Shown here: positions 1-64,000 of the stretch, in pieces | Position numbering within the stretch: position 1 is the stretch's first letter | Layout: every line of letters starts with the position of its first letter | DNA from: Vannielia sp. | GTDB taxonomy: Bacteria; Pseudomonadota; Alphaproteobacteria; Rhodobacterales; Rhodobacteraceae | Length of the DNA: 64,000 nt | NCBI RefSeq assembly: GCF_029212645.1 | Contig: NZ_JARGND010000016.1 | Location: 1 to 64,000, forward strand | Direction: 5' to 3' | Notes under the pieces: model-generated | Database searches by the model: none | What the model saw: only the letters and a program-made list of their open reading frames with translations | Told to the model about the DNA's origin: nothing | Translations under genes and position numbers: made by a program

Positions 1-787
1 AGCCGCCCCAATAAAGCCCCATCACCGTGAGATTTTTCACCAGCAGATGGTTGGCGGCGATCTGCGGCACCTCGCCCGAGGCAAAGCCGATGCTGAGCAG
101 GCGCGCTTCAGGGTTGGCGGCGCGAAAGGCGGCGGTAAACAGATCACCCCCGACCGTATCATAAAGCACATCCACCCCGCCAAGCGCCTTGAGGCGCGCG
201 CGCAGATCCGCCTCTTCCCTGGCGTCGATCAGGTGGGTAGCCCCGGCGGCGCGGGCGATTTCGAGCTTGTCGGCACCGCGGGCAACGGCCACCACTTGCG
301 CCCCCATGCGCGCGCCAAGTTCAACCGCCGTGAGGCCAACGCCGCCCGCCGCCCCCGTCACCACCAGCCGCTCGCCGGGGTGCAGCCGGGCGCGATGCTC
401 CAATGCCAGGTGCGAGGTGCCATAAGCAACCTGGAACGCTGCCGCCGCATCAAAGGGCATGGCTTTGGGGAGCTCCACGCAGCGCTCCGCCGCAAAGCAT
501 CCGGCCTCTGCCAGCCCGCCGTGGCCTGCAAACGCGGCCACGCGATCTCCGAGGGCAAGGGATTTTACCCCGTCACCGAGGGCGGTGACGGTTCCGGCCA
601 CTTCCATACCGAGGGTGAAGGGGGCTTCGGGCGTGTCTTGATACTTGCCTTCGATCATCAACATATCGGCGAAGTTGAGCCCGCAGGCCGCAATGCTCAG
701 CGCGACCTCGCCGGCTTTGGGCGTGGGGGCGGGCATGGTGACCAACTCGGGGGCGGCCCCGGAGTGGGTGATGCGATAGGCTTTCAT
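1..787 (-). CDS. NADPH:quinone oxidoreductase family protein (3' end cut by window)
   Basis: Read on the minus strand from ATG at 787 (MKAYRITHSGAAPELV...); the ORF track misses it because the stop lies outside the window. About 262 residues are visible. It belongs to the medium-chain dehydrogenase/reductase superfamily, quinone oxidoreductase branch: a GroES-like N-terminal half with the NFAD(M) segment near residue 38-41, then a Rossmann nucleotide-binding motif AAGGVGLTAVELGA near residue 146-159. The structural and catalytic zinc ligands of alcohol dehydrogenases are not apparent, which fits the zinc-free QOR subgroup. Such enzymes reduce quinones or enoyl substrates with NADPH in the cytoplasm; the substrate here cannot be told. 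It is divergent from the XRE regulator gene to its right. Confidence 0.85.
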   Translation of the reverse strand, partial: MKAYRITHSGAAPELVTMPAPTPKAGEVALSIAACGLNFADMLMIEGKYQDTPEAPFTLGMEVAGTVTALGDGVKSLALGDRVAAFAGHGGLAEAGCFAAERCVELPKAMPFDAAAAFQVAYGTSHLALEHRARLHPGERLVVTGAAGGVGLTAVELGARMGAQVVAVARGADKLEIARAAGATHLIDAREEADLRARLKALGGVDVLYDTVGGDLFTAAFRAANPEARLLSIGFASGEVPQIAANHLLVKNLTVMGLYWGG

Positions 788-1099
788 GATGTCTCTCCTT
801 TGGCAGACCGAGGGATATATCCCCGTTTTGCACATCGCAACGCGATTGATCTTTGCAAAATGCAATGCAAATTGCCAAGGTGAGTGGTGGGGCGCATGTT
901 CCCGCAGGGGTTGTGCGCGTAAAAGCGGTAATCCATACTCCATGAAACAATTTTTTCGTGGTAAACAAATTTGTAAATCATTGGAATCTATAAGAATCAT
1001 TAAATATATCACCCGATTGCCCGAAAAAGTGCAGGCCGCGAGGCTGAGTTGGCACGAAAGTTGCTTATTTAAGGGTGAGACTTAGCCTAGGAGCATTTT
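788..1099. other. Divergent intergenic region between quinone oxidoreductase and XRE regulator
   Basis: A 312-base gap that is clearly richer in A+T than its surroundings, especially at 940-1020. It must hold the promoters of both divergent genes. The one recognisable element is the sigma-54-like site listed separately at 1050-1065. ORFs called across it (for example 786..1085) have no coding character. Confidence 0.6.
1050..1065 (+). promoter_or_regulatory. Predicted sigma-54 (RpoN) -24/-12 promoter of the XRE regulator
   Basis: The sequence TGGCACGAAAGTTGCT matches the consensus TGGCACG-N4-TTGCW at every conserved position, with the canonical 10-base gap between the GG and GC doublets. The expected transcription start is near 1076, about 24 bases before the ATG at 1100. 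The ribosome site AGGAG follows at about 1089-1093. An enhancer-binding activator site was not identified. Confidence 0.7.
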
Positions 1100-1489
1100 A
1101 TGAAGCACCCCGTTGATATTCATGTCGGCAAACGCGTCCGTCATCGCCGTTGGATGGTGGGCATGACCCAGCAGCAACTCGCCGAGAAGGTTGGGATCAA
1201 ATTTCAGCAGATCCAGAAATACGAAACCGGGATGAACCGCGTCAGCGCCTCCCGGCTTTGGGACATTGCGAACGCGCTTGAGGTGCCGATCTCGTTTTTC
1301 TTCGAGGGTGTGCGCGAGAAGATGCCCGAGGTGGCGCGGGCCGAAGCCGCCGAAGAGGGGGCAGGCGTGCCGGGCGATATCCTGGGCGACCGCGAGGCGC
1401 TGGAGCTTGTGCGCTCTTACTATGCGATCCCTGAAAGCCAGCGTAAGCGGCTGTTTGATCTGGCGCGCGTGCTGTCTGACGCAAGCTGA
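1100..1489 (+). CDS. XRE-family helix-turn-helix regulator, PhrR/PraR-like
   Basis: A 129-residue cytoplasmic DNA-binding protein. Residues about 10-65 form a Cro/C1-type HTH domain (VRHRRWMVGMTQQQLAEKVG followed by IKFQQIQKYETG and MNRVSASRLWDIANAL), the usual arrangement of alphaproteobacterial regulators related to PhrR/PraR. The remainder is an acidic linker and a short helical C-terminus. The ATG at 1100 is preceded by AGGAGC. The gene stands alone: a sigma-54-like promoter lies upstream and an intrinsic terminator follows directly. Family members repress stress or symbiosis/biofilm genes; the targets here are unknown. Confidence 0.85.
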   Translation: MKHPVDIHVGKRVRHRRWMVGMTQQQLAEKVGIKFQQIQKYETGMNRVSASRLWDIANALEVPISFFFEGVREKMPEVARAEAAEEGAGVPGDILGDREALELVRSYYAIPESQRKRLFDLARVLSDAS

Positions 1490-1511
1490 GGCACCGCCAT
1501 TTGATGATTTG

Positions 1512-1541
1512 AAAGCGCCTCGGGGACGGGGCGCTTTTTTG
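1512..1541 (+). terminator. Intrinsic terminator after XRE regulator
   Basis: Perfect 8-base stem AAAGCGCC/GGCGCTTT with a GC-rich loop, followed directly by a T-run. It lies 20 bases after the stop codon of the XRE gene. Confidence 0.85.
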
Positions 1542-1588
1542 TTGGCGCACATTGCTTTATTCCAGCGGGCAAGCAATAGGAGGCGCCG

Positions 1589-2392
1589 ATGGGCCGGGAT
1601 GCGATCACAGAGACGGAACGTGCGGCGATCCGCACCTGCGGGGCCGAAATGGCCGAGGCCGCTCGCGCGGCGATCCTGCCCCACTTTCGCCAGCCTCTGG
1701 TGCCTGAAAACAAGGACGGGCAGGGCGGATTTGATCCGGTCACACTGGCCGACCGGGCCGCAGAGCAGGCGATCCGCGAGGTGCTGGCGCAGCGGCGGCC
1801 CGAAGATGGCATCATCGGTGAGGAATATGGCCGCACGCCCGGAACGTCGGGGCTGGATTGGATCATTGATCCGATTGACGGCACCCGCGCCTTCATTTCC
1901 GGCAGCACCAGCTGGGGTGTTTTGATCGCGCTGGCCGATGAGAACGGTCCGTTTTATGGGATAATTGACCAGCCCTATATTGCAGAGCGGTTTGAAGGCG
2001 GGCTGGGCGTGGCGGCGCTGACCGGGCCGCGCGGGCAGACCCCGCTGAAGGTGCGGGATGTGGTTGATCTGGCGGAGGCGACGCTGTTCACAACCTTCCC
2101 GGAGGTGGGCACCGAGGCGGACGGGGCGGCGTTTCGCCGGGTCAGCCAGCAGGTGAGGCTCACCCGCTACGGGCTAGATTGCTATGCCTATGCGCTGCTT
2201 GCGCTGGGCCAGATTGATCTGGTGATCGAGGCGCAGTTGCAAAGCTATGACATCGCCGCACCCATCGCGGTGATCGAAGCCGCAGGCGGGGTAGTGACGG
2301 ATTGGGAGGGCGGCCCGGTGCATGAAGGCGGGCGGGCGCTGGCAGCGGCAACGCCAGAGTTGCATCGCGCCGCGATGGAGCTTCTTGCGTGA
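1589..2392 (+). CDS. hisN: Histidinol-phosphatase / inositol monophosphatase family protein
   Basis: A 267-residue Mg-dependent phosphatase of the inositol monophosphatase superfamily. The metal-binding motifs are intact: GEE at about residues 77-79 and DPIDGT at 94-99; the C-terminal SYDIAAPIAVIEAAGG segment is the usual third motif region. The sequence style (DPVTLADRAAEQAIRE, SWGVLIAL) is that of HisN-type histidinol-phosphate phosphatases of alphaproteobacteria, which catalyse the last-but-one step of histidine synthesis. A general inositol-phosphatase role is the alternative. AGGAGG precedes the ATG by about 6 bases. Its stop overlaps the start of the 8-oxoguanine deaminase gene by 4 bases (ATGA type), so the two are translationally coupled. 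Confidence 0.8.
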   Translation: MGRDAITETERAAIRTCGAEMAEAARAAILPHFRQPLVPENKDGQGGFDPVTLADRAAEQAIREVLAQRRPEDGIIGEEYGRTPGTSGLDWIIDPIDGTRAFISGSTSWGVLIALADENGPFYGIIDQPYIAERFEGGLGVAALTGPRGQTPLKVRDVVDLAEATLFTTFPEVGTEADGAAFRRVSQQVRLTRYGLDCYAYALLALGQIDLVIEAQLQSYDIAAPIAVIEAAGGVVTDWEGGPVHEGGRALAAATPELHRAAMELLA

Positions 2393-3732
2393 GTGATCTG
2401 CTGATCCGCGGCGGCCATGTGCTGACGATGGATGACCAGGCCCGCGAACATGGCGCAGCGGATATTCGTGTTTCGGGCGGGGTGATCACCGAGGTCGGGC
2501 AGGGGCTTTCGCCCGAGGGGGCCGAGGTGATCGCCGCAGAGGGCTGCCTTGTCACGCCGGGTTTGGTGAACACCCATCATCATATGTTTCAATCGTTGAC
2601 CCGCGCGGTGCCCGCCGGGCAGGATGCGCTGCTGTTTGGCTGGCTTCAAACGCTTTACCCCATCTGGGCGCGGATGACGCCACAGGATATTCGCCTGTCG
2701 GCAACGCTGGCCTGCACTGAGCTTGCGCTCTCGGGCTGCACGATGAGCTCGGACCATCTATACCTGTTCCCGAACGGCGCGAAGCTGGAAGACAGCATTG
2801 AGGGCGCGGGCGAGGTTGGAATCCGTTTTCTGGCGACGCGTGGGGCAATGTCGATCGGGGAGAGCGATGGTGGGTTGCCGCCCGATAGTCTTGTGGAAGA
2901 CGAGGCGTCGATTCTGGCCGATTGCGAGCGGCTGGTTGATGGCTTTCACGACGCCGGGCCAGACGCGATGGTGCAGGTTGGCATTGCCCCATGCTCGCCG
3001 TTCTCGGTGAGCCGGGAGTTGATGCGCGATGCGGCGTTGCTGGCGCGCGAAAAGGGTGTGCGGCTGCATACCCATCTGGCGGAAAACGCGGAAGACATCG
3101 CCTACTCACAGGAAAACTTCGGCTGCCGCCCCGGCCAATATGCCCAAGATCTGGGCTGGGTCGGAGATGACGTGTGGCATGCCCATTGTGTGAAGCTGGA
3201 CGGCGATGAGATTGATCTGTTTGCGCGCACCAAAACCGGCGTGGCCCATTGCCCCTGCTCCAATTGCAGGCTCGGCTCGGGCATTGCGCCAGTGCGCACG
3301 CTGGTTGATGCGGGTGTGCCAGTGGGGCTGGGGGTGGATGGATCGGCCTCCAACGATGCGGGCAATCTGGTGGATGAGGCCCGCCAGGCGCTGCTGATGG
3401 CACGGGTGCGTAACGGGGCCGATGCGATGAGCGCCCGTGAAGCGCTGCGGATTGCCACGCGGGGCGGCGCCGAGGTGCTGGGGCGCGGCGATCATCTGGG
3501 CCAGATCGCGCCGGGGTTTCGCGCCGATCTCGCGCTGTGGGACATGACGGCCATCGAGGCGGCGGGCAATTGGGACCGCGCCGCGCTGCTGCTCGCGGGG
3601 CCGCGCCGGGTGCGCGATTTGTTCGTTGAAGGGCGGTCTGTTGTGCGCGAGGGGCAGATGGTGGCAGTTGATGTAAACGCTTTGGCCGCGAAGGCGGCAG
3701 AGGCAACGGTGCGGCTGGCAAGGCGTGACTGA
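2389..3732 (+). CDS. 8-oxoguanine deaminase (amidohydrolase)
   Basis: A 447-residue metal-dependent amidohydrolase. The N-terminal metal motif is NTHHHMFQ (His63/His65), followed by further ligands in HTHLAEN (about residue 228), HAHC and the aspartate of LGVDGSASND. The combination NTHHHMFQSLTRA, SGCTMSSDHLYLFP and GVAHCPCSNCRLGSGIAP is characteristic of the group annotated as 8-oxoguanine deaminase / hydroxydechloroatrazine ethylaminohydrolase-like (converts 8-oxoguanine to urate). The start overlaps hisN by 4 bases. A strong hairpin terminator follows. Together with the guanine deaminase gene 760 bases downstream it points to purine salvage/catabolism. Confidence 0.85.
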   Translation: MSDLLIRGGHVLTMDDQAREHGAADIRVSGGVITEVGQGLSPEGAEVIAAEGCLVTPGLVNTHHHMFQSLTRAVPAGQDALLFGWLQTLYPIWARMTPQDIRLSATLACTELALSGCTMSSDHLYLFPNGAKLEDSIEGAGEVGIRFLATRGAMSIGESDGGLPPDSLVEDEASILADCERLVDGFHDAGPDAMVQVGIAPCSPFSVSRELMRDAALLAREKGVRLHTHLAENAEDIAYSQENFGCRPGQYAQDLGWVGDDVWHAHCVKLDGDEIDLFARTKTGVAHCPCSNCRLGSGIAPVRTLVDAGVPVGLGVDGSASNDAGNLVDEARQALLMARVRNGADAMSAREALRIATRGGAEVLGRGDHLGQIAPGFRADLALWDMTAIEAAGNWDRAALLLAGPRRVRDLFVEGRSVVREGQMVAVDVNALAAKAAEATVRLARRD

Positions 3733-3749
3733 ACGGGGTGACTGGATAA

Positions 3750-3790
3750 GCCATGGCCCGCCGAAACCGACGGGCCATGGCAGGTTTTGG
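3750..3790 (+). terminator. Hairpin terminator after 8-oxoguanine deaminase
   Basis: Perfect 11-base stem GCCATGGCCCG/CGGGCCATGGC with a 10-base loop, followed by AGGTTTTGG. The short T-run makes it a moderate terminator. Confidence 0.65.
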
Positions 3791-3844
3791 TTGACCCTGC
3801 GTCAGTTTCGCCGCTTTCATGGCGCACCGAGCGGGAGGCTTGCA

Positions 3845-4276
3845 ATGAAACACCTGTTTATCGCCGCGCTACTGGGGATGCTGTGCAGCGCCCCGGTCAT
3901 GGCGGCATCGGAGCTTGAAGCGCAGTTCGCAAAGGCCCTCAATGATTACCGCGCAAGCAAGGGGCGGGCGGCTTTGAGTGCTTCTCCCAAGTTGATGCGC
4001 GCCGCGCAGTCGCACGCCACGGATATGGCGCGGCACGGCTATTTCTCGCACAAGGGGCGCGATGGGTCATCCAGCAACGTGCGGATCAAACGGCAGGGCT
4101 GCTCGGGCAGAACGGCGGAAAATATCGCCGGGGGCTATTCATCCCCCAGCGCGTTGATGCGGGGGTGGATGGGCTCAAAACAGCATAAATCCAACATGTT
4201 GCGCAGTGACGTTCACCATTTTGGCATTGCACGGGCAGGGGATATCTGGGTGCTGGTTTTGGCGGGAAAGTGCTGA
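3845..4276 (+). CDS. Secreted CAP-domain (SCP/PR1-like) protein
   Basis: 143 residues from the ATG at 3845, chosen over the track start at 3725 because it has GGGAGG 6 bases upstream and opens with a clear signal peptide (MKHLFIAALLGMLCSAPVMA, cleaved after AMA/ASE). The mature part is a compact bacterial CAP domain: ALNDYRASKG, SHATDMARHGYFSHKGRDGSS, AENIAGG and a C-terminal HHFGIARAGDIWVLVLAGKC. The histidines of HATDM and the glutamate of AENIAGG correspond to conserved cavity residues. Two cysteines (in RQGCSG and the C-terminal GKC) could form a disulfide. Bacterial CAP proteins are periplasmic or secreted; their activity is mostly unknown. A decayed relative seems to follow directly downstream. 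Confidence 0.85.
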   Translation: MKHLFIAALLGMLCSAPVMAASELEAQFAKALNDYRASKGRAALSASPKLMRAAQSHATDMARHGYFSHKGRDGSSSNVRIKRQGCSGRTAENIAGGYSSPSALMRGWMGSKQHKSNMLRSDVHHFGIARAGDIWVLVLAGKC

Positions 4277-4285
4277 GGGCAGGTG

Positions 4286-4470
4286 TGCCTGGCCTCTGCG
4301 TGGCACTGGCGGGCTGAACGATTGCGCCAAGGGGACTTTGCGCCAACGGTTTCGGTGGCCTCGTAGAGCCGCGCCGACGACATGGTGGTGCGCGGATACA
4401 TCAGCCACCGGGGGCGTGACGGGCGCGGCACGGCGGGAAGGTCTTGGGGGCTGCTGATGGCCGAGTCGGT
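4286..4470 (+). pseudogene. Probable decayed fragment of a second CAP-domain gene
   Basis: In the frame of 4382 the translation reads ERLRQGDFAPTVSVAS, stop, SRADDMVVRGYISHRGRDG. This lines up with the N-terminal core of CAP domains and with the intact neighbour (SHATDMARHGYFSHKGRDG). The stop at 4364 and the loss of similarity after RDG mark it as non-functional. It has no plausible start or full-length continuation. The match is short (about 20 convincing residues), so chance is not fully excluded. Confidence 0.5.
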
Positions 4471-4492
4471 GCCTTGCCCGCAGGCGCAAGGC

Positions 4493-5821
4493 CTAGCGGC
4501 GGTTGACGCCCGCAACCCACACGGCCTTCACCGCGCGGTCATCGCCCATCATCATGGTGGGAAAGAGCGCTTCCCAGATGTCTTCGGCGCGGGCGGCGCG
4601 CTGGGCGATGGCGGGGGTTGAGGCGAGGTTGAGGGCGATCACATCGGCGGCGGTGCCGGGCTCGAGCGTGCCGATCTCGCCCTCCATCCGCAGCGCCTTG
4701 GCCGCACCGGCGGTGGCGAGCCACAACAGGTGCGCGGGGTGCAGCGGGGCGCCATTGAGCTGGCTCATTTCGTAGGCCGAGGCCATGGAGCGCAGCATGG
4801 AAAAAGAGGAGCCGCCGCCGGTATCGGTGGCCAGCCCGATGGGGATACGCTGATGGGCCAGGCCCATCGCATCAAACACGCCGGAGCCGATGAAGGTGTT
4901 GGAGGTGGGGCAATGCACCACCGCCGAGCCGCTTTCAGCCAGCCGCGCCCGCTCCCGCGCGGTGAGGTGGATGGCATGGCCAAACAGCGCACCGGGGCCA
5001 ACGAGGCCAAAGCGCTCATAAACGGCGAGGTAGTCTTCATCCTTGGGGAAGAGATCGGCCACCCAAGCCAGCTCTTCGATCTGTTCGGAGAGGTGGGTTT
5101 GCATCGGGCAATCAGGGTGTTCGGCCCAGAGCGCACCCATCACCTCAAGCTGTTCGGGGGTTGAGGTGGGGGCAAAGCGCGGGGTGATCGCATAGCGGGC
5201 GCGCCCCTGACGATGCCAGCCTTTGATCAGTGCGGCACTTTCATCATAGGCGCGTTGGGGGGTGTCGAGCAGATCAGGCGGGCCGTTGCGGTCCATCGCG
5301 ACCTTGCCAGCAACCACGGCCATTCCGCGCGCCTGGGCGGCCTGAAACAGCGCTGTCACGCTTTCGGGGTGCGAGGTGCAAAAGCTGGAGAGCGAGGTGG
5401 TGCCATGGGCCAGCGCCAGATCAAGGTGCCGCCCGGCGATGGTGGCGGCATAGACCGGATCGCCAAAGCGGCACTCCTCGGGGAAGGTATAGCCATTCAG
5501 CCAATCAATCAGCCGCTTGCCCCATGAGGCGATGATCCCGGTTTGCGGGGTGTGGCAATGCGCGTCGATGAAGCCCGGCAGCAGCAGCGCGGCGCCATAA
5601 TCAACCCGCCGGGCAGATGGGTACGCCTGGGTCAGCTGCGAGGCTGGCCCGATCTCTACAATTCGGCCACCGCGCAGCAGGATGCCGCCGCGTGACAGGT
5701 GGCGGGCCGCGCTTTCGGGGGGCGATGTGAAGGGATCGGCGGTGAAGTCGACGATCTGCCCCAAGAGCAGGGTCTCGGGCCCGTGGGCAGGCGCGGGCGC
5801 GGGGGGCTTGGCGGATGACAT
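4493..5821 (-). CDS. guaD: Guanine deaminase
   Basis: A 442-residue amidohydrolase. The metal-binding motif PGFIDAHCHTPQTG lies near residue 80; FPEECRFGDPVYA, THLSEQIEELAWV, HAIHLTARERARLAESGSAVVHCPTSNTFIGSG and ATDTGGGSSFSML are guanine deaminase signatures. The enzyme hydrolyses guanine to xanthine and ammonia in the cytoplasm. The protein starts MSSAKPPAPAPAHGPETLLLGQIVDF; the first dozen residues are low-complexity, so a slightly later start is possible. It is convergent with the CAP gene and its relic, and divergent from mgtE. Confidence 0.9.
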   Translation of the reverse strand: MSSAKPPAPAPAHGPETLLLGQIVDFTADPFTSPPESAARHLSRGGILLRGGRIVEIGPASQLTQAYPSARRVDYGAALLLPGFIDAHCHTPQTGIIASWGKRLIDWLNGYTFPEECRFGDPVYAATIAGRHLDLALAHGTTSLSSFCTSHPESVTALFQAAQARGMAVVAGKVAMDRNGPPDLLDTPQRAYDESAALIKGWHRQGRARYAITPRFAPTSTPEQLEVMGALWAEHPDCPMQTHLSEQIEELAWVADLFPKDEDYLAVYERFGLVGPGALFGHAIHLTARERARLAESGSAVVHCPTSNTFIGSGVFDAMGLAHQRIPIGLATDTGGGSSFSMLRSMASAYEMSQLNGAPLHPAHLLWLATAGAAKALRMEGEIGTLEPGTAADVIALNLASTPAIAQRAARAEDIWEALFPTMMMGDDRAVKAVWVAGVNRR

Positions 5822-5999
5822 GGGAGAACCCTAAGCCCCCGCTCGGCTTGGGTAAATGCCTCGATTGCACCGGGCGTGCCGAAGCCGCGAAAAATTCACG
5901 CCCGATGCACGTTGCGAGGGCCTTTCTGCACTGCCGCGTCTTGCGCCGGACAGGGCGATCAATATGGTATGCGCAACTCCCAGCCCAAAGGATGGCCCG

Positions 6000-7415
6000 A
6001 TGAGCGAACACGACAGCACCGAAGACGCCGTCGCGGCAGAAGCCGAGGCCAAGGATGAGGCAGAGGCGCAGGGCTATTCGCTGGAAGCGCCCTTCGTGCA
6101 AGCCGTGCTGGAAGCGGTGTTTGCCGATGATCTGGCCGCCCTGACCGAGCTGCTAGATCCGCTCCACCCCGCCGACATCGCCGACCTTCTGGAGCAGATG
6201 AGCGCCGGGCAAAGGCGCGAGTTGCTCTACCTTTGGGGCGAAAACATCGACGGTGAGATCCTATCGGAGCTTGATGAGGGGCTGCGGGAAGACATTATCG
6301 CCGCGCTGCCGCAATCGGTGCTGACAGAGGCCGTGCGCGACCTTGAAAGCGACGATGTTGTTGACCTTGTTGAATACCTTGAGGAGGAGCAGCAGGAGGC
6401 GATCCTTGACGCGCTTGATGCCTCTGACAGGGCGGCGGTGGAAGAGGCGCTCAGCTACCCAGACGATTCTGCCGGGCGGCTTATGCAGCGCGAGGTTGTC
6501 CGGGCGCCCGAGCATTGGGATGTGGGCCAGTGCATTGATTTCATGCGCGCCGAGGGGCAGGAGCTGCCGGAGCAGTTTTACCATGTGGTGCTGGTGGACC
6601 CGAGGATGAAGCCCACCGGCTATGTGACCCTTGGCAAGCTGCTTGGCTCGCCGCGAGCGGTGAAGCTGGTTGATATCATCGAAGACAGCTTTCGCACCGT
6701 GCCTGTGGATCAGGACGAGGAAGAGGTGGCCTATGCCTTCAACCAGTATCACCTGATCTCGGTGCCGGTGGTGGATACCAATGGTCGTCTGGTGGGGATC
6801 ATCACCATTGATGACGCCATGTCGGTGCTCGATGAAGAACATGAGGAAGACATTTTGCGCCTTGCCGGGGTGGGCGAAAGCCGGCTTTCGGATACCGCGT
6901 GGGAGGCGACAAAGCGGCGCTTCCCGTGGCTGGCGGTCAACCTGGTGACGGCGATCCTCGCCAGCCTTGTGATCGGCCAGTTCGAGGCTGTCATCGCGCA
7001 ATTGGTGGCGCTGGCGGTGCTCATGCCCATCGTCGCCTCGATGGGTGGAAACGCAGGCACGCAGGCGCTGACAGTGGCGGTGCGCGCGATTGCCACCAAA
7101 GACCTCACCGGCTCGAACATGTGGCGGGTGGTGCGCCGGGAATTGGGCGTGGGGGTGATCAACGGGCTGGTCTTTGCGGTGATGATGGGGCTTGTCGGCT
7201 GGGCGTGGTTTGGCACGCCGATGCTGGGCGTGGTGCTGGCGCTGGCAATGGTGATCAACCTTGTGGTGGCCGGTCTGGCCGGAATCCTCGTGCCGGTGGT
7301 GCTGGAACGGATGAACGTTGACCCGGCGCTTGCCTCTGGCGCCTTCGTGACAACGGTAACGGATGTTGTTGGTTTCTTTGCCTTTCTCGGGTTGGCGACG
7401 ATGTTGCTGTTATGA
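6000..7415 (+). CDS. mgtE: Magnesium transporter MgtE
   Basis: 471 residues from the ATG at 6000 (MSEHDSTEDAVAAEAEAKDE), preferred to the track start at 5856 because AAAGGA lies about 7 bases upstream and the family N-terminus begins here. Order of parts: an acidic lead, the MgtE N domain of helical repeats (LLDPLHPADIADLLEQM, ALPQSVLTEAVRDLESDDVVDLVEYL), two CBS domains (residues about 160-280), a connecting helix, and five membrane helices from about residue 310 with the selectivity-region motif VASMGGNAGTQALTVAVRAIA. It imports Mg2+ across the inner membrane and is gated by intracellular Mg2+ through the N/CBS domains. The stop overlaps the next gene by 4 bases. Confidence 0.93.
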   Translation: MSEHDSTEDAVAAEAEAKDEAEAQGYSLEAPFVQAVLEAVFADDLAALTELLDPLHPADIADLLEQMSAGQRRELLYLWGENIDGEILSELDEGLREDIIAALPQSVLTEAVRDLESDDVVDLVEYLEEEQQEAILDALDASDRAAVEEALSYPDDSAGRLMQREVVRAPEHWDVGQCIDFMRAEGQELPEQFYHVVLVDPRMKPTGYVTLGKLLGSPRAVKLVDIIEDSFRTVPVDQDEEEVAYAFNQYHLISVPVVDTNGRLVGIITIDDAMSVLDEEHEEDILRLAGVGESRLSDTAWEATKRRFPWLAVNLVTAILASLVIGQFEAVIAQLVALAVLMPIVASMGGNAGTQALTVAVRAIATKDLTGSNMWRVVRRELGVGVINGLVFAVMMGLVGWAWFGTPMLGVVLALAMVINLVVAGLAGILVPVVLERMNVDPALASGAFVTTVTDVVGFFAFLGLATMLLL

Positions 7416-7963
7416 GTTTGGCGGACGAAAAGCGCGCGGCGCGCAAGGCGGCGCTGGAGCGGCGTGCGGCGGCCCATGCGGCGGGGGCCGCCGGGGCTGC
7501 CGGGCACCTATCAGAGGTGCTGGCGGGGTATCGCGGGGTGCCACTGGCAGGCTACATGTCGATGCGCGACGAAATTGACCCGACCCCAGCCCTGGAGGAG
7601 GCCGCCGCGCATGGCCCTGTGGGGCTGCCCTGCATCGCGGAAAAAGCCGCTCCGCTGGTGTTTCGGCTGTGGGAGCCGGGCGACGAACTTGTGCCGGGGC
7701 CGTTCAAGACCATGGAACCGCGGGGCAACGAGATGCGCCCCGAAATCCTGATTGTACCGCTGGTCGCCTTCACCCGGCAAGGGTCGCGGCTGGGCTATGG
7801 CGGCGGGTTTTATGACCGCACGCTTGCAGCATTGCGTGCCCAGGGGCCGGTGCTGGCGGTGGGCTTTGCCTATGGTGCGCAAGAGGCCGAGAGCCTGCCG
7901 CTGGAGCCAACCGATCAACCGCTTGATATGATCGTCACTGAGCGTGAGGTGATCGCGCTATAG
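7412..7963 (+). CDS. 5-formyltetrahydrofolate cyclo-ligase
   Basis: A 183-residue enzyme that converts 5-formyl-THF to 5,10-methenyl-THF using ATP. The N-terminal basic segment [14 protein letters not shown], the substrate motif [13 protein letters not shown], and the diagnostic C-terminal [13 protein letters not shown] followed by VGFAYGAQE are all present at family spacing. Length is normal. The ATG overlaps the mgtE stop (ATGA), so translation is probably coupled. It is followed after 85 bases by murD. Confidence 0.93.
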
Positions 7964-8048
7964 GGCTGGCGCGGGTTTGTCGCGCTCTGGATTGCGGCGG
8001 CGGGCGCTTGCGTTTACCGATGGGGCCAAACCAATTGGAGAGCGGATC

Positions 8049-9452
8049 ATGATCCCGGTCAGAGGCGTAGAAGGCAAGGTAATGGCGGTGCTCGGGCTGG
8101 GGCGGTCTGGCCTGGCGGCGGCGCATGCGTTGCACGCGGGCGGGGCAGAGGTGATTGGCTGGGACGATGGCGAGGGCGGCCGCGCAAGGGCCGAAGAGGC
8201 CGGGGTTGAATTGCGTGACCTGACCCGCGCCGATGCGTTTTCAGGGGTGGATTGCCTCATCACCTCCCCCGGCATCCCGCATCTTTACCCGGCGCCGCAC
8301 CCGGCGATTGCGGCGGCCCTTGTGGCGGGGGTGCCGGTAGATAATGACATTGGCCTCTTCTTTCGCTCTTTCGCCACGCCCGAATGGGATGAGTTTGACG
8401 TGATCCCAAAGGTTGTGGCGGTGACGGGATCGAACGGAAAATCGACCACGTCCGCGCTGATCCATCATATCCTCACCGAGTTTGGGCGTCCCGTGCAACT
8501 GGCCGGAAACATCGGGCGCGGGGTGCTGGATATTGATCCGCCGCAGGACGGTGGCGTGGTGGTGCTGGAGCTTTCGAGCTACCAGACCGATCTGGCGCGG
8601 GCGCTCACCCCGGACATCGCCATTTTCACCAACCTCACTCCGGATCATCTGGATCGCCACGGTGGTGTGGGGGGCTATTTTGCCGCCAAGCGCAGGCTCT
8701 TTGCCGAAGGCGGGCCGGATCGTGCGGTGATTGGCGTGGATGAGCCGGAGGGGCGGTTCCTTGCCGGGCAGATGGCCGAGGCACCGAGCGATGATCGGGT
8801 GATCCGGGTGAGTGCGGCGGGCAAGCTGAGTGGCGGCGGCTGGAACGTTTTTGCGCGCAAGGGTTTTCTGGCGGAAACGCGCAAGGGGCGGCAGGTTGCC
8901 TCGATTGATCTGCGCGGCATTCCGGGCCTGCCGGGCGCGCATAACCACCAGAACGCCTGCGCCGCCTATGCTGCCTGCCGCTCGCTGGGGCTGGCCCCGC
9001 GCGAGATTGAGGCGGCGTTTCACAGCTTTGAGGGCCTTCCGCACCGTTCGCAGCGGATTGCCGAGGCCGATGGGGTGGCCTGGGTCAACGACAGCAAGGC
9101 CACCAATGTAGATAGCGCGGTGAAGGCGCTTTTGGCCTTTGATCGCATCCGCTGGATTTGCGGCGGGCTGGAAAAGGAAGGCGGGCTGGAGGGGCTGGCT
9201 GCGGGCCTTGGCCATGTGGTCAAAGCCTATGTGATCGGGCGCGAGGCGGCAGGCTTTGCCATGCGGCTTGGCCCGCAGGTAGAGGCCGAAGTGTGCGAAA
9301 CGATGGAGCGGGCGGTGGCGCGCGCGTACGCAGAAGCGCAGCCGGGCGAGGTGGTGCTTTTGGCACCCGCGGCGGCGAGTTTTGATCAATACGACAGCTT
9401 CGAAAAGCGCGGTGAGGATTTCGCCGCAAGGGTGCGGGACACATTGTCGTGA
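8049..9452 (+). CDS. murD: UDP-N-acetylmuramoylalanine--D-glutamate ligase
   Basis: 467 residues from the ATG at 8049, chosen because TTGGAGA stands just upstream and the protein then begins with the Rossmann motif [15 protein letters not shown]. The ATP-binding motif [16 protein letters not shown] lies near residue 120, the glutamate region [13 protein letters not shown] near 180, followed by [28 protein letters not shown] and [17 protein letters not shown]. It adds D-glutamate to UDP-MurNAc-L-Ala in peptidoglycan synthesis. In many bacteria murD sits next to ftsW/murG; here it is followed by a long AT-richer gap and an adhesin gene, so the cell-wall cluster is broken at this side. Confidence 0.95.
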
Positions 9453-9808
9453 TCTCCCTTAGGTTGCCGTCGCGTCGCTATTGACCTTGTGCGCGGATGC
9501 GAGGCGTGGGCCGGCTAAAGCCCGCCGATCTGCTGTGCAAAACCCCGCTGAGCCAGCTTTTCTGGCCTCTGATAGCCCTGATGGCAACATCTAATACCAG
9601 GACTAACGCATTGTAAAAACAGGTTTTTTATCGCGTTGCGGAATGGGGGCGGGAATGCGGCAAGTTTCCGCTTCCAAAAAACGAATCATCCTATATACAC
9701 TGGCAGGTGGAGTGGTGTGAGCTGCCTGAACACCAAGATGTTGGGTGGCTATCAATATATAAGAAGGCACGAATTGTAGGTGCCGGGTGTTAGTGTGGGG
9801 TGGTTGCA
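9453..9808 (+). other. Intergenic region upstream of the BapA-like adhesin
   Basis: 356 bases with AT-rich patches at 9580-9640, 9680-9710 and 9745-9775, in contrast to flanking genes. It should contain the adhesin promoter. A short inverted repeat AAAAAC/GTTTTT is visible near 9614-9629. No ORF with coding character, no RNA gene and no clear promoter consensus was recognised. Confidence 0.5.
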
Positions 9809-12800
9809 ATGCGATCTGTTGAGTTTGTAATCCGTGATGGTGCGGGAAATGTTTCCAGGGGTGAATTTGGGGCTGACGGTGTGGGCTCAAGGCTCAACGT
9901 CGGAGATGGCCAGCAGGTTTCACTGCATATTGGCCGGTCAGAAATTCAGAGTTATGTGCGCGATGGTGACGACTTGGTTGTCACGCTGGCTGATGGCTCC
10001 TCGCTGCGGCTGGCCGGGTATTTTGATGGCGATAACGCTCTCTATATTTCGGAGCGTGGCGAGCTGAACGCGGTAGACCTGACCCAGGGGGCCGACGACG
10101 AGCTTTATGCGCTTTACGAACATGAGGCGAGCTGGGGCAAGTGGTCTCCCGCGGATGATCTGATCTATTACGACGAGCCCGAAGTGATGGCCGCGCGGTT
10201 TGATGCAGGCGGCCTGCTGGGTGGCTTTGGTGGTGGCATCCTGCCCATCGTTGCGGGTGGTGCGGCTGTTGTGGGTGGGGCCGGTGGCGGCGGCGGTGGC
10301 GATGATGCCCCGGTTTATGATGTCACCGTGAATCCCGGCGAATATGTGCTTGGCGGCGATGATATGCCCGAGCCTTCGTTTGAGGTGACCGGCACGGGCG
10401 TGCCCGGCGAGAGTGTTACCGTCACCGTGGGTGATGTGGTGCAGGAAACGGTTGTTGGCGAGGATGGCGCGTGGTTCGTGGTTTGCGAAGGCCCGACCCT
10501 GCCTGCCGATGGCGATTACGTGGCCGAGGTTGTGACCGCCACGCAGGATGGTGAGGGCGTCACCCTGACAGGCCCGAGCGTTTATATCGACACGGTTGCC
10601 CCGGAAGTGACCTTCACCGCTGGCACCCAATCGGTTGGCGATATGTTCAACGGGGAGACCTACGCCGAGGGCGTGACCGTGACCGGCACCTCCGAGCCGG
10701 GGGCGACGCTAGTGATCACCATGGGGGATTTCAGCGAAACCATCACCGTGGGCGAGAGCGGCACATGGGAGATCACCTTTGACAGCGCCGCCGCGCCCGA
10801 GGGTGAATACGAGAGCGAGATCAGCGTTTACGCCGTGGATGGGATCGGCAACTCGGCCACCTATGGTGATGTCCTCGTGGTGGATACCGTGGTGGACGTG
10901 GCGTTTGATGATCTGCCCTTTGGCGGTGACTACACCATCAACGGTGCCGAGGCCGAGGGCACGCTTGCCTTCAGTGGCACCGCGCAGGCCGGGTCGACCG
11001 TGGTGTTGACCTTCAATGGCAATGACTACCCCGCCGAGATGAACGCAGATGGCAGCTGGGGCTACAACTTTGCGCCCGGCACCTTCCCCGGTGGCGAATA
11101 CACCGCCGAGTTTACCGCAACGGCGACCGATGGCGCGGGCAACGTGACCAGCACCACCAGCAGCTGGGCGGTGGACACCGTGACCAACGTCACCCTGACC
11201 GCCGGCTTTGCTGGCCCTGACGGCGTGATCAACGCCGACGATGCCACGAACGGCTACACCCTCACCGGCACCACCCAGCCCGGCAACACCGTTGAAGTGC
11301 AGATCGGCACCACCGTTTATGCCGCGCAGGTGACGGGCACGGGAAGCTGGACGCTGAACATCCCGGCGAGCGACATTGAGCCGGGGGCTTACCAATCAAA
11401 CATCACCGTCACCGCAACCGATGCGGCGGGCAACGTGGCAACTGCGGGTGACGTGCTCAATGTGGATACGCTCGGCTTTGTCGCCTTCTCCGGCGCGCCG
11501 GTCACGATTGATGATGTGGTCAACGCCGAGGAAGCGGGCGGGGCGGTTTCGCTCACCGGCACCACGCACCCCGGTTCAGATGTGACCATCACCATGAATG
11601 GCCAGAGCTACGCCGCCGTTGTGGATGCGGCCGGAAGCTGGACAGTTACCTTCCCCGGTGGCGCCTTCCCCGGTGGCGAGTACGACATGCCGGTGACGGC
11701 GACAGCCACCACCGCTGCGGGCAACTCTTCCAGCGCCAACACCCTGGTGGCGGTGGATACCCAAGGCTGGGTGCGGATCTCGGGTGAGCCGGTAACGGCG
11801 GACGATGTGATCAATGCCGATGAGGCTTCGGGCGGGGTGACCCTTTCGGGCCTGACCGAGCCGGGCTCTGCCGTGACGGTGCAGCTGGGCGACGCCACCA
11901 CCAACGCGCTGGTCAGCGCCGATGGCGTCTGGACCGCGACCTTCACCTCGGGGCAGATCCCCGGCGGGCAATATACCGCCCCGGTAACGGTGACGGCCGT
12001 TGACGCCGCAGGCAACACCTCCAGCGCCAGCGACACCCTCGCGATCGACACCGAAACCGCCGTTACGGTGGACCTTGCCACCGTGGAAACCGATGGCGTG
12101 GTAAACGCCGACGAGGCTTCCGATGGTGTGATCCTGACCGGCACCACCGAGCCGGGCGCAACCGTGCTGGTAACGTTTGCAGGTGTAACCCACCCGGCGA
12201 CAGTGGCTGCGAACGGCACCTGGACGGCAGAGTTTCTGCCCACCGAAGTGCCGCGCGGCGAGACCATGGCGAGCGTTGAGGTTGTGGCCACCGATGCGGC
12301 GGGCAACAGTGCCACCACCGGCGGGCAAGTTGAGATCGACACCGTGATCAACGTCGATATCGCAGGCCCGATTGCCGGCGACGATGTGATCAACTCCACC
12401 GAGCAAGGCCAGGGTCTTGTGGTGAACGGCACGGTTGAGCCGGGCTCAACGGTTGTTGTCACCCTCGGGGATGTCTCGAAGGCGGCGACTGTGGCCACCG
12501 ATGGCAGCTGGTCGGTTGGCTTCATGCCCTACCAGATCCCGGAAGGGGATTACGCCAGCCAGATCAACGCGGTTGCAACGGATTCTGCGGGTAACATGGC
12601 CTCCATCGCCTATGATATCGAGGTTGATACCTTCGTTGAGCCGCTGGGTTTTGATGCGCCGGTTGAGGGCGACAACATCGTGAACGCTGAAGAGCAATCG
12701 GATGGGATTGTCTTCGCGGGCACGGTTGAGGCGGGCTCCAGCGTGACTGTGACCTTCAACAACACAACCCACACCGCCTCGGTTGATGCCTTCGGCAACT

Positions 12801-13498
12801 GGAGCGCAGGCTTTACGGCGGCCGAAGTGGGCACGGGCGAGTTCACCGACACGGTCACCCTCAACGCCACCGATGCCGCTGGCAACCTGCGCGAGGAGGA
12901 GATGGAGCTTACGGTGGATACGCTGAACCCCGATGCACCCGTTATCCTCAGCTTCTCGGCTGGCGGCACGGGCGTGCGCGATGTGGGCACCGAACTGACC
13001 GATGACATCACGCAAATTCAGCAGATCGACGGCAACGGCAATGTTTCGGACGTGGCCTATGACGTTGAGGTTGATGAGCAGTGGGGAGAGATGGTGTTTG
13101 ACTTCTCGCAGCCCATCCCGACCGGCTCCCACCTTGTGGTGACCGCAGCGGATGAGGCGGGCAACCACGCTGGCACCCTCTTCGTGATGGAAGATCCCGC
13201 CAGCGATCTGGTGAACCTTGATAACGCCGGGTTGGAGCAGTTCGACATTCAGGCGATCGACCTTCAGTTCGCTTCGAACGGTGTGGTCGAGATCACCCCG
13301 GATCAGCTTGTTGGATTGTCGAGCTTCACCAATGATTTGACGATCCACGGCGGTGACGATGATGCGGTTGTGGCGCAGAATGCCTCGGCCACCGGCGAGA
13401 CCCGCGAGATCGACGGGGCGCAGTACGATGTATACACCCTCGGTGAGGGCACGTTGATTATTGATCAGGACATTCAGGTGAATCCGACGCTGGTGTGA
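9809..13498 (+). CDS. BapA-like type I-secreted adhesin with Ig-like repeats
   Basis: 1229 residues from the ATG at 9809 (MRSVEFVIRDGAG); the track uses a GTG three codons earlier, but GGGGTGG is better placed for this ATG. The first ~120 residues resemble the BapA prefix domain (DLVVTLADGSSLRLAGYF, DELYALYEHEASWGKWSPADDLIYYD). A Gly/Ala-rich hinge (GGFGGGILPIVAGGAAVVGGAGGGGGG) follows. Then come nine Ig-like repeats of about 95-100 residues, each with a TGT-x-PG core and an AGN...VDT end, plus one degenerate unit. The C-terminus (EITPDQLVGLSSFTNDLTIHGGDDD...LIIDQDIQV) resembles the terminal domain of large T1SS adhesins. There are no RTX GGxGxD nonapeptides. It should be a surface adhesin exported by the three genes downstream. 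Confidence 0.85.
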   Translation: MRSVEFVIRDGAGNVSRGEFGADGVGSRLNVGDGQQVSLHIGRSEIQSYVRDGDDLVVTLADGSSLRLAGYFDGDNALYISERGELNAVDLTQGADDELYALYEHEASWGKWSPADDLIYYDEPEVMAARFDAGGLLGGFGGGILPIVAGGAAVVGGAGGGGGGDDAPVYDVTVNPGEYVLGGDDMPEPSFEVTGTGVPGESVTVTVGDVVQETVVGEDGAWFVVCEGPTLPADGDYVAEVVTATQDGEGVTLTGPSVYIDTVAPEVTFTAGTQSVGDMFNGETYAEGVTVTGTSEPGATLVITMGDFSETITVGESGTWEITFDSAAAPEGEYESEISVYAVDGIGNSATYGDVLVVDTVVDVAFDDLPFGGDYTINGAEAEGTLAFSGTAQAGSTVVLTFNGNDYPAEMNADGSWGYNFAPGTFPGGEYTAEFTATATDGAGNVTSTTSSWAVDTVTNVTLTAGFAGPDGVINADDATNGYTLTGTTQPGNTVEVQIGTTVYAAQVTGTGSWTLNIPASDIEPGAYQSNITVTATDAAGNVATAGDVLNVDTLGFVAFSGAPVTIDDVVNAEEAGGAVSLTGTTHPGSDVTITMNGQSYAAVVDAAGSWTVTFPGGAFPGGEYDMPVTATATTAAGNSSSANTLVAVDTQGWVRISGEPVTADDVINADEASGGVTLSGLTEPGSAVTVQLGDATTNALVSADGVWTATFTSGQIPGGQYTAPVTVTAVDAAGNTSSASDTLAIDTETAVTVDLATVETDGVVNADEASDGVILTGTTEPGATVLVTFAGVTHPATVAANGTWTAEFLPTEVPRGETMASVEVVATDAAGNSATTGGQVEIDTVINVDIAGPIAGDDVINSTEQGQGLVVNGTVEPGSTVVVTLGDVSKAATVATDGSWSVGFMPYQIPEGDYASQINAVATDSAGNMASIAYDIEVDTFVEPLGFDAPVEGDNIVNAEEQSDGIVFAGTVEAGSSVTVTFNNTTHTASVDAFGNWSAGFTAAEVGTGEFTDTVTLNATDAAGNLREEEMELTVDTLNPDAPVILSFSAGGTGVRDVGTELTDDITQIQQIDGNGNVSDVAYDVEVDEQWGEMVFDFSQPIPTGSHLVVTAADEAGNHAGTLFVMEDPASDLVNLDNAGLEQFDIQAIDLQFASNGVVEITPDQLVGLSSFTNDLTIHGGDDDAVVAQNASATGETREIDGAQYDVYTLGEGTLIIDQDIQVNPTLV
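10316..12935 (+). repeat. Nine tandem Ig-like repeat units within the adhesin
   Basis: Units of about 290 bases encode the pattern GVxLTGTTEPGSxVxVxxGxxxxxAxVxxxGxWxxxF...GxYxxxVTxTATDAAGNxSxxxDxLxVDTx. Seven consecutive units from the third onward are closest to each other; the first two are more divergent. Confidence 0.8.
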
Positions 13499-13515
13499 TC
13501 CCCCATTGGGATCAC
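13495..13515 (+). promoter_or_regulatory. Hairpin at the adhesin stop codon
   Basis: Perfect 8-base inverted repeat GTGATCCC/GGGATCAC with a 5-base loop; it includes the adhesin TGA stop. No T-run follows, so it is more likely an mRNA-stabilising or partial-attenuation element between the abundant adhesin message and the exporter genes. Confidence 0.5.
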
Positions 13516-13555
13516 GGCAGAACGGATGGTGTATGGAACGAGTGAACGCTCGGGA

Positions 13556-13577
13556 CGGGGCCCGCAAAGAGGCCCCG
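13556..13577 (+). promoter_or_regulatory. Second hairpin before the exporter genes
   Basis: Inverted repeat CGGGGCC/GGCCCCG with an 8-base loop lies 30 bases before the TolC-family start. It has no T-run. Together with the preceding hairpin it may reduce read-through from the adhesin gene into the exporter. Confidence 0.4.
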
Positions 13578-13606
13578 CCCGGCACAAGGCAGGGATAGGA
13601 GGCGGC

Positions 13607-14908
13607 ATGAGGCACGCCCGTAAAGGAACCACGTGGCTATCGGTGTGCGCCGTGGCCTTGCTGTCGGGGTGTCTCGACGGAGGCGATGGCGCGGAGGCGA
13701 GCCGTGGGGCGAGTGACCCGGCCAAAGCCACCACGCTCTCCCAGAAAGAAGCGTCAGAAAGTGCAATCATCGCGGACCTGATGCGCCGCGAATCGGTGAT
13801 TGTGCCGGGCAGCCCCTATGCAAAGGTCACCGATGCGGTGCTGGCCGCCAACGCCCGCGCCGCCGAGGCGGATCTCAGGGCCGCACGCCTGCGCGCCGTC
13901 GCGGCTGAAAAGAACTGGCTGCCAACCATTGGCCCCAGGGTTTCGCTTTCATCGCTCGGTGATCTGGTGACCTCGCTGATCGTGGAGCAGGTGCTTTTTG
14001 ACAATGGTCGCAAGAAGGCCGAACGCGTGTTTGCCGCCGCCGATGTGGAATATGCCGCCGTGGTTTTGAGCGAAGACAGCAACGCGCGGGTGCTGACCGC
14101 GCTGTCGCTTTACCTTGCCTCCGAGCAGGGCCGCGCCGAGGCCGAGGTTTCGGCCCGTGCGATGGAAAAGATGAAACATTTCGAGTGGGTCATGCAAAAG
14201 CGTGTTGATGGCGGCGTGTCTGACCGCTCGCAACTGGCCGTGATGAGCCAGAAACGCGCCGAGCTTGAGGCTGATCTGCATGAGGGGGTCGAGACGGCCG
14301 CCGCAGCGCTCGCCGAGTTGAACGCCATGTCCGTGCGCCCGCTGGAAGACCTGCGTGGCCGCACCGGCGTGCGCAACACGGGCAGCAATGTAGAGCCTTT
14401 GGGCGTGCTGAAAGCCGAGGCAGACAAGACCCGGATCGTGGCGCAGGCCAAGATGAATCGCGCAGGCTTTCTTCCCGGTGTCAAAGCCTCGCAACAGTTG
14501 GGCGATGGCGGTGACGGCGCGTTGACAGTGGGGGCTGACAATGGCTTCGGCTTTGGCACGGCGGCCAACCTCAAGGCGCTGAAAGCCGCAGAGGATGGGG
14601 CCGAGCGCGCGGTTTCGCAGGCCCGCGAAGACAGCGCCCGCGCCCTTGCCAGGCTGCGCCAGAACCTGATCGCGCAGGAGCGTCAGGAAGGCGAGCAAAA
14701 GGCTCTCGCCGCTCGCGCAAAAGACAACTTCGAGATTTTCGACCGGCAGTATGAATCGGGCACGCGGCAGGTGCTTGAGGTCGCCAACACCTTTGAAACA
14801 TGGCTCGATGCCGAGCGGGAGCGGGTGCAAACCAGCTACAAGGTTTCCCTGACCCGCCTCAAGATCGCAGCCGCCCTTGGCCAACTGGTAGACGGAAGCC
14901 GGATATGA
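13607..14908 (+). CDS. TolC-family outer membrane lipoprotein of the adhesin exporter
   Basis: 433 residues from the ATG at 13607, which has AGGAGG directly upstream; the track start at 13526 adds an implausible Arg/Gly-rich lead. It opens with a lipoprotein signal peptide (MRHARKGTTWLSVCAVALLSGC, lipobox LSGC). The mature protein is mostly long alpha-helical heptad stretches (DAVLAANARAAEADLRAARLRAVAAEKNWLP, VEQVLFDNGRKKAERVFAA, SARAMEKMKHFEWVMQKRVDGGVSDRSQLAVMSQKRAELEADL), with the two-fold repeated layout of outer membrane efflux proteins. It should be the trimeric outer-membrane channel of the type I system. It overlaps the ABC gene by 4 bases. Confidence 0.82.
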   Translation: MRHARKGTTWLSVCAVALLSGCLDGGDGAEASRGASDPAKATTLSQKEASESAIIADLMRRESVIVPGSPYAKVTDAVLAANARAAEADLRAARLRAVAAEKNWLPTIGPRVSLSSLGDLVTSLIVEQVLFDNGRKKAERVFAAADVEYAAVVLSEDSNARVLTALSLYLASEQGRAEAEVSARAMEKMKHFEWVMQKRVDGGVSDRSQLAVMSQKRAELEADLHEGVETAAAALAELNAMSVRPLEDLRGRTGVRNTGSNVEPLGVLKAEADKTRIVAQAKMNRAGFLPGVKASQQLGDGGDGALTVGADNGFGFGTAANLKALKAAEDGAERAVSQAREDSARALARLRQNLIAQERQEGEQKALAARAKDNFEIFDRQYESGTRQVLEVANTFETWLDAERERVQTSYKVSLTRLKIAAALGQLVDGSRI

Positions 14909-17337
14909 CAACGGATGCGCCCCGCACCTCGCTGAAGCTCAAGATGTCACGCTCCGGCATCCGGGGGGTTGTGAACGATGAAGGCAAGGTCGCCGCGCAG
15001 GGAGAAACGCCCGGTGTCACCGCTGCGCCCCCCCTTGAGAACGCCCCGGTGGCCGAAGCACCCGCGCCCCGCCGCCGCCCGCTTATCAAGCGAGGCCCGG
15101 CGATGGAGCTTCCCACGCCGCCGCAGGCCGTGCCCGACCAACCCGCAAAAATTGCCCCCGCCACGCCGCAGCTAGATGGAACGCTGGCCCCCCGCGCCGC
15201 GCTGGCGGCCACCTATGCCGGGCTGCTGGGCAAAGAGCTTTTGGGCCGCGATCTGGCCGAGGCGATTGCCCGTTCTGGCCAGGGTGCACGCGCGGTAACG
15301 GTGGAAACCCTGTGCAGCGTCCTTGCGGCCAACGGTATGCTCGCCAATATCCGCAAAGTGGCGCGCCCCGGTGCCGATGCCTGGCCTGCCATTGCGCAAA
15401 TGAAATCCGGCCAGCTTGTGCTGGTCCTGTCACAACAGGCCGACCGGCTGGCGGTGTATGACACCACTTGCGCCGACAACCGCGCCTATATCCCGGCGGA
15501 TGAGTTTTGGCCGGTTTATGCCGGGCGGTTGCTCAAGGCCGAGGTCACGCTGGAGCAGGTGGCGCAGAACCACGGCACCGGCGGCAAGAAACCGCATTGG
15601 TTTTGGGGCGAGTTCCCGCGCTTTCGCCGGTTCATCGGTGAAATTGCCGTTGGCTCCTTTGTGGCCAACCTGCTGGCTGTCGCTGTCGCGCTGTTTTCCT
15701 TGCAGGTGTATGATCGGGTGATCCCGCATCAATCGCTCGCCACGCTTTGGGTGCTGGCGCTTGGCGCGGCGCTTGCGATCCTGCTTGAGGGCCTTCTCAA
15801 GCTGGCCCGCTCACGGCTGATGGATGGCGGCGGGCGTGCGATTGAGCTTTCGGTGCAGCGCCTTTTGATGAGCCGCATCGTTGGGATGCGCTCGGACAAG
15901 CGCAGCCACAGCCCCTCGGAACTGTTTGCCACGATGCGTGAATTTGGCTCGGTGCGTGAGTTTTTTACCGCCTCCACCATCGGCACGCTGACCGACCTGC
16001 CCTTCATTGCGCTGTTCCTCCTGCTGGTGAGCCTGATCGCCGGGCCGGTGGTGTGGGTTCTGGTGCTGGGGGGCATCTTGATGGTGCTGCCCGGCTGGCT
16101 GATGCAGCGCCGGATGATGCAACTCACCAAGGAAACCCAAGGGGCCTCTGTCAAGGCGGGCCGGGTGCTGCACGAGGCGATCTATGAGCTTGATACCATC
16201 AAGGCGCAGCGCGGCGAAGACCGGGTGTTGCGCGCCTGGGACGAGCTTAACGCCCTGTCTTCGTTGAAATCTTCCGAGCAGCGGCGGCTGGCGGCTGGGC
16301 TCACGTTCTGGAGTCAGGGCGTGCAGCAGGCGACCTATGTGGGCGCGGTGGTGCTGGGCACTTTCATGGTGTTTGCCGGGGAATTCACCGTTGGCACGAT
16401 CATCGCCGTGGGCATCCTGACAAGCCGAACCCTCGCGCCGCTGTCGCAGCTTGCCGGCACGCTGGCACGCTGGTCCAACGTCAAGAACGCGCTGGCGGGG
16501 CTGGATACCATCGCCGCCGCGCCGCAAGACATGGAAGAAGGTCGCCGCTATCTGCGCCGCGAAAAGTTCAGCGGCACCTATGAGCTGCGCGAGGCACGCT
16601 TCGCCTATGGCGATGACGCGGCCCCGGTGCTCGATATCAACAAGCTGAAGCTGGCTCCGGGGGAGCGGGTGGCGGTGCTTGGGGCCAATGGCTCGGGCAA
16701 ATCCACCTTGCTCAAGATACTCTCGGGGCTTTACGCGCCAACCCAGGGCCGGGTGATGCTGGACGGCGCCGATATGGGCCAGATCGAGCCGACCGATCTG
16801 CGCCGTGGCATCGGCTACCTCTCACAGGATGTGCGGCTGGTGGCGGGCACCCTGCGGGACAACCTCAACATGCACCTGCTGGAGCGCGATGATGACCGCC
16901 TGTTGGAGGCGCTCGATTTTGCCGGGGTGGGGGCGCATGTGCGCGGCCATGCCAAGGGGCTTGATTTTGAAATCCGCGATGGCGGCGAGGGGCTTTCGGT
17001 TGGGCAGCGCCAGTCAATCGGCTGGGCGCGGCTCTGGCTGCAAGACCCCGGCGTGCTGCTGCTCGATGAGCCGACAGCGGCCTTTGACCAGAACCTCGAA
17101 AGCCAGATCGTTGCGCGACTTGGCACATGGCTTGAAGGCCGGGCGGCGGTGATTGCCACCCATCGCCTGCCGATCCTTCAGCTGACCTCCCGCGTGATCG
17201 TGCTGCAAAACGGCCGCCTTGCGGTGGAAGGGCCCCGCGATGAGGTGCTGGGCCACATGAAGAAGGCCGGTTTGGCCACGCCGCAGGCAGGCCCTAGGCC
17301 GGCGGCGGTGAAACAGGCAACCGGAGGCGCGGCATGA
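14905..17337 (+). CDS. Type I secretion ABC transporter, LapB-like
   Basis: 810 residues from the ATG at 14905 (ATGA overlap with the TolC-family gene). The first ~85 residues are Pro/Ala-rich. A C39-like domain follows at about 95-220 (AATYAGLLGKELLGRDLAEAIARSGQ, VETLCSVLAANGM) without the catalytic cysteine segment, so it is a binding rather than a processing domain. Six membrane helices begin at about residue 250. The nucleotide-binding domain has Walker A GANGSGKST, signature LSVGQRQSIGWARL and Walker B VLLLDEPTAAFD. It energises export of the BapA-like adhesin across the inner membrane. The absence of a peptidase site agrees with the lack of a GG-type leader on the adhesin. Confidence 0.9.
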   Translation: MTTDAPRTSLKLKMSRSGIRGVVNDEGKVAAQGETPGVTAAPPLENAPVAEAPAPRRRPLIKRGPAMELPTPPQAVPDQPAKIAPATPQLDGTLAPRAALAATYAGLLGKELLGRDLAEAIARSGQGARAVTVETLCSVLAANGMLANIRKVARPGADAWPAIAQMKSGQLVLVLSQQADRLAVYDTTCADNRAYIPADEFWPVYAGRLLKAEVTLEQVAQNHGTGGKKPHWFWGEFPRFRRFIGEIAVGSFVANLLAVAVALFSLQVYDRVIPHQSLATLWVLALGAALAILLEGLLKLARSRLMDGGGRAIELSVQRLLMSRIVGMRSDKRSHSPSELFATMREFGSVREFFTASTIGTLTDLPFIALFLLLVSLIAGPVVWVLVLGGILMVLPGWLMQRRMMQLTKETQGASVKAGRVLHEAIYELDTIKAQRGEDRVLRAWDELNALSSLKSSEQRRLAAGLTFWSQGVQQATYVGAVVLGTFMVFAGEFTVGTIIAVGILTSRTLAPLSQLAGTLARWSNVKNALAGLDTIAAAPQDMEEGRRYLRREKFSGTYELREARFAYGDDAAPVLDINKLKLAPGERVAVLGANGSGKSTLLKILSGLYAPTQGRVMLDGADMGQIEPTDLRRGIGYLSQDVRLVAGTLRDNLNMHLLERDDDRLLEALDFAGVGAHVRGHAKGLDFEIRDGGEGLSVGQRQSIGWARLWLQDPGVLLLDEPTAAFDQNLESQIVARLGTWLEGRAAVIATHRLPILQLTSRVIVLQNGRLAVEGPRDEVLGHMKKAGLATPQAGPRPAAVKQATGGAA

Positions 17338-18515
17338 CCACCTATGACAGCTCGTTCGATGGCCAGCTCGATCGCCGCCTCAAAAGCCCTTCGATGCTGA
17401 TCTGGACGATCTGGGCCGCGCTGATGATCTTTATTGTCTGGGCCGCGTTTGCCCGCGTGGATGAGATCGTGCGTGCCCCGGCTGAGCTGGTTTCGGCCTC
17501 GCGCCCGCAAATCATCCAAAACCTCGAAGGCGGGATTTTGGGCGAGCTTGCGGTTTCCGAGGGGGATGTGGTGGAGCCGGGCGATGTGCTGGCACGGCTG
17601 CAAGGCACCGGGTTTCAGACCACGGCTGATGACCTTTCGGACAAGATCACCGCAATGGAAATTCGCCGCCTGCGGCTTGAGGCCGAGATGGCCGGGCAGT
17701 TTGACTTTGACGTGCCTGCCAACCTTTCGGCCCGCAACCCCGAGATCGTGGCTTCTGAGCGCGCTCTTCTGAACGCCCGCCAAACCGATTACGTTGCCCG
17801 CTCGGATGGCGCGCGCAACGTGCTGGAACAGGCCGAGCGCGAAAACGAGTTGATGGAAAACCTGCTCGACGAGCGGGTTGTTGCCCTCATCGAAGTCACC
17901 CGCACCCGCAAGGCGGCTTCGGATGCGCGGGCCAAATATGATGAGGTGATCAGCCAGGCCGAGTTGAAGCGCGCCGATGAATATGCCGAAACGCTGCGCG
18001 AGCTGACGACCCTGCGCCAGCAACTCAAGATCAGCGCCGATCAGCTTGCCCGCACCGAGATTACCTCGCCGATGAAAGGCATCGTCAACAGCGTGTCGGT
18101 TTCAACCATCGGCGGCGTTGTGCGCCCCGGTGAAGAGATTTTGCAGATCATTCCGATGGGGGATGATCTGTTTGTCGAGGCGCGGGTGAAGCCAAAAGAC
18201 ATTGCTTCGGTGCGCCCCGGTCAGGAGGCGACGATCAAGCTTTCGGCCTATGATTACACGATCTACGGCTCGTTGAAGGGGGAGGTGAAATTTGTTTCCG
18301 CCGATACCTTCAAGGACGAGCGCAAGCCGGATGGTGACCCGCATTACCGCGTCACGCTGGCGGTGGATCGCAGCGCCATGACAGAGCGCCAGTCCAGCAT
18401 CGAAATTCGCCCCGGTCTGGTGGCGCAGGTTGAGCTGCACACAGGCGAAAAGACGGTGCTGCAATACCTCACCAAACCGCTGACCAAGGCAGGCGAGGCC
18501 TTCCACGAGCCATAG
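17334..18515 (+). CDS. HlyD-family membrane fusion protein (LapC-like)
   Basis: 393 residues. One N-terminal membrane helix (SMLIWTIWAALMIFIVWAAFA, residues about 19-40) is followed by a lipoyl/barrel-sandwich half (ELVSASRPQIIQNLEGGILGELAVSEGDVVEPGDVLARL), a helical hairpin of about 150 residues, the second lipoyl half (ARTEITSPMKGIVNSVSVSTIGGVVRPGEEILQIIPMGDDLFVEARVKPKDIASVRPGQ) and a beta-barrel C-terminus. It bridges the ABC exporter and the TolC-family channel. Its ATG overlaps the ABC stop, with GGAGG upstream. It ends 8 bases from the convergent peroxidase-like gene. Confidence 0.92.
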   Translation: MTTYDSSFDGQLDRRLKSPSMLIWTIWAALMIFIVWAAFARVDEIVRAPAELVSASRPQIIQNLEGGILGELAVSEGDVVEPGDVLARLQGTGFQTTADDLSDKITAMEIRRLRLEAEMAGQFDFDVPANLSARNPEIVASERALLNARQTDYVARSDGARNVLEQAERENELMENLLDERVVALIEVTRTRKAASDARAKYDEVISQAELKRADEYAETLRELTTLRQQLKISADQLARTEITSPMKGIVNSVSVSTIGGVVRPGEEILQIIPMGDDLFVEARVKPKDIASVRPGQEATIKLSAYDYTIYGSLKGEVKFVSADTFKDERKPDGDPHYRVTLAVDRSAMTERQSSIEIRPGLVAQVELHTGEKTVLQYLTKPLTKAGEAFHEP

Positions 18516-18523
18516 GGCCTCGG

Positions 18524-19525
18524 CTAGGTTTTTGCCGTGAGGTCGAGCACCGATTGCGGCGGGGTCCAGCCTGTGCCTTCACCGGCAAATGGGTCAACCC
18601 GGCTCTTGAGCGCGGCGATCAGCCCCATCACCCCTTCGCCAAACAACCGCCCGCCAAGTGGCCCCAGCCCCGAGCGCCCGGCCATCAGGGAGCGCTCGCG
18701 CATCAGGTAAAACCACAGCGGCGTGCGCTTGTGCAGATCATGCCCCACCACCACCTCGCCGGTGGTGCCACGGTTCAGATCGGTGCGATCAAGGAAAGTC
18801 ATGAAGGGCATGTGGCCCGGCTGCGCGGCGGCGTTGTCGCGCTGGCGCAGCGCGGTGAGCACGCCTTGTGCGGTGGGCACGTTGAGCCAATAGGCCATGG
18901 AGAGGATCTGCGCGGCGGGTTGGCCCTTCGGCGGCGCAGCGGCGAGGAGCGCGTAGGCAAATTCCAGCGGCAGCGGTGGTGCTCCGGCGGCCTCGGCGGC
19001 CATGGCGTAGATCGGCGCACGGCTTTCGCGCAGGGCAGCAAGGGTGTTTGCCTCGCATAGCGCGGGAAGAAGGCGATGGATCAGGAGCCAGTAAAACGCA
19101 TCCGTCGGCGCTTCGCAGGCGGCGAGGGTGGCCAGCATTTGGGCCGCAGCCGGGCTGGGAGCCGGCCGGGCGCGGGGGGCCAAAGTGCCGATCACGCGGA
19201 AATTCTCGGCCACATCGTCGCGGTCGAGCGGGACAAGGGTAGAGGCGTGCAGATCCGGGCGCGGTGTGTCGCGGGCCTTGGCCGCATCACAAAGGCACAG
19301 CAACGTGGGCAGCGCGATCTCTGCCAGCGCAAGGAGAGGCGGGGCGAGGGGCGGGGCGGCTTCATCGGTCTCGTCCATCGCGTTACCAAGGCGCGTCAAC
19401 ACCCGGTTCAGCTCCAGCCGCTCTTCAGCGGCAGCATCGGCAAACAGGTAGCCCGGCCGCAGTTCGCTGGCCTCATTATCCGAGGTTTTGTAATCAAACT
19501 CGCCCGTGTGAAGGCAAAAGCGCAC
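18524..19525 (-). CDS. Divergent animal-heme-peroxidase-like protein, probably catalytically degenerate
   Basis: 333 residues, no signal peptide. The C-terminal part resembles bacterial members of the animal heme peroxidase family: FYWLLIHRLLPALCEANTLAALRESRAPIY corresponds to their YQWIVxxDFLPRI...VL..GRRFY, PLPLEFAYALLAAA to MPVEFSVAAYRFGHS, and RTPLWFYLMRERSLMAGRSGLGPLGGRLFGEGVMGLI to PLWYYILREAE...LGPVGGRIVAEVFIGLL. The proximal histidine expected in the RFGHS position is absent (ALLAAAPPK) and the N-terminal distal-histidine half is missing or unrecognisable. I infer a non-enzymatic or partner protein. It is the last gene of the operon with the subtilase, PAP2-like and regulator genes (81-base gap). 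Assignment is by remembered family pattern only. Confidence 0.5.
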   Translation of the reverse strand: MRFCLHTGEFDYKTSDNEASELRPGYLFADAAAEERLELNRVLTRLGNAMDETDEAAPPLAPPLLALAEIALPTLLCLCDAAKARDTPRPDLHASTLVPLDRDDVAENFRVIGTLAPRARPAPSPAAAQMLATLAACEAPTDAFYWLLIHRLLPALCEANTLAALRESRAPIYAMAAEAAGAPPLPLEFAYALLAAAPPKGQPAAQILSMAYWLNVPTAQGVLTALRQRDNAAAQPGHMPFMTFLDRTDLNRGTTGEVVVGHDLHKRTPLWFYLMRERSLMAGRSGLGPLGGRLFGEGVMGLIAALKSRVDPFAGEGTGWTPPQSVLDLTAKT

Positions 19526-19606
19526 GTTCTCTATCCTTCTTTAATGTTCAGTCTCATGCCCTTCCCCCGGCGCGGAAATCCCATGCGCCGGGGGCGGGAG
19601 CCTTCG

Positions 19607-21802
19607 TTACCTTTGCTCGGCCATCGCCAGCACTTGTGGCGGCAACGCGCGGGTGCCAAGGCGCGCACGCTGGCTGGCGACACCGGCCACCGGCCAGACC
19701 TCGGGGTTGGGTGGGCCGCTGCCCATCAACTCTTCGGCCAGATGGCGGGCAAACTGGGGCGCGGCCACGGAGGAGCCGTTCATCGCCACCCGGCTGCCCG
19801 AGGCTGCCCCTGCGGCGATCACCCCCGCAGCCACTTTTGAGCGATCCGCTTCCGCCGAAGCATCCGGCTGGCGCATCGTGGGCGAACTGGCGGCACCGTA
19901 AGCGGCCGAGGCCCGCTCTTTATGGCCGCCGACGGGTGCATATTTGAGGCTTTCCTTTGGATTGCGTGTCATCGAGGGGCCAATCACGGTGCTGGCCCGG
20001 CCTGTGGCGATGCCGTTCAAGGAGCCGGAGCGGCGCACCACGGACGGGCCGCTATCCTCGTGGTTGATGTCGCCGCCTGCATCCCAGCGCTCATAAAGCG
20101 GGTCATCAAAATAGCTTTGGCGGCCTTGCCTGCGGTAACCAAGCGGCGCGTCATCACGCTGAATCCAGGCTTCTATCTTTTCGCCCTCGGAGATGCGCGC
20201 CTTCAGCTCTACCAGCCAAAGCCCCGAGGGCGCAGGCTCTTGCTTGGAGGCGGCGGGCATGGAGGACGGGGTGAGCGCGATCAGCACGCGCTTCTTGCGG
20301 GCAATCCCATCGCTGGCGGGGTTGCCGCGCTGTCGATCGAGCGAGATACGCCCGATCACTGAGGCAGGGTCGCCCGCCGGGTGCATCACCAGCGCCTGGC
20401 TGGGGCCAAGGCCCTGCACCCGGATCGCGCTACCGCCCGGCGGGGTGATCCACAGCTCAAGGCCCGAGGCATCACGGGGCATCCAGATTTCGAGAAAATT
20501 CGGGCTTTCATCGCCCGGCTGAACCCGCCACGGCAAGGTGAGCGCGGTTTTATCGCCGCGCCCGGAGGCTGGCCCCGCAATCTCGGCGTGGCCGCGTGCC
20601 AGCACCCGGTTGCCCGAGGGCAGAATCACCTCGACCACCGCGCGCGTGGGCTTGGTTGGGAACTGCTCTGCCAGCCGGTCAAGATGCGCCTGCACCAGCG
20701 TATCAATCGCCCGTTCCAGAAAGTGCAGCCCGTTGTGCGGCCCGCCCGAAAGCGCATAGGAAAAGTTGATCACCACCGGGATCGGGAAGCCCTCGACCTG
20801 TGACATGAGGAAGGCCCGTTCAAGGATATGCGCCACCCCGGCCATCACGAAAGGGGAGACATAGGCGCCAGAGGTATTGAGCGTGACCGTCGCAGGAAGC
20901 TGCACGGTGAGCAGCCGCAGATCATCCGGCCCATCCCCCGCCGCGAGCGAGCACACATGGGTTCCGTGAGAAAGCCGTTGCGCCACCGTGTGCACGCCCA
21001 TCCGGCGAAAATCAGCGAGCCCGAGCGCGGTGAGCTTTTCGTGCTCGGGGGCGGGGCCTGAAGCGAGGGCCGCATCGATCTCGGGCTTGGTCAGCTCGCG
21101 GCCAAAGGGCACCGTGGTGGTGCCAGTGGGCGCGGCGGCGTCTTGCACCCAGGCAAAATCGAGCCGGGTGTTCTTGGCGCTGTCCTGAAAGGCCTCATGC
21201 AGCGGATTGATCCCGTCATCGACAATGCCCACGATCACAGCGGTGCTCTCGGAAAGACCTTGTGCGGTATAGCCCACCTGCTGCGCGGCCCGCTCGGGAA
21301 GGGAAGATTTGCGCAGGGGCGCGCGGTAGTGGAGGGCGTCGCGCAGGCTGAGGGCGGCGTTATCCTCGGCCTCCTCGCGGCTGGCCTCGGTTTCTTCCTC
21401 GGCGGCGGAGCGCGGCGGCGCCTCCTCAGCGGCGGCGGTGGTGGCCTCTTCGGCGGAGGGGGCGAGGGCGGAAAAGCTGTTGTCTGCCGGATCAAACGGC
21501 GCGATGGATTGCACGGCGGCCTGCACCAGACCATCCGGGCCATCGGGCGCAGACGCGGTGGTGAGGGCGACCACCGGCGCGGCCCCCTCGGCCTTGAACG
21601 GCTCTGGCAGGTCTTCGATCCGGCCCGCCTGAAACGTTTCGACCGTGAACATGTAGCGAAAGTCATCCGGGTCTTCGATGTCTTCCATGCGGGTGAGATC
21701 AAAGTCGAGCGCATAGCGCAGCGACCAGGCCGAATAGGGATCAAACATCGCGGTGACGCCGTTTGGATCATCCTCCGGGGTGAATGCGTAACTCTTTGTC
21801 AT
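19607..21802 (-). CDS. S8 (subtilisin) family serine peptidase without signal peptide
   Basis: 731 residues. The catalytic triad is visible: Asp in VIVGIVDDGINPLHEAF (Asp195), His in RLSHGTHVCSLAAGD, and Ser in MNGSSVAAPQFARHLAEEL near the C-terminus. In the Asp motif the usual Thr/Ser after Asp is replaced by Asp. The first ~180 residues hold a globular acidic part and a Glu/Ala-rich low-complexity stretch (about 117-150), not a recognisable I9 propeptide. A ~150-residue insert between His and Ser regions is rich in beta strands. No Sec/Tat signal is seen, so it acts in the cytoplasm or leaves by another route. It lies 39 bases after the PAP2-like gene in the same operon. Family assignment is firm; the substrate is unknown. 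Confidence 0.85.
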   Translation of the reverse strand: MTKSYAFTPEDDPNGVTAMFDPYSAWSLRYALDFDLTRMEDIEDPDDFRYMFTVETFQAGRIEDLPEPFKAEGAAPVVALTTASAPDGPDGLVQAAVQSIAPFDPADNSFSALAPSAEEATTAAAEEAPPRSAAEEETEASREEAEDNAALSLRDALHYRAPLRKSSLPERAAQQVGYTAQGLSESTAVIVGIVDDGINPLHEAFQDSAKNTRLDFAWVQDAAAPTGTTTVPFGRELTKPEIDAALASGPAPEHEKLTALGLADFRRMGVHTVAQRLSHGTHVCSLAAGDGPDDLRLLTVQLPATVTLNTSGAYVSPFVMAGVAHILERAFLMSQVEGFPIPVVINFSYALSGGPHNGLHFLERAIDTLVQAHLDRLAEQFPTKPTRAVVEVILPSGNRVLARGHAEIAGPASGRGDKTALTLPWRVQPGDESPNFLEIWMPRDASGLELWITPPGGSAIRVQGLGPSQALVMHPAGDPASVIGRISLDRQRGNPASDGIARKKRVLIALTPSSMPAASKQEPAPSGLWLVELKARISEGEKIEAWIQRDDAPLGYRRQGRQSYFDDPLYERWDAGGDINHEDSGPSVVRRSGSLNGIATGRASTVIGPSMTRNPKESLKYAPVGGHKERASAAYGAASSPTMRQPDASAEADRSKVAAGVIAAGAASGSRVAMNGSSVAAPQFARHLAEELMGSGPPNPEVWPVAGVASQRARLGTRALPPQVLAMAEQR

Positions 21803-21841
21803 GGCTTACCTTTCTGGGCTGAGGCGAGGGAATGGTGCAGA

Positions 21842-22999
21842 TCAGATATCTGCCCATTCCTCCCGTGCCTTGCCCCAGAGCCAGTTGAACAGCGGAGCCG
21901 GGGTGACGCCTTCAACCGCATTCCCACGGGTGATGAGGGTGCCAAATTCCTTTGGCGTGTCGGTGGCCAGATCATAGACCTTGGAGAGGTGGAAATCCTC
22001 GTCGTCCACGCCGGGGCCGTTGAACGCGGTTTCCTTCACTTCCGCCCCGGTTGCCCCCGCCCGTTGTGCGAGATAATCCGCCAGCGCAAGGCCAAGCGCC
22101 GCCCCTGCAAAGCTGTCTGCCGGGAAGTGAACGCCTGCCACCGTGCGGTTGACCGCGATCCTTGCGGCCTGGGCCAGCAGCATTTCGCTTTGCTTTGGAA
22201 GCTGCGCCTTTCCCTTCATCAGATGCACCAGCGTTTGGCCAACGATATGGGCTTCGGTGGCGTGGCCCGAGGGCAAAGCGCCGTGACCGGGCGTTTGGAT
22301 CATGGGCATAAGCTGGCCCGAGTAGCGGTCAGGGCGCAGGCACGCGAGGCGGTGCTTGCACTGGAGCACCACGTTGGAGGCGATCGCCTGCACCAGCGCG
22401 ATCAGCTCGATGGTGTATTTGTGCCTGCCCGCACGCAGCCCGAGGATCGGCTGGAAAAACTCGGTCGGGTAGCCGATCTGGTTGAGGATTTCGCCCGCCC
22501 GGTCAGGCCGCAGATCAGCGTAATTATGAACCAGAGCGGTTTGCGCGAGGAAATCATCGGGCGACGGCCGGGTGAGTTTGGCCAGCCGGTGATACTGTGC
22601 GCCCGGCGCATTATCCGAATCTCCGCCCGTGTTTTCAAGGGAATAGACGGCGGCGCTTTCACCAGACCCTGTCACCGTGATATTGCCCATCAACTCGCCG
22701 CCGATCATGGTGACGCGCTCAACGGCGCCCCATTCCTCAAGGGTGGCAATGGCATTTGCGGGCATGGCTGTGGGCGCGGCGGCAATGGCCTCATAGGTCC
22801 CGACAATGCCATCCCGCGCGGTGAGGATGGCCTGCGACAGAGAGCCCGAATACCCCGCGCCAACGCCCGATACGCCGCTCACGCCCGACACACCGCTCAC
22901 CCCTGAAACGCCGCTCACCCCTGAAACCCCCGAAACGCCGCTCACCCCTGAAACGCCGCTTACGCCGGAAACACCCGACACACTTGATGCAATAGACAT
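21842..22999 (-). CDS. PAP2 / vanadium-dependent haloperoxidase-fold protein with Val-Ser-Gly repeat N-terminus
   Basis: 385 residues. The protein opens MSIASS followed by 13 Val-Ser-Gly triplets and then VGAGYSG. The rest is the acid phosphatase/haloperoxidase fold: motif 1 KHRLACLRP (K-x6-RP), motif 2 LPSGHAT (PSGH), motif 3 NRTVAGVHFPAD (fits SRx5Hx3D with Ser replaced by Asn). All anion-binding residues are therefore kept. The segment order and the QYHRLAKLTRPSPDDFLAQ lead resemble vanadium-dependent haloperoxidase-related proteins rather than membrane lipid phosphatases, and no membrane helices are evident. It could be a haloperoxidase or a phosphatase. It starts 25 bases after the regulator stop codon. 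Confidence 0.8.
   Translation of the reverse strand: MSIASSVSGVSGVSGVSGVSGVSGVSGVSGVSGVSGVSGVSGVSGVGAGYSGSLSQAILTARDGIVGTYEAIAAAPTAMPANAIATLEEWGAVERVTMIGGELMGNITVTGSGESAAVYSLENTGGDSDNAPGAQYHRLAKLTRPSPDDFLAQTALVHNYADLRPDRAGEILNQIGYPTEFFQPILGLRAGRHKYTIELIALVQAIASNVVLQCKHRLACLRPDRYSGQLMPMIQTPGHGALPSGHATEAHIVGQTLVHLMKGKAQLPKQSEMLLAQAARIAVNRTVAGVHFPADSFAGAALGLALADYLAQRAGATGAEVKETAFNGPGVDDEDFHLSKVYDLATDTPKEFGTLITRGNAVEGVTPAPLFNWLWGKAREEWADI
22865..22981 (-). repeat. 13 x 9-bp tandem repeat encoding (Val-Ser-Gly)13
   Basis: Thirteen consecutive nonamers on the minus strand, each coding V-S-G. Two main types (GTTTCAGGG and GTGAGCGGC) alternate over most of the tract, so an 18-base super-unit is visible. 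Copy-number changes would keep the reading frame and alter only tail length. Confidence 0.95.
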
Positions 23000-23024
23000 G
23001 CTTTAATCCTTTGTTCTAATAGCT

Positions 23025-24731
23025 TTAATTTGGAACCCCTGCCTCCCGCAGGGCCTTTGCCCAGTCCCGCCCTGACTCAAATTCGGCGGCTGGGTGGTCT
23101 CGTAAATACTGGCGGATATTAAAGCCCGGATCAGCCCGCATAAGGGTTTCGGCGCTGTCGCGCGCCTCTTCCATCCGGTCGAGAAAATAGAGCGCCACAA
23201 CCTTGGCGCGCAGCGTTGAGGTGTGGCGACGGTTGGCCCGCATTGAACGATCCGCCATTTCCAGCGCGCCCTGATAATCGCCCGCTGTGAGCCTCGCGGC
23301 GGCGGCGAGCGCATCAAAATAGTAGGAATGCGGATCAAGCGGTGAAAGGGCGCGGGCGCGGTTGGTGTAGTTTACCGCGCCTTCCCCATCGTCCGTGAAG
23401 GCATGAAGCACGCCCTTGAGCAACCATGCCATCGCGTTGTTCGGATCAAGCTCAATGGCGTCGTCAAAGCGACGCATGGCAATGTCATGGCGGCGCAGCA
23501 GGTTGTTGTTGACCAGCCCATCCATGGTGAGCGCGAAGGAGTTATCCGGCTCGATATCCAGCGCCCGCGCGGTGTGGTCGCGGGCTGTGCGGGTGTCATC
23601 ATCGTGGCGCGAAGACCAGCCCTGAACGACCGAAAGTACATGCCATTTGCCCAACCAGCCATGCAACACGGCGCTGTCAGGCACGCGGGTGATCACCTCT
23701 TCGAGGTAGGTCTTCGACTTGGCAAAACTCTGCACCGAAAGCCGGTGCATGAGGGTGATGGATGACATCAAAATCGCGTGGCTATCCACATCGGGCAATG
23801 GCGCGGAACCGGCCAGATCCAGCGAGGTATCCATCACCGCGCGGCCAATTTCACCCGCCAGGTTAAGCACCAGATCATCACCGCCTTTGAGAAACTCTAG
23901 CGTGGAGCCGGAAAGCTCGCGCGTCCAGCCGATGCGGCCGGTGGCGGTGTCGATGAAATCGGCGTTGAGGATGATTTTATCACCGGTTGTCCGATAGTTA
24001 CCGCACACGACATAATCGGCGTCCAACGACTCGCGGATTTCATCAAGCGCGATGGTGCGGGCATCCATCCGGCGGCTGGAAAGGTGCGAAATGACGTCAA
24101 GAAGATGGCTGCGGGACAGGGTGCGCGACAGTTCTTCCGAGATCATATCACCCAGCTGCGCCGGGCCTTGATAACCACGGGCGGTGGCAAATGGCAGGAT
24201 CGCAATGGAGGGGTGCAGGTGCCCCCCGCGTGACAGGATTTCCTGTGCCATACGGCCCGGACGGCCACGCGCCACGGCTGAAAGCAACGTGCGGTTTGAG
24301 CGCCGTTGGACAGTGATCCACTCCTCAAAACCGGCTTCGGCGATCTCGGTGCCTTCGAGGAAATCGCCGTCTTCCAGCATGCCGGTGATGCGTACCCTGG
24401 TCAGCCGGATTTGTACTTCGGTATTGTTGACCTCGAAGAGGGCGGCGAAGTGATCTCCAAACAGGGTGCGCAGATCGGTCAGCGCACGGCGAAGGCTGGC
24501 GCGGCCATGTTCGTGCCCGGAGCGGCCCCATAGCATGTCTTGCAGCCAGGCGCGGGTGCGCGCGCCCTCGGGGGCGGTCGCGAGCATGGCGAGGAGCGCG
24601 CGGATTTTGGTGGAGCGCACCTTGATCTCGTCGCCGTCTTCCCACGAAAGAGCAAACACACCGAAAAGACGGATGCAAAGCACGCCGTGATGCGCACCTT
24701 GATCGCCTTCGATATCATCGTTGCGGTTCAT
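23025..24731 (-). CDS. Winged-helix (SARP/OmpR-type) regulator with TolB-like and TPR domains
   Basis: 568 residues from the ATG at 24731 (MNRNDDIEGD), which has GGGGGA about 6 bases upstream; in-frame starts at 24743 and 24764 are possible. Residues about 20-120 form an OmpR/SARP-like winged helix (VLCIRLFGVFALSWEDG, VRSTKIRALLAMLATAPEG, RTRAWLQDMLWG, ASLRRALTDLRTLFG). A TolB/CyaA-associated domain follows (HPSIAILPFATARGYQGPAQLGDMISEELSRTLSR...DADYVVCGNYRTTGDKIILNADFID), and then TPR repeats to the end. There is no receiver domain. Such regulators sense a signal through the C-terminal half and usually control adjacent genes. It is the first gene of the operon and is divergent from the glycerate kinase gene. 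Confidence 0.82.
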   Translation of the reverse strand: MNRNDDIEGDQGAHHGVLCIRLFGVFALSWEDGDEIKVRSTKIRALLAMLATAPEGARTRAWLQDMLWGRSGHEHGRASLRRALTDLRTLFGDHFAALFEVNNTEVQIRLTRVRITGMLEDGDFLEGTEIAEAGFEEWITVQRRSNRTLLSAVARGRPGRMAQEILSRGGHLHPSIAILPFATARGYQGPAQLGDMISEELSRTLSRSHLLDVISHLSSRRMDARTIALDEIRESLDADYVVCGNYRTTGDKIILNADFIDTATGRIGWTRELSGSTLEFLKGGDDLVLNLAGEIGRAVMDTSLDLAGSAPLPDVDSHAILMSSITLMHRLSVQSFAKSKTYLEEVITRVPDSAVLHGWLGKWHVLSVVQGWSSRHDDDTRTARDHTARALDIEPDNSFALTMDGLVNNNLLRRHDIAMRRFDDAIELDPNNAMAWLLKGVLHAFTDDGEGAVNYTNRARALSPLDPHSYYFDALAAAARLTAGDYQGALEMADRSMRANRRHTSTLRAKVVALYFLDRMEEARDSAETLMRADPGFNIRQYLRDHPAAEFESGRDWAKALREAGVPN

Positions 24732-24910
24732 AGAATCCCCCATCGCCCTGGCCAAGGTTAGCAAGGCGGTGGGGCAATCCTAGCCTACTTCACGTTTTTT
24801 TCACGCCGCTAGGGAAAGCGCGGGGTGAAAAACCGGGCAACTGCCATGCTGTGGGGGCAAACCCGGCGCGCGTGGCTGGTCTTGGGGCAAAGCATGGGTG
24901 AGGATAGGGT

Positions 24911-26173
24911 ATGGATATGAACGAAGCGTTAGCAACCCGCCGTGCTGCCCTGCGAGAGCGGGCTTTTGAGATTTTTCAGGCCGGGGTAGCCGCGGCTGAC
25001 CCTGAAGCGGCGGTGGCGCGGGCGCTGGAGGCGCGTCCGTGGAGTGGCAAGGTGTTGATTGCCGTCGGAAAAGCGGCCCCCGCCATGGCCCGCGCCGCGC
25101 TGGAGCGGGTGGGGCCGGTTGAGGCGGCTCTGGTGGTGACAAACCCTGAGAATGCTACTGAGATAGCGGGGGCTGAGGTGATTGTGGCGGCTCATCCGGT
25201 GCCTGATGCGGGTGGATTGAAAGCGGGCCGCAGAGTACTGGAATTGCTTGAAAATCTCGGAAGTGGCGAAGATGTTTTAGCGTTGATTTCCGGGGGCGGG
25301 TCGGCTTTGTTGCCGGCGCCGGTGGAAGGGGTGAGCCTTGAGGACAAGGCATCGGTCAACGCTTTGCTGCTGGGATCGGGGGCCGATATCCACCAGATGA
25401 ACGAAGTGCGCCAACAGCTAAGCCTTTTAAAAGGTGGAGGTTTTTTGCGTGCAGCGGGGCCGGGGCGGGTGCGGGCTTTGGTGCTTTCGGATGTGTTGGG
25501 GGATGATCTTTCGACCATTGCCAGCGGGTTGACGGCGGGGCCGATTGGGACACGGGAAAGTGCTGCGGATTTATGCCAAGAGCTGGGGATTTGGGAGCAA
25601 TTGCCGGACTCGGTGAAAGCGCATCTTTCCAATCCTGATCAAGAGGATGCAAGCCTTCCTGAATGTGAGAATGAGATCATCGGGTCTAACGCTGTGAGCC
25701 TTGCGGCGATGGCGGAGGCGGCAGGGGTTGAGGCGGAGGAGGTTGCGCTGGAGGGTAACGTGAAGGATGCGGCGGAAGTTATTGTAAAGGCGGGATATAA
25801 TGCCGATACGCTGCTTTATGGCGGCGAAACGACGGTGCGGTTGTGTGACGCTCCGGGGCTTGGGGGGCGGAATCAGCAGTTGGCGTTAACCATTGCGGGG
25901 CTGGCGGACTGGCCGGCGCCTTGGGTGTTTTTGTCGGGCGGAACGGATGGGCGGGACGGGCCGACGGATGCGGCGGGCGGGTTGGTGGATGACACCAGTG
26001 CCACGCGGCTCAAAGAGGCGGGGATTGACCTGCACGAGCACCTGGCGCGCAACGATGCCTACACCGCCCTCAAGGCCGTGGGAGACCTGCTGATGACGGG
26101 CGGGACCGGCACCAATGTGGCCGATCTACAGGTGATGCTACGTGAGAAAAGCCCGGCGGAACCAGAGACTTAG
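24911..26173 (+). CDS. Glycerate 2-kinase (MOFRL/DUF4147 family)
   Basis: 420 residues of the class II glycerate kinase family (also named TtuD/GckA or, historically, hydroxypyruvate reductase). Visible signatures: VLIAVGKAAPAMARAAL near residue 50, NPENATEIAGAEVIVAAHPVPDAGG, VLALISGGGSALLPAPVEGVSLEDKASVNALLLGSGADIHQMNEVRQQLS and the C-terminal MOFRL block GGETTVRL...GGRNQQLAL...FLSGGTDGRDGPTDAAGGLVDD. It phosphorylates D-glycerate with ATP, linking glyoxylate, serine-cycle or tartrate catabolism to glycolysis. The start at 24911 is followed by a second ATG two codons on. Its stop overlaps the convergent small membrane protein gene. Confidence 0.9.
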   Translation: MDMNEALATRRAALRERAFEIFQAGVAAADPEAAVARALEARPWSGKVLIAVGKAAPAMARAALERVGPVEAALVVTNPENATEIAGAEVIVAAHPVPDAGGLKAGRRVLELLENLGSGEDVLALISGGGSALLPAPVEGVSLEDKASVNALLLGSGADIHQMNEVRQQLSLLKGGGFLRAAGPGRVRALVLSDVLGDDLSTIASGLTAGPIGTRESAADLCQELGIWEQLPDSVKAHLSNPDQEDASLPECENEIIGSNAVSLAAMAEAAGVEAEEVALEGNVKDAAEVIVKAGYNADTLLYGGETTVRLCDAPGLGGRNQQLALTIAGLADWPAPWVFLSGGTDGRDGPTDAAGGLVDDTSATRLKEAGIDLHEHLARNDAYTALKAVGDLLMTGGTGTNVADLQVMLREKSPAEPET

Positions 26174-26337
26174 TCGTTTTTGCCCAGATCGTCGCTGGTA
26201 TCGATCATCCAGCCATTCGGCCCGGCGAGACTGTCGGGCAGGAAATCGGCCACGGTGATGAGGATTTCGCGCAGAAGCACGCAGACCAGAAAGGCCGAAA
26301 TGACATGGCCGACGGTGATGTGAGCGATGAAGTCCAT
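26170..26337 (-). CDS. Small predicted inner-membrane protein
   Basis: 55 residues from the ATG at 26337 (MDFIAHITVGHVISAF); AAGGGG lies about 9 bases upstream. The longer track ORF (159 residues) starts in low-complexity, Pro/Arg-rich sequence and is unlikely. One hydrophobic helix (about residues 8-31, VGHVISAFLVCVLLREILITVADF) is followed by a soluble tail ending WMIDTSDDLGKND. No family recognised. Its last codons overlap the convergent glycerate kinase stop. It may be non-coding, but start, RBS and helix make it plausible. Confidence 0.4.
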   Translation of the reverse strand: MDFIAHITVGHVISAFLVCVLLREILITVADFLPDSLAGPNGWMIDTSDDLGKND

Positions 26338-26715
26338 GGTGGTGATCCCCTTGATGACTGCTCGCACCGTGCCGAGGAAATAGGGCAAAAACGAGACGGG
26401 CGGCGGGCGGCGGCGCGGCAAAACGTTAAACCACCGCGCAGGGGTAAATGACGCCGCGTTAACCCTAAAAAGCAATGGGCCACAACCGATGCACAAGGGA
26501 TGCACAACCCATGCATACGCGATTTTGGCTTCCGCGAAGGGCTTAACGCAGCGCGCCATGACGGGGGATAAGCGCAGAAAATCGGGGTGTGAGAGGGAGT
26601 GCCGCTGTGATGAGCCTTGGACCGATCGCCGACCCAAGCTGCCCCGCAACGGCCCTCAGGGCGCAAAAAACGGGCAGGGCCGGGTGGCTCCGCCCTTTTG
26701 CCATGGGCCACGCGA
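26338..26715. other. Intergenic region right of the small membrane protein
   Basis: 378 bases. It contains the minus-strand terminator of the T6SS half-operon at 26665-26702 and presumably the promoter of the small membrane protein gene. No convincing ORF or RNA gene seen; the plus-strand ORFs at 26489-26771 are Arg-rich and lack a ribosome site. Confidence 0.5.
26665..26702 (-). terminator. Intrinsic terminator at the 3' end of the minus-strand T6SS genes
   Basis: On the minus strand GGGCGGAGCC-ACCC-GGCCCTGCCC forms a 10-position stem with one G-U pair and one mismatch, followed directly by GTTTTTTG. It lies about 15 bases after the stop of the 153-residue gene. Confidence 0.75.
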
Positions 26716-27177
26716 TCAATAGGTGGATTTGTACGCCTCTTTGGCGACCTTCTCGAAGCCCTTGCGGATGATCATTTGCTTAACCATCGACTGGGTGATC
26801 GACTTGGCGATGGCGCTGCCGCCCATTTTGACGCCGCGCGAGAAGTAGACCGCATAGATGCCATCCATCACCAGCGAAGTGGCGAATTGGGCGAACTGCT
26901 TGTTGGCCATTTCGATGATCGACATATCGCGCATGAAGATGCGGTCATCGTATTTTGCGGCCATGCAAACCTGGGTGATGGCCATGCCGTCTACGCTGAG
27001 TGGGGACAGCTTGGAGACCAGCCACTCGCCCATGCTGACATCGCCTGAACGATCAGCATCGGCGCCTTCATAGAAGCTGACGATGGTGACGACATCATTG
27101 CCGACAAAGCCGACGGCGCCGATGTCTTTTGTGCTGTCCAGCGGGTCCTGGATTGCGATCCATTCGATTGAGGGCAT
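26716..27177 (-). CDS. Unassigned protein at the end of the T6SS half-operon
   Basis: 153 residues from the ATG at 27177 (MPSIEWIAIQDPLDS), with GAAAGGAATAAAC just upstream; the track start at 27207 lacks this. I do not recognise the family. The first half looks beta-rich (EWIAIQDPLDSTKDIGAVGFVGNDVVTIVSFYEG, then a DADRSGDVS loop resembling a Ca-binding loop), the second half is helical and ends in a basic, amphipathic tail (SRGVKMGGSAIAKSITQSMVKQMIIRKGFEKVAKEAYKSTY). No signal peptide. It follows clpV by 108 bases with a hairpin between and a terminator after, so it is probably co-transcribed with clpV. A secreted cargo, a sheath/ClpV accessory factor, or an immunity-type protein are all possible. 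Confidence 0.75.
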   Translation of the reverse strand: MPSIEWIAIQDPLDSTKDIGAVGFVGNDVVTIVSFYEGADADRSGDVSMGEWLVSKLSPLSVDGMAITQVCMAAKYDDRIFMRDMSIIEMANKQFAQFATSLVMDGIYAVYFSRGVKMGGSAIAKSITQSMVKQMIIRKGFEKVAKEAYKSTY

Positions 27178-27243
27178 GTTTATTCCTTTCCAAAGTATTG
27201 GTTTCAATAGGGATACGCCGAAAATTGACGCTTGGGGTCGTGT

Positions 27244-27276
27244 GGCCCGCCCCGTTCAAAATGCGGGGGGCGGGCC
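27244..27276 (-). promoter_or_regulatory. Strong hairpin between clpV and the 153-residue gene
   Basis: Perfect 10-base inverted repeat GGCCCGCCCC/GGGGCGGGCC with a 13-base loop, starting 10 bases after the clpV stop. It is not followed by a T-run on the minus strand. It could protect the clpV mRNA end or lower expression of the distal gene. Confidence 0.55.
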
Positions 27277-27285
27277 GGGGATGGA

Positions 27286-30084
27286 TCAGGCGAGATCGTA
27301 GGCGAAATTGCCGTCTTTCACGCCTACTTTCACCGATTTCAGCTCATCGCCGTTCACCGCCTTTTCGAGGATGGCGCGCGACAGATCGGGCAGGATGGAA
27401 TTGGTGATGATGTTGTCGATCATGCGGCCACCCGAATCCGGGTCGTTGCACTGGGATACGATGTGGTCGATCACCTCGTCGGACAGGTCCATGCTGGCGT
27501 TGTGGTTTTGCTTCACGCGTTTGACGATGGAACCGAGCTTGAGCTTGGTGATCATGGCCAGCACCTCGCTGCCGAGCGGGTAGTAGGGGATGGTGACGAT
27601 GCGGCCCAGCAGAGCGGGCGGGAAGACCTCCAGCAGGGAGGGGCGCAGCGCGTCGGCCAGCGCTTCCGGGTCTGGGTGGGCCTCGCCCTGGGCGCACATA
27701 TCCATGATGACATCGGTGCCCGCGTTGGAGGTGAGCAGGATCAGGCAGTTCTTGAAATCAATCCCGCGGCCGGAGCCGTCTTCCATGTGGCCCTTGTCGA
27801 AGACCTGGAAGAAGAGTTCGTGCACATCGGGGTGGGCCTTTTCGACCTCATCAAGCAGCACCACCGAGTAGGGCTTGCGGCGCACGGCCTCGGTGAGGCG
27901 CCCGCCTTCGCCGTAGCCCACATAGCCCGGAGGGGCGCCTTTGAGCAGGGCGACGGTGTGGGCCTCCTGATACTCGGACATGGCGATGGTGATGACGTTT
28001 TGCTCGCCGCCATAGATCGCCTCGGCCAGCGCCAGGGCGGTTTCGGTTTTGCCCACGCCGGAGGGACCGGCGAGCATGAAGACACCGATGGGTTTGCCGG
28101 GGTTGTCGAGCTTGGCGGTGGAGGTTTCGATGCGCTTGGCGATCATCTCCAGCCCGTGATCCTGCCCGACGACGCGCTCCTTGAGGCGGTCTGCGAGGGT
28201 GAGGATGGCCTGCACCTCATCGGCGACCATGCGGCCCACGGGGATGCCTGTCCAATCGCCGACAACGCTAGCGACGGCCTGATAATCGACGTGGGAGTAG
28301 ATCATCCGCTCGTCGGCGTCGCGCTCCTCAAGCTCGGCGACCTTGGTGGCGAGCGCCTCGCGCAGCTTTTCGGCGTCCTCGGCGGAGGCGGGGGCTGCGT
28401 GCTCTTCGGGGAGGTCTGCGGGCGCTTCGGTGGGAGCCTCTTCGGCGGGGGCCTCATCGGCGGTTTCCTCGGCCTCATCCTGGGCTTCGGCGGCTTCCTC
28501 GGGGGTGGGGGGCACTTCGCCCTCTTCGTCAACCGGGAGCTTGCCGCTGCCTTCGCCGGTGAGCTTGGCGCGCAGTTCGAGCACCTCCTGCACGATGGAT
28601 TTCTCTTCCTCGTACTTGGCTATGGTGGCGGCCAGATCATCCTCTAGCTTGCTGCGGTCGGCCTTTAGCTCGTCGATCCGGTCCTGATTGGTTTCTCCCA
28701 GCTCGGCCTGGCGCTCCTTGCCCAGCAGTTCGGCATCGACCGAGGCGATGGCGGCCTTGAGGTCGGCCACATGGGCGGGGGTGGTGCTTTGGGAGATCGC
28801 CACGCGGGCCGAAGCCGTATCGAGCAGGGACACGGCCTTGTCGGGCAGCTGGCGCGCGGGGATATAGCGCGAGGAAAGCTGGACGGCGGCGACGATGGCC
28901 TCATCGGAGATGCGGACCTTATGGTGCGCTTCCATCGGGGCCATGATGCCGCGCAGCATGTAGCAGGCCTTCTCGATATCCGGCTCATCAATGGTGATGG
29001 GCTGGAAGCGGCGGGTGAGGGCCGGGTCTTTCTCGAAGTACTTTTGGTACTCCATCCAGGTTGTTGCGCCGATGGTGCGCAGGGTGCCACGGGCCAGCGC
29101 GGGCTTCATCAGGTTGGCCGCATCGCCGGTGCCGGCAGCGCCGCCGGCGCCGATCAGGGTGTGGGTTTCATCAATGAACAGGATGATGGGCGTGGCGGAG
29201 CCTTGCACCTCGTCGATGAGCTGGCGCAGGCGCTGCTCGAACTCGCCCTTCATCGAGGCGCCGGCTTGCATCAGGCCCATATCGAGCGAGAGCAAGCGGT
29301 TGCCTTGAAGCTGTGGCGGCACATCACCGGCGGCGAGGCGCTGGGCGAAGCCTTCGACCACGGCGGTTTTGCCGACCCCGGCCTCACCGGTGAGGATGGG
29401 GTTGTTCTGACGGCGGCGCATCAGCACGTCGATGATATTGCGGATTTCGTCGTCACGGCCCACGATCGGGTCCATCTTGCCGGAAGCGGCTTGCGCGGTG
29501 AGGTCAACGCAGTAGCGATCCAGCGCGGTGGTGCCGGTGGGCGAGCCTTCGCCGCCGCCGCCCCCGCCGGAGGACAGGCCGGAGCCATCCATCGGGCGCT
29601 GGTCTTCCTCATCGGAGGCGGACCAGACGGAGCGGGCATCATTGACGAGGGTTTCCACATTGAGCCCGGACAGGGTGGGCGAACATTCCTTGAGCGTTTC
29701 CGCCAGCTTGCGGGATTTCAGCGCCGCCACCAAAAGGTGGCCGGTGCGGATGGACGGCTCGGCAAAGAGCAGCGTGGCGTAGTGCCAGCCGCGATCCAGC
29801 AGATCAATCACCGAGGTCGAGAAGCCCGGCATCTCGGTGACGTTCTTGCGATAATCGTCGATGGTTTTTTGCAACTCAGCCAGCACTTTGGAGCGATCAA
29901 TGCCGTAGTTGATGAGGGAGACGGAAATGTCAGACTTTTCGTTGGCCACCATGTGATAGAACCAGTGCGAAAGCTCGACGTTGCGGTTTCCTTCGCTGCG
30001 CGCGTGGCGGTGGGCCTTCATGAAGGCGTCGTAGCCGGAGCTGCCTAGCTTTCCGGCGACTGTTTCGAGGCTTACATCTGACAT
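27286..30084 (-). CDS. tssH: T6SS ATPase ClpV (TssH)
   Basis: 932 residues, the AAA+ unfoldase that disassembles contracted TssBC sheaths in the cytoplasm. The N domain (about 1-160) is of the Clp-N type ([26 protein letters not shown]). NBD1 has Walker A GEAGVGKT at 233-240 and Walker [14 protein letters not shown]2 has Walker A GPSGVGKT at 673-680 and Walker [12 protein letters not shown]. The middle domain carries a long Glu/Ala/Pro-rich insert ([28 protein letters not shown]...), which is unusually acidic and probably disordered. The gene begins 60 bases after the tssG stop and is followed by the 153-residue gene. Confidence 0.96.
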
Positions 30085-30144
30085 CGTCGTTCGTCCCTGT
30101 TTTAATATGCTCGGGGGACGGCCCCCCGGTTTGAATATCTGCCG

Positions 30145-31188
30145 CTAACCCGCCTGATGCAGGCTGAAGTGGGCGTCTGAAACATAATCGTCGTCTTTTG
30201 TATCTGCCTTGTCGGCCTTCACCGGCGTCCAGCAAGTATAGCCAAGGCGCCCCTGCTTGCCGATTTGCGCCGAAGGGCAGGCGCGGCGGGGCAGGGCGAG
30301 TTTAACATCAAAATCAATTTGCTCCCCCAGATAAAATCTTACCATATCCGCCAGCCTGGCAAACATTTTGCCGCCGGGCAGGAAGCTTTTGTAATCATCA
30401 AGGCCTTCGGTGCGGATCTCGATGGTGGCCTTGTCGTTGATCGAATAAACGCGCCGCCCGGCATAGGTGTTGCGGCCAAGCTCGGCGCCCGAGCGGCCCA
30501 TGCGGGTGAGATCGCTTTCCTCGAAATCAAGCCAGATGCCCTGGCGTTCGATGATATGCACATCGACCCCGAGCACGCCCTCAAGCACCTGCTGGAGCCG
30601 CTTGGCCGATTTGACCCGTCCCGCCATGACCCCGGCAAAGGGGAGCTTGGCGATATCCGGCACGCGATCACGGTCCTGGTAGGGTTTGGTGCCGATGCCG
30701 ATGAAACTGCCGAGCCAATCGGAAAAGCGATCCTCATCGGGGCGGTCAAACTGGGCAATCGGGCGGGCATCGGCCCAGACGCGGTGGAACAGTTGCAAGA
30801 AGCGGGTGGCGAAGATATCGGCAAAGCGGATGAAGGCATCATCCCCGGCGCGCATCCAGCGATAGGCCTCGATGGAGGTGAGCAGCGGCAGCGGGCCTTG
30901 CGGGCCGAAATAGCCCAGAAAGCGGGTGCGTAGGCGGGGGACTTCGCCCTCGCGGACCTCAAACGCCTGCACGTTGGAGGCGGGAAAATCGAGGAACGGG
31001 TCTTGCCCGACCGAAACGATCTCCTGGCTGAGCACCTGGCTCTTGCCGATGCGGGGCTTGTCGGGGAACATCCGCTCCATCTCGCGCAGGAGCGCGTGGA
31101 TATTGAAGCGGTAAGGCTCGGCCTCCAGCATCTCGCGGCGCGAGCGGGCCTTTTCGAGCGGCAGGTGCTTTTGCTCGGCCTCGCTCAT
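30145..31188 (-). CDS. tssG: T6SS baseplate subunit TssG
   Basis: 347 residues of the ImpH/VasB family. Diagnostic stretches: FNIHALLREMERMFPDKPRIGKS, VPRLRTRFLGYFGPQGPLPLLTSIEAYRW, DIFATRFLQLFHRVWADARP and the C-terminal GKQGRLGYTCWTPVK. TssG forms the wedge with TssE, TssF and TssK in the baseplate. The ATG overlaps the tssF stop by 4 bases, so the two are translationally coupled, in line with their fixed 2:1 complex. Confidence 0.95.
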   Translation of the reverse strand: MSEAEQKHLPLEKARSRREMLEAEPYRFNIHALLREMERMFPDKPRIGKSQVLSQEIVSVGQDPFLDFPASNVQAFEVREGEVPRLRTRFLGYFGPQGPLPLLTSIEAYRWMRAGDDAFIRFADIFATRFLQLFHRVWADARPIAQFDRPDEDRFSDWLGSFIGIGTKPYQDRDRVPDIAKLPFAGVMAGRVKSAKRLQQVLEGVLGVDVHIIERQGIWLDFEESDLTRMGRSGAELGRNTYAGRRVYSINDKATIEIRTEGLDDYKSFLPGGKMFARLADMVRFYLGEQIDFDVKLALPRRACPSAQIGKQGRLGYTCWTPVKADKADTKDDDYVSDAHFSLHQAG

Positions 31189-33146
31189 AGCAGCGGCCCG
31201 GTGCCCGAACGCGGCGCAAAGCGCATGATCTCGCCACGGCTTTCAGAGCGCAACACGGTTTCGGTGAAGCTGTTCATATGGGCGTAATCGGCAAAGAAGC
31301 GGTCAAGCACGGCGCCGATCAGCATGATGCCGGTGCCCTCGAAGGCGCGTTCATCAAAGGTGAGGGTCACTTCGGTGCCGCGGGCGGCGTGGTAGCCATC
31401 TTCGCGGCGCAGCGAGCGGGTGATGGGCCGCGAGGCGATGGAGGTGATGCCGCGCAACTGGCGCTCGGTGACCGAATCACCGATATCGCAGAACAGGGAC
31501 AGCAGCTCGCGCAGGCCGCCCGCCGGATCCGTGGCGTTGCGGTCCTTGAGGCCGAGGTGGTTGAAGCTGAGCAGGTTGACCAGCCGCCACATGACCTCCC
31601 CATGGTGGCCGATGCGCGGATCGTTGCGATCCATATCCGCGATGGAGGCCGAGGGCGGGGTGGGGCCGGAAATGCAGGCGAGCGGCACGTTGACATCATC
31701 GGTCAGGCGGAAATCCACCTTGCTTTGGCCGATGGGCAATTGCTGCACGAGGTGGCGGTTGGAACACAGCGCAACAACCTGAAGGCGCTGCACGCGCTCC
31801 TCGTCATCAAGGCCCGCAGGCTCATAGATTGACAGGTAGGTTTCGGTGCCAATGTAATCGCCGCCCATGCCAAAGCGGCGCTCTTTTTCGGTAAGGCGGC
31901 GGGGCTTGCGCGAAAAGCTGTAAAACAGTGCTTCGGCGGGGCGAATCTCGCTCGGCGGTTGGCTGTAGAGCTTGTAGACCTCAACCTTTTTGCGCACGCC
32001 GGGGTAGTGGGCGTGAACGTCCTTGATGCGGTGGACCTCGTAATTGACGGCCGGGCTGCTATCGGGGACTACGAGATATTCGTTGAACTTGGGATCAGGG
32101 CGCACCCGTGAGCAGCGCTCCTCAAAGAGGTTGATCGAGGGCGCGGCGTAGAGGCGGAAGTGCTTTGGCTCGATCAGCGCGGCGAGTTTGGGCTGGCTTT
32201 GGCCGAACTCGATCAGCACATCAAAGGCCGGGGCGGGGATGCGCGCGAGCAGGCGCTTGAGGCCCTTCATGCGGAAGCCGAGGAACTTTTGCGGCAGGAT
32301 CCAGAACTCGCGCAGGAGCGAGAAGCCCTCAAATATCTTGTCTTCTTCGGGGAAGAGGCGCTCTTCCTCGCGAAAGCCCACCTGCTCGATGAAATCGGGC
32401 GGGCAGGGGAGGAAGACCGGGTCGCCGGTGCGATCAAGGTAGCGCAGGGTGATGCGGCAGCTATCGGAGAAGATCTGCTCGTAAAGCGTGACCATATCGG
32501 CGCGGGGGCCGTTGAGGTAGATCGGCAGCTCGCGGGCTTCGATCTCGTTCACCAGCGCGGGCTTTTCGCCCTTCTTGGGGGGCAGATCCGGGTCACGCTC
32601 GGTGTTGTCGGTGCGGCGCACGAAGCGCAGGCGCAGGCCGGCGGCGGTGTCATTCATCACGTCCAGCCCCAGGGCCTGCATCGGGCCGGGGGAGGGCATG
32701 TAGGTGGCGGTGTCAATCTCGAGCGGCCAGAGGGTGAGGGGGGCCGAAAGGCGGAAGCGGGCCGACACGCGCTGCTCGCGCTCGACATAGGTGGCATCAA
32801 GGTAGCTGCCCGGCTCAAACCGCTCGCCCTTCACCAGATCCTTCTCGTTGAAATCCGGGGTGGCCTGCACGATCATCGCCGAGGGCGTGGGCGCGAGGTA
32901 GTCGGGCATCAACTGCTCTAGCAGGTTGGTGGTGAAGGTTTGAAACTCGCTCTGGAGCGCAACCTGGATCCGCGCCGCCATGAAGGCGGTGCCCTCGAAC
33001 AGCCCGCCAAGGCCGGGATCGAGCTTGTCTTCGGTCAGCCCGCCAAGGCGCTCGGCGATGCCGGGATATTCCTCGGCAAACTCCTTGGACCGCTCGTAAA
33101 GAACGGCCAGTTCCTTGTTATAGGCGTTGAGGAATTCTCGGTTCAT
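31185..33146 (-). CDS. tssF: T6SS baseplate subunit TssF
   Basis: 653 residues of the ImpG/VasA family: MNREFLNAYNKELAVLYERSKEFAEEYPGIAERLGGL at the start, VALQSEFQTFTTNLLEQLMPDYLAPTPSAMIVQ, PVFLPCPPDFIEQVGF, and the C-terminal GTEVTLTFDERAFEGTGIMLIGAVLDRFFADYAHMNSFTETVL. Length is typical. It sits 7 bases after tssE and overlaps tssG, giving a compact tssEFG baseplate unit. Confidence 0.96.
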   Translation of the reverse strand: MNREFLNAYNKELAVLYERSKEFAEEYPGIAERLGGLTEDKLDPGLGGLFEGTAFMAARIQVALQSEFQTFTTNLLEQLMPDYLAPTPSAMIVQATPDFNEKDLVKGERFEPGSYLDATYVEREQRVSARFRLSAPLTLWPLEIDTATYMPSPGPMQALGLDVMNDTAAGLRLRFVRRTDNTERDPDLPPKKGEKPALVNEIEARELPIYLNGPRADMVTLYEQIFSDSCRITLRYLDRTGDPVFLPCPPDFIEQVGFREEERLFPEEDKIFEGFSLLREFWILPQKFLGFRMKGLKRLLARIPAPAFDVLIEFGQSQPKLAALIEPKHFRLYAAPSINLFEERCSRVRPDPKFNEYLVVPDSSPAVNYEVHRIKDVHAHYPGVRKKVEVYKLYSQPPSEIRPAEALFYSFSRKPRRLTEKERRFGMGGDYIGTETYLSIYEPAGLDDEERVQRLQVVALCSNRHLVQQLPIGQSKVDFRLTDDVNVPLACISGPTPPSASIADMDRNDPRIGHHGEVMWRLVNLLSFNHLGLKDRNATDPAGGLRELLSLFCDIGDSVTERQLRGITSIASRPITRSLRREDGYHAARGTEVTLTFDERAFEGTGIMLIGAVLDRFFADYAHMNSFTETVLRSESRGEIMRFAPRSGTGPLL

Positions 33147-33153
33147 CGGCGTC

Positions 33154-33708
33154 TCATTTGTCCGAGATGTTGGTGAATTGCATCTTGCCGGACCCTACGT
33201 CGATTTCTGCGACAAATTCCAAAGGAATATCAACAGGTTTGCAAGCCATTTCGGCGTGGATTTCAAACATCAGCTTTTGCTGTTCCTGATTTTCCGCCTC
33301 AACCAGCTTTACATCCATGCTCTCGGGCACAAAGCGCGGTTCGTTGTTGATGAGCGCGCGGGCGAGTTGCTTGGGCACCTTTTGCACCTTGATATCCTCA
33401 GAGGTGAGGTTGGAAAGATCGACCACGCCATAATTGAGGATGGATTTGCGCACATAGTCGAGATCATCCACATCCATGCAGGCATCGAGGTTGATGGTGT
33501 TAGCAAGCTGCACGAGGTCAATCTCGAGATTGCGCTTCAATTCGGCCTCATTGGCGCCACGGCGGCGGTGGGCGGTGCGCTCGGTGAGCACGCGCTGGCC
33601 GTCTTGGTAGGAGGTGCTGTCGATCTTAGCATCGCGGGCACGGTGCGCCTCGCGGAAGGCATACATCACCGGAACCTGAAGCTGCTGATTTTTCGCCGGT
33701 TTCGCCAT
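33154..33708 (-). CDS. tssE: T6SS baseplate subunit TssE (gp25-like)
   Basis: 184 residues from the ATG at 33708 (MAKPAKNQQLQVPVMYAFREAHRARD), which has AGGGAGGG just upstream; the track ORF extends 57 codons into the intergenic region without support. The core is the gp25/lysozyme-like fold: SYQDGQRVLTERTAHRRRGANEAELKRNLEIDLVQLANTINLD, VRKSILNYGVVDLSNLTSEDI, then LARALINNEPRFVPESMDVKLVEA. It joins the sheath base to the TssFG wedge. Confidence 0.9.
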   Translation of the reverse strand: MAKPAKNQQLQVPVMYAFREAHRARDAKIDSTSYQDGQRVLTERTAHRRRGANEAELKRNLEIDLVQLANTINLDACMDVDDLDYVRKSILNYGVVDLSNLTSEDIKVQKVPKQLARALINNEPRFVPESMDVKLVEAENQEQQKLMFEIHAEMACKPVDIPLEFVAEIDVGSGKMQFTNISDK

Positions 33709-34067
33709 GGTGCCCTCCCTTGCTAAGCGTGCCGTGTGTTCGCTGACGTTACGATAACGGGCAGAGGGCGCGGCGTGAAGGGGCGGCGGGAGCGGGATGG
33801 GTGAAATTGCGGCATGGATGTCCTCTTGAAATGGGGAGGAAGTCTTTGGAATGGAAGAAAAAACGAGGGTAGCGGGCAATTAAGAGAGCGCGGCGTGATG
33901 CCATTCTGGGCAATGAGCGCCGAAATCGCGACGCTGCCGGGGAAGTAAAGGCTTTAGGGCGCCGCAAGTTTGGCGGGGCCTAAAAGCAAACGGGGCACAT
34001 TGCTGCGCCCCGTTCGATTTCTGCGAAAGCTGGCCTGGCGCGAGGGCCGGGCTGCTTTGAGGGCCTA
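33709..34067 (-). other. Intergenic region between hcp and tssE
   Basis: 359 bases. The hcp terminator occupies 33982-34014. The remaining 270 bases contain no convincing ORF; since the terminator should stop hcp transcripts, a separate promoter for the tssEFG-clpV unit is expected here, but no clear consensus was seen. Confidence 0.5.
33982..34014 (-). terminator. Intrinsic terminator after hcp
   Basis: On the minus strand AACGGGGC...GCCCCGTT is a perfect 8-base stem with a 10-base loop, followed by TGCTTTT. It lies about 50 bases past the hcp stop. Confidence 0.8.
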
Positions 34068-34556
34068 TTACCGGCCTTCGCCAGTGGCGACGTTGTAACC
34101 AGCAGTCGTGGTGCCGGCGTCGGTGCCGTCCTCGTTCTGCAGTTTGTACTCAACGTCGATCTCACGGTAGTTCAGCGAGAAGCTCTCGGTCATCACGTCG
34201 TCGCCGCCACCGGCACCGCCGAAGGACATGGATGTCACGATGGCGTGGGTGAGTTTAACGGTGAAGTAAGGAAGAACCTCGCCACCGGTTGCTTTCGTGG
34301 CGTGCACGTCAACGGTTGCGTAGTGCTGGCCGAGGCACAGCTTTTTCAGCAGGTCGGTGGAGCACTTGTCACACACTTTGGTGGCCATCAGATCGCCGAC
34401 CTGAACTTTGCCGGAGCCGCCGCCGCGACCAGTGTGCATGGTGCCGGACTGCGAGCCAGCGAAGGACATCGACATCAGGTCGATCCAGCCTTCGTAGCCT
34501 TTCACAACACATTCGCCGTCAACACCATCGAGTTTCATGTAGAGTGCGGTAGCCAT
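34068..34556 (-). CDS. hcp: T6SS inner tube protein Hcp (TssD)
   Basis: 162 residues. The Hcp1 fold is evident: MATALYMKLDGVDGECVVKGYEGWIDLMSMSFAGSQ at the start, GKVQVGDLMATKVCDKCSTDLLKKLCLGQHYATVDVHATKA, YFTVKLTHAIVTSMSFGG and SFSLNYREIDVEYKLQNEDG. It forms hexameric rings of the secreted tube. Odd: the middle loop carries three cysteines, two as CDKC, where most Hcp proteins have a plain helix. The ribosome site AAAAGGAGATCAACTA is strong. A stem-loop upstream and a terminator downstream isolate the gene as its own high-level transcript. Confidence 0.96.
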   Translation of the reverse strand: MATALYMKLDGVDGECVVKGYEGWIDLMSMSFAGSQSGTMHTGRGGGSGKVQVGDLMATKVCDKCSTDLLKKLCLGQHYATVDVHATKATGGEVLPYFTVKLTHAIVTSMSFGGAGGGDDVMTESFSLNYREIDVEYKLQNEDGTDAGTTTAGYNVATGEGR

Positions 34557-34708
34557 TAGTTGATCTCCTTTTGGTACCTGGTTTTAGCAATGATTTGCTT
34601 TTTAAAAATAAAGACCAGTAATATCCGGTCCCTACTGAGATGGGGAGTATGCCTCCCCGTTGCAAGGCCCACACACAAAGATTTTTAAAAAATTGTGATG
34701 GAACCGAA

Positions 34709-34733
34709 CGGGCCGCTGCGAAACAGCGGCCCG
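34709..34733 (-). promoter_or_regulatory. Stem-loop between tssC and hcp
   Basis: Perfect 10-base stem CGGGCCGCTG/CAGCGGCCCG with a 5-base loop, 12 bases after the tssC stop on the minus strand. The T-rich stretch (AATTTTTT) is about 15 bases further on, so it is either a weak terminator or a processing/stabilising element separating tssBC from hcp. Confidence 0.6.
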
Positions 34734-34745
34734 AACCCTTGAAAA

Positions 34746-36230
34746 TCAGCCGCCCGGCAGACGGGAAACGAGGCTCATGCCGATGTCCATGCCTTCCATC
34801 TGGAAGTGCGGACGCAGGAAGAATTTGCCCATGTAGTAGCCGGGGTTCTCCTCGTCGGGGACGATCTGAATCTCGGCACCGGCCAGCGGGCGCTTGGCCT
34901 TGGCGGTTTCCGAGGAGTTCTTTGGATCGGCGTCGATATACTGGGCGATCCAGTTCTTGAGGTCGCGCTGAAGCACGTCCTGCTCCTTGGTCGAGCCGAT
35001 CTGATCGCGCACCATGCACTTGAGGTAGTGCGAGAAGCGCGACACCGCGAAGATATAGGGCAGCCGCGAGCTGAGGTTGTCGGCCGCGGTGGCGTCCGGA
35101 TCAACGAAGCTTTTGGGCTTATAGAGCGACTGAGCCCCGATGAAGGCCGCCTTGTCGGTATTTTTGCGGTGCACGAGGCTGATGATGCCAGCCTTCGACA
35201 GTTCGCCTTCACGACGGTCGGAAATGGCGATCTCGGTCGGGCATTTCTGATCAATCGAGCCATCACCGGTATCAAAGGTGTGGGTCGGCAGGTTCATCAC
35301 CTCGCCGCCGGACTGCACACCACGGATACGCACCGTCCAGCCATATTCCTTGTGGGCACGCGCGATGTTGGCGGCCATCGGGTAGGCGGCGTTCATCCAG
35401 GCGAACTTCTTGCCCTCGTGGCCATCGGTCTCTTCTTCAAAGTTGAAGGCTTCGATGGGCAGCGAATTTTGCCCATAAGGCTCGCGAGCCATGACGCGCG
35501 GGGCGGTCAGGGCCACATAGCGGGAGTTTTCGCTCTCGCGCAGCGATTTCCAGGCGGCGTAATCAGGGGTTTCGAAGATCGAGCCAAGGTCTGCCGGGTT
35601 GTTCAGCTCGTTCCAGCTTTCCATGTTCAGCAGGCCGGGGTTGGCCGCCGAGATGAAGGGCGCGTGCGCGGCGGCGGCAATTTTGCCGAGGTCGCGCAGC
35701 AGGCGCACATCGGCCGGGCTGTGATCGAAGTAGAAATCACCGATCAGCGCACCGTAAGGCTGGCCGCCGAGCTGGCCGAATTCATGCTCGTAGATCTGCT
35801 TGAACAGCGGAGACTGGTCCCACTTGGCGCCGGGGTAGGAGCGAAGCTCGCGCTCCAGCTCTTTTTTGGAGACGTTGAGCACCTTGATCTTCATCGTGGC
35901 GTCAGGCTCGGAGTTCATCACCATGTAGTGCAGGCCGCGCCACGCGCTTTCGACCTTTTGATACTCGTCGTGGTGGATGATCTCGTTGACCTGTGCGGTG
36001 AGCTGCTCATCGAGCTTGGCGATCATCTCGTCGACGGTATCGAGCACGTCTTCCTTGATGACCGACTGGTCGGCGAGCGCCTCTTTCACGAGGGTCTGAA
36101 CCGCGTTTTCCACCTCGGTGGCGGCGGTGTCGGAGCGGGGTTTGAAGGTTTGCTTCAGCGCGGCGGAGAAGTCATCCAGTTCGGATACTGCACCACCGGC
36201 TTCGGCTTCCTGTTGGGCTTCGGTTGCCAT
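34746..36230 (-). CDS. tssC: T6SS contractile sheath large subunit TssC (VipB)
   Basis: 494 residues of the ImpC/VipB family. Typical segments: VNEIIHHDEYQKVESAWRGLHYMVMNSEPDATMKIKVLNVSKKEL, YGALIGDFYFDHSPADVRLLRDLGKIAAAAHAPFISAANPGLL, FAWMNAAYPMAANIARAHKEYGWTVRIRGVQSGGEVMNLPTH, and SSRLPYIFAVSRFSHYLKCMVRDQIGS. It co-assembles with TssB into the sheath. It lies 65 bases after tssB and the pair is likely one transcript. Confidence 0.96.
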   Translation of the reverse strand: MATEAQQEAEAGGAVSELDDFSAALKQTFKPRSDTAATEVENAVQTLVKEALADQSVIKEDVLDTVDEMIAKLDEQLTAQVNEIIHHDEYQKVESAWRGLHYMVMNSEPDATMKIKVLNVSKKELERELRSYPGAKWDQSPLFKQIYEHEFGQLGGQPYGALIGDFYFDHSPADVRLLRDLGKIAAAAHAPFISAANPGLLNMESWNELNNPADLGSIFETPDYAAWKSLRESENSRYVALTAPRVMAREPYGQNSLPIEAFNFEEETDGHEGKKFAWMNAAYPMAANIARAHKEYGWTVRIRGVQSGGEVMNLPTHTFDTGDGSIDQKCPTEIAISDRREGELSKAGIISLVHRKNTDKAAFIGAQSLYKPKSFVDPDATAADNLSSRLPYIFAVSRFSHYLKCMVRDQIGSTKEQDVLQRDLKNWIAQYIDADPKNSSETAKAKRPLAGAEIQIVPDEENPGYYMGKFFLRPHFQMEGMDIGMSLVSRLPGG

Positions 36231-36295
36231 GTGTCTGGTCCCTGTCTGTTGTCTGGTCGAGGCTTGGAGTTTGGAAAATGCGAGGGCTGGTTGGA

Positions 36296-36835
36296 TCAGC
36301 CTTCGCCACCCTCACCCGCATCGCCGTCGTCGGCGGCACCTTCGGCACGTTTCTCTTTGAGCGCTTCCATCAGCTTCGGATCGTCGAGCAGCTTCTTGAT
36401 CTGGTCCTGCGCGGCGGATTTACCGTTCATGTAGCGCTGGAGGTTGGCCAGTTCGTCACGCGCGTCGAGCAGCTTCTTGAGCGCGGGCACCTGCTTGGCG
36501 ATCTCGCCTGGATCAAGGTCATCCATCTTGGAGAAATCGAGCTTCACGCCGAGCTTCTCACCTTCGGAATCGCCGAGCTTGTTGTCAACGTTGAACGAAA
36601 CGCCGGGCTGCACGGCGTCCATGTAGTCATCAAAGTTTTCGGTATCGACCTGGGTGAACTTGCGCTCGGCCATCGGGTCTTTCTCGACATCCGAGGCGTT
36701 GCCCGAAAGATCGGCCATCACACCCATCACGAAGGGCAGCTCTACGTTCTTTTCGGCATCATACGGGTCTTCGTACGAAATGTGGACGCGGGGTGAGCGG
36801 TTGCGTTTGATGAAGCGTGTCGCTGAATCGGCCAT
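36296..36835 (-). CDS. tssB: T6SS contractile sheath small subunit TssB (VipA)
   Basis: 179 residues: TRFIKRNRSPRVHISYEDPYDAEKNVELPFVMGVMADLSGN, AERKFTQVDTENFDDYMDAVQPGVSFNVDN and LDDLDPGEIAKQVPALKKLLDARDELANLQRYMNGKSAAQDQIKKLL are the conserved VipA blocks. The last ~20 residues are acidic and Gly-rich. GGGAG lies upstream of the ATG. A dyad TGACCCAGGGTCA lies about 90 bases upstream at the tssA stop. Confidence 0.96.
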   Translation of the reverse strand: MADSATRFIKRNRSPRVHISYEDPYDAEKNVELPFVMGVMADLSGNASDVEKDPMAERKFTQVDTENFDDYMDAVQPGVSFNVDNKLGDSEGEKLGVKLDFSKMDDLDPGEIAKQVPALKKLLDARDELANLQRYMNGKSAAQDQIKKLLDDPKLMEALKEKRAEGAADDGDAGEGGEG

Positions 36836-36920
36836 CTGGAAATCTCCCTAATAATTATGCAATTGAAGCCACGCAGGCTTCGATTTGTCAAATGTTTTGC
36901 CCGGTTGGGCGGCGCGTGAC

Positions 36921-36933
36921 TGACCCAGGGTCA
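36921..36933. promoter_or_regulatory. Short palindrome at the tssA stop, upstream of tssB
   Basis: TGACCC-A-GGGTCA is a perfect 6-base dyad around one base, including the tssA TGA. It could be an operator of a tssB promoter or part of the mRNA end of tssA. Function unproved. Confidence 0.3.
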
Positions 36934-38274
36934 GCCTTGTTTGTTCATGTGTTGGAACAGGTCACTCAGGATCGACGAAAAGTCTCGGTTGAGATAGGTT
37001 TTCGCCTTGAACAGCAGAACCGGGACCGGGCTGGATGGCTCGGTTTGCCGGAAGAAGCTTTCAACCGCCGAAATGAGGGCCGCCGCCTGGTCGCGGTTCT
37101 GGCACTCGACCGGCTCGGCGGGGCCGGTATCAATGGGCGCCACGGTGGAGGGCAGCTCGTAAGCGGCGAGTTGGCGCAGGCGGTCGACGTTCATGAAAAA
37201 GCCGTCTTCCGAGCCAAAATCAACCAGCGCATTCGAGGACATGGAGGGCAGGAGCGCATCCAGCGCCTCGGTCAGCGGCTTGCCGATCAGGTCTTGGGCC
37301 TGACGAATCAGCAAGAGGGCGGGGGCAGAGGGCTCGATCGCCGCAAAATAGCCCTCGACCGCCTCCAGCGCCGCCTTGGCGGTGGCGTGATTGGGGATCG
37401 TGCCAACGGCCACCGGCGGGCCGGAGGCGACCATGCCGCCGCCGGTGGGCGCAACCATGGGCTGGCCATCTTCGCCGATGCCGATCTCGCCGTCTTCGCC
37501 AGCCTCGCCCGCATCGCCGCCAACCAGATCGGGGCGGGCCTCCTTGAAGAAGGCGATCATGCGATCAAGGGTTTCTTCAAGCTGTGAAAGCTGGGGCGCA
37601 AAGGCAGAGCTATCGGCGGTTTTGCACATATTGCCCATCCGCGAGCAGGCTTCGCGGGACAGCACCAGCGCGCCGTAGGCCTTATCTACGGCTTCGGCGT
37701 TATCGGCGCTTTTCACCGCCGTCAGGATCGAGCCGCTATCGGGCGGATTTTCATTGGGGCGGGCCTCCTTGGCACCGCTCGACACCTGAAAATCACGGAA
37801 GGAGATACGTCCGGCGCGGCGATCCTCGAACAGGTCAGCATGTTCGAGCGGCATACAGACCTGGCCCAATTCATTGAGCAATTCTATGGCATTGCGCCGC
37901 TCGGAGGTATCGCCCTCGTCGATCTTGGGGTTCACATCATGCCAGTAGGTCTCGATCAGGCTGGCCATGGCGTTGGTGCATTCGGAAAAACCTACAACGC
38001 GGCCCGCGAGGGCCTGAAACTGCGCCTCAAGCACCAGCAGCCGCAGATCGCGGGTGCGCTCCAGCAGCTTGGCGATTTCGGCGCTTTCTTTCTTGATGTC
38101 GATGTTCTTGCGGTCAAACACCTCACCGGTTTCCTGGTTGACGATGAACCGCATCGGCACCCGATCAAGGGCTTCGAAATAGTAGTCGATATAGCCGTCG
38201 TCGTCCTCCAGCAGCAGGTCCGGGCCGCAGGGGCTTTCATCGGAGATCGGCTCAAGGAGATTCTCGTAACGCAT
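36931..38274 (-). CDS. tssA: T6SS cap/assembly protein TssA (ImpA)
   Basis: 447 residues from the ATG at 38274 (MRYENLLEPISDESPCGPDLLLEDD); the track start at 38307 is a TTG. The ImpA N domain covers about 5-180 (PISDESPCGPDL, RTRDLRLLVLEAQFQALAGRVVGFSE, YWHDVNPKIDEGDTSERRNAIELLNE). The C-terminal part contains two related copies of the short TssA end module: EGYFAAIEPSAPALLLIRQAQDLIGKPLTEAL (about 310-345) and ESFFRQTEPSSPVPVLLFKAKTYLNRDFSSILSDL (about 410-445). TssA recruits the baseplate and coordinates sheath growth. No strong Shine-Dalgarno is seen. Confidence 0.92.
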   Translation of the reverse strand: MRYENLLEPISDESPCGPDLLLEDDDGYIDYYFEALDRVPMRFIVNQETGEVFDRKNIDIKKESAEIAKLLERTRDLRLLVLEAQFQALAGRVVGFSECTNAMASLIETYWHDVNPKIDEGDTSERRNAIELLNELGQVCMPLEHADLFEDRRAGRISFRDFQVSSGAKEARPNENPPDSGSILTAVKSADNAEAVDKAYGALVLSREACSRMGNMCKTADSSAFAPQLSQLEETLDRMIAFFKEARPDLVGGDAGEAGEDGEIGIGEDGQPMVAPTGGGMVASGPPVAVGTIPNHATAKAALEAVEGYFAAIEPSAPALLLIRQAQDLIGKPLTEALDALLPSMSSNALVDFGSEDGFFMNVDRLRQLAAYELPSTVAPIDTGPAEPVECQNRDQAAALISAVESFFRQTEPSSPVPVLLFKAKTYLNRDFSSILSDLFQHMNKQG

Positions 38275-38301
38275 TGGCAATCCGAATAAAGAGAGTGTGT
38301 C

Positions 38302-38334
38302 GCACAAAAGAAATGCCGCCCCGAGGCCGGGACG
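38302..38334 (-). terminator. Terminator between the OmpA-like gene and tssA
   Basis: On the minus strand TGCCGTCCC-GGCCTC-GGGGCGGCA (one G-U pair) forms a 9-base stem and is followed by TTTCTTTTG. It lies directly upstream of tssA, so it may also act as an attenuator. Confidence 0.65.
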
Positions 38335-38372
38335 GCAAGTGTTTTGTTATCCGAAGGGGAGCGAAGCTCCGG

Positions 38373-38888
38373 TCACTGGAGGTCGATACGCAGCTCGACT
38401 CGGCGGTTTTCCGGGTCGAGCGGATCAGCCGTTCGTGGCGCGCTTTCGCCAAAACCCATGGCTGAAAGGCGCTCTTCAGAGACACCCAGACCAATGAGAT
38501 AAGACTTTACCGAAGCGGCGCGATCATCCGAGAGGTTGCCGTTGTAGTTTTCGGTGCCACGGGCATCGGTGTGACCTTCAATCATGAAGCGGGCCTTCTG
38601 GAGGCGCTCATCTTCAAACGCCTGGGCCACAACGGCCAGTGATTGCTTGGCTTCGGGCGTCAGCTCGGCGCTGTCGAGCTCGAAGTTGATCATCATGTCC
38701 ATGCCAGCGGGCTTGGGCGGGGCACATTCTTCGGCGGTGCCGATGCAGATGCCGCGATTGAGGCCCAGATCTGCGCTGTCGACGAGGAAATTCGCCACGT
38801 CGTCAGCCGAATAGGGGGTTTGCGACTGGGCAGACGCCGCCAACGCGGAGGCTGCCACAAGTGCGGTAGAGAGGAGCAGGGTGCGCAT
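38373..38888 (-). CDS. Periplasmic OmpA-like peptidoglycan-binding protein
   Basis: 171 residues from the ATG at 38888, which opens with a Sec signal peptide (MRTLLLSTALVAASALAASAQS); the track start adds 31 residues without a ribosome site. The mature N-terminus has a short segment with two cysteines (GICIGTAEEC). The C-terminal ~105 residues are an OmpA/MotB domain: MINFELDSAELTPEAKQSLAVVAQAFED, MIEGHTDARGTENYNGNLSDDRAASVKSYLIGLGV, LSAMGFGESAPRTADPLDPENRRVELRI. The TDxRG and NRRVE residues that bind diaminopimelate are kept. No lipobox and no beta-barrel, so it is a soluble periplasmic protein. It lies inside the T6SS locus between tagH and tssA. Confidence 0.88.
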   Translation of the reverse strand: MRTLLLSTALVAASALAASAQSQTPYSADDVANFLVDSADLGLNRGICIGTAEECAPPKPAGMDMMINFELDSAELTPEAKQSLAVVAQAFEDERLQKARFMIEGHTDARGTENYNGNLSDDRAASVKSYLIGLGVSEERLSAMGFGESAPRTADPLDPENRRVELRIDLQ

Positions 38889-39001
38889 GAAAATCACCTT
38901 CGAGTCAAAATCCTTGACGTTAAGGTAGGCATGGGGCGTTGCCCTGTCAAGGAACGCTCCGTTTTTTAACGGTTTTGTCACACTGGGCGGCGCGCCCTAA
39001 G

Positions 39002-40630
39002 TCATTGATTTTGCGACTGTTCCATCACGTCATCATAGGCTTCGGAGAAATAGGCGAGGAAAACATCGAGCATGCCGTTATCATAGGGGTGGGTTTTTGC
39101 ATCCCAGCGCTCAACGTAAATTTCCCAGGCGCGCGCGTGTTTGGACGAGAAGCGCCCGGCATCGACCTTCTCTTCCACCGCTTCGGGGGCCATGTCTTCC
39201 AGCAGGCGGGCAAGGGCGGGCTGGAGCGCGGCGTGGACTGCATATTGGTGCATCTTGATGTCGTTAAAGCTTTTCTGCACGGTTTCGGCGCCGCGCATAT
39301 AGCCCTGGCGACCGGTGCCGAACATCACCTCAAGCTGGTCTTCGGCGCCGGGCATGAACTTGAGCGGGTTGTTGGCATCGGCCCCGATCATGGTGCGGGA
39401 GCCGGATTTGAGGCTTTGCTTGGTGGCGGCGCGGGCCTTGAGCAGGCCGGCCAACTCACCAACCATGATGCGCATCGCCTTGCCGATTTCATGCGCCACG
39501 GCGCCCGGATCGGGGCCTTCAAAGCACTTGGGGTTGATCCCCGCGCCATCGGCGATGGCCGCGAGCAGCCCGGAGGCATCGCCGACGGTGCCCTTGGGGG
39601 GCGGCGGCGCTGAGGGCGCGGGCGCGGGCGGGGCCGAGAAGGCCTCGGCGGCGGGTGCGGTGGGTGAAACGGGTGAGGGCTGCGGCGGCGGCGGCACCGG
39701 TGGCGCGGCAACCGCAGGCTGTGCAGGCGCTGCGGGGGGCGGCGGCGGCGCGGGTTGAGGGGCACCGAAGGGCGAGCCTTCCTGAGCGGGCGGTTCGGTG
39801 GTGGGCAGAGGCGGTGCTGGCTGCGGCTCTGGCGCGCCGAAGGGCGACTCAGAGGCGGGCGGCGTGCTGGGTGCGGGCGGTGCGGCTTGAGGCTCTGGCG
39901 CGCCGAAGGGCGACTCAGAGGCGGGCGGCGTGCTGGGCGCGGGCGGTGCGACCTGAGGCTCCGGTGCGCCGAAGGGCGAGTCCGACGCCGCAGCGGGGGG
40001 CTGCTGGGGCGCAGGCGCGGGCTGGGCGGCGGGCGCCCCAAAGGGCGAGGCCCCGCCAGCGGGCGGCGGCGGTGTGCCGGTATCCGAGCTGGAAAAACTG
40101 GGCAGATCAAGGTGTTGGTCGCCAAAGTCGGTCAGGTTATCGCCGGGGGTGCGATCAACGAAATCGCCCGAAGCGGGGGGCGCGGCGCTGCCGACCGACC
40201 AGATATCATCATTGCTTTGCGGTGCTGGCCCGGGCGCGGCGGGGGGCGGCGCGCCAAAGGCGGGGGCGCTTGCAGGCATTGCCGGGCTGACGGGCGGCGC
40301 GGCGGCGGCGGTGGCCTGATCAACATTGGCGACGACGAGATAGTGACCGATCTGGAGCTTGTCCCCGTGCTGAAGCTGGTAGGGGCTTTTCACCCGCATG
40401 GTGCCGCCGTTGACGAAAGTGCCGTTAGTTGACACGTCATAAAGCCAGTAGCCGCCGTTCTCGTAGCGCACCTCGGCGTGGCAGGATGACACGAAGCGGT
40501 TCGGGTCGGGCAGGGTCCAGTCCATGGCCGGGTCGCGGCCGAGTTCAAAGCCGCTCTGGTTGGCCGAATACTCGATCGGGCCGCCATCGGGCAGGTGGTT
40601 GAAATTGTCGATGCGCAGCGTGAGGGTCAT
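39002..40630 (-). CDS. tagH: T6SS FHA-domain protein TagH (Fha)
   Basis: 542 residues from the ATG at 40630 (MTLTLRIDNFNHLPDGGPIEYS). Residues about 1-100 are an FHA phosphothreonine-binding domain (FELGRDPAMDWTLPDPNRFVSSCHAEVRYENGGYWLYDVSTNGTFVNGG) with the GR, SxxH and NG residues intact. A ~240-residue Pro/Ala linker follows with five SPFGAP motifs, three of them in 22-residue direct repeats. The C-terminal ~180 residues are the TagH-specific helical domain (GLLAAIADGAGINPKCF, MVGELAGLLKARAATKQSLKSGSRTMIG, LKFMPGAEDQLEVMF, AWEIYVERWDAKTHPYDNGMLDVFLAYFSEAYDDVM). It reads the PpkA-dependent phosphorylation to activate secretion. Confidence 0.93.
   Translation of the reverse strand: MTLTLRIDNFNHLPDGGPIEYSANQSGFELGRDPAMDWTLPDPNRFVSSCHAEVRYENGGYWLYDVSTNGTFVNGGTMRVKSPYQLQHGDKLQIGHYLVVANVDQATAAAAPPVSPAMPASAPAFGAPPPAAPGPAPQSNDDIWSVGSAAPPASGDFVDRTPGDNLTDFGDQHLDLPSFSSSDTGTPPPPAGGASPFGAPAAQPAPAPQQPPAAASDSPFGAPEPQVAPPAPSTPPASESPFGAPEPQAAPPAPSTPPASESPFGAPEPQPAPPLPTTEPPAQEGSPFGAPQPAPPPPPAAPAQPAVAAPPVPPPPQPSPVSPTAPAAEAFSAPPAPAPSAPPPPKGTVGDASGLLAAIADGAGINPKCFEGPDPGAVAHEIGKAMRIMVGELAGLLKARAATKQSLKSGSRTMIGADANNPLKFMPGAEDQLEVMFGTGRQGYMRGAETVQKSFNDIKMHQYAVHAALQPALARLLEDMAPEAVEEKVDAGRFSSKHARAWEIYVERWDAKTHPYDNGMLDVFLAYFSEAYDDVMEQSQNQ
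39758..40050 (-). repeat. 66-bp direct repeats encoding ESPFGAPEPQ units in the TagH linker
   Basis: Five SPFGAP hexapeptides lie in this stretch. The middle ones are part of near-identical 66-base (22-residue) units E-SPFGAPEPQ-AAPPAPSTPPAS; the outer two are more diverged. Nucleotide identity of the central units is very high, which shows recent tandem duplication. Confidence 0.9.
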
Positions 40631-41116
40631 GGTCTCGGGGCCGTTCCGGTCGGGCCTGCGCGCGGGGTGCCGCAGCGGCAGGGGTGAATTCCTGTACTCC
40701 ACAGTTAGGGCGAAGGGGCGTGACGATGCAACCCTGTGGCGGGGTTTGGGCGGGTATTTCATGCAAGCCTGCGCCCCCGTGCCGTGTGGGGTGAGCGGGT
40801 TTATGCCGCGGCGAAGTCTTGTGCCTTTTCAGCCCTCTAGGCCGCGTGGGTCTGGCCATGCGTGACGCAGCGTGCCCCACGAGGGAGTAAGATGGGGCGG
40901 CGGCGGGCCATGCGCGTGAAGGCACGGCGCCACCACCCCAGGCCGCTTCGGCCCCTCTCCAGCCTGGGCACAGATGCGGCATATCTCCCTCGATCCCTGC
41001 CCGAAGCCCTTTTTCGTGCGGAGGCGTGGGCCGCCGTCTCGCGGGCCTGGTGCAGATCAAACCAGTTCTTTTGTGGCGCGCCGCCTGCGATAATCGTGCA
41101 CGCGGGGCAGGGCGGA
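40631..41116. other. Intergenic region between the unassigned gene and tagH
   Basis: 486 bases without a convincing gene. The minus-strand ORFs at 40545-41060 and 40837-41190 are Arg/Pro/Trp-rich and lack ribosome sites; I looked for a PAAR motif here and found none that holds. The tagH promoter must lie within its left end (near 40640-40720). Confidence 0.5.
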
Positions 41117-41704
41117 TCAGCCCTCTTCGGTGAGCATGAGCGCCATGCGGACAAACCGCTGGAGGTGCTCGTCACGGTGTTCGTAATCAATCCGGGCGAG
41201 GGCCGACAAGATTCCGGCGTTTACCGCGCGCGCCGTCAGGAACGGCGGCGGTGGCACTGGCGGCAGATCGGGGCCAACCATCGACCCCGAAGACCAGCCC
41301 GCCCCGAGGGCCACCCAGACGCCGGGTGTTTTGCTGTCGGTCAGCATGGCGGCGTCGAGCGCGCGGTAGCGGCTGTCTTCCTCGGGCTTGCCAACCCATG
41401 CGGCGGCAAGCTCCAGCATCTTGCGGTCAATATCTTCGAGCGTATCGTCGATCTTCTTGAGGCATTCATGCCCCCACCACACCGAGAACCGCCGGGGCAG
41501 CACATAGGCGCAATAGGTGATGGCCTCTTCGGGCGTGGGGCTTTTGGCCAGTTGGGTGATGAACTCGATAGACGAATGCTCACCGGGCCGTGCCGTCACG
41601 TCCTCCTCGATCTCAGGGATCGCTTCATACAACTCATGCGCGACCTCAAAGCGCAAATTCTTGCGCTTGGTGTCCACATTGACAGTTTCTTTTACGTCCC
41701 CCAC
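41117..41704 (-). CDS. T6SS-linked protein of unknown function, downstream of vgrG
   Basis: 195 residues, mostly helical, no signal peptide and no membrane helix. Notable stretches: RKNLRFEVAHELYEAIPEIEEDV, HSSIEFITQLAKSPTPEEAITYCAYVLPRRFSVWWGHECLKKI, a Gly/Pro-rich loop (LGAGWSSGSMVGPDLPPVPPPPFLTARAVNAGILSALARI). I believe similar proteins next to alphaproteobacterial T6SS genes are grouped as a domain of unknown function (possibly DUF6931), but that is memory. It begins 26 bases after vgrG and shares its transcript. A VgrG loading adaptor or effector chaperone is the most natural guess; nothing in it resembles a known toxin. Confidence 0.8.
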   Translation of the reverse strand: MGDVKETVNVDTKRKNLRFEVAHELYEAIPEIEEDVTARPGEHSSIEFITQLAKSPTPEEAITYCAYVLPRRFSVWWGHECLKKIDDTLEDIDRKMLELAAAWVGKPEEDSRYRALDAAMLTDSKTPGVWVALGAGWSSGSMVGPDLPPVPPPPFLTARAVNAGILSALARIDYEHRDEHLQRFVRMALMLTEEG

Positions 41705-41730
41705 GAGGCCGAATCCTTCTTGTTCGGTTC

Positions 41731-43728
41731 CTAGTTGATCTTAACGACCGCACCCTTGACCGTCATCATGCCGCCCGCCTTGTGCTCGGCGATGCCGCCA
41801 CCGCTTGTTTTCATCTCGGCGCTGGCCTTGGCCTCGATTTTCATCGCCTTGAGGGTGATCGAGGTGCCATCCATCACAATCGAGGAGCCGCCCACCTTGA
41901 GGGTGAGCTTGGTCTTCGATTCGATCTCGATGTCTTCCATCGCGGTCAGCTTGTCTGACTTGGTGATCATGGTTTCGCGGGCCATGTCGACCGTCAGTTT
42001 TTCGTTGCCGCCGATCTTGGTGGTCCGGTTGCCGTTGACGGTGCGGCTTTCGGTGCCCTTGATCAGGTACTCGTTCTTGCCGTCGATCGTGTGGTTTTCG
42101 TCGTTTTTCACATGGCGGGTTTCATCGTTGCCGATGATGGTCGAACGGTCGTTGTCCACCTCGCGGCGCTCATCGTTGAGCACCTTGGTTTCCATATCAT
42201 ATTGCGCGTGCTGGCGGAACAGCTCGTCGCCCTTGGTATCGTTGAACACCAGTTCGTTATAGCCGCCGCCGCCGGTGGTGGAGTTGGACTTGATGCCATT
42301 CCAGTTCTTGTCACCCGGTTGCTCGTATGGTGGCATGTTTTCATCGTTGTAAACACAGCCGGTCACGACCGGGAGGTTCGGGTCACCATTGATAAACTCA
42401 ACCACGACCTCCATGCCGATCCGTGGAATGAAGAGCGTGCCCCATCCGGCCCCGGCCCATGGCTGCATCACCCGGATGCGCATGGAGGAGTTTTCGTCCT
42501 TTTTACCCAAACGGTCCCAGTAGAACTGGCACACGATGCGCCCGAACTCATCAACGTCGATTTCTTCGCCGCCAGCCCCGGTGACAAGCGCGGTTTGCGG
42601 GCCGGTCATGCGCTTTTCGGGGGTTTTGCGCTCGGGCGCGTAGGGCACATTGCCCGGCGCGAACTCATAATTGCCCACGTACACATGCTCGCTGCCCGCA
42701 GCGCTGCCGGAGCGGTACCCTCCGGTATAAAAACTGTGCATGGCGCGGGTGCAGATAAATTCCTGCCCGACCAGCGCATAGTTTTCGTGCTCGCCGCCCA
42801 GGATAACGCGCATTCCCGAGCGCAGGCTCAGGGTGTCGCCGGTGGCGATGTGGTGCTTGTCGCGGGCGCGATACTGTTCGGTGCGCAGGCGGGCGTAATC
42901 CTTGCCTTCGCGCGTGTCGAGATAAACGCCGGGATACTCGTAACTTTCGATCATGCCGTTCTCATGCGCGGCATCGCCGTTCTGGTGGGCTTCCATGCTC
43001 GCTGAGGGCGTTTTGAAGTTATAGTCCGTCAGCGTGACCTTGCCGGTGGTGAGGCGGCGGTGGGGGGTCCATTCCCAGAAGTGTTCTTCGAACTGCACAT
43101 GCTGGCCCTCGGCGCCGACATAGCGCCGCGTACCCACCGAGGAAAAGCCATCGGCGGTGTCGGAGATCACGAGCCGGTGCACCCCCATGTCGTGCTCGAA
43201 GTGATAGTTGATCCCGTAGCGCTCCATCAGCCGTGTGAGGAAGGTAAAGTCGCTCTCGGCAAACTGGACGATGTATTCCTGCCGCGGGTAATTGCCTGAC
43301 AGCCTGTTGACCAGACCACCGGCGCTGTCGCTGTTGAAGTCCTGAAAAACCTCCTGGATGATCTGTTCGATCGATTTTTCCTGGAAGATCTTGTTGTTGA
43401 ACTTCTTCGACATCAGCCAGAACCATGGCCGCAGCGTGAAACGATAGGCATTGCCGGTATCGCCGTCGCCGGACCAGGAGCATTCGGTCACGATGCCGTC
43501 GAAGAACTCGGGTTCGCCCTTGAGGGTTTCCAGCTCCACGGTCATGTGGCTGCCGAGCAGATTGTCGAGATCAAGGTTGGGTTCCATGGCGGCGGCTTCG
43601 ACGTGGTATTCGAAGCACTCGTTTACGCCATCCATTCCGTCGAAGCGGAGCAGGCCGAGGGTGTTGAAAGCAAACGGAGAGTGGAGTTTGCCCATGCGCC
43701 CTGACTGTTCGATGATGTCCTGAGGCAT
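41731..43728 (-). CDS. vgrG: T6SS spike protein VgrG (TssI)
   Basis: 665 residues. The gp27-like part covers about 1-370 (SPFAFNTLGLLRFDGMDGVNECFEYHVEA, YPRQEYIVQFAESDFTFLTRLMERYGINYHFEHD), followed by the gp5 OB-fold (GRIVCQFYWDRLGKKDENSSMRIRVMQPWAGAGWGTLFIPRIGMEVVVEFINGDPNLPVVTGCVYN) and the beta-helical needle with NExRHVKNDENHTIDGKNEYLIKGTESRTVNGNRTTKIGG repeats. It ends a short distance past the needle (TVKGAVVKIN) without an added toxin domain, so effectors must dock non-covalently or through Hcp or a PAAR protein encoded elsewhere. An in-frame start at MGKLHSPF is possible. Confidence 0.96.
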   Translation of the reverse strand: MPQDIIEQSGRMGKLHSPFAFNTLGLLRFDGMDGVNECFEYHVEAAAMEPNLDLDNLLGSHMTVELETLKGEPEFFDGIVTECSWSGDGDTGNAYRFTLRPWFWLMSKKFNNKIFQEKSIEQIIQEVFQDFNSDSAGGLVNRLSGNYPRQEYIVQFAESDFTFLTRLMERYGINYHFEHDMGVHRLVISDTADGFSSVGTRRYVGAEGQHVQFEEHFWEWTPHRRLTTGKVTLTDYNFKTPSASMEAHQNGDAAHENGMIESYEYPGVYLDTREGKDYARLRTEQYRARDKHHIATGDTLSLRSGMRVILGGEHENYALVGQEFICTRAMHSFYTGGYRSGSAAGSEHVYVGNYEFAPGNVPYAPERKTPEKRMTGPQTALVTGAGGEEIDVDEFGRIVCQFYWDRLGKKDENSSMRIRVMQPWAGAGWGTLFIPRIGMEVVVEFINGDPNLPVVTGCVYNDENMPPYEQPGDKNWNGIKSNSTTGGGGYNELVFNDTKGDELFRQHAQYDMETKVLNDERREVDNDRSTIIGNDETRHVKNDENHTIDGKNEYLIKGTESRTVNGNRTTKIGGNEKLTVDMARETMITKSDKLTAMEDIEIESKTKLTLKVGGSSIVMDGTSITLKAMKIEAKASAEMKTSGGGIAEHKAGGMMTVKGAVVKIN

Positions 43729-44201
43729 ATCTAGAACGTCTCACTTTTGTAATTATGCGCGCCGCCCGACGGCAAAATAATATGTCGGGGGCAATCGGGG
43801 TATCTGAAAAATAACGTAGGCATAATGTAGGCATCGGGTGAAGCGCGCGCAAGGGTCAGGTTGAAATCCTTTTCGCAGGGGCGCCTCCAGGATCCGGTGC
43901 GAGCAGGCTTGGTGAGCGAAGCATTGCAGGGGTTTGGCCATGTGGCGCAGGCGCCGGGGAGGGTGGAGAAACGGGCGGTGCAAACGCTTCTGAAGGGCGG
44001 CTTTGCGGCGGCGCGGTTTGTTGCGGGGGGGCAACAAAATACGGCTTTTGCGCTGGCAAATCGTAACAACAGCAGTGCTGTGGGTAATTCACCGTTGTCG
44101 AATTTCGTAAGGGCAAGTAGGGTCACGCCAAATGCGCGGAGTCTTGCCGACGGGTGAGGTGTATTTAGCGCAGGCATTTTGAAGGCGAGAGGACTTATTC
44201 C
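43729..44201. other. Divergent intergenic region between vgrG and the giant autotransporter
   Basis: 473 bases that must hold promoters for both genes. The vgrG side (43740-43830) is AT-rich (TAATTATG, AAAATAATATG, AAAAATAACG) with repeated GTAGGCAT near 43817-43833. The plus-strand ORF 43861-44157 has no ribosome site or recognisable product. GAGAGGACTTATTCC before the autotransporter ATG supplies a ribosome site. Confidence 0.5.
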
Positions 44202-47200
44202 ATGCGCGCAGATTTCATTGCGAAAAACGCTATCTCCGAAACCGCAATTACGGCGGGGCAGGGGCACAACGGCCACAGGGGCGAGGCGATGCTTCGCAGG
44301 CGGTGCCGGGCGCGCATTCTCTCAACAACAGCCATAGCAGCGGTTCTGGCGCTTGGCCTTGCCGCGCAAGACGCTTCGGCGCAGGCGACGCTGTATTGGG
44401 ACGGATCTGTTGACGTTATCGGCTCATCCGACGCGGACGGCGGCGGCGGTATTTGGAACAACGATCCGGGCAACGAGAACTGGGACACCACCGCGACTTC
44501 CGTACCCGGCCCGCCCAATGCCACGGCATTCACAGACGGCGACAACGCGGTTTTTGGTGCGACCGGCGGCACGGTGACAGTGGATGGCGGCGGCGTGACC
44601 GTTGGTAATGTTCAGGTTGATGTCGACGGCTACACCATCACCGGCGATGCGCTCACCATGGCCGCAGATCAGAGCATCACCGTGACCAACGCGGGCGAGA
44701 CGCTGGTGGTGGATTCGAACGTGGATGCCACCGGCTTTACACTTACCTATGCGGGCGCGGGCAACGTGACGCAGAATGGCGATACAACGGCCACCAGCGT
44801 GGCGCTAACCGACACCGTGAGCGTGACCAACGGCGGCGCCATGGCGGCGGCTGTTGATGTGGCCGCAGGCACCAGCCTGACCAACGACGGCGGGATCACG
44901 GGCGACGTTGATGTCAGCGGCACCTTCACCAATTCCTCGACCGGGTTGGTTGATGGAGCTGTTGGTGTTCAATCGGGCGGCACCGCCAATATCGAGGGCA
45001 CGACAACGAACACCGCCGGGATCACCGGCAATGTCACCAATGCCGGCACGGTGGATTTCACCGGGGCGACCGATATTGGCGGCAATCTTGAGCAAAACGG
45101 CGGCACCGCGATTGCTGTGGACAACGATGTAACGCTCGGCGGATCGCTTGTTGTGGACTCGGGGGTCGTCAACGTGGCGACTGGGGCGACGCTGACCTCG
45201 ACCACCCAGGCGACAACCCAATCGGCGGGCACGATCGACGTGGCTTCGGGGGCGACGCTCGATGTGACCGGCACCAATGTTTATGTGTTCGAGGGTACGC
45301 TCGGCAATGCGGGCACAATCACCGGCGACACGGTGATTGGCGGTGGCGGCGGAGCGACTTTCACCTCGTCCGGGCTTCTGGATGGCACAGTGAGCCTTGG
45401 GTCCGGTTCCACCGCAAACCTTGAGGGGGTGTCTGGGGATACCGCCGGGATCACCGGCGATCTCAACCTCACGGGCGGCGCCGTGACCATGACCGGCGCG
45501 CTCGACGTGGGCGGCGCAACCAACGTTCAAACCAGCAACCTGAACGTGACCGAGGACTTTTCGACCGCGACCATGGTCATCGGCGACACGGTTAACACAC
45601 CCTCAGTTACCGTTTCCGGCAGCACAACCCTGACGGCGACTGACGCGGGCGCAGGCGCGATCACCATCAACAGCGGCACGCTGGACAACAGCGCCGGTGG
45701 CACCGTGGCGGGGAACATCACGCTGAATGGCACAGGCAACGCCAGTGTTCTGACGTCGAACGGGTTCATTGACGGCGACGTGACGGGCGACGGAACCCTG
45801 ACTCTCAGCGGCACCGGCGCGACCGGCGGCGTGAGCGGCGATCTCACCGTAACCGGCGGCACCTTTGCCATGGGCGGCGATCTGGAAGTGGGCGGCAACG
45901 TTGACACGACCGCGATCACGCTTGATCTGGTGGGCGGGCTTACGTCCACCACGGGTGACGTTACGGTTGGCGATCTGTCGATGACCGATGTGAACCTTGG
46001 TGTGGCCGACGCCGCCTCGATCACCGCAAGCGCCGGCTCGGTTTCGCTGGGCGGCGTGATCACCACGGCGGCGTTAGACACGCTGACCATCACCGCGGCG
46101 GACATCACCCTTGCCACCGGTTTTGACAACACCACCTCGAACCTTGGTACGCTGACCTTTGTGACCGGCTCGATCACCACCGAGATCGACTACACCATCA
46201 ACGCTGATTTCGATTACGACCTTACGGCGGATGGCGCGACTGTCGACATTTTGGGTGGTGTGAATGCCAATGGCAACGATATCAGCGTGGTGAATGGCGG
46301 CACACTTCAGGCGGCTGGCACCTTGACCAATGTGGGCACGCTTTCGGCGGCGGATACCTCTGTTCTGGACGTGGATACGACCAACTTGACGGCAGATGCG
46401 ATGACGCTGTCGGGCGATGCCACCGGCACTTTCGGCAATGGCATACTCAGCAACAGCGTGACCGTGGCCAATGCGCTGACAGTGAGCGACAACGCTGATC
46501 TTAACGTGACCGTCGGCACCGGCTTTTCAGCTGGTTCGATGGATCTGAGCGGCACCGGCACCGTTACAGTGGGCGGGATTCTGCAAGGCACCGGCAACAC
46601 CATCGACAACGACATGACAATCAATATCGGTATCGCCGCGATCGTGGCTGATGCGGGGGATATCAATAACGACACTGTCGATGACGCGAATTCGGGCATC
46701 ATCAATTTCAACGGCAATAACGGCATCCTTACTGCTGGCACTTCGGGCACCGGCAACCTGACGAATGACAATCAGGGCGAGATCAACGTGACCGCAGCTG
46801 GCACGAATGCCAGCATTCTCTCTGGCGAGGCGATCACCAACACCGGCGATGCGGTCATCAATATTGACGCGAGCGGCACCGATATCTCCGCAGGCACGGA
46901 TTTCACCAACTCCGGCAACGCCATCGTCAACGTCAACATTGGGGCGACAGACCTGACGGCGGGCGCTGGCGCGATCACCAACACCGGCAATGCCGCGATC
47001 AACGTGGCCGTCGGCGCAACGCTGAACCTCGACAGTTCCACCGACAATATCATCATCTCCGGCGGCACCATCGACAACGACGGCACGCTGAATGCAGCGG
47101 GCGAGACGATCACCATTTCGGGCACCGGCACGCTGGACAACTCCTCGATCTTGTTGGGCGGCGTGACGGCGACGACGATCGCCAACGATAGCGGCACCCT

Positions 47201-50200
47201 GACCAACACCGGAATCCTCACCGCGAATGTGACGAACTCCGGCACCGCCAACCTTGAAGGCACGATCACCGGCAGCCTGACAAACTCTGGCAGCGGGGCG
47301 ATCACTCTCACCGGCAACCTGGGTGCGGCCAGCTATACCCACGGCGGCACTTCCACGACCGACTTTGGCACGAACGCGGCCACGCTGACCACCATTGGCG
47401 ACGTGGTGGCCAACGCTGATCTGACCGTTGAAGCGGGCGGCGGGATCAATGCGGGGGGCATTTTCAACGTCAACGCGGGAACCACCACCAACCAGGGCAC
47501 CGTGAACGTGCTGATCGGTGATCTGAACGTGGCCGATGGCGCGACCTTCGATGCTGATGGCGGTGCCACCACCGTGGCAGGGCTGGACGTGGAGGACACC
47601 GGGATTGTCACCAACTCCGGCGTTTTCCAGGCGACCGGCAATGTTGAGAACGACGGTGCGATCACCTCGACGGCAGGCAGCTTTACCGTGACAGGCAATG
47701 TGACCGGCGCGGGCGTAAACGGCGGGCAGACCGGAGAGATCACCAACGCCGGCTCCAGCTTGATGACCGTCACCGGCACGCTGGATAACAACGAGGGCGC
47801 GGTTGAGAACGCCAGCAGCGCCGACATGAACCTGAGCGGTGGCTTTGACGACCAGGAAGCCAGCGGCACGCTCACCCTCACGGGCACCGGCAACATCAAC
47901 ATCACCACCGCGACCGGCAACGCGGGCGACATCGAGATCGACGCTGCTGCTGCGGGCGATATTATCATCACGGGCGCCATCACCAATAACTCCGGCACCA
48001 TCGTCAACAACGGCGGTCTAGGCGCTGACATCACGGCGGGCGACGCGACAGGCAACTCGGGCACCATCGAGAACGCCGGGGCAGGGGATTTGACCATTGC
48101 CCTGGCAAATGCCAACTCCGGCTCGCTCACCAACTCGGGCACCGGCACCTTTAATGCCACCTTGGCCACCGACAATACTGGAACCATTGAGAACACCGGC
48201 GCGGGCGACATGATTTTCACCGGTGCGATTGATCAGGGTGACGGCGGGATCATCGACCAGTCTGGCGCGGGCACGCTGACGACGACGGGCATCACCAACA
48301 ATGGTGACTTCTCGGCTGTGACGGTTTCGGATGGCACGTTGTCGACCGGCACCTTCCTCAACGTCGACGCCACGGCGACCGTTAACGTAACCGGCGGCAT
48401 CCTCGATGTCACCGGCGGCACGTTTGACAACATCGGAGGCACTGTCACCATCGACGCGGGCGGCGAAGTGCAGGCCGCAACGGCGTTCAACAACGACGAC
48501 CAGCTTGTGATGACTGGCGGCCAGCTTGATACCACCGTTCTTACCAATATTGGCAATGTGGACGCGGCGGGCGACATCACAGGCATCGTCAACAGCACAG
48601 CCGGCACCTTTGATGTGACCGGAAACCTCACCGTAGGCGGCGCTTTCACCGCCTCGGGTCTCACCGATCTGGACGTGGCGGGCGGGGCGGCCCTCACCGT
48701 GACCGGAAACTTCACCTTCACCTCCCTCACGAATGGCACCGCAGGGACCGGCAGCGCGATCAGCGGTGACAGCGTGATCTTCGGCGGCGCAACCTTCACC
48801 ACCGATGGCGACATCACCGAAACCGGCGGTGACGGGATCGTGGCGGTTGCCAGCGGCGGGCTTGTGACCACTGCGAATGCTGTGATCAACAACAGCGTCA
48901 CCGTTGCAATCGGGGCTACCCTCACCAACGGCGGCCAAGTGGATGGCAGCGTGATCCTGACCGGCCTGACCAGCGTGCTGACCTCGACCAACGATATCAC
49001 CGGCGATGTGACCAATGACGGCACCGCGACCCTTTCGGGCACGGTGGGCGGCACTGTCACCAACCAGGGCACCGGCAACGTGCAGCTTGGTGGCGCGCTC
49101 GACGTGGCCGGAGATTTCATCAACACCGGTGCCGCGACGATCGGCACGGTTCCCGGCACCTCGGCGCTGGACGGCAACACGCTAACGCTTTCGGGCGCGG
49201 GCGCGACCTTCCAACAGGCCTCCAGCGTGGATCTGGTGCTGGCGGCGGGCGACACGATCACCGGCGCAGCGGCTGATTTTGACAACGACAGTGTGACCAC
49301 GAACGGCGGAACCATCTCGGTGGCGACGCTCACCAATGACGGCACCTTTACCAACACCGGCACCACCACGCTGAGCGGCGCGGCGACCAACAACACCGGC
49401 GCAACGCTGGAAACCAGCGGCACCTTCACCAGCGTTGGGCTGACCAACGATGCGGTGGTGAACATCACCGGCGGCACGGCATCGCTGGGGGATGTGACCA
49501 ACACCGCACCGGGCGTGATTACCGTGAGCAACGCGGCCACCGTGACCGGCGGCAACATGAACGACAACAACGGCGAGTTTTATCACGATGGATCGGGCGA
49601 TGTGACCTTCTCGGGCACCCTGAACGACAACACCGGTATCATTGTCGTGACCAGCACCGGCAACCTGATGGCCGGGAATGTTGACAACAACGCAGCCATA
49701 ATCGGCCTGATTACGGGTTCCACAGGCAACATTACCTTGGGTGATGTAACCAACCAGGCTGGATCTGGCCTGGTTGGCGGGTCCGGGTCCGGCACCTTCA
49801 GCGCGAATTCGATCACTGGTAACGCAGGGACAATCATCGCAGACACTGACACGTCGATTGATGTGACGGGCGATATCGAAAACACCGGTGGTTCACTTGA
49901 GGTGAGCACCTCGGGCACCGTGAGCGCAGCCAATGTTATCAACAATGGCGCCGGCTCCGATGTGACCGTTACCACCGGGCTGGTAGATGTGGCTGGCGCG
50001 GTCACCAACACCATTGGCAGCATTGATGTGAACGGCGGCGAGCTTCAGGCGACCACGCTGAACAATGCGTCCGGGCAGGTTGTGACCATCGCGGGCGGCC
50101 TTGTGGACGCCGATGTAACCAACGAAGGCAGCGTCGTGGCTGCGGGCACGGCCCCGACAGAAGGGATTGAGGGGGACCTCACCAACCAGAACGGCGGCAC

Positions 50201-53200
50201 GCTCACGCTCACCGGCGATCTGGATGTGACCGGCACGTTGACCCAGAGCACCGGGGCAGGGGCGCTGACCCTCGCGAGCAACACGCTTTCGGTGGGCAAC
50301 GCTGCGATCAACGCCGACACCACAGTGACCGATGGCACCCTTGCGGTGACGTCCAACCTCGACATTGCTTTGGGCGCAACGCTGACGGTGGATGACACCG
50401 TCACCACCGACACCGCCAACAACCAGGGCACCCTGGATGTGACCGCCACCGGCGACTTCATGGCAACCGGCGATGTGGCCAGCGACGGCACCATCACCAA
50501 TGCGGGCACCATCGACATTGACGGTTCGGTCACCGGCACAGGCTCGATCACCAACGACAACCTAATGGACGTTGCCCTGGCGCTCACCAACGGTGACGTG
50601 ACCAACAGCGGCACGCTGACAGTGGGCACCGATCTGACCACCACCACGACGCTGGACAACACCGGCACCGTGACGGCGGCCAGCGCGAGCGTGGGCACCG
50701 ATCTGACCAACGGAGTGGGTGCTGCGCTGACCACCACGGGCGATACCTCGGTAGGCGGCACCACCACCAACGACGGCACGGTTACCGCAGGCGGCACCTT
50801 CACCGGCACCGGCGACGTGACCAACAGTGCCACCGGCACGATCACCGCCACTGGCGACGTAACGGCGAGCGCCGATCTGACCAACGATAACACCGTGGAA
50901 AGCACCTCCGGCGCAGTTGTGGTTGGCAATGATCTTACCAACACCAACACGGTGACGGCAGCGACCGATGTGACGGTGGGCGGCAACGCTACCAACAGCG
51001 GCACCGTGACGGCGACGGCGGGCGCGCTTGATGTCACCGGCGATCTGGGTAACACCGGCACCGTCACGGCAGGCACCGATGCTACCGTGGGCGGCACCAC
51101 CACCAACGATGGCACGGTCACCGCAGGCGGTGACTTCGCTGGCACCGGTGATGTGACCAACAACGTGGGCGCGGCGATCACCGCTGGCGGCAACGTGACA
51201 GCGGGTGCTGCCCTCACCAACGATGGCGATGTGACGGCGACCAGCGGCGACGTGGATGTGACGGGCGACCTCACCAACAACAGCATGGTTCTGGCCGATG
51301 GCAGCGTGACGGTCGGCGGCAACGCCACCAACAGCGGCACAGTGACGGCGACGACCGGCGCGGTTGATGTCACCGGCGATCTGGGTAACACCGGCACCGT
51401 CACGGCAGGCACCGATGCTACCGTGGGCGGCACCACCACCAACGATGGCACGGTCACCGCAGGCGGTGACTTCGCTGGCACCGGTGATGTGACCAACAGC
51501 GTGGGCGCGGCGATCACCGCTGGCGGCAGCGTGACAGCGGGTGCTGCCCTCACCAACGATGGCGATGTGACGGCCACCAGCGGCGATGTGGCTGTGACGG
51601 GTGACCTCGCCAACACCAGCACGGTTCTGGCCGATGGCAGCGTGACGGTCGGCGGCAACGCCACCAACAGCGGCACCGTGACGGCGACGACCGGCGCGCT
51701 AGACGTCACCGGCGACCTTGGCAACTCCGGCACCGTCACGGCAGGCACCGATGCCACCGTGGGCGGCACCACCACCAACGACATCACTGGTGCAATCACG
51801 GTGGGCGGTGGCTTTACCGGCACGGGCGCTGTCACCAACGACGGCTCTCTGGTTGTGGCTGGCGATCTGGCGGCGGGTGACACGCTCACCAACACCGGCA
51901 TCGCAACAGTTGGCGGCAACGCTACCGCGGCGGGCGATGTTGACAACTCGGGCACGCTGACCGTGGCGGGCGATTTGACCCCGGCGGCCAACCTCACCAA
52001 CTCAAGCGACGTCAACGTGGGCGGCACGCTCACCACGGTGGCGACCACCAACAACTCAGGCGATCTGGACGCGGCTGAGATTGCCAACTCGGGCTCTTTC
52101 ACCAACACCGGAACGGTGGGGGCGGATGCGCCTGTGAGCACCTTCACCAACACCGCTGATCTGGTAAACGGACCAGGGGCAAACCTGATGGCCACGACGC
52201 TGGATACCTCTGGCACCGTCACCAACGACGGCACCATCACGGGCACCACGGTGAATAACACCGGCACCGCCACCAACAGCGGCACCATCACGGGCGGCAC
52301 GGTGAACAACTCGGGCACCTTCAACGCGGTGGGCGGCGATATCCTGGCCGACTTCGATAACGTGGGCACCTTCAACATGAATGGTGACAGCGGCGTGACC
52401 GGCACCTTCACCAACGATGGCACCTTCAACGAGAATGGGGCCAATACCCTGAGCGTGACGGGTGACTTCGTGAACAACGCCGACTTCACGCTCGACAACG
52501 GTGGCGGCATCTCCACCACCGCAGAGATCGAAAACAACGCCACCATCAGCGTTGACGGCACCGCCTCCACCATCGGAGGCGATATCGACAACACCGGCGG
52601 CACGATCGGCATGTTGGACGGTGCCGCAGATGATGTGCTGACAGTGTCGGGCACCATGAACGGCGGCACCCTGTCGTTTGATGCCGATCTCTCGGGCGCT
52701 GGCGCGACTGATCTGCTCAACGTGGGCGCGCTTACAGGGACGGTGACCTTTGACAGCAATATCCTCACCGTTGGCGATGTTGTTGATCTGGTGCTTGTCT
52801 CCGGGGACACCAGCGGGGCAACGCTGGCTGGCGATGTGTCGCTCGGGGTTGTCGATGAGTTGACCTACGTGCTGCAAAATGACGGAACGGGGATCAACAT
52901 CACCACCGACATCGGCTCTGGCTCGGTGGCTGTGGCGGGCAACATCAGCCTTGTGCAATCGCTGATCGGCACCATTGTGAACCGCCCGTCCTCGCCCTTC
53001 GTTTCGGGCCTGGCCTATGAGGATGACGACAACTGCGGCACCGGGGGCTGGGCGCGCTTCACGGGCGGTAAAGCCTCGGGTACGGCGCGCACCAACAATG
53101 GCACCTCGAACCTTCCCTCGACCGTGGATGCCACCTTCTACGGCCTCACCGGTGGCGTTGACTACGGGTGCTTTGACACCGGCGGTGGCCAGTTTGACAT

Positions 53201-53987
53201 CGCGGGTGGTGCGATCTTTGGGTACAATACCGGCACGACCGAACAGGATGTGTTCCGCACCGATTTTGTAAACGGTACGCCGACTCTGGGTGACTATCGT
53301 TCGACCACCAAAGCGGACTTCTCGCAGAGCTATGTTGGGGGATACGTGGCGCTGGCGAAGGACGCTTACTCAGCCGACCTTCAGTTGCGGTTCGAGAATG
53401 CCGACTTTGAGTTCGACAACGCAGAGCTTGGTTTGTTTGGTGCGGAAACCTCCAGCGAGTCTGTCTCTGTCTCGGGATCGGTCAGCTACAGCTACCCGCT
53501 GACGGATGATCTGACGCTGGTGCCAACGGTTGGCTTTGGGATTACCCGGTCGGAGACCGACTCCATCACCTTCCGCAACACCGGCACCGGCTCTGACCCC
53601 GACCCGGCCAACACCCGTGACACCGATGTGCTCACCTTCGACGAGCACACCACCAAGATCGGCTTTATCGGGGCCACATTGGCCAAAACCACCGTGGGTG
53701 AAGCGGGTGACAGCGCGATCAACAAGTTCGTGACCGCCACCTACTACGGTGACTTCAGCGACGATCAAACCGCACTCTTCACCGCCGAGAACGGCACCAC
53801 GCGGGCGATTTCCACGGAGCCGCTGGGGGACTTTGGCGAGCTTTCGGTGGGTCTGAGCTACATCAAGATCCTTGACGGCCAGGTCGGCAAGGCCAAGCAG
53901 CTGAACGCTTCGGCACGGATTGACGGGCGGTTCTCGGACAACGTGGACGCTCTTTCGATCACCGCTCAGGTTCGGCTGCAATTCTGA
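44202..53987 (+). CDS. Giant autotransporter adhesin (type Va)
   Basis: 3261 residues. The start at 44202 (MRADFIAKNAISETAITAGQ) gives an extended ~58-residue signal region; a start at 44289 would leave a conventional signal peptide (MLRRRCRARILSTTAIAAVLALGLAAQDASA). The passenger (about 60-2920) is a Thr/Gly/Asn/Asp-rich series of short TNxGTVTxxG strands with no cysteine, the composition expected of a right-handed beta-helix. It includes 112-residue nearly exact tandem units. The last ~330 residues are an autotransporter beta-barrel (GGWARFTGGKASGTA..., FGYNTGTTEQDVF, SYVGGYVALAKDAYSADLQLRFENADFEFDN, SVSVSGSVSYSYPLTDDLTLVPTVGFGITRSETD) ending in ITAQVRLQF with the terminal Phe. It sits between the two T6SS halves. 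A terminator follows. Confidence 0.9.
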   Translation: MRADFIAKNAISETAITAGQGHNGHRGEAMLRRRCRARILSTTAIAAVLALGLAAQDASAQATLYWDGSVDVIGSSDADGGGGIWNNDPGNENWDTTATSVPGPPNATAFTDGDNAVFGATGGTVTVDGGGVTVGNVQVDVDGYTITGDALTMAADQSITVTNAGETLVVDSNVDATGFTLTYAGAGNVTQNGDTTATSVALTDTVSVTNGGAMAAAVDVAAGTSLTNDGGITGDVDVSGTFTNSSTGLVDGAVGVQSGGTANIEGTTTNTAGITGNVTNAGTVDFTGATDIGGNLEQNGGTAIAVDNDVTLGGSLVVDSGVVNVATGATLTSTTQATTQSAGTIDVASGATLDVTGTNVYVFEGTLGNAGTITGDTVIGGGGGATFTSSGLLDGTVSLGSGSTANLEGVSGDTAGITGDLNLTGGAVTMTGALDVGGATNVQTSNLNVTEDFSTATMVIGDTVNTPSVTVSGSTTLTATDAGAGAITINSGTLDNSAGGTVAGNITLNGTGNASVLTSNGFIDGDVTGDGTLTLSGTGATGGVSGDLTVTGGTFAMGGDLEVGGNVDTTAITLDLVGGLTSTTGDVTVGDLSMTDVNLGVADAASITASAGSVSLGGVITTAALDTLTITAADITLATGFDNTTSNLGTLTFVTGSITTEIDYTINADFDYDLTADGATVDILGGVNANGNDISVVNGGTLQAAGTLTNVGTLSAADTSVLDVDTTNLTADAMTLSGDATGTFGNGILSNSVTVANALTVSDNADLNVTVGTGFSAGSMDLSGTGTVTVGGILQGTGNTIDNDMTINIGIAAIVADAGDINNDTVDDANSGIINFNGNNGILTAGTSGTGNLTNDNQGEINVTAAGTNASILSGEAITNTGDAVINIDASGTDISAGTDFTNSGNAIVNVNIGATDLTAGAGAITNTGNAAINVAVGATLNLDSSTDNIIISGGTIDNDGTLNAAGETITISGTGTLDNSSILLGGVTATTIANDSGTLTNTGILTANVTNSGTANLEGTITGSLTNSGSGAITLTGNLGAASYTHGGTSTTDFGTNAATLTTIGDVVANADLTVEAGGGINAGGIFNVNAGTTTNQGTVNVLIGDLNVADGATFDADGGATTVAGLDVEDTGIVTNSGVFQATGNVENDGAITSTAGSFTVTGNVTGAGVNGGQTGEITNAGSSLMTVTGTLDNNEGAVENASSADMNLSGGFDDQEASGTLTLTGTGNINITTATGNAGDIEIDAAAAGDIIITGAITNNSGTIVNNGGLGADITAGDATGNSGTIENAGAGDLTIALANANSGSLTNSGTGTFNATLATDNTGTIENTGAGDMIFTGAIDQGDGGIIDQSGAGTLTTTGITNNGDFSAVTVSDGTLSTGTFLNVDATATVNVTGGILDVTGGTFDNIGGTVTIDAGGEVQAATAFNNDDQLVMTGGQLDTTVLTNIGNVDAAGDITGIVNSTAGTFDVTGNLTVGGAFTASGLTDLDVAGGAALTVTGNFTFTSLTNGTAGTGSAISGDSVIFGGATFTTDGDITETGGDGIVAVASGGLVTTANAVINNSVTVAIGATLTNGGQVDGSVILTGLTSVLTSTNDITGDVTNDGTATLSGTVGGTVTNQGTGNVQLGGALDVAGDFINTGAATIGTVPGTSALDGNTLTLSGAGATFQQASSVDLVLAAGDTITGAAADFDNDSVTTNGGTISVATLTNDGTFTNTGTTTLSGAATNNTGATLETSGTFTSVGLTNDAVVNITGGTASLGDVTNTAPGVITVSNAATVTGGNMNDNNGEFYHDGSGDVTFSGTLNDNTGIIVVTSTGNLMAGNVDNNAAIIGLITGSTGNITLGDVTNQAGSGLVGGSGSGTFSANSITGNAGTIIADTDTSIDVTGDIENTGGSLEVSTSGTVSAANVINNGAGSDVTVTTGLVDVAGAVTNTIGSIDVNGGELQATTLNNASGQVVTIAGGLVDADVTNEGSVVAAGTAPTEGIEGDLTNQNGGTLTLTGDLDVTGTLTQSTGAGALTLASNTLSVGNAAINADTTVTDGTLAVTSNLDIALGATLTVDDTVTTDTANNQGTLDVTATGDFMATGDVASDGTITNAGTIDIDGSVTGTGSITNDNLMDVALALTNGDVTNSGTLTVGTDLTTTTTLDNTGTVTAASASVGTDLTNGVGAALTTTGDTSVGGTTTNDGTVTAGGTFTGTGDVTNSATGTITATGDVTASADLTNDNTVESTSGAVVVGNDLTNTNTVTAATDVTVGGNATNSGTVTATAGALDVTGDLGNTGTVTAGTDATVGGTTTNDGTVTAGGDFAGTGDVTNNVGAAITAGGNVTAGAALTNDGDVTATSGDVDVTGDLTNNSMVLADGSVTVGGNATNSGTVTATTGAVDVTGDLGNTGTVTAGTDATVGGTTTNDGTVTAGGDFAGTGDVTNSVGAAITAGGSVTAGAALTNDGDVTATSGDVAVTGDLANTSTVLADGSVTVGGNATNSGTVTATTGALDVTGDLGNSGTVTAGTDATVGGTTTNDITGAITVGGGFTGTGAVTNDGSLVVAGDLAAGDTLTNTGIATVGGNATAAGDVDNSGTLTVAGDLTPAANLTNSSDVNVGGTLTTVATTNNSGDLDAAEIANSGSFTNTGTVGADAPVSTFTNTADLVNGPGANLMATTLDTSGTVTNDGTITGTTVNNTGTATNSGTITGGTVNNSGTFNAVGGDILADFDNVGTFNMNGDSGVTGTFTNDGTFNENGANTLSVTGDFVNNADFTLDNGGGISTTAEIENNATISVDGTASTIGGDIDNTGGTIGMLDGAADDVLTVSGTMNGGTLSFDADLSGAGATDLLNVGALTGTVTFDSNILTVGDVVDLVLVSGDTSGATLAGDVSLGVVDELTYVLQNDGTGINITTDIGSGSVAVAGNISLVQSLIGTIVNRPSSPFVSGLAYEDDDNCGTGGWARFTGGKASGTARTNNGTSNLPSTVDATFYGLTGGVDYGCFDTGGGQFDIAGGAIFGYNTGTTEQDVFRTDFVNGTPTLGDYRSTTKADFSQSYVGGYVALAKDAYSADLQLRFENADFEFDNAELGLFGAETSSESVSVSGSVSYSYPLTDDLTLVPTVGFGITRSETDSITFRNTGTGSDPDPANTRDTDVLTFDEHTTKIGFIGATLAKTTVGEAGDSAINKFVTATYYGDFSDDQTALFTAENGTTRAISTEPLGDFGELSVGLSYIKILDGQVGKAKQLNASARIDGRFSDNVDALSITAQVRLQF
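50979..51776 (+). repeat. 336-bp near-identical tandem repeat in the autotransporter passenger
   Basis: Copies begin at 50979, 51315 and 51651 (period exactly 336 bases, 112 codons); the third is partial. Each begins GGNATNSGTVTATxGAxDVTGDLGN and runs through TVGGTTTNDGTVTAGGDFAGTGDVTN. Most differences between copies are single bases, so duplication is recent or kept alike by recombination. Confidence 0.92.
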
Positions 53988-54017
53988 TCGGGGCGTGAGC
54001 TCAGCGTGACAATCGAG

Positions 54018-54047
54018 CGGGGTGCCCTTGCGGCACCCCGTTTGTTT
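54018..54047 (+). terminator. Intrinsic terminator after the giant autotransporter
   Basis: Perfect 9-base stem CGGGGTGCC/GGCACCCCG with a 5-base loop, followed by TTTGTTT, 31 bases after the stop codon. It separates the adhesin from the tssK operon. Confidence 0.88.
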
Positions 54048-54174
54048 CTGGCAAGGTGCCACACGGGGCGATCAAGATTTGCAAGACCCTGTCAGATATT
54101 TGTGCCTTTCGGGCGGGGGCTTTCCCTGCCAGTATATTGTGAAACGAAAATTGGAATGTGGTAGCGAACCCTAG

Positions 54175-55506
54175 ATGTCATGGTTTTCAAAAGTCGCATG
54201 GAAAGAGGGGCTTTTCCTTCAGCCCCATCACTTCCAACAGAGTGACCGCTATTTCGAGAAGCTTGTTGAGGCGCGCACCCGGCTAGCCTCGCCATACCCC
54301 TGGGGCTTTTCGCAGATCGAGATTGACCGCGACGTGGCGCAGCAAACCAAGTTTGGCCTGCGCTCGGCGACCGGTATCTTCCCCGATGGCACCCCGTTTG
54401 ACATGCCCGGCATCAGCCAGTTGCCGGATCCGGTGGAGATTCCTGAAGGCTCCGAGGGCCTGTCAGTTTGGCTGACGATGCCGATGACGCAGGTGAATGG
54501 CCGCGAGGTGGGCACCGATGACGAGGCCTCTCGCGCCGCCCGCTACAGGCTGTCCGCAGAAACCGTGGCCGACAGCACCGCCTCGATGCGGCTGGAGGAG
54601 GCCATTGAGGTGGCCCATCCGCGGGTTGAGTTTGATGTGCGCAAGACCGAGAAGCCCGGTTACAACTGCCTGCGGCTCGCCAAGGTGGTTGAGGTGCGCG
54701 ACAAGAACGTCATCTTTGACGAAAAGTTCGCCCCGCCGGTGTTGACGGTGCAGGCGCACCCGGTTGTTGCGGGCTGGATCGAGCGCGTTGTTGGCTGGGT
54801 CGAGACCAAGCTGGAGAGCCTTGCGCGCTATGCCTCCGACCCCTCCTCGGGCGGCGGCTTGCAGGCGACCGATTACTTTATGCTGCTGGTGCTGAACCGT
54901 GAGATCGGCCTGCTGCGCCACTACCGGCACAGCCGTTTCATCCACCCCGAAGAACTGTACCAGTTGTTCCTGCGCCTTGCCGGCGAATTGTGGACATTTG
55001 ACAAGGACCGCCTTGCGCCCGAATATAAGCCCTACGATCAGGACAACCTTGAAGAGGTGTTTGAGCCGATCACCCGCGATATCCAGCGGCTTCTCAGCCG
55101 GGATGTGGGGCGCGCGGTGCGGCTGGATCTGCAAGAACTGCACCCCGGCAGCTTTATTGCCAAGGTCACCGACCGCAACCTGTTCCGCGATGCGAGCTTT
55201 GTGATCGAGGTGAGCGCCGACAAGCCGCTGACACAGATCCAGCAGCAGTTCCCGGCGCTTTGTAAAGTTGGCCCGAACACCCAGATGAATGCTATCGTGA
55301 ATAGCGCCCTGCCGGGACTGGAACTGGTGCACCTGCCAACGCCACCACGCCAGATCCGCGCCGTTTCGAGCCACGTTTACTTCAACATCGACAAGAACAA
55401 TCCGATGTGGCGTGAGTTTTCGACGGCCCCCGCGATCGGGATGCATTTCGCCGGCGATTGGCCCGATCTCAAGCTTGAGCTCTGGGGCATCCAGGAGAAC
55501 CGCTAA
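54175..55506 (+). CDS. tssK: T6SS baseplate-membrane connector TssK
   Basis: 443 residues of the ImpJ/VasE family: MSWFSKVAWKEGLFLQPHHFQQSDRYFEKLVEARTR at the start, LRHYRHSRFIHPEELYQLFLRLAGELWTFD, FEPITRDIQRLLSRDVGRAV, and the C-terminal LPGLELVHLPTPPRQIRAVSSHVYFNIDKNNPMWREF with FAGDWPDLKLELWGIQ. TssK trimers link the TssFG wedges to the TssLM membrane complex. It opens the plus-strand T6SS operon; no strong Shine-Dalgarno is seen. Its stop overlaps the tssL start by one base (TAATG). Confidence 0.96.
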   Translation: MSWFSKVAWKEGLFLQPHHFQQSDRYFEKLVEARTRLASPYPWGFSQIEIDRDVAQQTKFGLRSATGIFPDGTPFDMPGISQLPDPVEIPEGSEGLSVWLTMPMTQVNGREVGTDDEASRAARYRLSAETVADSTASMRLEEAIEVAHPRVEFDVRKTEKPGYNCLRLAKVVEVRDKNVIFDEKFAPPVLTVQAHPVVAGWIERVVGWVETKLESLARYASDPSSGGGLQATDYFMLLVLNREIGLLRHYRHSRFIHPEELYQLFLRLAGELWTFDKDRLAPEYKPYDQDNLEEVFEPITRDIQRLLSRDVGRAVRLDLQELHPGSFIAKVTDRNLFRDASFVIEVSADKPLTQIQQQFPALCKVGPNTQMNAIVNSALPGLELVHLPTPPRQIRAVSSHVYFNIDKNNPMWREFSTAPAIGMHFAGDWPDLKLELWGIQENR

Positions 55507-57209
55507 TGAGCGATGAAAAGGACTCCGGCAAGACAGTCATCCGCCCGATGCCGGGCGGCGGCTTTGGCCAGAAGCCGCAACAGGGCGGCGGCGGCCAACC
55601 GGCCGGGGGTGGCAGCCAGAAAACCGTGATCGGAGGCTCCATGCCCGCCGCTGGCGGCTGGAACACGCCGGGGCAGGGCGCGGCGCAGCAGCCCCCCGGT
55701 GGCGGCTGGTCCGCGCCGCCACAACAACCGGCGCAACCGCCGCAGCAGCCCGGCGGAGCAGATCCCTGGGGCGGTGCTGGTGGGGGCGGACAGGCGCCGC
55801 AGCAACCGCCAAGCCCCGGCTTTGGCGGTGGCGGTGCGGGAGGCTTTGGCGGCCCGCAAGACCACCAGAACGCTGCCGAGTGGATGGGGGCCAAAACCAC
55901 GCAGGAAGGCTTCTTCCCCGAGATCAGCCGCGAGCAGCCCATCCAGCGCGCGCCGGTCAAGAAGATCAGCCTTGATGCCGCGCTTGAGGCCAAGACAAGC
56001 GGCATGTCCGCGGATGCCAACCCGATTGTTGCGTCCTCGGCCTCGCTGCTCATCCTGTTTGGCCGCTTGCGCAGCCAGGTGGTGGATATGCACGCCGTGC
56101 CGCTGATGCAGCACGTCACCGAAGAGATCGAGGCCGCCGAGGCCAAGATGCTGGAAGCGGGCGTGGACCAGACCGATGCGCTGATTGCCAAATACTGCAT
56201 CTGTGGCACCGCGGACGATATCGTGCAAAACCTGCCCGGCACCGACCGGGGTGTTTGGCTGCAATATTCGATGGTTGCGCGGTTCTTCAACAAGCGGACC
56301 TCGGGCGTGGGCTTCTTTCAGGAGGTCGACAAGGCGCTCCAGAACCCGATCCATAAATACCACCTGCTTGAGCTGATGCTGATCTGCTTGCAGCTTGGCT
56401 TTGAGGGGCAGTTTCGCGCCATGCAGGGCGGCGATGTGAGCCTCCAGCAATATAAGCGCAACATTTATGAGGCGCTGCGCCGGGTGAAGCCGCGCGGCGA
56501 CGACGATATCAGCCCGCGCTGGAAGGGCGTGGAAATGGCCGCGCGGCGGTCATTCTCGAAGGTGCCGGTTTGGGCCTATGCGATCCTGGCGATGGCGGTT
56601 TTGGCGGGCGCCTACTTTGGGATGCGGTTCTTGCTGCTCAACGAGGGCAATGAGCTGACCACCAACATGCGCTCGCTGCACCCGACCGAGATGATCGAAC
56701 TGGTGCGCCGCACCAGTGGCCCGGTCGCCCCGCCGCCGCTGCCGCCGGTGATCGAGACCACGCAGCTTGACCGGCTGGAAGAGGCCTTTGCCGGGAATGA
56801 GGCTATCGCGGTTTCGGCCAAGGGTGATTTCATTGTGATCGAGCTGAACAACTCGATCCTGTTTGATAGTGGCCGCGCCGAGGTGAAGGATGATTTCATC
56901 GCGATTGGCGAGAGCATTGCGCAGGTTCTGGAGCAGGAGCCAGGCCCGATCCGGATGATTGGCCACACCGACAGCGATCAGCTTTCAGGCCGGGGCAAAT
57001 ACAAGAACAATTTCGAGCTGTCGGTCGCCCGCGCCAAGAGCGTGGCCGGGGTGATCACGCCGCTGTTGTCGGTGCCTGAGCGGGTGGAAGTGGATGGGCG
57101 CGGCGAAGATGAGCCGTTGGCCTCGAACGACACCTCGGAGGGCAAGGCCCAGAACCGGCGGGTGGAAATTATGATCCAACGTGAAGAGACGCTGGACAAA
57201 GAGATTTGA
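55506..57209 (+). CDS. tssL: T6SS membrane protein TssL with C-terminal OmpA domain
   Basis: 567 residues. The first ~115 residues are a Gly/Pro/Gln-rich cytoplasmic tail with two similar motifs, DSGKTVIRP (Thr10) and GSQKTVIGG (Thr40). The DotU/ImpK cytoplasmic domain spans about 170-335 (NPIVASSASLLILFGRLRSQ, YCICGTADDIV, FNKRTSGVGFFQEVDKAL, LELMLICLQLGFEGQFR). One membrane helix lies near 355-378 (PVWAYAILAMAVLAGAYFGMRFLL). The periplasmic C-terminus is an OmpA/MotB domain (ILFDSGRAEVKDDFIAIGESIAQVL, MIGHTDSDQLSGRGKYKNNFELSVARAKSVAG, NRRVEIMI). The fused peptidoglycan-binding domain agrees with a system lacking TssJ. Thr near the N-terminus of Agrobacterium TssL is a known PpkA target. Confidence 0.95.
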   Translation: MSDEKDSGKTVIRPMPGGGFGQKPQQGGGGQPAGGGSQKTVIGGSMPAAGGWNTPGQGAAQQPPGGGWSAPPQQPAQPPQQPGGADPWGGAGGGGQAPQQPPSPGFGGGGAGGFGGPQDHQNAAEWMGAKTTQEGFFPEISREQPIQRAPVKKISLDAALEAKTSGMSADANPIVASSASLLILFGRLRSQVVDMHAVPLMQHVTEEIEAAEAKMLEAGVDQTDALIAKYCICGTADDIVQNLPGTDRGVWLQYSMVARFFNKRTSGVGFFQEVDKALQNPIHKYHLLELMLICLQLGFEGQFRAMQGGDVSLQQYKRNIYEALRRVKPRGDDDISPRWKGVEMAARRSFSKVPVWAYAILAMAVLAGAYFGMRFLLLNEGNELTTNMRSLHPTEMIELVRRTSGPVAPPPLPPVIETTQLDRLEEAFAGNEAIAVSAKGDFIVIELNNSILFDSGRAEVKDDFIAIGESIAQVLEQEPGPIRMIGHTDSDQLSGRGKYKNNFELSVARAKSVAGVITPLLSVPERVEVDGRGEDEPLASNDTSEGKAQNRRVEIMIQREETLDKEI

Positions 57210-57270
57210 CGACCGGCGAGGGACGCCGACAAAACGTGATGCGCCTTATGGGCGAAAGGGTTGAAGAGCT

Positions 57271-60200
57271 ATGAAACGTTGGATCATCGGAACGCTGGTC
57301 GTTTTGTCCCTCATCCTGTGGTTTGCGCTGGTGTGGTTTGCCTTCCCGCTGATCGGATTTGGCGAGGCAACCCCGTTTGACGCGGTTTGGGTGCGCATCC
57401 TGCTGATTGCCGTTGTCTGGCTGACGGTGGGAACCGTGTACCTTGTGAAGTTCCTGCGCCGCCGCAAGGCCGCGAGGGCGCTGGAAGAGGCGATCACCGA
57501 ACAGGAGATCACCGGCGACGGCGAGGTTCTGGGCGAAAAGATGGGCGAGGCGATGAGCGTTCTGAAACAGAGCGCCGGGTCAAAATCCTTCCTCTACGAT
57601 CTGCCGTGGTACATCATCATCGGCCCGCCCGGATCGGGCAAAACCACCGCGCTGCTGAACTCTGGCGTCAAGTTTCCGCTCGCCGAAAAGGGCGAGGGGG
57701 CGGTGGCCGGGGTGGGCGGCACGCGCTATTGCGACTGGTGGTTCAGCGAAGAGGCGGTGCTGATCGACACCGCGGGCCGCTACACCACCCAAGACAGTGA
57801 CGCCGAGGCCGATGGCAAAAGCTGGGCGAGCTTCCTCAAGCTGCTCAAGACCTACCGCGCCAACCAGCCGATCAACGGCGTGATGCTGGCGATCAGCCTG
57901 CAAGAGATCATGACGGCCACACCGGCCGAGATCGAGGCCCACGCCGAGATCATCCGCTCCCGCCTGATGGAAATCCACGACGAGCTCAAGGTGGATTTCC
58001 CGGTTTATGTGCTGTTCACAAAGGCCGATCTGATCAGCGGCTTCATGGAGTTTTTCGGCTCGTTCAGCCAGTCGCGCCGCCAAAAGGTGTGGGGCGCGAC
58101 CTTCCAGACCGACAGCAAGAAAGAGCAGACGGTTGAGCGCTTTGACGAGGAATATCACGCGCTGGTCAACCGCCTGAGCGAAGAGGTGACCGACCGTTTG
58201 CAGGAAGACCCTGACGCGATCAACCGTATTGCGATCTTTGGCTTTCCCGGCCAGGTGGCGATGCTTCAGGACCGGTTGGGTGATTTCATGCGCGGGGTCT
58301 TTGGCCACACGCGCTACAAGGTGGCGGCGAACCTGCGGGGCTTTTACTTTTCGTCCGGCACCCAGGAAGGCACGCCGATTGACCAGGTTCTTGGCTCAAT
58401 GCAGCGCAACTTTGGTGGCATGGCGCAGGGGCAGATGTCGGGCAAGGCGAAGAGCTTTTTCCTGCATGATCTGCTGAAAAAGGTGATCTTTGCCGAGGCC
58501 GGGTGGGTGAGCACCGATAAGCGGGCGGTGCGCCGCGCCGCCATCTGGCGCTATTCGGCGATCTCGGTCATCGTGCTGGCGACGCTGGGGATGCTGGGCC
58601 TTTGGGGCCTTTCCTTCATGCAGAACCGCGAGTTGATTGGCACCGCAGAGGCGGCGATTTCCGATTACGAGCTTTCCGCGCAGGAAGAGATCAACACCGG
58701 CAAGGTTGAGGACATTGATCTGCTGACAGTGCTGCCGCACCTTGAGATGCTGCGCAACATGCCAATGGGGTATGCCGAGGCGCAGCTTGAAAACGACGCG
58801 CCGATCACCGAGAAATTTGGCCTGAGCCAGCGCGGCTCGGTCGAGTCCGCGGCAACGGCGACCTACCGGCAGGCGCTTGAGCGGATGATGCGCTCGCGGA
58901 TCATCCTGCAGCTTGAGCAGCAGCTCGAAAATTTCATCCGCTCCGGCGAGGTGATGGCGGTTTATCGCACGTTGAAGGTGTATAAGCTGCTTGGCGATCT
59001 GGCCCCGCAATCGGATGACGAGTTGATCATCGCCTATTTCCGCGATGACTGGCGGCGCAACACCTACCAGGGCACCAACCCGGCCACCCGCCAGGCGCTG
59101 GAGGACCATCTGGTTGCCATGCTGGAGCTGGCAGCGGTGCAGCAACCGTCGTTTGAGCTGAACGGCGCGCTGATTGATCAGTCCGAGCGGTTGCTGGCGC
59201 GGATGAACGTGGAAGATCAAGCCTATAGCCTGCTTCTGGCAACGGCGGAATTTACCGATATCGAGCCGTTCACCATTGCCAACCGGGCTGGGCGCGACTC
59301 TGATCTGGTGTTTGAAGGGGTCAACGGGGAGGCGCTGGAGGAGTTGGTGATTTCACCGCTCTACACCTATCGCGGCTTCCATGAATTCTTTTTGCCGCAG
59401 TTGAGCCAGATCGCCCAGAACCTGCTGGATGACCAGTGGGTGATGGGCGAATACGCCGCCGAGGCGCAGCTCGAAGACCAGATCGCGGGCCTCGGGCCGA
59501 TCCTGCTGAAGCGCTACGTGAACGACTGGATCGAAGAGTGGGACCGGGTGCTTGGCGCGGTAAAGCTGCGCCCGATGAGCGCCGACAAACCCTCCTATCA
59601 ATCCCTCGCGGCCGCCGCCGCCTCGCGCAGTTCGCCGATCCTGCTCCTGACCGAAGGCATTGCCGCCGAGACCAGCTTGACGGTGGAATACACCAAGGCC
59701 GATGACGAGCCGCCAGCGGGCATTTCGGGCGCGCTGGAAGGCAAGGCCGGAGAAGCGGGCGGCGAATTTTCCAAGCGGGCGGCGCAGATCTTTATCTCGC
59801 GTCAGCAAGGCCTCGCCCGCGTTGGCCTTGATGTGGTGTTCCGCAAAAGCCAGCAACGCGCTGGTGGGAGCGGCGGCAGCGGCGGGCCTGCGCCTTTGCC
59901 CGGCGCCGAGATTGAAAGCTACTATGCCGATTGGCACGATTTGCTGATTGGCGATCAGCCCAACCGGCGGATTGATCTGCTGCTCGCCACCCTTGGGGAC
60001 ATGCAGCGCACGCTCATCACCGCCGTGGATTTCCCCGAAGTGGCCGACAGGGAAATGCCCGCCAACCTTGGGGCGCTCAAGCAGGCCAGCTCGCGCCTGC
60101 CGCGCCCGATGGAGCGGATGATCCAGGAAGCGGTGGATGATTTTGAGGGGGACGCCGCCAACACCTCGGTGGCGCGCCTCAATGAGTTGCTCAACAGCCA

Positions 60201-60870
60201 GGTGACGCAGGTGTGCCAGGCGGTGATCGACAGCAAATTCCCCTTCGCGCAGAACAGTGCGCGTGAGGTTGGGCTGGTGGACTTTGCCAAGCTCTTCGCG
60301 CCACAGGGCGTAATGGACCGGTTCTTCCTCGAAAACCTCAGCCAGTTTGCCGATATCAACGGCACAAGCTGGACGTGGAAGGAAAGCGGGCCGCTGGCGG
60401 GCAAGCTTTCAACCTCGACGCTCAAGCAATTTGAGCGGGCCGCCGCGATCCGGGATGCCTTTTTCCCGACGGGGGGCGGCATTCCGGTGGTGGATATGGA
60501 GGTGGTGCCGACCTCGCTGCACAAGGCGATTGAAACCGCGCAGCTTCAGGTAAACGGCCAGGTTGTGCTAACGCGCCGCCGGGGCAACTCGCCCGCCGCA
60601 ATCAGCTGGCCCGGCTCGCTGGCCGGTGGCTCGACCAGCCTTGTGTTTACTCCCGAAATGCGTGGGCGCAAATCTGACATCAGCGAAGCGGGCGGCTGGG
60701 GCTTTGTGCGGTTCCTCAATGCCGGGCAGCCCAAGGTTTCGGGAAACCAGATTGAGGTGCGCTACAATATCGGCGGTCGCCATATTGCCTATCGGATGAC
60801 GCTGGCCACCCAGAAGAACCCCTTCTTCATGAACGAGCTGACGCAGTTCAAGTGTCCGCAGGGGTTGTAG
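57271..60870 (+). CDS. tssM: T6SS membrane core protein TssM (IcmF)
   Basis: 1199 residues. Two N-terminal membrane helices (about 5-30 and 38-61) precede a cytoplasmic domain with an intact Walker A (IIIGPPGSGKTTALLNSG, about 118-125) and IDTAGRYTTQD; a third membrane helix lies at about 427-450 (YSAISVIVLATLGMLGLWGLSFM). The large periplasmic part contains the IcmF-related and TssM C-terminal domains (TYQGTNPATRQALEDHLVAMLEL, FAKLFAPQGVMDRFFLENLSQFAD, FRKSQQ...ISWPGSLAGGSTSLVFTPE, GGWGFVRFLNAGQPKVSGNQIEVRYNIGGRHIAYRM). It forms the trans-envelope channel with TssL. A 61-base gap follows tssL. Confidence 0.96.
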   Translation: MKRWIIGTLVVLSLILWFALVWFAFPLIGFGEATPFDAVWVRILLIAVVWLTVGTVYLVKFLRRRKAARALEEAITEQEITGDGEVLGEKMGEAMSVLKQSAGSKSFLYDLPWYIIIGPPGSGKTTALLNSGVKFPLAEKGEGAVAGVGGTRYCDWWFSEEAVLIDTAGRYTTQDSDAEADGKSWASFLKLLKTYRANQPINGVMLAISLQEIMTATPAEIEAHAEIIRSRLMEIHDELKVDFPVYVLFTKADLISGFMEFFGSFSQSRRQKVWGATFQTDSKKEQTVERFDEEYHALVNRLSEEVTDRLQEDPDAINRIAIFGFPGQVAMLQDRLGDFMRGVFGHTRYKVAANLRGFYFSSGTQEGTPIDQVLGSMQRNFGGMAQGQMSGKAKSFFLHDLLKKVIFAEAGWVSTDKRAVRRAAIWRYSAISVIVLATLGMLGLWGLSFMQNRELIGTAEAAISDYELSAQEEINTGKVEDIDLLTVLPHLEMLRNMPMGYAEAQLENDAPITEKFGLSQRGSVESAATATYRQALERMMRSRIILQLEQQLENFIRSGEVMAVYRTLKVYKLLGDLAPQSDDELIIAYFRDDWRRNTYQGTNPATRQALEDHLVAMLELAAVQQPSFELNGALIDQSERLLARMNVEDQAYSLLLATAEFTDIEPFTIANRAGRDSDLVFEGVNGEALEELVISPLYTYRGFHEFFLPQLSQIAQNLLDDQWVMGEYAAEAQLEDQIAGLGPILLKRYVNDWIEEWDRVLGAVKLRPMSADKPSYQSLAAAAASRSSPILLLTEGIAAETSLTVEYTKADDEPPAGISGALEGKAGEAGGEFSKRAAQIFISRQQGLARVGLDVVFRKSQQRAGGSGGSGGPAPLPGAEIESYYADWHDLLIGDQPNRRIDLLLATLGDMQRTLITAVDFPEVADREMPANLGALKQASSRLPRPMERMIQEAVDDFEGDAANTSVARLNELLNSQVTQVCQAVIDSKFPFAQNSAREVGLVDFAKLFAPQGVMDRFFLENLSQFADINGTSWTWKESGPLAGKLSTSTLKQFERAAAIRDAFFPTGGGIPVVDMEVVPTSLHKAIETAQLQVNGQVVLTRRRGNSPAAISWPGSLAGGSTSLVFTPEMRGRKSDISEAGGWGFVRFLNAGQPKVSGNQIEVRYNIGGRHIAYRMTLATQKNPFFMNELTQFKCPQGL

Positions 60871-60873
60871 AGC

Positions 60874-62601
60874 ATGAGCCTCGGCCTTTTCGGAAAACTG
60901 CCCGCAAAGGGCGATTTCATCACCCGCGCGATTGAGCCCGAGGTGCTGGCGTTCTGGGAGCGCTGGCTCGAAAAATCGGTTGGCGGGGCCAAGCACCATC
61001 TCGCCGGGGATTGGGACCGAGTTTATGGCGCCAGCCCGGTGTGGCGTTTCTGGATTGGGCCGGGGGTGTTTGGCTACCCGGTGGCGGGCGCGTTGACCGC
61101 CTCGGTCGATAAGGTGGGGCGGCAGTTTCCGCTGACGCTGGTGCTTTCGGGGATGGGCCACAGCCACCCGGTGCCGCCGCTCTCGGACCCGATGGAAGAT
61201 TGGTATGGCACCCTTGAGCGGGCCTTGCTGGCGGCAAAGTCGGCCCATTTTGACGGCGATGTTGACGGCTTCCTGCAATCTCTTCCCATGCCCAATGCCG
61301 CGCCCTGTGCGATGGGCGAGGACAGGCGCAATGCCTTTTTTGCCTATGGGGAGCACGGGCTTGGCCAGATGCTGGCGGATGTTCGCGATCATGATCACCA
61401 GTTGGCCTCGTTCGAGCGCAGCTATTGGTGGACTGGTGGCAACGAATATGTTGGCCCCGGCATGATCGCGATGGACGGGATGCCGGATGCGCTGGGCTTC
61501 GCCGGGATGCTGCGCGGCTTTGGCCCGCCCGCGCGGGTGCATCAGCCGGTAGAACCGCCGGTTGCCGCTGCCGGGGCGCTTGGCCCTGCCGCTTCCGCTG
61601 CCGCCGCGCGGGATGACCGCCCGGCACGGGAAACGACCGTGCCACCGCAGGATCTGATCTCGACAGATGAAGAGGCCGCGGCCGCTGCCGCCTGGGGCGC
61701 GGCGCCCGCCGACGAAGCGGGTGAGGCGCTTGCCTGGGCCGCGCCGAGCGATGCGGTGGATGATGCCTATGCCGCCGAGTTGACCGGCGAAGAAGCCGCC
61801 AGCCCGTTTGATGACCCCAATGCCGATTGGAGCTTTCCCACAAAGGAGGCCGCCCCCGCGCCGGAACCGGAACCGGAGCCTGAGCCCGAGGTTGAGAAGG
61901 TTGAGGAAGCCCCCGAAGACCTGTTTGACGACGGCCCGGAGCCCTATGGCATGAGCGGCGTTGCGGCGGGCGAAGATATTTACGCCGATATCTCTTCGCA
62001 GGACGACGAAGACGACGGCAGCGGCATTACTGGCCTTACCGATGAGGACGAGGATAACGCGGCTGACGTGGAAGATGAGCCAGAGGCAACGGCGGTGGAC
62101 GAGAACGAAGATGACGCGGGTGGCGAAGCGGCAAACCAGGCCGAGGACGCCTCTGCTGAAGAGGCTGACGAGGCCGTAGGAGAGGCCGATGCACCGGCTG
62201 AGGCTGAGGAGGCAGAACGGGATGGCGACGGTGAGGCCAAGCCCGAAGACAGCCCCGTCAAGGCGGATGGCGCAGAGGGTGACGAGGCGCAGATTGCGGA
62301 ACCGGCGGAGGCTGACACACCTGACGACGGGGAGAGTGCGCCCGAAGATGAACCGGTTGCCGAGACCGATGAAGAGGCCGGAAACGAGACCGACGAGAAC
62401 GAGACTGACATCGAGACCGACAATGAAGCCGCAGAAGAGACCCTGAACGCGCAAGCCGACGACGAGATCGCACAGGAAAACGCTCTTCCCGAGGATGACG
62501 AGAGCCCATTTGGCGCTCCAGACAGCAATGCAGCGGGCTTGGGTGGCAAAAGAGGCGGTTTTCGTGGCCTCTTTTCACGCCGTGGGCGGGGGGAGGATTG
62601 A
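60874..62601 (+). CDS. tagF: T6SS post-translational repressor TagF with long acidic tail
   Basis: 575 residues. The first ~220 are the TagF fold: MSLGLFGKLPAKGDFITRAIEPEVLAFWERWLEKSV, WRFWIGPGVFGYPVAGALTASVDKVGRQFPLTLVLSG, ERSYWWTGGNEYVGPGMIAMDGMP. The following ~330 residues are Glu/Asp/Ala-rich, low complexity and surely disordered, ending in ESPFGAPDSN and a basic GLGGKRGGFRGLFSRRGRGED. TagF proteins of this class are about 200-230 residues, or fused to PppA in Agrobacterium; the free acidic tail is unusual. TagF holds T6SS off, in Agrobacterium by acting on Fha. The gene starts 3 bases after tssM. Confidence 0.93.
   Translation: MSLGLFGKLPAKGDFITRAIEPEVLAFWERWLEKSVGGAKHHLAGDWDRVYGASPVWRFWIGPGVFGYPVAGALTASVDKVGRQFPLTLVLSGMGHSHPVPPLSDPMEDWYGTLERALLAAKSAHFDGDVDGFLQSLPMPNAAPCAMGEDRRNAFFAYGEHGLGQMLADVRDHDHQLASFERSYWWTGGNEYVGPGMIAMDGMPDALGFAGMLRGFGPPARVHQPVEPPVAAAGALGPAASAAAARDDRPARETTVPPQDLISTDEEAAAAAAWGAAPADEAGEALAWAAPSDAVDDAYAAELTGEEAASPFDDPNADWSFPTKEAAPAPEPEPEPEPEVEKVEEAPEDLFDDGPEPYGMSGVAAGEDIYADISSQDDEDDGSGITGLTDEDEDNAADVEDEPEATAVDENEDDAGGEAANQAEDASAEEADEAVGEADAPAEAEEAERDGDGEAKPEDSPVKADGAEGDEAQIAEPAEADTPDDGESAPEDEPVAETDEEAGNETDENETDIETDNEAAEETLNAQADDEIAQENALPEDDESPFGAPDSNAAGLGGKRGGFRGLFSRRGRGED
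62503..62520 (+). other. SPFGAP motif in the TagF tail
   Basis: The hexapeptide SPFGAP, preceded by Glu as in two of the TagH copies (ESPFGAP), occurs once near the C-terminus of TagF. See the TagH linker repeat at 39758-40050. Confidence 0.9.
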
Positions 62602-62675
62602 CCGCACATGGTTAAGCGCCGACACTGCCCCAGCCCAAAAATAACAAGACCCCCAGAAACGGGAACCATTACGGC

Positions 62676-63455
62676 ATGAATGCACGACTTTTCAGGTTTG
62701 AAACCGGCGCGATCAGCCATACCGGCTATGCGCGGGACCACAACGAGGACAATTACCACTCGGATCCTGAAGGTGGCATGTGGGTCGTGGCCGATGGCAT
62801 GGGCGGGCACCATGGGGGGGATTATGCCTCGGGGGCGATCGTTCAGCACCTTTCATCGGTGGGCAAACCCACGTCGGCCCCCGATCTTCAGGCGCGTTTT
62901 GTGGAGCGGATCAGCCGCGCCAACGCCGAAATCCAGCAACGCGCGATTGCCCAAGGGGCAACCATTGGCTCTACGGTGGTGTCACTGCTGGTGTTTGAAC
63001 AGCATTTTGCCTGCGTCTGGTCTGGTGACAGCCGGGTTTACCTGATCCGCGACGGCCAGTTGACCCAGCTTTCGCGCGATCATACCGAAGCCAACGAGTT
63101 GCTTGATCGCGGCGCAATCACCCCGGAAGAGGCCGAAAACTGGCCGCGCAAGAATGTCATCACCCGCGCGATCGGGGTGCATCCGGATGTGCATCTTGAT
63201 CACAAGTACGGCACATTACGGAACCGCGACACCTTCATCCTGTGCTCCGACGGTTTGACAGCCCATGTTGAAGACCATGAAATCCTTGAGATTGCCCGAA
63301 AGCACCAGCCGCAAAAAGCCTGCGACCTGCTGCTTGACCTTACCTTGCAACGGGGCGCGACTGACAATACCACGGTTTTGGTCGTGCGGGCCTTCGACAA
63401 GACCGAAGTTACGCCGATGACGGCGATCTTCGAATTGCCGCAGGAAGGGATCTGA
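62676..63455 (+). CDS. pppA: T6SS PP2C-family protein phosphatase PppA
   Basis: 259 residues of the PPM/PP2C family with all metal-binding motifs: GYARDHNEDNYH (about 19-30), VVADGMGGHHGGDYAS (about 38-53), WSGDSRVYLIRDGQLTQLSRDHTEANELLDRGAIT, ILCSDGLTAHV and TDNTTVLVVRAF. It dephosphorylates the PpkA target and resets T6SS. It starts 74 bases after tagF and ends 4 bases before ppkA, so all belong to one operon. Confidence 0.94.
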   Translation: MNARLFRFETGAISHTGYARDHNEDNYHSDPEGGMWVVADGMGGHHGGDYASGAIVQHLSSVGKPTSAPDLQARFVERISRANAEIQQRAIAQGATIGSTVVSLLVFEQHFACVWSGDSRVYLIRDGQLTQLSRDHTEANELLDRGAITPEEAENWPRKNVITRAIGVHPDVHLDHKYGTLRNRDTFILCSDGLTAHVEDHEILEIARKHQPQKACDLLLDLTLQRGATDNTTVLVVRAFDKTEVTPMTAIFELPQEGI

Positions 63456-63459
63456 GCCG

Positions 63460-64000
63460 GTGGCCAGCGACGACAACCAATCCCCGAAGCCTGACAGCCA
63501 GAAAACAGTCATCTCCTCGGTCGCGCCGACCGGGGTGGCGATTGGCACGCAGATCATGGGAACCTTCGAGATCACCGAACACATCGCCACCGGCGGTATG
63601 GGCGAGGTTTATCGCGGGTTCAACATCCACACCGAAGAGCCGGTTGCGATCAAGATCGTGCTGGCGGCGCTGGCGCATGACGAGAAGATCCTTTCGCTGT
63701 TCCAGAAAGAGGCCACGGTGCTGGGCCGCCTGCACCATGATGCCATTGTGCGCTACATGCTCTTCACGGTTGATCCGGGGATTCAGCGCGCCTGTCTGGT
63801 GATGGAGTTCGTCGAGGGCCGGTCGCTGGCCGATTTCTACGCCGAAGAGGGCAAGATGCCCTGCGAAGACGTGAAAACCATGATGCGCCGCGTGGCGAGT
63901 GGTTTGCAAAAGGCGCATGATCTGGGCGTGGTTCACCGTGACCTGAGCCCGGATAATGTGGTCATCCAGGATGGCCTCATCAGCCATACCAAGATCATTG
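63460..64000 (+). CDS. ppkA: T6SS serine/threonine kinase PpkA (cut by window end)
   Basis: 180 residues are visible from the GTG at 63460, which has AGGAAGGG about 12 bases upstream. The N-terminal ~30 residues are polar and include DSQKTVISS (Thr16), closely similar to the two motifs of TssL. The kinase domain follows: Gly loop IATGGMGEVYRG, catalytic lysine in VAIKIVLAAL, LVMEFVEGRSLADFY and catalytic loop VHRDLSPDNVVI. The activation segment and any C-terminal sensory part lie outside. PpkA phosphorylates T6SS components to trigger assembly through the FHA protein. Confidence 0.92.
   Translation, partial: MASDDNQSPKPDSQKTVISSVAPTGVAIGTQIMGTFEITEHIATGGMGEVYRGFNIHTEEPVAIKIVLAALAHDEKILSLFQKEATVLGRLHHDAIVRYMLFTVDPGIQRACLVMEFVEGRSLADFYAEEGKMPCEDVKTMMRRVASGLQKAHDLGVVHRDLSPDNVVIQDGLISHTKII

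Follow-up and report, generated by a model that had tools for sequence, protein, structure and literature searches.

RRNPP regulators are peptide-responsive HTH-TPR proteins, with a gene for a small secreted pre-peptide alongside. The regulator of the locus described here (REG) resembles them in joining a DNA-binding domain to TPR and in lying beside a possible peptide source and a protease. However, REG has a winged helix and not the RRNPP HTH, its middle domain is TolB/FlgO-like, and no RRNPP-style gene for a small secreted pre-peptide was found among the conserved neighbours. In the operons of bacterial gasdermins (bGSDM), the proteases are mostly caspase-like, and one system adds a further protease of the trypsin-like kind (PMC9079055). 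The likeness lies in an effector gene beside its own protease, and in the gasdermin case cleavage switches the effector on. The module, on the contrary, has an effector of the PAP2/haloperoxidase fold with a repeat tail and a constant WH-TPR regulator, and no gasdermin domain was matched by Pfam in its proteins.

Among the clostridial Csp proteases, the jelly-roll and the retained prodomain are distinctive features of CspB (PMC3567191). The Csp proteins are subtilases with an inserted jelly-roll domain and share their overall fold with the subtilase of the locus (SUB). CspB activates a hydrolase zymogen (the CspB/pro-SleC pair), whereas the presumed target of SUB is an array-tailed PAP2 protein and not a cortex hydrolase; moreover, the hosts of SUB are non-sporulating proteobacteria, and its triad is intact, unlike that of CspC. 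With the vanadium-dependent haloperoxidases, the array protein shares the catalytic K/R/PSGH/R/H set and a residue of the bromoperoxidase His411 type, but its domain is much shorter, the overall similarity is low and it carries an N-terminal array. A comparison of the PADLOC-DB 2.0 defence models with the four proteins of the locus gave a sole match at chance level (E=0.06). No description matching the module was found in NCBIfam, PADLOC or the open-access literature, in agreement with the original prediction, which knew of no described system with this gene set. The folds are known singly; their combination and the behaviour of the array appear to be of no recognised kind.

The window, the whole stretch of 64,000 nucleotides of Vannielia sp. 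that was analysed, carries four tandem minus-strand genes (18524-24731; Table 1), separated by 25, 39 and 81 bases according to the ORFs. Placement and spacing are those originally described, and the folds had been named correctly as well: TPR and FlgO/TolB-like regions in REG, a PAP2 domain (Pfam, E=9e-11) and a Peptidase_S8 domain (Pfam, E=2e-5). REG consists of a winged-helix N-terminus, for which the Trans_reg_C match is weak (Pfam), a FlgO/TolB-like middle and a C-terminal TPR at residues ~330-560 (Pfam/NCBIfam); in a PDB profile search, the C-terminus matches TPR superhelices. A scan for promoters and terminators gave chance-level results only.

Table 1. Features of the module in the window.
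Feature	Position	Strand	Description
REG	24731(ATG)-23025	minus	568 aa; first gene of putative operon
Array-tailed PAP2/vanadium-haloperoxidase-fold protein	22999-21842	minus	385 aa
N-terminal array (VSG)x13	22865-22981	minus	Protein repeat perfect; 9 different units at the DNA level
PAP2 active-site block	22115..22357	minus	K215-x6-R222-P, H239, P243-S-G-H246, N-R285-x5-H291-x3-D295
SUB, S8 subtilase	21802-19607	minus	731 aa
Accessory degenerate heme-peroxidase relative (PF03098)	19525-18524	minus	333 aa

Genes for type I secretion (for a TolC-like protein, an ABC exporter and an HlyD-like protein) lie at 13526-18515, convergent with the module, and such genes are also found near the module in two relatives of the same genus (L075 and L076). 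On the other side, a T6SS-like minus-strand cluster (26716-43728) includes a ClpV-like ATPase (27286-30084) with an adjoining Hcp-like gene, and a 3261-aa ORF (44202-53987) adjoins the cluster. A tie of the module to the neighbouring T6SS or T1SS was rejected, as other genera carry the module away from both.

The gene-neighbourhood comparison proposed originally shows that the set recurs in distant genomes, and the refuting outcome named with it did not occur. About 40 close PAP2 relatives are present in 150 Rhodobacteraceae genomes; all of the 40 wide loci have REG next to PAP2, and 38 have SUB there as well, the two without it lying on short contigs. A scan of named genomes yielded at least 529 PAP2 relatives, and the neighbourhoods of the best 80 were read: REG is adjacent in 80/80 and SUB in 79/80, the exception ending with its contig. 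These best 80 loci belong to alpha-, beta- and gammaproteobacteria, with hosts among the Rhodobacterales, Kiloniella and other Rhodospirillales, Bradyrhizobium, Microvirga, Tardiphaga, Rhizobium, Hydrogenophaga, Polaromonas and a Chromatiales member. The few matches in MAGs labelled Planctomycetaceae or Anaerolineae may be misbinned. Linkage persists while gene orientations vary: 93 loci are collinear, 18 have a divergent REG, and 12 have a divergent REG and a convergent SUB. Across 150 Rhodobacteraceae genera, PAP2 is present in 36 of the 37 genomes with SUB (Fisher P ~3e-31, phylogeny ignored). Gene calls of the relatives were made in this analysis, and the P-values, here and below, ignore phylogeny unless stated.

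Beyond REG, PAP2 and a protease, no conserved neighbour was found. The original proposal of a four-gene unit thus stands for three genes: REG, array-PAP2 and SUB form the core, and the peroxidase gene, which is beside only 9/126 loci, is accessory. A phage origin was also rejected, the viral contigs having given only two weak matches. In Phaeobacter strains, the module is located on plasmids, some of them typed as conjugative. On plasmid pGal_C110 of Phaeobacter gallaeciensis, four convergent small genes, two of them paralogues, adjoin the module (L155:11171-13343); they are conserved in Phaeobacter and Parasedimentitalea. Plasmid pW43B of Parasedimentitalea marina carries a frameshifted, apparently decayed array-PAP2 copy in which the NSF array is retained (L159:6046-7030).

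No transmembrane segment or signal peptide was seen in the array-tailed PAP2 protein. Its PAP2 domain is modelled mostly with pLDDT>90 (AlphaFold2), and the array is the one part of the protein without a confident model. The K-x6-R-P, PSGH and R-x5-H-x3-D motifs are invariant or nearly so (26 and 50 sequences), and H239 is invariant and aligns with His411 of the A. nodosum bromoperoxidase (PDB 1qi9). The fold test by Foldseek does not place the haloperoxidases closest overall: the nearest folds are class A acid phosphatases, and the vanadium iodo/chloroperoxidases are weaker matches (E 5e-3 or worse). The protein could accordingly be read as a soluble PAP2 phosphatase, acting on phosphomonoesters or lipid diphosphates, in a module controlling phosphate or envelope-lipid turnover. 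The acid phosphatases are also the best profile matches, and weak NCBIfam matches to the undecaprenyl-diphosphatase SepP point the same way. This reading concerns the output and is compatible with any reading of the array. It is nevertheless considered rather improbable: the invariant bromoperoxidase-type His, at -7 of the PSGH His, is missing from the aligned acid phosphatase, and genes for bromoperoxidases and heme peroxidases adjoin the module.

These accessory genes include the fourth gene of the locus. Alone, it has no Pfam match; it aligns to full-length homologues that match An_peroxidase (PF03098), and three relatives (L026, L063 and L080) reach the PF03098 cut-off. By eye, the distal and proximal heme-ligand His motifs of these three are absent from it. 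On sequence grounds, the protein belongs with the animal-type heme peroxidases as a shortened and degenerate relative, which bears out the original description as degenerate and heme-peroxidase-like; syntenic orthologues are present in L075 and L076. The 9/126 count refers to Csp-type loci, and at least three of the other loci also have a heme peroxidase gene beside them. A vanadium bromoperoxidase relative is found beside 7-8 loci, the one of L039 matching solved bromoperoxidases with E=3e-100. In one clade, the bromoperoxidase neighbour looks degenerate by eye, as the window's heme peroxidase does; five bromoperoxidase-like neighbours (L042, L043, L045, L049 and L050) have, by eye, lost the active-site motifs. 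The presence of two unrelated haloperoxidase families at the same place suggests an oxidant-chemistry output. The output of the module would most likely be halide/peroxide oxidation, sometimes reinforced by the neighbouring second haloperoxidase. An oxidative fold combined with a protease under dedicated control, as proposed originally, fits both these neighbours and the interchangeable proteases described below.

The most striking feature of the module is the VSG array. Its 13 perfect tripeptides are the only (VSG)3-coding stretch of the genome assembly, and on its own the array is disordered in the single-chain AlphaFold2 model (pLDDT<50). An N-terminal array is present in 121/121 examined homologues of the Csp-type module; as an array of this kind recurs at the corresponding position in every homologue examined, the one of the window is not a chance occurrence. 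Repeats are perfect in 118 of the 121, with a 3-mer unit in 109 and a 4-mer in 9. The three irregular arrays are degenerate and NTRS-like (L053), six-residue (L105) or SGGI x6 in the correct frame (L148). Arrays have a median of 9 copies and start a median of 6 residues past the start codon. Altogether, 70 different units are used (VSG, GGV, NSF, WEN, TAM, GHE, QTQ, etc.). A collagen-like role would fit the glycine-bearing units alone and was rejected, since many units have no glycine. An apparent further partner gene with VSG repeats in the genus of the window (G542) proved to be an artefact, read antisense to the PET-repeat linker of a protein kinase. Near another module, an unrelated 886-aa protein contains long DPV/VDP tripeptide repeats (L048:14241-14990).

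Copies in one array share the same amino acids, while their synonymous differences are near saturation (median pS 0.81), and adjacent units shun identical codons in 83/99 arrays (P=1.5e-11). The array is hence kept at the protein level and is non-repetitive at the DNA level. Tandem repeats are generally prone to slippage, and the array could in principle be a non-specific disordered spacer, or an expression or stability leader, repetitive through slippage only. The variation between 5 and 7 NSF copies across Phaeobacter, with a constant unit, would agree with this. Copies that are identical in protein and diverse in DNA, with adjacent units avoiding the same codons, are however the opposite of fresh slippage, and an array is found in every homologue examined; this explanation is regarded as extremely improbable.

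Between related species, the unit itself changes. In the genus of the window, SGV (VSG in another register) is found in three species, TGV in two and AGV in two, and one of the two TGV species has a single AGV copy; the silent patterns are too diverged in this genus to trace the change. In Microvirga, the silent codons of a GGV and a GGI array (L114 vs. L133) match in order, each copy with its counterpart (P=0.0007; this is the lowest value among 16 V/I pairs and becomes ~0.01 after correction). The sole V left in the GGI array is encoded by GTG, for which the one-step change leads to Met and not to Ile. Re-expansion of the array is disfavoured as the cause of the Microvirga V/I change. The simplest reading of these sequences is that units are replaced copy by copy through point mutation, under selection for sameness. 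An arbitrary unit, identical across copies and changed in concert, implies strong selection for sameness itself. Perfect repeats of an arbitrary unit with concerted replacement by point mutation, in the absence of DNA duplication, are very unusual.

Sameness could also result from homotypic assembly, in which the arrays of many molecules would pack into a filament or condensate that the protease disassembles. Self-matching would force identical copies, and the unit would drift between species when no outside partner is involved. The composition is consistent with this: charged residues make up 6% of the 70 units vs. 20% of the protein body, Pro and Cys together 0.5% vs. 7%, and the units are rich in G/A/S/N/Q/T. 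The disorder of the single-chain model also agrees. Two properties of the relatives with other proteases, set out in the following, argue against such an assembly, and it is held to be decidedly unlikely.

SUB looks cytoplasmic and has an N-terminal region of ~180 residues before the catalytic Asp. Its triad (D195/H279/S678) is invariant in 43 sequences. The fold is Csp-like, with an inserted beta domain (jelly-roll), and the Foldseek match to CspB reaches E=7e-21. In weaker PAP2 relatives, the Csp-like SUB is absent, REG is kept, and an array is present wherever the sequence includes the N-terminus. A short S8 subtilase adjoins the PAP2 relative in 12 loci, where the arrays are (SR)n, (NR)n, (NK)n or (NRG)n. 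A papain-type C1 protease adjoins six others, with NGGM, GGLN, DGAV or HSGS arrays; of these loci, L222 is cut by a contig end, and L219, L256 and L257 were assigned by alignment or family profile, with weak Pfam matches or none. One locus (L258) has an adjoining peptidase A4 (glutamic) and a TGN array. In L226, PAP2 and S8 are fused in one polypeptide that carries a (TH)n array, with a trypsin-like gene adjoining. The strongest indication that the function involves proteolysis is this replacement by non-homologous proteases. Two loci (L215 and L216), in which the S8 subtilase is present only as a divergent neighbour of REG, count against protease control. Another locus contains a single ORF made of the winged-helix start of REG, the N-terminal PAP2 motif and most of SUB (L223:5598-7541), probably a deletion remnant of the module.

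The repeat length tracks the protease type: the period is 3 (109) or 4 (9) in Csp-like S8 loci, 2 (11) or 3 (1), all basic, in short-S8 loci, and 4 in 5/5 papain-type loci, an association behind which there are few independent events, as the protease type is confounded with the PAP2 clade. This tracking speaks against the assembly of arrays among themselves, and the strongly basic arrays (SR, NR, NK) of the short-S8 loci would repel each other. The idea of a tripeptidyl peptidase is weakened by the arrays of 2- and 4-residue units.

The locus is best described as an undescribed, protease-controlled module of a haloperoxidase-like enzyme, with the array as a multi-copy protease site, control by REG, probable sensing through the TPR and an oxidant as output, a reading held with evenly balanced confidence. 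Gene linkage, intact catalytic residues, the properties of the array, protease exchange and the accessory haloperoxidases are established from the sequences. The dedicated adjoining protease, once active, would cut the array or its junction, each identical unit being an equivalent recognition site. The cut would switch, release or relocate the PAP2 enzyme. REG would control the operon and probably sense the array, intact or cut, through the groove of its TPR, and the enzyme would oxidise halide/peroxide, at times together with the second haloperoxidase next door. We infer the cleavage of the array by the protease, its reading by the TPR, the chemistry and the physiological role.

The repeat unit of the array was found in no REG (118 loci) and in no SUB (115 loci). 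Once PAP2-body similarity is removed, loci with similar units also tend to have similar REG and SUB proteins, and this correlation is highest in the TPR windows (partial Mantel tests, which have inflated false-positive rates). A per-column covariation test did not single out the TPR, and clade effects were evident. Reading of the array by the REG TPR is therefore a lead only. Tentatively, and with well under even confidence, the module may be of a new regulatory kind, in which the array on the haloperoxidase-like enzyme, homogeneous within a species and hypervariable between species, is a common code that the dedicated TPR regulator reads and an exchangeable protease cuts. Array and readers would then co-evolve, giving every lineage a private 'peptide language'.

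Alternatively, the protease could chop the array into identical short peptides that are the ligand of the REG TPR, an intracellular peptide signal. Identical units would make all fragments one ligand, and any protease class would suffice. The WH and TPR regulator, constant while proteases are exchanged, fits this, as does unit similarity that follows the TPR and not the PAP2 body. It is judged unlikely all the same: no export signal or import system is present, the fused PAP2 enzyme is left without explanation, units of 2 to 4 residues are short for TPR ligands, and the column-level covariation did not single out the TPR. Under the preferred reading, that of a protease-controlled enzyme, the array would serve as the protease site.

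The significance of the array, the concerted change of its unit between species and the exchange of proteases go beyond the original prediction. The module is widespread in Rhodobacterales, Hyphomicrobiales and Burkholderiales. The combination of an array on an enzyme, a constant regulator and several catalytic types of protease suggests an undescribed logic of protease control.
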